This document shows, piece by piece, positions 1-25,023 of a stretch of DNA of 25,023 bases (positions are counted from its first letter, which is position 1; each line of letters starts with the position of its first letter). The notes beneath the pieces are model-generated. The model was not told where the DNA came from. It searched no databases and saw only the letters and a program-made list of their open reading frames with translations. This DNA is from Acidobacteriota bacterium (GTDB lineage Bacteria; Acidobacteriota; Terriglobia; Terriglobales; Acidobacteriaceae), in assembly GCA_021780415.1 (NCBI GenBank), contig JAJXYW010000010.1:1-25023 (forward strand), in the 5' to 3' direction. The position numbers and the translations under genes are program-made.

Positions 1-127
1 AATGCCTGCGCATGTTCCAAACGACAACCATGTGGAGTTCACGGTTCCTGGTATTCTTGATCCAAGAACGCTGGGGATGTGGCCACCAGGATCTGAGGAG
101 CTGCCATGATAGTGAACTTCTCTCAAA
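1..127. repeat. Terminal redundancy, left copy (circular junction)
   Basis: These 127 bases are identical to the last 127 bases of the window (24897-25023). The overlap lies in coding sequence: the 3' end of the fourth RHS tip and the start of the membrane protein at 106-450, which are joined properly only if the molecule is closed. An exact 127-base overlap is what a k-mer assembler leaves at the ends of a circular contig, so one copy is probably redundant and the true circle is 24,896 bp. A real phage-type terminal repeat is unlikely because no phage genes are present. Confidence 0.93.
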
Positions 128-450
128 GTCTCTCGGGCACTTACACAGGCGGTGACCTAAAGAGTGCAGGAATTGGCGTGGTTATTGTTTCGGTCTTGAT
201 CGGAGCCTCAGTTCTGCTAAGAAGGAGCCGAAGAGTCCGTCGGGCACACTTCGCAGACTGGCTTTCCTTGTTCGCCCTCGTGGACTCACTGGGATTGGGT
301 TTGCAGATGATCCTCGACAAACCCTTTCTGACAGGCAAACCGCGGATCTACTCATGGAGCCTGGCTTTTCTTATAGAACTTGCTCTCGCTCTTGTGATCG
401 TTTTGTATGCTATTGATTACAAGCGCAAGTTCAAGAGGAGGAGCGGGTGA
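106..450 (+). CDS. Small membrane protein, putative immunity protein for RHS tip 4
   Basis: 114 residues, family not recognised. Three hydrophobic stretches are visible: about residues 21-38, 50-69 and 84-104. Basic patches (RRSRRVRR near 39-46 and KRKFKRR at the C-terminus) suggest a cytoplasmic loop and tail. The ATG overlaps the stop of the preceding tip in an ATGA when the circle is closed (25002/106), so the two are translationally coupled. Position directly behind an RHS tip is where polymorphic-toxin immunity genes sit; the immunity role is inferred from this position and not from similarity. Its own stop (448-450) overlaps the GTG of the next RHS fragment, and that stop lies at the edge of RHS-homologous DNA. 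Confidence 0.72.
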   Translation: MIVNFSQSLSGTYTGGDLKSAGIGVVIVSVLIGASVLLRRSRRVRRAHFADWLSLFALVDSLGLGLQMILDKPFLTGKPRIYSWSLAFLIELALALVIVLYAIDYKRKFKRRSG

Positions 451-590
451 CGACCTACGGTTACAGCTACGACCCGGACGGAAGGCTGACGGACGTGACG
501 GTGAACGGGAGCGCCACCAGCCATTACGGCTACGATTCCAACGGGAACCGGACGAGTTCGGAGGTCTACTTGCCCACATGGGGAGGTTGA
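447..590 (+). pseudogene. RHS core relic (47 codons)
   Basis: A short frame opens with GTG at 447, overlapping the preceding stop in a GTGA, and has a good AGGAGG-type site just upstream. Its first ~36 residues match the YD-repeat core of the four larger RHS copies (TTYGYSYDPDGRLTDVTVNG, then HYGYDSNGNRTS). Homology stops after NRTS, and the frame ends with an unrelated tail (SEVYLPTWGG). Both the upstream core and the downstream core plus tip are missing. I read it as the remains of a fifth cassette whose tip was deleted. It could still be translated as a small peptide, but nothing suggests a function. Confidence 0.75.
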
Positions 591-591
591 T

Positions 592-789
592 ATGGCTAAA
601 GATACCTGTCCGAGGTGCGACGGAGACGGCACCATCAAGTGCCCCACCTGCAAAGGGTCCGGACATGTAGGCATTCCTATCATTTCGGAGGTCGCAGAGG
701 CCGTACTTGGAACTTCGGATGAATGCACGCGCTGCGACGGAAGCGGGGAGGTTCGCTGTCCCAACTGCGGCGGAAAAGGCGAGGTATAG
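592..789 (+). CDS. DnaJ-type zinc-finger protein (four CxxCxGxG motifs)
   Basis: 65 residues starting at an ATG one base after the RHS relic's stop, with GGGAGG upstream. Four CxxCxGxG-like motifs are present: CPRCDGDG (6-13), CPTCKGSG (17-24), CTRCDGSG (45-52) and CPNCGGKG (56-63), with a 20-residue linker between motifs two and three. This is the central cysteine-rich zinc-binding region of DnaJ without the J-domain or the client-binding domains; it should bind two zinc ions. Such stand-alone domains occur as small chaperone-like or accessory proteins. It sits where an immunity gene of the lost fifth RHS cassette would be, so it may be a stranded cassette gene, but that is speculative. Confidence 0.75.
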   Translation: MAKDTCPRCDGDGTIKCPTCKGSGHVGIPIISEVAEAVLGTSDECTRCDGSGEVRCPNCGGKGEV

Positions 790-867
790 CTGACCCACTG
801 CGGATGGACGAGCCAGCCTTTCACTCCAAAGGGCGGTGCTTGAGATATTTCGTTGCGGAGGTGCCAA

Positions 868-1032
868 ATGCCGACCACGGGTGAGACGTGCCAAACTTCA
901 GGTGTCTATAGGGTGATCAACCACATTCAGCATCCCAAGGAAATCACCATGGTGAAGGGGAAGACGTTCCCCCCCTGCGCTGAGTGCCAGGCAAAGGTGG
1001 CATACCAGCTAGTCAGGCAGACCGAACACTGA
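868..1032 (+). CDS. Small YjzC-like hypothetical protein
   Basis: 54 residues, ATG preceded by GGAGGTG at 857-863. The sequence has the outline of short bacterial proteins of the pattern SGxYRVxxH...EhTMVKGexFPPC..C: here SGVYRVINH (11-19), EITMVKGKTFPPC (25-37) and a second cysteine at 40, so CAEC forms a possible metal-binding knuckle. Function is unknown. It follows the zinc-finger gene by about 80 bp on the same strand and may share its transcript. Codon use is ordinary for the plasmid. Confidence 0.6.
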   Translation: MPTTGETCQTSGVYRVINHIQHPKEITMVKGKTFPPCAECQAKVAYQLVRQTEH

Positions 1033-1347
1033 CTTTCACCGGCAACAGGTCCGCCTTAGTCGGCCAAGGCGCACTGGCCAGCTAGTTTTGTGCCCACCTT
1101 GAGGGGGTAGGTTCCCCCCCTGTATTCCTTATGAGAATGCCACTTCTCGAAAGGAAAAGAGCCGTTCCTCCGCTCCAGGGACAGCCCGTCTCCTCTCTTG
1201 AGGCCTCCGGACCGCTTCGGCCGGCAGACGCCATCCCAGGAGGCGCCAGGATCAACGAAGCGGGAAGGGGCGGTGGGATCCATCGCCGGCTACCCAAGAA
1301 ACGCACCCCTGTGAGAGAGGGCCCCTTTACCCCGGCTGAACCTTCCC
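1033..1347. other. Gene-poor gap between convergent genes
   Basis: About 315 bp lie between the small plus-strand gene ending at 1032 and the minus-strand XRE gene ending at 1348. Open frames here have no ribosome site or family resemblance and look like chance frames in G+C-rich DNA. A loose inverted repeat (TGTGAG at 1310-1315 with CTCACA at 1347-1352) could fold at the end of the XRE transcript, but the loop is long and there is no T-run. I see no clear gene or terminator. Confidence 0.5.
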
Positions 1348-1728
1348 TCACACGGCGTCGCTGGCCTGCATGCCGCGCACAAGGTCCAGGACACGCTGAA
1401 ACGTCCGGTCGTTGTCGAGCAGGTCCATGGGGGCCAGGCCCATCAGAAGCCGGTGGGGAGCGCACAGGAACTCCTTGAACTCGGCAGGTGCCAGCACCCC
1501 CCGGGCCTCACGCTCCAGCTCCCCCAACCGCCGCACTTTGGCGGCAGCCTCCCGGCGGGGCGTCGCGGATTGCCGCTCCCACCGGGAGATCGTCATGGCC
1601 CTTTCCCGCATGATCTGCGCCAGGTCCTCTTGGGTCAGCCTCTCGCGCTGCCTCAGTTGTTTCAAGAGAATCGCGAGATCGCCGCGGTGATTGCGGAGCG
1701 TGCTGGATTCGGCCCGTACGTGCGTCAT
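1348..1728 (-). CDS. XRE-family antitoxin of a XRE-RES module
   Basis: 126 residues. A Cro/C1-type helix-turn-helix spans about residues 20-72 (LRQRERLTQEDLAQIM, then TISRWERQ). The C-terminal part (HRLLMGLAPMDLLDND to about 121) resembles the MbcA/ParS/Xre antitoxin toxin-binding domain (DUF2384-like), the fold that blocks the active site of RES toxins. The start is set by GGAGG a few bases before the ATG at 1728. The RES-domain gene lies 130 bp upstream on the same strand. The usual order is antitoxin first, so this arrangement is reversed. The HTH domain should autoregulate the pair through the promoter at about 2359-2388. Confidence 0.8.
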   Translation of the reverse strand: MTHVRAESSTLRNHRGDLAILLKQLRQRERLTQEDLAQIMRERAMTISRWERQSATPRREAAAKVRRLGELEREARGVLAPAEFKEFLCAPHRLLMGLAPMDLLDNDRTFQRVLDLVRGMQASDAV

Positions 1729-1858
1729 CGTGTCCTCCAGGCGTTAGAAAGACAGGGCAGGAGCCGCGCCACTCCATCCGGCCCTTGGCCCTCACGCGGA
1801 TGAGGAGTCTGGTCCAAGCCGGCCGGCGCGGGCCGGGCAAGCATGGCTGGGAGCCCCA

Positions 1859-2341
1859 TCATTTCGCCTCCTGGTTCTCCTGGCACCGTAGTTCGCACGA
1901 TGCATCCAGATTCTCGGCGAAGAGCACCACGTTGACGGCACCCTTGCGGGCGGCAGAATAGGTGCGTATGGCTTGCACTCCTTGCTCCCGGAGAAGCTTT
2001 CCAAGCGCCTGGCAAGGCTCCCGGTGAAGAACATCCTCGAGCTCTCCGCGGGTCATCCTGTAGCGCTTTCGTACCGCGGGCTCTGTCAGATCCACCACGC
2101 GGGAGAGAGCCGCTTCCACCCGGAACACCCTATAGAGATGAGGGTCCACCGGCCGGTCCTTGTGAGCGTTCACCTCGGCCCAACAGGTGTCTTCCTCCTC
2201 CGCCAGGTAGTACGTGTGAGACTTCAGGTCCTCGCCTGCGTGAAACCGTCCTTCGGTCTGGCGCGCCGGCAGCGGATCCTCGGCGGCGAGCTCGTACACG
2301 ACACGGAACAGGATGAACCGCCGCCTCTTCTCCTCCGGCAC
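1859..2341 (-). CDS. RES-domain toxin (NAD+-depleting family)
   Basis: 160 residues from a GTG at 2341, chosen because GAGGAGG lies just before it and the residues upstream of it in the longer open frame show no family resemblance. The three polar residues that name the family can be placed: Arg32 (in EGRFHAG), Glu56 (in CWAEVNAH) and Ser129 (in RTYSAARKG), followed by the typical NVVLF strand. RES toxins such as MbcT degrade NAD+, and the partner XRE protein inhibits them. Length fits the family (about 150-160). The partner gene is downstream, 130 bp away, not upstream as in most known pairs. Function is by family; the domain call is firm. Confidence 0.82.
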   Translation of the reverse strand: MPEEKRRRFILFRVVYELAAEDPLPARQTEGRFHAGEDLKSHTYYLAEEEDTCWAEVNAHKDRPVDPHLYRVFRVEAALSRVVDLTEPAVRKRYRMTRGELEDVLHREPCQALGKLLREQGVQAIRTYSAARKGAVNVVLFAENLDASCELRCQENQEAK

Positions 2342-2358
2342 GCCTCCTCCTCGTTCTG

Positions 2359-2388
2359 AATATAAAGCTAGCTTCAGAGCTAATCCAA
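2359..2388 (-). promoter_or_regulatory. Promoter of the RES-XRE module with operator-like palindrome
   Basis: On the minus strand TTGGAT (2388-2383) and TATATT (2364-2359) are 18 bp apart, just upstream of the RES ribosome site. The spacer holds the 10-bp palindrome AAGCTAGCTT (2365-2374), well placed for repression by the XRE protein. The assignment rests on pattern only. Confidence 0.5.
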
Positions 2389-2579
2389 CGGCGCGACCTC
2401 TCCCTTCCCTGGAAGCCTCCGGTGCTCTTCGTACACCGGACGGCCACATGGAAGATGGGGCCCCCACACTCAACGGAGCTTTACGTACGCTCAGGAACCC
2501 GCAGAGAACGGAATTCCCCCTCTACCACTCGCTTGTTAAGGCTCCCACTCTCGAAAGAGGAGAAGGCCTTGCGGGACCC

Positions 2580-2870
2580 TCATTCGGGCACGGCCATCTT
2601 GGTTTTGAGTTCCCAGAGCCGGGCGCGGATCCGAGCCGCTCCTCCGGCCCCGGAATCTTCGTCGAGGCAAGACCGGCTGCTGCGGTCCCACAGGGTCCAG
2701 TGCCAGTCATCCAAGTCGCGAAGGGACGTCCGTGGGGGGAGTAAGGTCCCGGCTGGCGTTCCATCCCATACGAGGGCTCGATCGGTTTCCTGGTGCACGA
2801 TGAAGATCACGAATCGCTCTGCCCCCCTGTAGGCACTCATCGCCTGAAGCACCCCGTCGTTTACTCTCAT
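2580..2870 (-). CDS. Hypothetical protein
   Basis: 96 residues from the ATG at 2870; an ATG at 2876 is also in frame, but GGGAG lies immediately next to it and is correctly spaced only for the second. I do not recognise the family. The protein is soluble-looking, with a hydrophobic strand near the N-terminus (RFVIFIVHQETDRALVW), a Trp-rich centre (DDWHWTLWDRSS) and a basic C-terminal helix (ARIRARLWELKTKM). It diverges from the RHH/RelE-type toxin-antitoxin pair across 116 bp and points toward the RES gene. Nothing shows a functional link with either neighbour. Confidence 0.5.
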   Translation of the reverse strand: MRVNDGVLQAMSAYRGAERFVIFIVHQETDRALVWDGTPAGTLLPPRTSLRDLDDWHWTLWDRSSRSCLDEDSGAGGAARIRARLWELKTKMAVPE

Positions 2871-2986
2871 CGGCATCTCCCTTCAGACCCACAGGGTATC
2901 CCCATCTTCCGGCATACAGTAGCGTCTTCGGTGACGGCCCTGGACGCCGAATGCAAACGATGTAAACTGAGTATCAGGAGGACCGC

Positions 2987-3208
2987 ATGACCACCACTGC
3001 CGTCCGGTTGCCCGATGACCTGTACCAGCAGCTGGAGGAGGTCGCCAGGGCCCGCAAGCGCCCGAAGGGGGCCATCCTCCGGGAGGCCCTCGAGGCCTAC
3101 CTCGAGCTGCGGGCCGATTACGAAATCGCGGTCGAGCGCATGAAGGATCCCACGGATCCGGTTCTGACCGAAGCGGAATTCCTGGCTGAGCTGGGTTGGA
3201 AGCTGTGA
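2987..3208 (+). CDS. Ribbon-helix-helix antitoxin (RelB/CopG-like)
   Basis: 73 residues; ATG preceded by CAGGAGG. The N-terminal half is a ribbon-helix-helix DNA-binding fold: strand TTTAVRLPDDLYQQLEEVA, then helix KRPKGAILREALEAYLE. The acidic C-terminal part (about 45-73) would wrap the toxin. It overlaps the next gene, a RelE/ParE-type toxin, by 4 bp (GTGA), the normal antitoxin-then-toxin operon. The antitoxin, alone or with toxin, should repress its own promoter in the short divergent region at 2871-2986. Confidence 0.82.
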   Translation: MTTTAVRLPDDLYQQLEEVARARKRPKGAILREALEAYLELRADYEIAVERMKDPTDPVLTEAEFLAELGWKL

Positions 3209-3471
3209 CGTTCGCGCTGCGGCTCAAGAAGAGCGTGGCGCACGACCTGAAGCGGATCGGCCAGCCGGCCGCCAAGAAGGTTTGGGCGGCCATCCATTCC
3301 AAGCTTCTGGAGGATCCCCGCGGCGCGGGCAAGCCGCTCAAGGGCCATGCGGGCGTCTACTGGAGCTCCCGGGTGGGGGAGTACCGGGTGCTGTACACCT
3401 TTAGCGACGCGGAAGTGTGGGTGCTCGTGATCCGCATCGCTCACCGGCGTGAGGTGTACCGCGATTTGTAA
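3205..3471 (+). CDS. RelE/ParE-superfamily toxin
   Basis: 88 residues from GTG at 3205; a TTG at 3196 would add three residues, but the GTGA overlap with the antitoxin stop favours GTG. Family signatures: N-terminal LKKSVAHDLKRI helix, central KPLKGHAGVYWSSRVGEYRVLYTF (split here by eye into KPLKGH, the RVGEYRVLY strand and TF), and the C-terminal strand VLVIRIAHRREVYRDL. The RVGxYRVLY and HRREVY elements are those of RelE-type ribosome-dependent mRNases; ParE gyrase poisons share the fold, so the target is uncertain. The toxin stop is 10 bp before the recombinase ATG, so all three genes probably share a transcript. Confidence 0.85.
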   Translation: MTFALRLKKSVAHDLKRIGQPAAKKVWAAIHSKLLEDPRGAGKPLKGHAGVYWSSRVGEYRVLYTFSDAEVWVLVIRIAHRREVYRDL

Positions 3472-3481
3472 GGAGGCCCTG

Positions 3482-4459
3482 ATGACGGATGACCTGGCGG
3501 CTATTGCGCTCTCTTCGCCGGAGGCCTCCCTGGCTCCCCTTCCTTCCCCCGGGCCCCTGGACCGGAACCCGGTGGCCGTCTACCTGGCTACCTTCCCCTC
3601 CCGGGAGAGCCGCCGGACTATGGCCACCACCCTGGAGACCCTGGCCGGCCTTCTGAGTAACGGGAAGGCGGCCGCGGCGGAGATCCCCTGGGGGGCGCTG
3701 CGGTACTCCCATTCGGCCGCTCTGCGGGCCGCCCTGATCGCCCGCTACCGTCCCGCCACCGTGAACAAGCACCTGGCCGCCCTCCGGGGTGTCCTCAAGC
3801 AGGCGGTTCGCCTTGGCCGGATGACCCTGGCCGACTATCAGGCCGCCACCGACTTCAAGGGTGTGAAGAGCTCGACCCTCCCCAGGGGCCGGGCCCTCTC
3901 GCCGGGTGAAGTACGGGCTTTGGCCCATGGCTGTATGGACGACCCCAGCCCCTCAGGGGCCCGGGACTTGGCGCTTCTGGCCGTACTCTATGGGTGCGGT
4001 CTTCGACGGGCGGAGGCCGTGGGTCTCGAGCTCGCCGGTGTGGACCTGGAGACCGGCGTGGTCACGGTTCGGGGGGGCAAGGGACGGAAGGATAGGACTA
4101 CTCACCTCCCCCCCGGCGCCAAGCAGGCCCTTGCCGCCTGGGTCACCGTCCGGGGGGCGGAGCCGGGACCCCTCCTCTGCCCCGTCGCGAAGGGCGGGCG
4201 GATCCAGATCCGGCCCATGACCGCCCAGGCGGTCTACCTGGCTCTCCAGAAGCGGGCACTGGAGGCCTCGGTGGGAGCCTTCTCCCCCCACGACCTGAGG
4301 AGGACCTTCGTGAGCGACCTCCTGGATGCTGGAGCCGACTTGGCCACTGTCCAGAAGCTCGCCGGCCATGCGGACCCCTCCACCACCGCCCGCTACGACC
4401 GCCGGGGGGAAGCCGCCAAGGCCAAGGCGGCGGGGTTGCTCGTGTTCCCGTACCGATAG
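3482..4459 (+). CDS. XerC/D-like tyrosine recombinase
   Basis: 325 residues; the ATG at 3482 follows AAGGAGG that overlaps the end of the toxin gene. An N-terminal core-binding (SAM-like) domain occupies about residues 25-135 and the catalytic domain about 155-315. The catalytic set is complete: Arg175 (CGLRRAE), Lys in the GGKGRKDR hairpin (about 200), His270 and Arg273 (HDLRR), His296 (GHADPSTT) and nucleophile Tyr305 (ARYDR). Length and motifs fit plasmid-borne Xer-like resolvases that turn multimers into monomers; an integrase of a past mobile element is the alternative. It could also act on the repeated RHS cassettes, but nothing here requires that. Confidence 0.9.
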   Translation: MTDDLAAIALSSPEASLAPLPSPGPLDRNPVAVYLATFPSRESRRTMATTLETLAGLLSNGKAAAAEIPWGALRYSHSAALRAALIARYRPATVNKHLAALRGVLKQAVRLGRMTLADYQAATDFKGVKSSTLPRGRALSPGEVRALAHGCMDDPSPSGARDLALLAVLYGCGLRRAEAVGLELAGVDLETGVVTVRGGKGRKDRTTHLPPGAKQALAAWVTVRGAEPGPLLCPVAKGGRIQIRPMTAQAVYLALQKRALEASVGAFSPHDLRRTFVSDLLDAGADLATVQKLAGHADPSTTARYDRRGEAAKAKAAGLLVFPYR

Positions 4460-4552
4460 CTTCCATTCTTCCACAAACCCGGCCCCAATACTCATCACCT
4501 ATCACCCACCGCCACTGAGAATCAGCCCAGGACTTGGCCCCCTATTGCACGA

Positions 4553-4579
4553 CCGAATAAATGTATTACATTTATTCGG
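4553..4579. promoter_or_regulatory. Perfect 27-bp palindrome, probable toxin-antitoxin operator
   Basis: The left arm CCGAATAAATGTA (4553-4565) and right arm TACATTTATTCGG (4567-4579) are exact reverse complements around one T. It lies just upstream of the BrnT-like gene's ribosome site and overlaps plausible promoter elements (TTGCAC at 4545-4550 with TACATT at 4567-4572, 16 bp apart). A dimeric or tetrameric RHH antitoxin would be expected to bind such a site. Because it is 94 bp behind the recombinase gene, a recombination core site is a second possibility, though exact symmetry and a very short centre argue against it. Confidence 0.7.
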
Positions 4580-4590
4580 GAGGTGCTCTC

Positions 4591-4869
4591 TTGGAGTTTC
4601 TTTGGGATGACCCGGACGACGAAGATGGGAATACCGCCCACATTCAATCCGGCCATCCCGGCATGACGCCGCCCCTGATTGAGGAGATATTTGCGGCCCT
4701 CAGCGGAGACGACGACCTTTACGAATCCACGCGCAGCGGCATCCGTTTCCTTGTCCTTGAGAAAACGCACGGTGGGAGACTTTACCGGATCGTTTTTCAA
4801 ATAGCAGGAGACACCATAAAGGTCAAGACAGCCTTCCCGATCAAGAAACGAAAGGGACCGAAACCATGA
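4591..4869 (+). CDS. BrnT-like toxin
   Basis: 92 residues from a TTG at 4591, preceded by GGGAGG at 4578-4583. An ATG at 4561 is in frame but lies inside the operator palindrome with no ribosome site, so I prefer TTG. The order FLWDDPDDEDGNTAHI, then GMTPPLIEEIF, a variable middle, GGRLYRIVFQ and a closing IKVKTAFPIKKRK strand follows the BrnT plan (FxWD...N..H.h...E..EVF...R.hhhh...hR.hTA). BrnT proteins are RelE-fold ribonuclease toxins. It overlaps the next gene by ATGA. The toxin-first order is that of BrnT-BrnA. Similarity is by eye, so the family is likely but not certain. Confidence 0.62.
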   Translation: MEFLWDDPDDEDGNTAHIQSGHPGMTPPLIEEIFAALSGDDDLYESTRSGIRFLVLEKTHGGRLYRIVFQIAGDTIKVKTAFPIKKRKGPKP

Positions 4870-5171
4870 CGGCCAAGAAATCTAAGAACATCAAGGACCT
4901 GCTTGCTGGCGTCCCCGACACCGGCATCGCTCGGGGCCGTAAGGCCACGGCCGCGGCGGATCATGTTTCCCAACACCCGGAGGATTGGAAGCCACTTCAT
5001 CTTTCCACGCGAGGTCGCCCCAAGCATGGGCAAGAAACAGGAAGCGTGGTCAAGAGCATCCGGTTTCCGAAAGAGGTCTGGGCCATGCTGGCCGCGAAGG
5101 CAAAGGCCCAGCACGTGAACCTCCATGGAGCACTTAGGGCCGCCGTGCTGGATTGGGCGAAGAAACACTGA
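4866..5171 (+). CDS. RHH-like antitoxin partner of the BrnT-like toxin
   Basis: 101 residues; ATG overlaps the toxin stop in ATGA, giving tight coupling. The first 60 residues are basic and poor in predicted structure (MTAKKSKNIKDLLAG, then GRPKHGQETGS). The C-terminal 42 residues look like a ribbon-helix-helix: strand SVVKSIRFPKEVW followed by helices ending NLHGALRAAVLDWAKKH. BrnA antitoxins likewise carry a C-terminal RHH DNA-binding fold and put the toxin-binding part first. It should repress from the 27-bp palindrome at 4553-4579. Confidence 0.66.
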   Translation: MTAKKSKNIKDLLAGVPDTGIARGRKATAAADHVSQHPEDWKPLHLSTRGRPKHGQETGSVVKSIRFPKEVWAMLAAKAKAQHVNLHGALRAAVLDWAKKH

Positions 5172-5262
5172 AAACAAAGCACCTGGCGGCTCGTCCCGAA
5201 AAGAGGGTTTCTACGCGAGCTTGTCCTTCTATAGTTGGATAGTTTGTATAATGGAGGTAAAA

Positions 5263-5280
5263 ATGCTAGCTTGCTAGCAT
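5263..5280. promoter_or_regulatory. GCTAGC inverted repeat, putative par operator/centromere
   Basis: ATGCTAGC (5263-5270), TT, GCTAGCAT (5273-5280) is a perfect 8+2+8 inverted repeat just upstream of parA, with a further partial copy GCTAG at 5301-5305. The two GCTAGC cores are 8 bp apart, as in a near copy at 6275-6290. Small RHH partition proteins (ParG/omega type) bind short repeats of this kind, both as centromere and as autoregulatory operator. Confidence 0.6.
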
Positions 5281-5282
5281 AC

Positions 5283-5311
5283 TTGACAGCATGCACACCA
5301 GCTAGTATATT
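5283..5311 (+). promoter_or_regulatory. Strong promoter, apparently leaderless, for parA
   Basis: TTGACA (5283-5288), a 17-bp spacer and TATATT (5306-5311) form a near-consensus sigma-70 promoter. The usual start point, about 7 bp after the -10 box, falls on the A of parA's ATG at 5318, and there is no ribosome site before that ATG. A second -10-like TATAAT at 5247-5252 is followed by GGAGG and a four-codon frame (ATG at 5263, stop at 5275-5277) inside the inverted repeat. Confidence 0.55.
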
Positions 5312-5317
5312 AACCTC

Positions 5318-5938
5318 ATGAAGATGCTCGCGATCGTAAACCGGAAGGGTGGTGTAGGGAAAACGACACTGGCGGTGAACCTGGCCGCGATCTTGGGCGA
5401 GGGGATCCCGACGATCTTGGTGGACGCCGACCCGCAGGGAAGCGCGGCCGGGTGGCTCCCCGACTTGGATGACCTCCCGGTGATCCACGCACCCGACTTG
5501 GCCTCTCTACAGGCCCTCCTCGCAAAGGTAGACTCGGCGGAGAAGGGACTCCTAGTGATCGACTGTCCACCGCTGGACGCCCAGGTTAGCGCCGCGGTCA
5601 TGCAGTCAGCCGACCTGGTACTCATTCCGGTCATCCCTAGTCCCCTCGACATCAGGGCCGTGGCTCCGCTCCTGGAGGCCATAGCCGAAACGAAGGCCCC
5701 CGCCCTGGTAGTTCTCAACCACATCAAGGCAAGGACCACCTCCGTTCGCATGGCCAGGGAGACACTGAAGGAGTTCGGTGTGCCCCTGGCCAAGACGATG
5801 GTCGTCTCCCGCGTAACCCATGCCGAGGCGGCCGCCCAGCGCGTGCCGGTCACGGTCTACGCACCTTCTTCGCCGGCGGCCAACGAGATGTATGAACTCG
5901 CGCATGAAGTGAAGCGCAGACTGGAGGTGCAATCGTGA
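5318..5938 (+). CDS. parA: ParA partition ATPase
   Basis: 206 residues. Deviant Walker A KGGVGKTT with the signature Lys10 and Lys15, Walker A' motif VDADPQGS (about 37-44) and Walker B LLVIDCPP (about 81-88). Short length and no N-terminal helix-turn-helix put it in the type Ib class, in which the separate small partner, not ParA, is the repressor. It uses ATP-dependent nucleoid binding to distribute plasmid copies. The ATG at 5318 has no ribosome site and coincides with the predicted transcript start; a second ATG is at 5324. Its stop overlaps the partner's GTG by 4 bp (GTGA). Confidence 0.93.
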   Translation: MKMLAIVNRKGGVGKTTLAVNLAAILGEGIPTILVDADPQGSAAGWLPDLDDLPVIHAPDLASLQALLAKVDSAEKGLLVIDCPPLDAQVSAAVMQSADLVLIPVIPSPLDIRAVAPLLEAIAETKAPALVVLNHIKARTTSVRMARETLKEFGVPLAKTMVVSRVTHAEAAAQRVPVTVYAPSSPAANEMYELAHEVKRRLEVQS

Positions 5939-6198
5939 CGACCAAGGCGTCTCACGCAGATTGGAGGCAAGCGGTCAGGCCGGCCACCGGACCGGCGCCG
6001 GTTTCGCCTGTTACGCCGCCACTGGCGGCCCCGGCCGAGCCTCGGAAGACCTCTCTCGGTACCTACGTGCCGGAACCGATGATTTTGCAGCTTAAGGAAC
6101 TTTCCCTTAAACTCTCGAAAGAGTACAGTCGCCGGGTGACGATTTCGGATATCGTGAGTGAGGCGCTGAGGGAGTTCATCGAGAGGCACCTAGGGTAA
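5935..6198 (+). CDS. Small RHH centromere-binding partition protein (ParB/ParG-like)
   Basis: 87 residues, GTG start with GGAGG upstream, overlapping parA. A Pro/Ala-rich flexible N-terminus (about 1-40; PATGPAPVSPVTPP) precedes a ribbon-helix-helix-like C-terminus: strand SLGTYVPEPMILQLKELS, then RRVTISDIVSEALREFIERH. ParG-type proteins have exactly this plan: a mobile N-terminal tail that stimulates ParA's ATPase and a RHH dimer that binds the centromere/operator. The GCTAGC repeats at 5263-5280 and 6275-6290 are the obvious candidate sites. Confidence 0.78.
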   Translation: MTTKASHADWRQAVRPATGPAPVSPVTPPLAAPAEPRKTSLGTYVPEPMILQLKELSLKLSKEYSRRVTISDIVSEALREFIERHLG

Positions 6199-6240
6199 CC
6201 GGGAGCTTGCGGCCCGCCGGGAAAGCGTAGGGGGATCCGC

Positions 6241-7146
6241 GTGGATTCGGACCTGCCGCCAGAAGCAACCAAGCATGCTAGCAAGCTAGCAAGTCTCTTT
6301 GAAGAATACCTAGCCGTTGAGTTGGAGGCGGCTGAGAAGGTGGGGGGGGTGGGCTTCATGGCACGCGCCTTGGTGCTGGCGACCCTCCCTCACAGTCGTC
6401 CGAAGGGGAACACGTTCCTCCGGGAGAATGGGGCCTTTTCGCTCGCCATCATGGCCCACCCGAAGGCCGGCCTCCCGTATGGATCCATCCCGCGATTACT
6501 CTTGTGTTGGGTGACTACCGAAACGATTCGCACGAAATCCAGGACGCTCATTCTCGGGAACAGCCTGAGCCAGTTCATGCGGAAGCTGGACCTGGCCCCC
6601 ACGGGGGGGCGATGGGGAAGCATATCGAGGATCAAGACGCAAATGGAGCGCCTTTTCTCTTGCACTATCAGCTGCCGCTACGGCGATGGTTCTTCAACGA
6701 TCCTACAGAACGTAACACCCATATCAAAGGCTTACCTCTGGTGGGACCCCAGAAGCCCAGCGCAAGCATCCCTGTGGGAGTCCTACATCATCCTGACCGA
6801 GGAATTCGCCCGGGAGATTCAGGACCGGCCGGTTCCCTTCTCGCTCTTTGCTCTCAAGTACCTCCGACAATCCCCCATGGCACTCGATATTTACCTCTGG
6901 ACTACCTACAGGAACAGCTACTCCACTAAAACCAGCCGGATCCCATGGGAAGCGCTTCAGATGCAATTTGGGGCAGGGTACCCAACTACCTCTACTGGAA
7001 AGCGCGACTTCAAACAGCGCTTTCTTCGGGCTTTACGCCGAGTCCAGGCCGTCTATCCCGATGCGCGGAAGCTCCACTCTGATGCGACAGTATTAGTATT
7101 CCCTCCCGGCAAGCCGGACGTCCACAAGCTTACCTCCAACAAATAG
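6241..7146 (+). CDS. repA: Plasmid replication initiator, RepA_C family
   Basis: 301 residues from a GTG with AGGGGGA upstream. The region from about 78 (GLPYGSIPRLLLCWVTTE, then IRTKSRTLILGNSLSQFM and LAPTGGRWGSI) is the hallmark of the plasmid-encoded RepA family (PF04796) found on IncW-like and other broad-host plasmids. These proteins bind iterons, melt the origin and load host replication proteins. Three 25-bp iterons start 47 bp downstream, the expected cis arrangement. An operator-like GCTAGC repeat lies within codons 12-18, so the partition repressor may also touch rep expression. No truncation is seen. Confidence 0.88.
   Translation: MDSDLPPEATKHASKLASLFEEYLAVELEAAEKVGGVGFMARALVLATLPHSRPKGNTFLRENGAFSLAIMAHPKAGLPYGSIPRLLLCWVTTETIRTKSRTLILGNSLSQFMRKLDLAPTGGRWGSISRIKTQMERLFSCTISCRYGDGSSTILQNVTPISKAYLWWDPRSPAQASLWESYIILTEEFAREIQDRPVPFSLFALKYLRQSPMALDIYLWTTYRNSYSTKTSRIPWEALQMQFGAGYPTTSTGKRDFKQRFLRALRRVQAVYPDARKLHSDATVLVFPPGKPDVHKLTSNK
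6275..6290. promoter_or_regulatory. Second GCTAGC repeat inside the start of repA
   Basis: ATGCTAGC-AA-GCTAGC repeats the half-sites and the 8-bp spacing of the parA operator at 5263-5278, here within the coding sequence of repA (codons 12-18). The two copies flank the par genes. It may be a second centromere element or an operator on repA; coding constraint alone would not demand the repeat. Confidence 0.5.
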
Positions 7147-7192
7147 CCTCATCTGCCTTATCGCCTGTTAAAAAGCCTGTGGAAGCAGCTTT

Positions 7193-7284
7193 TTTTCCAC
7201 GCATAAACGGTCACAAGGAAACAGCCTTTTCCACGCATAAACGGTCACAAGTTGGCCCTTTTTCCACGCATAAACGGTCACAAG
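7193..7284 (+). repeat. Three perfect iterons
   Basis: A 25-bp unit starting TTTTCCACGCATAAACGG and ending TCACAAG occurs at 7193-7217, 7227-7251 and 7260-7284 without a mismatch. Start-to-start spacing is 34 and 33 bp, close to three helical turns, so RepA would bind on about the same face each time. Three is fewer than many iteron origins, but sufficient in some. Confidence 0.92.
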
Positions 7285-7327
7285 ACCCCCAATCAAACCT
7301 CCTATGTGCGGGCCTTCCCCATGTCCT

Positions 7328-7366
7328 CCTGTAGTTAAAGAACCTGTAGTTAAAGATACCTGTAGT
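7328..7366 (+). repeat. Short direct repeats CCTGTAGTTAAAGA
   Basis: CCTGTAGTTAAAGA at 7328-7341 and 7343-7356, and a shortened copy CCTGTAGT at 7359-7366; spacing 15 and 16 bp. They are A/T-rich relative to the surroundings and lie 44 bp after the last iteron, so they may be origin-melting 13-mer-like repeats. They could instead be a transcription-factor site. Confidence 0.6.
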
Positions 7367-7382
7367 AGAGCCCGGCGGTCCC

Positions 7383-7418
7383 GTGGAAAACCCTCGGCCT
7401 TCGGCCGGGGTTTCCCAC
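7383..7418. terminator. Strong hairpin in the origin region
   Basis: GTGGAAAACCCTCGGCC (7383-7399) pairs with GGCCGGGGTTTCCCAC (7403-7418) around TTC, with one or two imperfect positions. There is no T-run, so a classical intrinsic terminator is uncertain. It could end transcripts entering the origin from either side, or act as a single-strand structure in replication. Confidence 0.45.
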
Positions 7419-7649
7419 CGTTCCGCTCGGGCCTACTGCTAGGGCAGAGAGAAACGAGAAGAAAGACACCACCACGAAGCAAGGCCCCACCCAAGCAGTG
7501 CTCTCTTTCTCTCACGCGCTAGGAGGGGCCAGGTTGAACGAAACGGGGGCAGGCAAGGGAATCCCATGGGCCTCTTTTCTTTCATTGCTCCTGGTGGCTC
7601 CCAGCGCGGGGTTCTTCGCGGGGGGGGGCGGCCGGAGCCATCTCGTGAG

Positions 7650-7898
7650 TCAGGTAGGCGAGCGCCAGCCGTTGGGGGTGAGTTCAACGCGGCCGGTCTG
7701 GCCGTTGGCGCTGAACTCATACCACCCCCAAGGCAATTCCTGGGACACGCGCTCAATCTCGAACCGATCCCAGCCCACGGGGCCGCCCAGCATAAGCGTG
7801 ACTTTCAAGGCGTGTCCCGAGCATGTTGCAGCAAGGCCTGGGTGGGTAATACCCTTGAGCGTTCCGGAGAATGCAACCCACTCTTTTGTCGATCCCAT
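7650..7898 (-). CDS. Hypothetical protein downstream of traD-like gene
   Basis: 82 residues, starting 36 bp after the end of the traD-like gene on the same strand, so probably the same transcript. No family recognised. It looks like a small beta-rich protein: alternating hydrophobic residues (LKVTLMLGG), several Trp, and YEFSANGQTGRVEL near the end. A weak GGGGGT lies upstream of the ATG; no better start is visible. The gene is doubtful on its own but more plausible as part of a mobilization operon, where small unknown genes are common. Confidence 0.42.
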   Translation of the reverse strand: MGSTKEWVAFSGTLKGITHPGLAATCSGHALKVTLMLGGPVGWDRFEIERVSQELPWGWYEFSANGQTGRVELTPNGWRSPT

Positions 7899-7934
7899 GG
7901 GGTACCCCCATTCTGTTACCCGGACTCTTACCGG

Positions 7935-8228
7935 CTATTTCTCCCCGGTGGCCTCTGCCGGTTCGACCGGCAGCGGTCCGACGGTCCGGATCCACCATTC
8001 TTTGAACTTGTCCGATCCGTCCATCACCGCCTTGCGGAGCGCTTCGGCTTGTTCCACGGTCTCCACTCCAAGCCGAGCCATGACGCCGCCGACCTGAATG
8101 AGGCGCCGGGTGCGCTGTTTTCGTTCCCGCTGGTTGTGGAGGGCTTCCAGCTTCTGCAACCGGGCCTTGGCTTGTTTCACCTTCTCTTCCGCTTCGCGGA
8201 TGCGGTCTTCGATGGTCTTCCCTGCCAT
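7935..8228 (-). CDS. TraD/MobC-like mobilization accessory protein
   Basis: 97 residues from the ATG at 8228, set by AAGGAGG eight bases upstream. An N-terminal charged coiled coil (TIEDRIREAEEKVKQAKARL to about residue 30) leads to a basic segment (NQRERKQRTRRLIQVGGVMA). This is the pattern of the small conjugal-transfer TraD/MobC-type proteins (PF06412-like) encoded divergently from MobQ relaxases, with oriT in between, as here. They help the relaxosome to form at oriT. The C-terminus is short and acidic. Divergent expression from mobA puts both promoters in or next to oriT, allowing autoregulation. Confidence 0.72.
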   Translation of the reverse strand: MAGKTIEDRIREAEEKVKQAKARLQKLEALHNQRERKQRTRRLIQVGGVMARLGVETVEQAEALRKAVMDGSDKFKEWWIRTVGPLPVEPAEATGEK

Positions 8229-8323
8229 CGTGTCCTCCTTATTCTCCACGGTACGCTCCCCCGGCATCGGCGGCAAGAGCGGGGCGCTTGACGGCGGAGG
8301 GCCGTTGGGGGGAATATCCGAAA

Positions 8324-8359
8324 GGCGCACTTATACATCGCTTCGCGATGTTGTGCGCC
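8324..8359 (-). other. Origin of transfer, IncQ/R1162-like oriT with nic site
   Basis: Read on the minus strand, inverted repeat ACATCGC-GAA-GCGATGT (8351-8335) is followed by ATAAGTGCGCC (8334-8324). IncQ plasmids such as R1162/RSF1010 have the same plan: an inverted repeat with a GAA loop, then TAAATGCG/CCCT, cut by MobA between G and C. The nick would fall between 8326 and 8325. An outer repeat (GGCGCAC at 8324-8330 with GTGCGCC at 8353-8359) makes the site more symmetric than R1162. A further hairpin, GAGGGC-TCC-GCCCTC, is at 8362-8376. With this strand, mobA would enter the recipient last, as is usual. Confidence 0.85.
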
Positions 8360-8401
8360 AAGAGGGCTCCGCCCTCCTGGACCTCTGGAGAAGATAGGGT
8401 C

Positions 8402-10072
8402 ATGGCGATTTACCACTTGTCGGCGCAGATCATCGGGCGATCATCCGGCCGGAGCGTGGTGGCTGCGGCGGCGTACCGGTCCGGGGAGCGCCTTCATGAA
8501 GAGCGCACGGACCAGACGCACGACTACACGAAACGGCAAGAGGTCGAGAGCGAAATCCATACCCCTGTTGGCGCTCCGGAATGGATGCAGGACCGGGAGC
8601 GCCTCTGGAACGCGGTGGACAGTGCGGAGAAGCGAAAGGACGCGCAGCTCGCGCGGGAGTTCAACCTGGCGCTGCCCAAGGAGCTGGATGCGGAAAGACA
8701 GCGAGAGCTGGTCCGGTCCTTCGTGAAGGAAGAGATCGTACAGCGGGGCATGGTGGCGGACGTAGCGATTCACCGGAACGATCCGAACAATCCCCACGCG
8801 CACGTTTTGGTGACGATGCGCGAGGTGACCCCCGAGGGGTTTGGAGCGAAGAACCGGGAGTGGAACCGGCCGGAGCAGTTGGAGCACTGGCGGGAGCAGT
8901 GGGCGGATCACACCAACCGGGCGCTGGAGCGGGCCGGGCGGGAGGAGCGGATCGACCACCGGTCGCTTCGGGCCCAGGGCATCGAACGGGAGCCCACCCG
9001 GCACCTGGGGCCGGCGGCGGCGGCGATGGAGCGGAAGCACCTGGACCCGGACCGGGGGCGGGTGGTGCGGGAGGTCCGGGAGTACAACCGGACCCTGGTG
9101 GACTTTCAGGGGGCCCAGAGCGAGCTGGAGCGGGAGAGGGGCATCCTGGAGCGGCACCAAGCGCGGATGGAGGGGGGGACGTGGGACGAGAAGGGGTCGC
9201 TGGCGGTGGCGGCGGTGGAGCGGGAGCGAGGCGGACCGGTGGGGTCCGCGGAGATCCTGCGGGAGAGCCGGGAGGCCCAGGCCGCGGTGTGGCAGCTGGC
9301 GGCCAAGGACCAGGCCCTGGAGCGGCGGGAGTCGGTCCTGGCGTCGTCGCATGAGGGAGCTGAGCGCAGCCGGCAGGAGTGGGCGGCAGCGGCGGAGCAA
9401 CAGAAGCGGGATGAGAGCTGGAGGGGCAAGATCGTGGACCAATGGTGGGGCGGCCGGACGGCATCCGAGGTGGAAGGGAACCGGTGGAGGGTGCAGACCG
9501 CGGCGGAGTCGTATCACCAGTACCTGAAGCAAGCGGGGCATACGGAGACCGGGGAGTTGCAGCGCGAGCTGCACCAAGTCCGGCAGCAGCGAGTGGAGCT
9601 GAAGGAGGAGCGGGAGCGGCAGGAAGCCCGGCGAGGGCTGTACGGCCCGGCGGCCGCGGGCTACGAGCGGCACCGGGAAGCGAGCCTGGAGCGGGACCCG
9701 GAGATTCAGGCACGGCACCAGGCGCGGCTGGAGTCCGGGGTGTGGCGGCCGAAGGAGAGCCTGGAGATGGCCCGGCTGGAGGTGGACAGGGGTGGCCCGG
9801 TGACGCGGGAATGGCTCCGGGAGCAGGCGGGGCGCGAGAGCAATGCGTGGAACGCCTACAGCCGGTGCGAGCGGTCGCTGGAGCACGCGGAGGAACTGGG
9901 GCGCTACCAAGAGGGGCTCGCCAGTGGGAGCGTGCAACACGACCGGACCCTGGACGCGGAGCTGAAGGAGATCGGCCGGGAAGCCATGAGGGCCCTGCAC
10001 CCGGAGGAAGCCGCGCGGGAGCTGGCGCACGAGCGCATGCGGGAAGACCTCTTCTGGAGCCGGAGCCGGTGA
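8402..10072 (+). CDS. mobA: MobA/MobL relaxase, MobQ family
   Basis: 556 residues. The ATG at 8402 gives the family's characteristic beginning MAIYHLSAQIIGRSSGRS followed by AAAAYRSGERL; Tyr25 is the expected nicking tyrosine, at the same position as in RSF1010 MobA. The HAH metal-binding motif is in NNPHAHVLVTMREV (about 134-147), and IDHRSL (about 185) follows. The relaxase domain covers about 1-210. The remaining ~340 residues are highly charged, Arg/Glu-rich and probably coiled-coil, with two related segments (near 265 and 455) containing ERHQAR/ARHQAR and GGPV. There is no primase domain like that of RSF1010. It cuts and pilots the strand at the adjacent oriT; coupling and pilus genes must come from a helper. 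Confidence 0.93.
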   Translation: MAIYHLSAQIIGRSSGRSVVAAAAYRSGERLHEERTDQTHDYTKRQEVESEIHTPVGAPEWMQDRERLWNAVDSAEKRKDAQLAREFNLALPKELDAERQRELVRSFVKEEIVQRGMVADVAIHRNDPNNPHAHVLVTMREVTPEGFGAKNREWNRPEQLEHWREQWADHTNRALERAGREERIDHRSLRAQGIEREPTRHLGPAAAAMERKHLDPDRGRVVREVREYNRTLVDFQGAQSELERERGILERHQARMEGGTWDEKGSLAVAAVERERGGPVGSAEILRESREAQAAVWQLAAKDQALERRESVLASSHEGAERSRQEWAAAAEQQKRDESWRGKIVDQWWGGRTASEVEGNRWRVQTAAESYHQYLKQAGHTETGELQRELHQVRQQRVELKEERERQEARRGLYGPAAAGYERHREASLERDPEIQARHQARLESGVWRPKESLEMARLEVDRGGPVTREWLREQAGRESNAWNAYSRCERSLEHAEELGRYQEGLASGSVQHDRTLDAELKEIGREAMRALHPEEAARELAHERMREDLFWSRSR

Positions 10073-10208
10073 GGGGGAAAGAGAACCTGGGCAGGGGCTC
10101 TCCTCGGGGGCAAGCTGGGGATGGGAGCTGATCCGGACTCCTTCTCCAGAAACGGCCCCCTAGAACGGCCCAGGACGGGCGAAACGGAGGGGGGCTGGTA
10201 GAAGGGAT

Positions 10209-10231
10209 GGGGCCCGCCGGATTCGGGCCCC
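10209..10231 (+). terminator. G+C-rich hairpin after mobA
   Basis: GGGGCCCG (10209-10216) and CGGGCCCC (10224-10231) pair perfectly around a 7-base loop, 137 bp beyond the mobA stop. No T-run follows, so it may stop or slow transcription only with a cofactor. Confidence 0.35.
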
Positions 10232-10460
10232 AGGGCTGTCCTGTGGCCGGCTGGGAGGAAGAAGCGCCGCTGTGCTGCTCCGTTCAGCACAATCCAAAAT
10301 CGGTGTTCCTTTTCCAGGCCTTCAGTGCCCTCCACCCCACGGAAAGAGGCCCCTTTTCCACGGACTCTGTTGAAAAGCTCCCGTAGCCTGGCTCCGGCGG
10401 ACAGCCCAGGCCCCTCTTGCTTTCCGGCGCTGCTCCCACAGGTTTCCCAGGCAGCGTGCC

Positions 10461-10480
10461 CTTTCGGCATCGACCGAAAG
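10461..10480. promoter_or_regulatory. Hairpin in the RHS upstream region
   Basis: CTTTCGG (10461-10467) and CCGAAAG (10474-10480) form a perfect 7-bp stem with a 6-base loop, about 200 bp before the RHS start. It could be an operator or an RNA structure in the leader; there is no other evidence. Confidence 0.3.
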
Positions 10481-10686
10481 CCTGCGGGCAACTTCTGCTC
10501 CGGGTGGAGACCAAGAGCTACGCGGAGAGGGCCCTTGACAACGAGCGATCCGAGGGAGTAGCCTCACGCCCAGATTCGCCAACAGGCTCGGTCTTCGAAG
10601 GGGGTCATTACACAACCAGAGAGCAAGGCGGTTTGGCCGCAGTGCCGGCCGGATTGCCGTATGGAGAATGGAGAGGGAAGGCATCC

Positions 10687-13600
10687 ATGCTGGGAAAGAG
10701 CGGGATCCGAGGAATGTGCGCGGTCGTTGGGGTGACCCTGCTGGCATCACTGTGTGCGCAGGACGTTCAGTTCCCCGGCAGTGTGAGCGGTAGTCTGAGA
10801 CAGGGTGTCTGGGTCTCCACGGCCTCCGGACTCTACCAGATCGCGTCAGGTTCCAGCGTGCCCGTCCTGGAAAGCCCGGCCGTCGCTGAGCCCGTGGTGG
10901 GGGCCGCTGACCCCGCCCGGGGCAAGGTCTGGTGGTATGGGGCCGGCCGGCTCCAGGCCCTCAGCGCCGGTGGCGCAGTCCTGGCCGATACTACCCCCGA
11001 ATCCCTCGCCTCCGTGGTCCAGCAGGCCTCCGGCTCCACTGCTTTTGTGGTGAACCCGGCGGATGGCCACCTGTGGCTCTCGGCCGGCTCCTCCCTCTAC
11101 GAATATGACCCGTCCTCGGAGCTGCTCCTGAACACCGTTCCCCTGGAAGGGACCATCCGGCGCCTCGCGGTGGATGCCATCCACGCGCACCTGTGGGTGG
11201 GATTGGATTCGCAGGTCCTGTGCCTGGATCCCTCGACGAAGGCGGTGACCCAATCGATCTTCCTGGAGCGCACCGCGACCCTCCTGGACATGGTCGTGGA
11301 TCCCGCCTCCGGAGCCCTGTGGGTGCTGACGAATAAGGAGCTCTGCAGCTATGACAGCACCGGGCGTTTGCTCTGCCGGGAAGCCGCCGAGGGAGGCGAG
11401 GCGGTCGCACCGGGCCGGGAAGGGTCGGCGTGGCTGGCATCGGGCACGAGCCTCCTCCACCTGGACGCTGCGTGCTCGCCTACCTTCTCCGTGCCGCTTC
11501 CGCCGGCGGATCAACGCGAGGAGGCCCTCGCCCCCGCGCACCTCCTCGTGGATCCCGCCTCGGGAGCGATCTGGGTCAGCCGGGGGAAGAAGCTGTTCCA
11601 GTACGATGCCACGGGAAGCCTTCTCCAGACCCTCTCCCTGCCAGGCGAGGCCCTGAGCCTGTTCTCGGAAGACGCCGGGACGCCCCCGCTTCCTTCGAGC
11701 CTCGCCCGTTTCGCCTGGTTTGGCTGTTCCTCCCTGATGGTCAACGGGCACACCCAGATCTATGCCTTGCCGGCACCGGGAGGAGCGCAGGGCTTCGGGG
11801 GCAACATCGCCTCGAACGGGCCCATCACGGTCAACGGCAGCAACACCATCGACGGCAATGCCACGCCGGGCCCGGGGCAGCAGGTCTCCATCAATGGCAC
11901 CTCCGGCCAGGTGGCCGGATCCACGGCACCGGCGGCTACCGCCCTCACCTGCGACGATGCAGGGGTAGGGGCCTGGGCCCAGTATGCCCAAGCCAGCAAC
12001 AACAACGCCGCCATCCCTGCGGGGTTCTTGGACAAGAACGGCAACTTCACCCTCAACGGCAACAAGAGCTGCACGCTGCCCGGAGGTATCTACTCCCTGG
12101 CCTCCTTTTCGGGCAACGGCAATACCACCCTCACCGTGAGCGGGCCGGTCATCCTCGTCGTCTCGGGGACCATCAGCCTCAACAGCCGGTGCACGCTCAA
12201 CGCCGGTGGCGATCCCACCGGGTGCCTCTTCCTTCAGACCAGCGGCTCCGCCGTTTCGCTCAACGGGAATGGCTCCGGGGACTTCCAGGTCTACGCGCCG
12301 CTCTCCTCCCTCACGGTCAACGGGAACGTGAACGGCACCGGCAACCTCTGGGCCAACACCTTCACCGGCAACGGCTCGGTGGTTTGGAACCGGATCAAGG
12401 ACACGACCCCGCCCACGGTGCTCATCACCGCGCCCCAGAACGGGAGCTACACCAACAAGCCCCAGCCGGCGGTGTCCATCGAGTACCAGGACAACCCCGG
12501 TGGAACCGGCGTGAACGTGGCTTCGCGCCGGGTCACCGTGGATGGCACCGATATCACCTCGGCCCTCACCCTCGGCCCCGGCGGGGCCACGGGGACCGTC
12601 CCCTCCCGTCTCGCGGACGGAGCCCATACCCTTCTGGCCCAGGTAGCGGATTACGACGGCAACGTAGGCAGCGCCACGGCGGCCTTCACGGTCAAGACCG
12701 TGCCCCCTCCTCCGGTCAACTCCAGCTTGGTCACCGTCTCCAGCGTGACGAACGGCAGCACCACGGTCTCCGGCGCCGCCGGGGCGACGCAGGCGGACAC
12801 CACCGTGCAGATCACCGACACCGCTTCGTCGGCGCAGGCCACCGCGTCCGCGGCCGCGGACGGCAGCTTCTCGGCCCAGGTCGCGGCCCAGGCGGGTAAC
12901 AATCTCACCCTGGTGGCCATCGACCTGGCGGGCAATGGGAGCAGCCCCATCACTGTCACCGTGCCGGGCGGAAGCGGGGGCGGCGGGACCATCCCCCCCG
13001 ATCCCTCGACCGTGGCACCGCCCCTCGACCCCACCGTGGTGACGGACCTGTACACGGCCACCCAGTTCCTCTACGCCGGGACCCCGCCCATCCAGACGGG
13101 TGTGGCTCCTGGGACCATCGATCCGCGCCGGGTGGCGGTGCTGAGGGGGCGTGTCGAGACCCTTGCCGGACAACCGCTTCCGGGCGTCACCATCACCGTC
13201 GCCGGCCATCCCGAGTTCGGCCAGACCCTCTCCCGCCTGGACGGGATGTTCGATCTGGTCGTGAACGGCGGAGGCCCGCTCACCGTGAACTACGCGATGG
13301 CCGGCTATCTCACGGCCCAGAGGCAAGTGCAGACCCCCTGGCGGGACTACCGGTGGCTACCCGACGTGATCCTGATCCAGCCTGATTCCCAGGTGACGGC
13401 CATTACCTTCGGTGGCACGACCTCCATCCAGGTGGCCCGCGGCTCCGCCCAGACCGACGCTAACGGCACGCGCCGGGCGACGCTCCTTTTCCAGGCGGGG
13501 ACCACGGCCTCCCTCGTCCTGCCCGATGGCAGCACGCAGCCGGTCTCGGTCCTGCACATCCGGGCCACCGAATGTACGGTCGGCCCGAACGGTCCCAAGG

Positions 13601-16600
13601 CCATGCCGGGCGACCTGCCCTTCGAGAGCGGCTACACCTACTGCGTGGACTTGAGTGCCGACGAGACCACCCCCGCGGGCGCGCAGGGGGTCACCTTCAG
13701 CCAGCCCGTGGCCTGCTACCTGGAGAACTTCCTCAATTTCCCCGTGGGGAACGCCGTGCCGTCGGGGTACTACGACCCGCAAAGGTCGGCCTGGATTCCC
13801 TCGGCCAACGGACTTGTGGTGCGCATCCTCTCCATCACCAATGGCATGGCGGACCTGGATGTGGACGGGAGCGGGACACCGGCCACGGAAACCACACTGC
13901 AAGCCCTGGGCATCACCGACGCCGAGCGGCAGCAGGTAGCCACGCTCTACCAAGTTGGGCAGAGCCTCTGGCGCGTTGCCGTGAGCCACTTCTCCTGGTG
14001 GGATTGGAACTGGGGCGGCGGACCGCCGCCCGATGCGGTAGCGCCCGATCAGCAGGCACCGACCGCCGAAGATGGGGGAGTAAACAACGACTGTCAGTCC
14101 CCGGGATCGATCATTCAAGTGCGCAATCAGATCCTCGAAGAGATGTTGCCCGTTCCAGGCACACCCTTTCACCTGACCTACAACAGCGACCGCCAGGCTG
14201 GAGCGCTCGCAGGAAGATCTCTCCATATCCCTCTGAGCGGAAGCCAAGTTCCGGCTTCCCTGCAATCCATCAAGGTAGCAGTCTCGTGTGAAGGCCAAGT
14301 ATCCACCCAGAGTTTCCCGGCGGCCCCCAATCTCAGCTATGACTATGTGTCGCCAAGCACGGATCTCTACGGGAGACCTGTTCAAGGCAAGGTACCTGTA
14401 ACCGTAGAGATTGCTTATTGCTACCCATTGTACTACTACACCACTGATGCATCCGTGCTTCCGCTCCTTTCTCGTTTCCCCTGGGAGGGAAATAGTGCGA
14501 TGCATTTCCTGCAAATCAACGGTTCCCGCGTAGGCGGGACTTTCGAAATCCACCAGGATTGGTCCGGGACCCTCGATACCTCTCAAGACTTCTCCGTAGG
14601 CGGTTGGGATAGTACGAGGGAGAAGCTCGGCGGCTGGACCTTGAGCATTCACCATGTTTATGATCCGAATGCCCGTGCTCTCTACCTTGGAACAGGCGAC
14701 ACCGAGAGTGTCGAAGGCTTCTCTCTCGCGATGCCCGCCATTGCCGGAAACGGGACGGCTGGCGATACCGGTGACGGGGGACCCGCTATCTCCGCTGAAA
14801 TCGCACCAAGTGGGATCGCCGTTGGGGCAGATGGATCCTTGTACATTGCAGACAGCGGAGATCACGTAGTTCGCAAAGTATCGCCCAATGGAATCATCTC
14901 AACGTTCGCCGGCAATGGCCAAGCGGGGTACAGTGGCGATGGCGGCCCTGCAACGGCGGCAGAACTGTCTGGACCAGGCGCCGTTTCAGTGGGAGCTGAT
15001 GGTAGCGTCTACATCGCAGATGGGGGGGCTGTCCGTCGTGTTGATCCCAACGGAGTGATCTCCACGATTGCAGGTCCCTGTAATTGTTCGCTGCCCCCGA
15101 GTGTCCGCACGGAAAGTTGTGGACCAGGTGACACTGGCCCGGCAACTCAAGCCTGTATCTCTCCAGAAGCCATTTGCGTAGGCCCGGACGGTGACCTTTA
15201 CGTTTCGGATCAAACTTACGGAAGTATCCGGAAAGTGGGGGCGGATGGCCTCATCACGACAGTTGCGGGCGGGGGAGGCACCGGGCCAGTGGATGGTATG
15301 CCTGCGCGGCAGAGTGTTCTTTGGGCAGATGGCCTGACGTTCGATCCAAACGGGAAACTCTACATTCCCATGACGTGGACAAGCGACAACCCGGGCTATT
15401 CCCATATATTCACTGTCGACTCGCAAGGGTTTCTCCGCAATTTTGCCGGTAACGGTCAACTCGCTTCCTCTGGCGACGGTGGACCCGCGACTCAGGCATC
15501 GCTGGTGCCGGGCCCACTGGCCACAGGTACGGACGGCAGTATCTATGTTGTGGATGAGGCTGCGAAATCCATCCGAAGGATTTTTCCGGATGGGACCATC
15601 CAGACGGTTGCGGGAGGAGGGGCGGTACCAGCGGACTCTCTTGGCGGGACAGCCACAAGCTACTCGTTTATGTTCCCCAATGGGCTAGCCGTTGCTCCAG
15701 ACGGAACGGTTTTCGTGTCGGATGGGGGCTACAACCGGGTATTTGCGATCCGTCCCACCATGGCCAGCTTCTTCGGCAATCAATTCCACTATATCCCCTC
15801 CCAAGACGGGCGCCAGCTCTTCGTCTTCGACACCTACGGCCGGCACCTGAAGACCCTCGATGCGCTGACCGGAGGCGTGCTCTACAGCTTCGGCTACGAT
15901 GCGGCTGGCTACCTCGTGACGGTCACGGATGGCAGCGGCCGGGTCACGACGATCCAGCGCGACGGCTCCGAGAACGCGACCGCCATCGTCTCCCCCGACG
16001 GGATCACGACCCATCTCTCCCTGGACGCCGAGGACCATCTCACGACCTACACTCTGCCGGGTGGCGAGAGCTGGGCTCTCAGCTACACCCCGGACGGATT
16101 GCTGACTGGGCTCATGGACCCGAAGGGCCAGGCCCATAGTTTCGCGTACGACTCCATCGGGCGCCTCACCCTGGACCAGGACCCGGCGGGCGGTTCCAGT
16201 ACGCTCAGCCGGACCGACACGACGACGGGCTTCTCGGTGGCTCTCACCACCGCCGAGGGGCGCACGAGCACCTACGGGCTCACCTATCTCCCCACCGGCG
16301 ACGAAGAGCGCACGGTGACTCCGGCGGGATGCACGTGCACGGCGAGCGACGAGGTCATCCACACCAACGGGACCAGCGTCACGACCTCGCAGGACGGCAC
16401 CGTCACGAGCGTCACCGAAGGCCCGGACCCGCGGTTCGGGATGGCCGCCTCGATTCCGAACAAGGCCAGCATCACGACGCCCTCGGGCCTCACGCTGGCC
16501 TTCAGCGACAGCCGGGCTACGACCCTCTCCGATCCCAACAGTGTCCTCTCTCTACAATCCCAGACCGACACGGTCACGGTGAACGGCCAGACCACCACCA

Positions 16601-18906
16601 GTGCCTTCAACGCGGGCACCGGCACCGAGACCACCACCTCGCCGGCGGGCCGGACGGCGGTGACCACCCTCGACAGCCTGGGCCGCGTCACGCAGCAGCA
16701 GGCCGGCAGCCTCACCCCCGTGGCCTACGGGTACGATGCGAACGGCCATCTCACTTCGGTGACCCAGGGCAGCCGTTCGGCGAGCCTCGCGTACAACGCC
16801 CAGGGCTTTCTCTCGGGCATCACGGACCCCCTCGGGCGGACGGTGCAGTTCGGGTACGACGCGGACGGCCACGTGACGAGCCAGACGCTGCCGGACGGAC
16901 AGGTGATCGGCTTCACCTACGACGCGAACGGGAACGTGACCTCCGTCACCCCGCCGGGCCGGCCGGCCCACGCCTTCACCTACACCCCGGTGGACCTCCA
17001 GGCCAGCTATACGCCGCCGGATCTGGGCACGGGGACCACCGCCACGACCTACGCCTACAACAAGGACCGGCAGCTCACGGCGATCACGCGCCCCGACGGG
17101 CAGAGCATCGCGATCGGCTACGACACCCAGGGCCGGGCGAGCACGGTCACAACGCCCACGGGCACGACCACCCTCGGGTACGACGCCACGAAGGGGCAGC
17201 TCACGAGCATCCAGGCCCCCAGCGGAGAGAACGAGGCCCTCACCTGGGACGGATTCCTGCCGACCGGCGAGACCTGGAGCGGGCCGGTGAGCGGGAGCCT
17301 GAGCCGCACCTTCGACAACAATTTCCGCGTGACCGGGCTCAGCGTGGACGGGCAGAGTCCCACGGCTTACGCCTACGACGCGGACGGGCTGCTCACGGGA
17401 GCGGGAGGGCTCACCCTGACCCGCGACCCGCAGACGGGCCTGCTCACGGGTTCCACGCTGGGGGGCGTCACCGACAGCCGGACCTACACGAGCTACGGGG
17501 AGCTGGCCACCGACTCCGCGGCCTACCCGGCGGGGCTCAGCTTCCAGGACCAGTACACCCGCGATGCCGCGGGGCGTATCATCCAGAAGGTGGAGACCAT
17601 CAACGGGACGGCGACGACCTATGGCTACAGCTACGACCCGGACGGACGGCTGACGGACGTGACGGTGAACGGGAGCGCGTACAGCCATTACGGCTATGAT
17701 TCCAACGGGAACCGGACGAGCTACACGGGGCCCGATGGGACCGCCATCTCCGGGACGTACGATAATCAGGACCGGATGCTCACCTACGGGAGCTTTTCCT
17801 ACACCTACACGGCCAACGGGGAGCTGGCGAGCAAGACCGATTCCACCAATGGCCAGGTCACGCAGTACACCTACGACGTGTTGGGCAACCTCCGCGCGGT
17901 GGCCCTCCCCGATGGGACCGACATCCAATACCTCATCGACGGCCGGAACCGGCGCATCGGCAAGGAGGTCAACGGGACCTTGACCCAGGCCTGGCTCTAC
18001 GACGGCCAGCTTAGGCCAGTCGCCGAGCTCGACGGCAGCGGCAACGTGGTGAGCACCTTCATCTACGCGACGCACGTGAACGTGCCCGACGCCATGATCA
18101 AGGGCGGTGTCACCTACCGGATTATCACGGACCACCTCGGCAGCCCGAGGTTCATCATCGACCAGGCCACCGGGAACATCGCTGAACGCCTCGACTACGA
18201 CGAGTTTGGAAACGTGCTCACCGATACCAACCCAGGCTTCCAGCCGTTCGGGTTTGCGGGAGGCCTCTACGACAGCCAGACCGGGCTCGTGCGGTTTGGG
18301 GCCAGGGATTACGATCCCCAGGCGGGAAGGTGGACGTGCAAGGACCCTGTGCGGTTCTTCGGTGGCAGTAACCTCTTTGCCTATTCACTGGGATCTCCTC
18401 AAACAATTCAGGATCCACTTGGTTTTTGGGGCTTCGGAGTGATGGGGACAGAGTCCACTGAAGTGGGTGCTGGGGTCGCTTCTGCTGGACAGACTGGAGA
18501 GATCGGCGGGGGCCTCTTCTTCGACGGATTGTTTGGTGATCCAAGCGCCGGGTCCTTTGCAAGTTGGGGAGGATTTGCATCCATGTTTGGATGGGGAGAA
18601 GCGGGATATCCAGAAAGTCCGTTCTTCCCACGCTCCACTGGAGGGTATGGCGGTGCTGGCCTATCAGCATTCATTACGAATGCCAACGGCATTGATCGCG
18701 GCTGTCACAAGATGATCGGACCATTCATGCACTTTGGGTTATCCATAGGAAGCCCCTTTCCCTTTGGCGCCCGTCTTGGCCTATCTCTGGACGTATCTGA
18801 CGATGGAACCTGGGTCTTATCCTTTGGTCCGCCCGGATTTGGAGAGGGAGCAGGCGCGAGCGCTGCCGGCTATTCGACAAACACCTGGGCACTGAGTTCC
18901 TATTAG
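10687..18906 (+). CDS. Secreted giant RHS/YD-repeat protein with teneurin-like architecture and variable tip 1
   Basis: 2,739 residues from the ATG at 10687 (GGAAGG upstream), which begins a Sec signal peptide (about 1-24). In order: WD-like propeller repeats (VDPASGAxWV..., about 25-350); Gly/Asn-rich beta-helix-like region (360-570); two Ig-like units (573-757); carboxypeptidase-regulatory-like domain (812-882); plug-like linker to about 1115; an unassigned domain; NHL repeats (GDGGPA...VGADGSLYIAD, 1351-1695); YD shell (1698-2440); RHS core with YRIITDHLGSPRF and GARDYDPQAGRW, ending about 2554; then a 185-residue Gly-rich tip after the DPLG cleavage-like motif. RHS shells encapsulate and release their tips. 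Only this copy has an N-terminus and signal, so it is the expression site. The 14.1-15.8 kb part is less G+C-rich than its flanks. The tip resembles no toxin I know. Confidence 0.9.
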   Translation: MLGKSGIRGMCAVVGVTLLASLCAQDVQFPGSVSGSLRQGVWVSTASGLYQIASGSSVPVLESPAVAEPVVGAADPARGKVWWYGAGRLQALSAGGAVLADTTPESLASVVQQASGSTAFVVNPADGHLWLSAGSSLYEYDPSSELLLNTVPLEGTIRRLAVDAIHAHLWVGLDSQVLCLDPSTKAVTQSIFLERTATLLDMVVDPASGALWVLTNKELCSYDSTGRLLCREAAEGGEAVAPGREGSAWLASGTSLLHLDAACSPTFSVPLPPADQREEALAPAHLLVDPASGAIWVSRGKKLFQYDATGSLLQTLSLPGEALSLFSEDAGTPPLPSSLARFAWFGCSSLMVNGHTQIYALPAPGGAQGFGGNIASNGPITVNGSNTIDGNATPGPGQQVSINGTSGQVAGSTAPAATALTCDDAGVGAWAQYAQASNNNAAIPAGFLDKNGNFTLNGNKSCTLPGGIYSLASFSGNGNTTLTVSGPVILVVSGTISLNSRCTLNAGGDPTGCLFLQTSGSAVSLNGNGSGDFQVYAPLSSLTVNGNVNGTGNLWANTFTGNGSVVWNRIKDTTPPTVLITAPQNGSYTNKPQPAVSIEYQDNPGGTGVNVASRRVTVDGTDITSALTLGPGGATGTVPSRLADGAHTLLAQVADYDGNVGSATAAFTVKTVPPPPVNSSLVTVSSVTNGSTTVSGAAGATQADTTVQITDTASSAQATASAAADGSFSAQVAAQAGNNLTLVAIDLAGNGSSPITVTVPGGSGGGGTIPPDPSTVAPPLDPTVVTDLYTATQFLYAGTPPIQTGVAPGTIDPRRVAVLRGRVETLAGQPLPGVTITVAGHPEFGQTLSRLDGMFDLVVNGGGPLTVNYAMAGYLTAQRQVQTPWRDYRWLPDVILIQPDSQVTAITFGGTTSIQVARGSAQTDANGTRRATLLFQAGTTASLVLPDGSTQPVSVLHIRATECTVGPNGPKAMPGDLPFESGYTYCVDLSADETTPAGAQGVTFSQPVACYLENFLNFPVGNAVPSGYYDPQRSAWIPSANGLVVRILSITNGMADLDVDGSGTPATETTLQALGITDAERQQVATLYQVGQSLWRVAVSHFSWWDWNWGGGPPPDAVAPDQQAPTAEDGGVNNDCQSPGSIIQVRNQILEEMLPVPGTPFHLTYNSDRQAGALAGRSLHIPLSGSQVPASLQSIKVAVSCEGQVSTQSFPAAPNLSYDYVSPSTDLYGRPVQGKVPVTVEIAYCYPLYYYTTDASVLPLLSRFPWEGNSAMHFLQINGSRVGGTFEIHQDWSGTLDTSQDFSVGGWDSTREKLGGWTLSIHHVYDPNARALYLGTGDTESVEGFSLAMPAIAGNGTAGDTGDGGPAISAEIAPSGIAVGADGSLYIADSGDHVVRKVSPNGIISTFAGNGQAGYSGDGGPATAAELSGPGAVSVGADGSVYIADGGAVRRVDPNGVISTIAGPCNCSLPPSVRTESCGPGDTGPATQACISPEAICVGPDGDLYVSDQTYGSIRKVGADGLITTVAGGGGTGPVDGMPARQSVLWADGLTFDPNGKLYIPMTWTSDNPGYSHIFTVDSQGFLRNFAGNGQLASSGDGGPATQASLVPGPLATGTDGSIYVVDEAAKSIRRIFPDGTIQTVAGGGAVPADSLGGTATSYSFMFPNGLAVAPDGTVFVSDGGYNRVFAIRPTMASFFGNQFHYIPSQDGRQLFVFDTYGRHLKTLDALTGGVLYSFGYDAAGYLVTVTDGSGRVTTIQRDGSENATAIVSPDGITTHLSLDAEDHLTTYTLPGGESWALSYTPDGLLTGLMDPKGQAHSFAYDSIGRLTLDQDPAGGSSTLSRTDTTTGFSVALTTAEGRTSTYGLTYLPTGDEERTVTPAGCTCTASDEVIHTNGTSVTTSQDGTVTSVTEGPDPRFGMAASIPNKASITTPSGLTLAFSDSRATTLSDPNSVLSLQSQTDTVTVNGQTTTSAFNAGTGTETTTSPAGRTAVTTLDSLGRVTQQQAGSLTPVAYGYDANGHLTSVTQGSRSASLAYNAQGFLSGITDPLGRTVQFGYDADGHVTSQTLPDGQVIGFTYDANGNVTSVTPPGRPAHAFTYTPVDLQASYTPPDLGTGTTATTYAYNKDRQLTAITRPDGQSIAIGYDTQGRASTVTTPTGTTTLGYDATKGQLTSIQAPSGENEALTWDGFLPTGETWSGPVSGSLSRTFDNNFRVTGLSVDGQSPTAYAYDADGLLTGAGGLTLTRDPQTGLLTGSTLGGVTDSRTYTSYGELATDSAAYPAGLSFQDQYTRDAAGRIIQKVETINGTATTYGYSYDPDGRLTDVTVNGSAYSHYGYDSNGNRTSYTGPDGTAISGTYDNQDRMLTYGSFSYTYTANGELASKTDSTNGQVTQYTYDVLGNLRAVALPDGTDIQYLIDGRNRRIGKEVNGTLTQAWLYDGQLRPVAELDGSGNVVSTFIYATHVNVPDAMIKGGVTYRIITDHLGSPRFIIDQATGNIAERLDYDEFGNVLTDTNPGFQPFGFAGGLYDSQTGLVRFGARDYDPQAGRWTCKDPVRFFGGSNLFAYSLGSPQTIQDPLGFWGFGVMGTESTEVGAGVASAGQTGEIGGGLFFDGLFGDPSAGSFASWGGFASMFGWGEAGYPESPFFPRSTGGYGGAGLSAFITNANGIDRGCHKMIGPFMHFGLSIGSPFPFGARLGLSLDVSDDGTWVLSFGPPGFGEGAGASAAGYSTNTWALSSY
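17485..18314 (+). repeat. RHS core block duplicated at 19496-20325
   Basis: This 830-bp stretch of the main RHS gene matches 19496-20325 base for base by eye (constant offset of 2,011). Differences appear just before it (C at 17484, G at 19495) and just after it (TCCCCAGGC versus CGCACTGAC). Identity without even silent changes points to recent duplication or gene conversion. Confidence 0.88.
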
Positions 18907-18923
18907 CGCGGGAAAGGAGGTTG

Positions 18924-19325
18924 GTGCTGGACATCCTTCTTGATTGGCTGCGGACATCGTGCCTAGGCCTAGCGATAGTAGCCTCGGGTGTAATCCTAGG
19001 CTATGTCGTGCCGTATTTTGCATTCCATCTGCGTGTCCAAGATGGGGCCATCCAATGGTGTCTGTGCGGCATCGAAGTGGCGAGCGTCAGACTTTCCGAC
19101 ATCACCGGCATAGGAATTGTACGAAGATCGCTGCTGCAACTCCTCCAGGAGAAGCCAAACTATCGCATGTGGGGTGTTAGGCTATACTTTCCAGGCGTCT
19201 TCATCCAGGTAACCTTGAAGAACGGACGATGCCCAAAACTCTACATCGTAACGCGGGCTCCGGCTAGATTGGTCGAACAAGTGCGAGGGCAGATCGAGGT
19301 GTCTCCTGGGCGCCCAATACCTTGA
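18924..19325 (+). CDS. Membrane-anchored small protein, putative immunity to tip 1
   Basis: 133 residues from GTG at 18924, with AGGAGG at 18915-18920; a TTG at 18921 is too close to that site. One strong hydrophobic stretch near residues 12-34 (LGLAIVASGVILGYVV) anchors a beta-rich, basic domain (VQDGAIQWCLCGIEVASVRL, then TGIGIVRRS and VRLYFPGVFIQVTL) that looks like a bacterial PH-like domain. It follows the tip-1 stop by 17 bp, the immunity position. Its stop overlaps the TTG of the next RHS fragment. The role is inferred from position only; it is clearly less G+C-rich than the RHS core. Confidence 0.7.
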   Translation: MLDILLDWLRTSCLGLAIVASGVILGYVVPYFAFHLRVQDGAIQWCLCGIEVASVRLSDITGIGIVRRSLLQLLQEKPNYRMWGVRLYFPGVFIQVTLKNGRCPKLYIVTRAPARLVEQVRGQIEVSPGRPIP

Positions 19326-20854
19326 AGTGTGCGCACAGGCCAGCGGGGCTCAGCGTTGATGGCCAGACCACCACGGCCTACACCTACGACGCCGACGGGC
19401 TGCTCACGGGGGCGGGAGGCCTTACCCTGACCCGCGACCCGCAGACGGGGCTGCTCACGGGTTCCACGCTGGGGGGCGTCACCGACAGCCGGACGTACAC
19501 GAGCTACGGGGAGCTGGCCACCGACTCCGCGGCCTACCCGGCGGGGCTCAGCTTCCAGGACCAGTACACCCGCGATGCCGCGGGGCGTATCATCCAGAAG
19601 GTGGAGACCATCAACGGGACGGCGACGACCTATGGCTACAGCTACGACCCGGACGGACGGCTGACGGACGTGACGGTGAACGGGAGCGCGTACAGCCATT
19701 ACGGCTATGATTCCAACGGGAACCGGACGAGCTACACGGGGCCCGATGGGACCGCCATCTCCGGGACGTACGATAATCAGGACCGGATGCTCACCTACGG
19801 GAGCTTTTCCTACACCTACACGGCCAACGGGGAGCTGGCGAGCAAGACCGATTCCACCAATGGCCAGGTCACGCAGTACACCTACGACGTGTTGGGCAAC
19901 CTCCGCGCGGTGGCCCTCCCCGATGGGACCGACATCCAATACCTCATCGACGGCCGGAACCGGCGCATCGGCAAGGAGGTCAACGGGACCTTGACCCAGG
20001 CCTGGCTCTACGACGGCCAGCTTAGGCCAGTCGCCGAGCTCGACGGCAGCGGCAACGTGGTGAGCACCTTCATCTACGCGACGCACGTGAACGTGCCCGA
20101 CGCCATGATCAAGGGCGGTGTCACCTACCGGATTATCACGGACCACCTCGGCAGCCCGAGGTTCATCATCGACCAGGCCACCGGGAACATCGCTGAACGC
20201 CTCGACTACGACGAGTTTGGAAACGTGCTCACCGATACCAACCCAGGCTTCCAGCCGTTCGGGTTTGCGGGAGGCCTCTACGACAGCCAGACCGGGCTCG
20301 TGCGGTTTGGGGCCAGGGATTACGACGCACTGACGGGCAGGTGGACGTGCAAGGACCCACTGGGCTACGCGTCACGAACTGTTTCGCTCTACTCCTTCTG
20401 CCACGATGATCCGGCCGATTATCACGATATTACGGGAGCCGAACCGATCAGCGGGGCACTCATGGGCGCTTTCTGGGGCGCCTACGGTGCTTATATGCAC
20501 GGAGGGGATCTTGGTGATGTTCTTCTAGGTGCCGGTGTAGGCGCAGGGACAGGGGCTCTCCTTGGGCTGCTCGATCCGAGCAGCGTCTTGGCTGCGGCTG
20601 CATTAGCAGCGATGGCCGCCGGTGCTGGCAATGCAGCAGCACAGGGATGGGACAAGCTCAAGGACCCATGCAAAAAGTTCTCGCTTGGCGAGATGGGAGG
20701 AACAATGCTTGGGGGTTTTGCAGGTGGCGCAATGGGTGCCGCCTATGTTGGTGCAACAGGCCTTGAAGGAGCTGCCGCTCAGGTGGCGGGAGACACCGTG
20801 GGTGGCGCGGTAGGTCTGGGTATCGAATCAGCCTTTACTCCCTTTGGTGAGTAG
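19322..20854 (+). CDS. Orphan RHS core fragment with tip 2 (Gly/Ala-rich)
   Basis: 510 codons from a TTG overlapping the previous stop. There is no ribosome site, no signal peptide and no upstream propeller or NHL part, so it is probably a silent donor cassette, not an independent protein. RHS homology starts near 19340 (GLSVDGQ), runs through the core to GARDYDALTGRWTCKDP, and is identical to the main gene over 830 bp. The 164-residue tip begins at 20360. It has long Gly/Ala-rich hydrophobic stretches (SGALMGAFWGAYGAYMHGG, LLGAGVGAGTGALLGLL, GGTMLGGFAGGAMGAAYVG), as in glycine-zipper membrane segments, split by a soluble stretch (WDKLKDPCKKFSLGE). Membrane insertion or pore formation is a guess; no enzymatic motif is visible. 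Confidence 0.8.
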   Translation: MKCAHRPAGLSVDGQTTTAYTYDADGLLTGAGGLTLTRDPQTGLLTGSTLGGVTDSRTYTSYGELATDSAAYPAGLSFQDQYTRDAAGRIIQKVETINGTATTYGYSYDPDGRLTDVTVNGSAYSHYGYDSNGNRTSYTGPDGTAISGTYDNQDRMLTYGSFSYTYTANGELASKTDSTNGQVTQYTYDVLGNLRAVALPDGTDIQYLIDGRNRRIGKEVNGTLTQAWLYDGQLRPVAELDGSGNVVSTFIYATHVNVPDAMIKGGVTYRIITDHLGSPRFIIDQATGNIAERLDYDEFGNVLTDTNPGFQPFGFAGGLYDSQTGLVRFGARDYDALTGRWTCKDPLGYASRTVSLYSFCHDDPADYHDITGAEPISGALMGAFWGAYGAYMHGGDLGDVLLGAGVGAGTGALLGLLDPSSVLAAAALAAMAAGAGNAAAQGWDKLKDPCKKFSLGEMGGTMLGGFAGGAMGAAYVGATGLEGAAAQVAGDTVGGAVGLGIESAFTPFGE

Positions 20855-20859
20855 AACCC

Positions 20860-21258
20860 ATGTCGGATCAAGGGACTGCCGTTTTGATCGGACTTATGAT
20901 AGGGATTGTCGTTGGCGCTCTCTCGGCAGCTGTGATGCGGTACCTTCTCTTCAATCCCTCCATTGATTACGCGGTACGTGTCATTCTGAGTTTCTTGAGC
21001 GTCTGCCTCTTCATTGGTGGGCCTATCTACCTGCTGGTATACACCTGCCTGCACCTTGGCCTTCGCAACGCTCAAAACAGCCTTCCGGTGATGATCTTTG
21101 CAGAGCTGATTCCTATGGCATATACCATTTTCCGCCTGCGGCGGACCAACACCTGGGACTACGACCTTCACGGTTACGTTCCAAAATTGCAGGATGGTGG
21201 CCGAAAACAAGCTAGATCAACTAACGTAGAAGGAAAGGACAAAGAACAGGGCCGGTGA
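20860..21258 (+). CDS. Small polytopic membrane protein, putative immunity to tip 2
   Basis: 132 residues, ATG 6 bp after the tip-2 stop; only a weak GGTGAG ribosome site, so coupling to the tip gene is likely. Three hydrophobic segments: about 7-30 (LIGLMIGIVVGALSAAVM), 38-63 (VRVILSFLSVCLFIGGPIYL) and 78-92. A basic cytoplasmic-type tail (GGRKQARSTNVEGKDKEQGR) closes it. The last residues and the stop (GGCCGGTGA) lie in DNA homologous to the RHS core (frame-shifted GGGCCGGTGAGCGGG), so the native end of the gene was probably cut when the next core fragment was joined. Family not recognised. Confidence 0.7.
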   Translation: MSDQGTAVLIGLMIGIVVGALSAAVMRYLLFNPSIDYAVRVILSFLSVCLFIGGPIYLLVYTCLHLGLRNAQNSLPVMIFAELIPMAYTIFRLRRTNTWDYDLHGYVPKLQDGGRKQARSTNVEGKDKEQGR

Positions 21259-22745
21259 GCGGGAGCCTGAGCCGGACCTTCGATAATAACTTCCGCGTGA
21301 CGGGGCTCAGTGTGGACGGGCAGAGCCCGGTATCCTTCACCTACGACGCCGACGGGCTGCTCACGGGGGCGGGAAGCCTCACCTTGACCCGAGACCCGCA
21401 GACGGGGCTGCTGACCGGCTCCACGCTGGGGAGCGTCACCGACAGCCGGACGTACACGAGCTACGGGGAGCTGGCCACCGACTCCGCGGCCTACCCGGCG
21501 GGGCTCAGTTTCCAGGCCCAGTACACCCGCGACGCCGCGGGGCGTATCATCCAGAAGGTGGAAACCATCAACGGGACGGCCACGACCTACGGCTACAGTT
21601 ACGACCAGGATGGAAGGCTGACGGACGTGACGGTGAACGGGAGCGCGTACGGCCATTACGGGTACGATTCCAACGGGAACCGGACGAGCTATACCGGGCC
21701 CGATGGGACGACGATCTCCGGCACCTACGACAACCAAGACCGGATGCTCACGTACGGGAGCTTCAGCTACACCTACACGGCCAACGGGGAGCTGACGAGC
21801 AAGACGGACACCAGCACCGGGCAGGTGACGACATACCAGTACGATGTGCTCGGAAACCTGAGAGGCGTCACGTTACCCGACGGAACGGCGATCAGTTACC
21901 TCATCGACGGCCGGAACCGGCGGGTGGGGAAGGAGGTGAACGGGACGCTCACGCAGGCCTGGCTCTACGACGGCCAGCTAAGGCCAGTCGCCGAGCTCGA
22001 CGGCAGCGGGAACGTGGTCTCGACCTTCGTCTATGCTACCCATGTGAACGTACCGGACGCCATGGTGAAGGGCGGGGTGACCTACCGGATCATCACCGAC
22101 CAGCTCGGCAGCCCGAGGTTCATCATCGACCAGGCCACGGGGAATATCGCCGAGCGCCTCGACTACGACGCCTTCGGCAATGTCCTTCTGGACACCAACC
22201 CCGGCTTCCAGCCATTCGGGTTTGCGGGAGGGCTCTACGACAGCCAGACCGGGCTCGTGAGGTTTGGGGCGAGGGATTACGATCCCCAGGCGGGAAGGTG
22301 GACGAGTAAAGATCCAATCCTCTTCGCTGGCAGACTCTCTAACCTCTATGAGTACCCACTTGGAGATCCGCAGAATCATCTCGATCCCAGTGGTAAGCAA
22401 TGGACGTTCGTTCTGGCTGGTCTCGCCGTCGGTTACATGGTCTTCGAATTCTTCTTTGATAGCCCTGATCAGCCGCCTCCACCGGAACTGCGACCTCTTC
22501 CTGGATGTGGCCGCTCAGGATGCCACACAAGCGACAATCCGAACTTGGAAGGCTTCTTAGGACCAACGCCCCTTGGGTATGTCGCCCCACACGGACTTGG
22601 TTCACCCTATGATCAATTTCCGTTCTACGTGTACTATCCAAACGTATACCAACGGCCTAACTTTGGAAATGGCATCCCGGCTCACACGCACACTGACGAG
22701 ACTACACCGCCTCCCGACACTGACGCACCTTGCTTCGCCCCTTGA
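21255..22745 (+). CDS. Orphan RHS core fragment with tip 3
   Basis: 496 codons from GTG 21255, overlapping the previous stop (GTGA). Homology with the main gene starts at GPVSGSLSRTFDNNF, earlier than in cassette 2, and ends at GARDYDPQAGRWTSKDP. The tip, 142 residues from 22317, has one likely transmembrane helix (WTFVLAGLAVGYMVFEFFF), a Pro-rich stretch, a CGRSGC knuckle, an aromatic segment (QFPFYVYYPNVYQRP) and a HTHTDE cluster that could bind metal. No known toxin fold recognised. No good ribosome site or promoter; likely a silent cassette. The last 312 bp of its core match cassette 4 except for one base. Confidence 0.8.
   Translation: MSGSLSRTFDNNFRVTGLSVDGQSPVSFTYDADGLLTGAGSLTLTRDPQTGLLTGSTLGSVTDSRTYTSYGELATDSAAYPAGLSFQAQYTRDAAGRIIQKVETINGTATTYGYSYDQDGRLTDVTVNGSAYGHYGYDSNGNRTSYTGPDGTTISGTYDNQDRMLTYGSFSYTYTANGELTSKTDTSTGQVTTYQYDVLGNLRGVTLPDGTAISYLIDGRNRRVGKEVNGTLTQAWLYDGQLRPVAELDGSGNVVSTFVYATHVNVPDAMVKGGVTYRIITDQLGSPRFIIDQATGNIAERLDYDAFGNVLLDTNPGFQPFGFAGGLYDSQTGLVRFGARDYDPQAGRWTSKDPILFAGRLSNLYEYPLGDPQNHLDPSGKQWTFVLAGLAVGYMVFEFFFDSPDQPPPPELRPLPGCGRSGCHTSDNPNLEGFLGPTPLGYVAPHGLGSPYDQFPFYVYYPNVYQRPNFGNGIPAHTHTDETTPPPDTDAPCFAP
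21990..22301 (+). repeat. RHS core 3' block shared with 24271-24582
   Basis: 312 bp (from GCCGAGCTCGACGG to the Trp codon of GRW) are identical in cassettes 3 and 4 apart from G at 22074 versus T at 24355. The same block differs at many silent sites from the main gene and cassette 2. The four copies therefore form two 3' classes, as expected from mosaic recombination. Confidence 0.88.
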
Positions 22746-22772
22746 GAGTAGCTGGTAAGGAGGGCAGAGAGT

Positions 22773-23531
22773 ATGAGCGAGACGCGCGGAAGGGACACGG
22801 TTACCAAGTGGCTTCTGATGCTCTTCGGGAGTGCGTGGCTGCTTTGTACCTATTACCTGGTGTTCTATCTACCCAGGCTGATGTTCATCATGAAGATGGC
22901 GCAGGCCGGAAATGGCACAGCCGCCTCGGAGCGCACCTTTGTGCCGTATCTATTTCTTCTTGACGGACTCATGCTGCTCCCCATCGCCCTATCGGCCCTG
23001 GCGTGGTCATGCAGCATACTGACCCTGCCAGTTGCCACAAAGGGACAACGGCTGCCAGCTGCCCTCATATGTAGCTTGGTGGGATGTGCCTATGCGGTTG
23101 CGACGCTCACTTGGCCACTGCGGATAGCCATCCCCGTGCTTCATGGCCGAACTGGAATGCTCATCTACAATACAAGGCACCTTTTCCTGTTCAATGACTT
23201 CCTTGGACTCTATGCCATTGCCCTTCTCTCAATAGCAGTCTTGCGACTGGTTGGTGACGAAGTAGTAGGTTTCGAATCCCTTGTCCTGCTGCTATTGGGG
23301 CTTGCGCTTCTATCTTCACCCGGGACCTCCTTGCTTCCTTTTCATGTGCACGGTCGGAGTTACATCGCGCGGGTCGCGTTTGTGTCCCTGCCGTTTCTTT
23401 TTGCGAACGCATACTTCTTCCCCATGGTCTATAGGCGCAAACCAAGCGGGATCGTATTGATCACCTTGGTCGGCTTTTGGTTCTTGTGCATGCTCGCGGT
23501 CCAATGGTACGTTGGGAGGGTATTGGGATAG
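22773..23531 (+). CDS. Polytopic membrane protein, putative immunity to tip 3
   Basis: 252 residues; ATG preceded by AAGGAGG, 27 bp after the tip-3 stop. About seven hydrophobic helices can be drawn: near 13-33, 57-80, 93-115, 133-155, 160-182, 200-220 and 232-250. No conserved family motif was recognised; the two loops with HGRTGMLIYN and HVHGRSYIAR are the most polar. Size and topology make it the largest of the four tip-linked proteins. The immunity role is inferred from position. Its lower G+C content and ordinary codons contrast with the RHS core, which suggests that the tip and this gene arrived together. Confidence 0.72.
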   Translation: MSETRGRDTVTKWLLMLFGSAWLLCTYYLVFYLPRLMFIMKMAQAGNGTAASERTFVPYLFLLDGLMLLPIALSALAWSCSILTLPVATKGQRLPAALICSLVGCAYAVATLTWPLRIAIPVLHGRTGMLIYNTRHLFLFNDFLGLYAIALLSIAVLRLVGDEVVGFESLVLLLLGLALLSSPGTSLLPFHVHGRSYIARVAFVSLPFLFANAYFFPMVYRRKPSGIVLITLVGFWFLCMLAVQWYVGRVLG

Positions 23532-25005
23532 ATCCAACGCATGCAACATCAGCCGCGTTTTCAATAACGACTTCCGCCTCACCGGGCTCAGCGTGGACGG
23601 GCAGGCTCCCACGGCCTACACCTACGATGCCGACGGGCTGCTCGCGGGGGCGGGAGGCCTCACCCTGACCCGCGACCCGCAGACGGGGCTGCTCACCGGC
23701 TCCACGCTGGGGGGCGTCACCGACAGCCGGACCTACACGAGCTACGGGGAGCTGGCCACCGACTCCGCGGCCTACCCGGCGGGGCTCAGCTTGCAGGACC
23801 AGTACACCCGCGATGCCGCGGGGCGTATTATCCAGAAGGTGGAGACCATCAACGGGACGGCGACGACCTACGGCTACAGCTACGATCCGGACGGAAGGCT
23901 GACGGACGTGACGGTGAACGGGGGCGCATACGGCCACTACGGCTACGATTCCAACGGGAACCGGGTCAGTTATACCGGCCCGGACGGCACGACGATCTCC
24001 GGGACGTACGACAACCAGGACCGGATGCTGACCTACGGCAATTTCAGTTACACCTACACGGCCAACGGGGAGCTGGCGAGCAAGACGGACAGCAGCACCG
24101 GGCAGGTGACGCAGTACACCTACGACGTGCTGGGGAACTTGAGGCAGGTGGTCCTTCCTGACGGGACCAACATCCAGTACATCATCGATGGCCGCAATCG
24201 AAGGGTCGGCAAGGAAGTGAACGGCACCCTCACCCAGGCCTGGCTCTACGACGGGCAACTCAGGCCGGTGGCCGAGCTCGACGGCAGCGGGAACGTGGTC
24301 TCGACCTTCGTCTATGCTACCCATGTGAACGTACCGGACGCCATGGTGAAGGGCTGGGTGACCTACCGGATCATCACCGACCAGCTCGGCAGCCCGAGGT
24401 TCATCATCGACCAGGCCACGGGGAATATCGCCGAGCGCCTCGACTACGACGCCTTCGGCAATGTCCTTCTGGACACCAACCCCGGCTTCCAGCCATTCGG
24501 GTTTGCGGGAGGGCTCTACGACAGCCAGACCGGGCTCGTGAGGTTTGGGGCGAGGGATTACGATCCCCAGGCGGGAAGGTGGGCGAGCAAGGATCCGATT
24601 CAATTTTATGGACACCTCTCCAACCTGTACGAATACCCAATCTGCGACCCAGTAAATCGGACTGATTTCACTGGCACGCAAGGGTGGGAAGAAATCGTTG
24701 CCGTGAGCTTCATGCTTGCTGCGCTGGGTGTACCAATGATCCTGCCGTTTGTTGAAGCGCTGCACGAACACCAAAAGCAAGAATACTGCATAACGTGCCA
24801 CAAGAGGCCTTCTGAAACCTGCCAGGTTCCGCCGACGCAGTCAATTGGGCCGCCTTTTCACAATGTACCGCCTTCAGAGACTCCGTTCCCAGAGCTAATG
24901 CCTGCGCATGTTCCAAACGACAACCATGTGGAGTTCACGGTTCCTGGTATTCTTGATCCAAGAACGCTGGGGATGTGGCCACCAGGATCTGAGGAGCTGC
25001 CATGA
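23512..25005 (+). CDS. Orphan RHS core fragment with tip 4
   Basis: 497 codons in the open frame; the only upstream start is TTG 23512, inside the previous gene and without a ribosome site, so the true 5' end is unclear. RHS homology begins near 23552 (RVFNNDFRLTGLSVDGQ) and ends at GARDYDPQAGRWASKDP. The core has KGWVTYR where the others have KGGVTYR. The 135-residue tip from 24598 holds one hydrophobic helix (IVAVSFMLAALGVPMILPF), a HEHQKQEYCITCHKRPSETC segment with a CxxC and a third Cys, then a Pro-rich tail. Zinc binding is plausible; the toxin class is unknown. The stop overlaps the ATG of the next gene across the circular junction (25002 = 106). Confidence 0.8.
   Translation: MGGYWDRSNACNISRVFNNDFRLTGLSVDGQAPTAYTYDADGLLAGAGGLTLTRDPQTGLLTGSTLGGVTDSRTYTSYGELATDSAAYPAGLSLQDQYTRDAAGRIIQKVETINGTATTYGYSYDPDGRLTDVTVNGGAYGHYGYDSNGNRVSYTGPDGTTISGTYDNQDRMLTYGNFSYTYTANGELASKTDSSTGQVTQYTYDVLGNLRQVVLPDGTNIQYIIDGRNRRVGKEVNGTLTQAWLYDGQLRPVAELDGSGNVVSTFVYATHVNVPDAMVKGWVTYRIITDQLGSPRFIIDQATGNIAERLDYDAFGNVLLDTNPGFQPFGFAGGLYDSQTGLVRFGARDYDPQAGRWASKDPIQFYGHLSNLYEYPICDPVNRTDFTGTQGWEEIVAVSFMLAALGVPMILPFVEALHEHQKQEYCITCHKRPSETCQVPPTQSIGPPFHNVPPSETPFPELMPAHVPNDNHVEFTVPGILDPRTLGMWPPGSEELP
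24271..24582 (+). repeat. RHS core 3' block shared with 21990-22301
   Basis: Second copy of the 312-bp block, differing at 24355 only. That base turns the Gly of KGGVTYR into Trp in this copy. Tip sequences diverge completely right after the block. Confidence 0.88.
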
Positions 25006-25023
25006 TAGTGAACTTCTCTCAAA
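24897..25023. repeat. Terminal redundancy, right copy
   Basis: Identical to bases 1-127; see the left copy. The start of the tip-4-linked membrane protein (25002) is contained here and continues at 128-450. Confidence 0.93.

Follow-up and report, generated by a model that had tools for sequence, protein, structure and literature searches.

What is encoded by the long repeat-protein gene on a 25-kb DNA from an Acidobacteriota bacterium, and why are truncated copies of its 3′ part, each with a different end, stacked behind it? The window (the whole stretch of DNA analysed, 25,023 nucleotides) proved to be a circular plasmid of 24,896 bp, because positions 1–127 are exactly identical to 24897–25023. 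The following backbone features were located:

5318–5938, + strand: ParA-type partition ATPase (Pfam scan)
6241–7146, + strand: RepA replication protein (PF04796, E 3.2e-26)
7192–7284, + strand: three iteron-like repeats of 26 bp each, adjoining repA
8318–8352: candidate oriT, AAGTGCGCCTT on the − strand with an adjoining CATCGC..GCGATG hairpin (by eye)
8404–10072, + strand: MobA/MobL relaxase (PF03389, E 4.7e-75)

The relaxase reading frame opens at 8288; the ATG at 8404 was judged by eye to be the likelier start. As a circular replicon with rep and relaxase genes the molecule is a plasmid of mobilizable type, and the relaxase suggests that it may be mobilized between hosts. No mating-pair family was recognized by Pfam in the ten backbone frames scanned. 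The preliminary description had credited the plasmid with an oriT of its own. A single candidate was retained, in which AAGTGCGCCTT at 8322–8332 (− strand) carries one mismatch to a nick motif. With two mismatches allowed the motif occurred 8 times against 8.4 expected, i.e. the candidate is not above chance in number.

The array at 10687–25005 spans 57.5% of the circle, or 59% together with partner 4 and the relic, against about 60% as first estimated. No excess of promoters was observed in 10073–25023 (2 found, 2.4 expected). Its features, all on the + strand, are as follows:

10687–18906: full-length gene assigned as a teneurin-like protein (TLP), 2739 aa, with N-terminal hydrophobic segment, TTR, FN-plug, NHL, YD-shell and tip 1
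17281–18347: core copy 1, the handle common to the cassettes
17485–18314: 830-bp exact repeat, first copy
18424–18906: tip 1, 160 aa, Gly-rich; homologue in G010:C24, 37%
18921–19325: partner 1, 134 aa, one predicted TM; relatives P0002 (97%) and P0003 (88%)
19346–20358: core fragment 2 (ORF 19322–20854), 98% to copy 1
19496–20325: 830-bp exact repeat, second copy
20438–20854: tip 2, 138 aa, Gly/Ala-rich, one predicted TM
20860–21258: partner 2, 132 aa, membrane protein
21249–22333: core fragment 3 (ORF 21255–22745), 86% to copy 1
22075–22301 and 24356–24582: 227-bp exact repeat, copies 3 and 4
22395–22745: tip 3, 116 aa; homologue behind an orphan core in L008
22773–23531: partner 3, 252 aa, about seven TM; 31–33% homologue behind the tip3-like tip of L008
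23551–24596: core fragment 4 (ORF 23512–25005), 87% to copy 1
24676–25005: tip 4, 109 aa
106–450: partner 4, 114 aa, three predicted TM; behind tip 4 across the circle (24897 = 1), overlapping the tip-4 stop
446–556: relic of a fifth core fragment, beginning at the partner-4 stop codon, 93% to 17610–17720

The main gene had been described as an RHS gene, an identity that was not upheld. Pfam matches above cut-off were obtained for TTR_TEN1-4, FN-plug_TEN1-4, TEN_NHL and TEN_YD-shell; FN-plug, NHL and YD-shell follow in this order in one 2739-aa frame, FN-plug barely exceeding its cut-off (28.6 versus 27.8). PDB entries 9pt5 and 9ifo were matched with E = 0 (9pt5 aligning at residues 616–1463 and 1587–2629), the solved B. 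inaquosorum TLP being the best PDB match, at E = 0 as against about 5e-95 for animal teneurins. Neither a PAAR nor a VgrG domain, the hallmark of T6SS Rhs effectors, was matched by Pfam in the main gene. Judged by these matches, the product is a bacterial TLP and not an ordinary Rhs protein, the assignment being made by Pfam cut-offs and not by the HMMs and E 1e-10 cut-off of PMC13018210. The order TTR, FN-plug, NHL, YD-shell, short polymorphic tip and gene directly downstream is the same as that set out for TLPs in the available text of Raoelijaona et al. 2026 (PMC13018210); unlike those TLPs, the present one is plasmid-borne, on a small replicon of mobilizable type, and is accompanied by orphan tip/partner cassettes. 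The word "orphan" does not occur in the main text of that article, and the passage on plasmids in the text available deals with expression vectors. A crude scan of the N-terminus revealed one hydrophobic segment (residues 10–24), which suggests that the protein is exported. Putative cleavage would take place at an RHS autoproteolysis motif, with Asp 2553 and Asp 2576 spaced 23 apart in the main gene; both Asp are visible for all four tips, and the Pro of the second motif is replaced in tips 2 and 4.

The array behind this gene was borne out and extends slightly further than originally described: one full-length gene, then three 5′-truncated core fragments, each with an unrelated tip and a different membrane protein. 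The four core copies lie head to tail and in register (spacings 2011, 1957 and 2281), fragments 2–4 having been compared with the core of the full gene within 17281–18368. Once trimmed, the tips are mutually unrelated (z ≤ 3.3 in 6/6 pairs against 500 shuffles), the highest pair being the Gly-rich tips 1 and 2 (z 3.3, reached by 2/500). Treating tips 3 and 4 as one family was abandoned after trimming of the core-end leader (z 1.4, 49/500). The partners are equally unrelated (z ≤ 0.5 in 6/6 pairs), with 1, 2, 7 and 3 hydrophobic segments in the crude scan. The fifth relic, placed initially at 447–590, is present with a shorter detectable part, 446–556. Circularity, an addition to the preliminary description, puts partner 4 behind tip 4 across the contig ends.

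Serial units of 5′-truncated core, unrelated tip and own small partner behind an expressed-type gene constitute an Rhs/CDI-like layout, as had been proposed, for which precedents of switching are given in the available texts of PMC3967940 and PMC3150448. In Salmonella LT2 (PMC3967940) an rhs main gene is likewise followed by a displaced core-tip-immunity fragment, the orphan rhs-CT/rhsI, and the shared core is proposed to serve for crossover; the present locus differs in having no PAAR match in Pfam, a plasmid instead of a chromosomal location, a TLP scaffold, and a shared core of 830 bp at 100% identity versus 522 bp at 95%. The cdiA-CT/cdiI pairs of CDI systems also form ordered orphan arrays, the orphans generally being devoid of initiation signals in the account of PMC3150448. 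The scaffold is different, and no two-partner-secretion, CdiB-type or VENN-type Pfam match was obtained in the 18 window proteins scanned. Rhs orphan genes, too, are usually without initiation signals (PMC3967940, in the text available). By eye, no Shine-Dalgarno-like sequence stands at the right distance before core fragments 2–4, and such sequences are found before partners 1, 3 and 4; partner 2 has no clear one upstream. For partner 1 the start used in relatives is GTG 18924, with AAGGAGG upstream. The orphan partners are presumably translated.

A search of tips and partners against profile databases, proposed at the outset, returned nothing past the cut-offs of Pfam or NCBIfam, so that functions as toxin and immunity protein are assigned from gene position and from precedent. 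On this footing the tips would be toxins, tips 1 and 2 presumably membrane-acting, and the partners their immunity proteins. The tips (109–160 aa) fit the size of TLP tips, on average about 15 kDa (PMC13018210, section 6). Ionophore-type CdiA-CTs with a membrane CdiI, as described in the available part of PMC11630599, show membrane immunity beside small membrane-acting toxins, an analogy with no established sequence link.

Recurrence of the pairs elsewhere, which had been named as a check, was observed in part. The tip 3/partner 3 pair recurs outside the plasmid, as judged by sequence similarity, in a related Acidobacteria genome: locus L008, a related array whose contig shows no plasmid genes and whose main gene is 88% identical at the N-terminus, carries a tip3-like tip (z 13.7, 0/500) followed by a partner3 homologue (31–33%, z 36). 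Its third fragment is degenerate and adjoins a frame that by eye resembles a transposase. Between tip 4 and the tip3-like tip in L008 a faint similarity was seen (z 3.9, 2/500). In another Acidobacteria relative (G010:C24), a tip1-like tip (z 14.6, 0/500) precedes a 137-aa one-TM protein with no detectable similarity to partner 1 (z −0.5; hhalign probability 0.1%), leaving homology of the two partners unproven. Contigs C28, C24 and C49 of G010 break inside the shell region, share no ends and could not be joined into one locus. No further instance of partner 2 or partner 4 next to a related tip was detected: each occurred in 1/396 genomes, G001 itself. Pairs 2 and 4 are unconfirmed. A partner-4-like protein near another Rhs gene (G001:C7; 24%, E 5.7e-6) was too weak to count, and partner-1 matches of about 20 bits, lying within 655-aa and 680-aa frames of G054 and G087, were discounted.

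Recombination has left footprints between the core copies, as read from their variable sites. Across 192 such sites, copies 1 and 2 agree in one run of 151 sites and copies 3 and 4 in one run of 31, lengths that 0/5000 permutations reached in either case. Furthermore, in the 2737-aa TLP P0004 the last 212 residues (tip 1) are identical to those of the main protein on a body that varies from 25 to 100% identity per 60-residue window (80–93% across residues 2281–2520). In combination, the 830 identical bp and the run test for copies 1 and 2, and the identical tip 1 on a divergent body, indirectly support tip exchange.

The best explanation, and one we regard as probable, is that the plasmid carries a TLP polymorphic toxin, three displaced core-tip-partner cassettes and a relic. 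An exported shell protein would present its C-terminal tip as the effector, and the downstream membrane protein would act as immunity partner. Incoming cassettes probably joined the expressed gene via the shared core, pushing the older tip downstream, and recombination in the identical 830-bp repeat could re-arm the main gene.

That in some molecules of the living population the full-length gene already ends in tip 2, or in another orphan tip, through identical-core crossover is rather unlikely. A contig joining an orphan tip to the full-length N-terminus, looked for as a further check, does exist: G001:C177, the only such molecule found, is identical to window 1–18314 (18,314 bp) and, on leaving the 830-bp repeat, continues with tip 2 and partner 2 (19496–21452, exact), with an open frame from the full-length gene into tip 2. 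The repeat also exceeds the crossover region of 522 bp and 95% identity proposed in Salmonella (PMC3967940, in the text available). However, C177 contains 0 exact repeats of at least 61 bp versus 5 in the window: no long repeat is traversed twice, the pattern given by a collapsed assembly graph. The ends of C177 fall inside repeats, by 22 exact bases (35 in total) at one end and 20 (34 in total) at the other, and tip 3 and partner 3 are absent from G001, which would fit if about 2 kb of leftover sequence had been too short to bin. C177 is probably an assembly path through the 830-bp repeat and was not accepted as direct proof of switching.

The orphans might instead be kept for their partner genes, protecting against relatives while the tips are never reused; the Shine-Dalgarno-like sequences before partners 1, 3 and 4 and their lack before the fragments (by eye) would suit such a store. 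We consider this possible, if doubtful, as each of the three orphan frames stays open for about 500 codons and core copies 1 and 2 are homogenized, which an immunity-only store would not need. Those open frames, with four open partners on just 24.9 kb, also make it unlikely that the array is no more than a fossil left passively by successive displacements, of no present use and heading for loss like the fifth relic, a reading favoured by relic 446–556, by the degenerate third L008 fragment beside its transposase-like frame (by eye) and by a displacement model already known (PMC5361080, in the text available). Finally, the tips could be surface adhesion or signalling variants. No toxin domain was found in them by Pfam or NCBIfam, animal teneurins are adhesion receptors and a communication role for TLPs is left open (PMC13018210, section 10), and 3/9 chosen representative TLP tips inhibited E. 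coli (section 8). Set against this are the downstream partner of each tip and the TLP partner that bound and neutralized its tip (section 9), and we hold this reading to be improbable.

Plasmid-borne Rhs is in itself no novelty, as the core was matched in 1232/72,556 plasmid records, all below 60% identity. The TLP-specific region was matched by 10 plasmid records, and at least 80% of the TLP-specific query was covered in 1/72,556, a 2.35-Mb linear Streptomyces replicon typed mobilizable and with a single core match. Among plasmid records, neither megablast with the whole plasmid nor tblastn with partner 1 gave a match, and nothing in the viral collection gave a pattern match. Oscillatoria pOSC7112.02 (NC_019730) resembles the present plasmid in carrying several Rhs/HINT polymorphic-toxin genes with their neighbours serially; it differs in being a 260-kb conjugative plasmid outside the 10 records above. 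The plasmid is the sole small mobilizable-type TLP plasmid found in this analysis. TLPs, Rhs/CDI orphan arrays and plasmid-borne Rhs were known already; a TLP with an orphan bank on a small mobilizable-type plasmid is, as far as the present searches extend, new.

According to the available text of PMC13018210, animal teneurins are thought to derive from a bacterial TLP by horizontal transfer. TLPs are rare, and no description of a transfer vehicle for TLPs was found in the literature searched, as far as its available texts extend. A 25-kb mobilizable-type plasmid with a TLP as main cargo, together with the related array on a relative's non-plasmid contig, offers a concrete mobile example. The array resembles a store for re-arming the expressed gene, and the plasmid looks transferable. 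It is conceivable, as a speculation that we rate as doubtful, that recombination between the near-identical handles excises a handle-tip-partner unit as a circle, which could then reinsert at a different handle, that of the expressed gene included, while a multicopy or dimer plasmid retains the old partner and mobilization spreads an armed, re-armable teneurin. If true, this would do away with the loss of immunity that is discussed as a problem of chromosomal orphans (PMC3150448 and PMC3967940, in the texts available). The bank places tip switching on one small molecule, open to long-read testing.

The window begins and ends with the same 127 bases, exactly repeated; the contig is therefore circular and 24,896 bp long. 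The molecule is a plasmid of the mobilizable type, with the features listed below; none of the ten backbone frames scanned matched a mating-pair family, and a candidate oriT can be proposed from the sequence.

Backbone features of the plasmid.
RepA_C replication protein (Pfam)
Iteron-like repeats
ParA (Pfam)
MobA/MobL relaxase (Pfam)
Phage-integrase-family protein (Pfam)
Window 3196, ParE-like toxin (Pfam)
Minus strand, RES/Xre pair (Pfam); stability-type modules within window 3196-5171 and 1348-2473

Several stability-type modules are carried on so small a plasmid, i.e. the ParE-like toxin, the RES and Xre frames, and a gene pair at 4561-5171 that is BrnT/BrnA-like by eye and without a Pfam match.

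The 2739-aa protein encoded at 10687-18906 carries Pfam domains in the order TTR_TEN1-4, FN-plug_TEN1-4, TEN_NHL and TEN_YD-shell, and is a teneurin. Comparison with 177,635 distinct PDB sequences placed the bacterial teneurin-like protein (TLP) chains 9pt5 and 9ifo at the top (E = 0; 1318 and 1313 bits), with the 9pt5 alignment spanning residues 616-1463 and 1587-2629; animal teneurins followed (5.4e-95 to 1.1e-75), and the best Rhs-family protein ranked below these (3.3e-28). According to their 2026 description, TLPs are polymorphic toxins that occur rarely and have an immunity gene downstream (PMC13018210). The word "orphan" does not occur in the main text of that paper, and, among the passages listed, the one on plasmids deals with vectors (PMC13018210).

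The bank layout put forward in the preliminary description is present: the main gene, which ends in tip 1, is followed by the membrane-protein gene partner 1, three successive units of core fragment, tip and partner, and a core relic. Homology to the core resumes, at each of the four joints, -9 to +21 bases from the last stop-codon base of the partner.

End of the bank.
106-450, partner 4, spanning the contig ends
446-556, core relic, beginning at the partner-4 stop codon

Orphan arrays and their re-arming are already known (PMC3967940, PMC3150448, PMC3482391, PMC5361080), Rhs-type cores are common on plasmids (1232 of 72,556 plasmid records), and a conjugative cyanobacterial plasmid also carries toxin genes in series. 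Coverage of the TLP-specific query of at least 80% was found in a single one of the 72,556 records, and no TLP with an orphan bank on a small mobilizable-type plasmid appeared in the literature, among the best-ranked matches listed.

Core copies 1 and 2 have an 830-bp stretch of complete identity in common, but 14 of the 150 positions directly upstream differ. In a run test on 192 variable core sites, the longest agreeing run was 151 for copies 1-2 and 31 for copies 3-4, each reached by none of 5000 permutations; the remaining four pairs gave runs of 6-8, reached by 43-251 permutations. The runs for the pairs 1-2 and 3-4 thus show that recombination or conversion has occurred between the copies. 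P0004, a 2737-aa TLP from a protein collection, also has tip 1, identical across the final 212 residues, with body identity dropping to 25% in places, as judged from the protein sequence alone; it is possibly an assembly chimera. Its FN-plug/NHL block (residues ~961-1860) is 25-61% identical to the main gene, as against 80-100% in the flanking windows, as if the teneurin middle were also swapped as a module.

The seven located fragment starts fall within 138 main-gene residues, and four of them within 19.

Fragment starts (main-gene residues).
Plasmid: 2217, 2199, 2206, 2308
Relatives: 2271 and 2171 (locus L008); 2217 (contig G010:C49)

Three of the plasmid starts lie within 55 bp of core (window 17281-17335), and the G010 start is at the same residue. 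This clustering points to either a preferred junction or an inherited handle end, and as a lead it matches the pattern expected from repeated use of a single handle. Nevertheless, the starts may have been inherited along with the handle, and a bias is possible, as short fragments are easier to find.

Exactly the join that the preliminary description proposed to look for, of the full-length N-terminus to an orphan tip, is present in the assembled contig G001:C177, which is identical to the window for 18,314 bp and at the 830-bp repeat continues into tip 2; at the opposite end, it passes from tip 1 and partner 1 via exact repeats of 76 and 227 bp into tip 4. However, C177 contains no exact repeats of at least 61 bp, versus five in the window, its ends halt just within repeats, and the whole G001 genome lacks tip 3 and partner 3. 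Repeat collapse accounts for all of this without biology, while a real switched isomer would require several crossovers and one deletion and appears unlikely, if far from negligible. C177 was consequently rejected as proof of a tip swap.

The TLP-specific region was found over most of its length in four of the 13 genomes of the nearest genome's order (G001, G003, G010 and G013), in G001 on C177, the plasmid. G003:C32 and L008 are apparently one 30,903-bp contig, in which none of the eight window backbone proteins was matched (22,250 of 30,903 bases compared) and the neighbours of the array look chromosomal by eye. Its TLP orthologue (88% over residues 1-1243, 81% over 1252-2579) has another tip and another partner, and a break near 13729-13777 divides the gene into frames of 1330 and 1405 aa, reflecting either a pseudogene or an assembly error. 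L008 also holds an orphan fragment with a tip-3-like tip and a partner-3 homologue, and a third, degenerate fragment.

The co-occurrence of partners and tips elsewhere was borne out in part. Among 396 phylum genomes, partner 3 recurs in one (G003), directly behind the tip-3-like tip, confirming pair 3 outside the plasmid. Pair 1 is half-confirmed: the tip-1 homologue in G010:C24 (37% over 160 columns) precedes a protein of 137 aa that, like partner 1, has a single hydrophobic segment (16-34; 17-35 in partner 1), but no detectable sequence similarity to partner 1. Partner 1 was matched in three of the 396 genomes, namely G001 itself and two others in which the match is weak and covers only part of the sequence, and partners 2 and 4 in G001 only, with an additional weak partner-4 match within that genome; for pairs 2 and 4, these genomes thus offered no relative for comparison. 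Protein-collection relatives of partner 1 (97% and 88%) and partner 3 (99%) are known without gene context.

Other Rhs-type loci were also observed. L073 (G003:C49, 1068-13612) has a 2811-aa gene with a series of further frames, large and small, behind it, and such arrays are present in several genomes of the same order. In L067 (G001:C7, 894-6946) an Rhs-type gene precedes a lipoprotein-like frame and a weakly partner-4-like membrane protein; by eye, a similar tip is also present in G012:C251, where its neighbour is a different one.

In the likely mechanism the shell would be exported and, by analogy, cleaved at the conserved Asp motif seen in it, whereupon the tip would be released; the partner, judging from its hydrophobic segments, would protect from within the membrane. 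The Gly/Ala-rich tips 1 and 2, in combination with their membrane partners, suggest membrane-acting toxins, and are likened to the tip of BiTLP, the TLP of the cited paper, which, only when exported, inhibited cells and made them permeable; three of nine other TLP tips chosen there were toxic (PMC13018210). By eye, initiation signals precede partners 1, 3 and 4, and none was seen ahead of partner 2 or the core fragments. Consequently, some orphan partners may be translated while the orphan tips remain silent.
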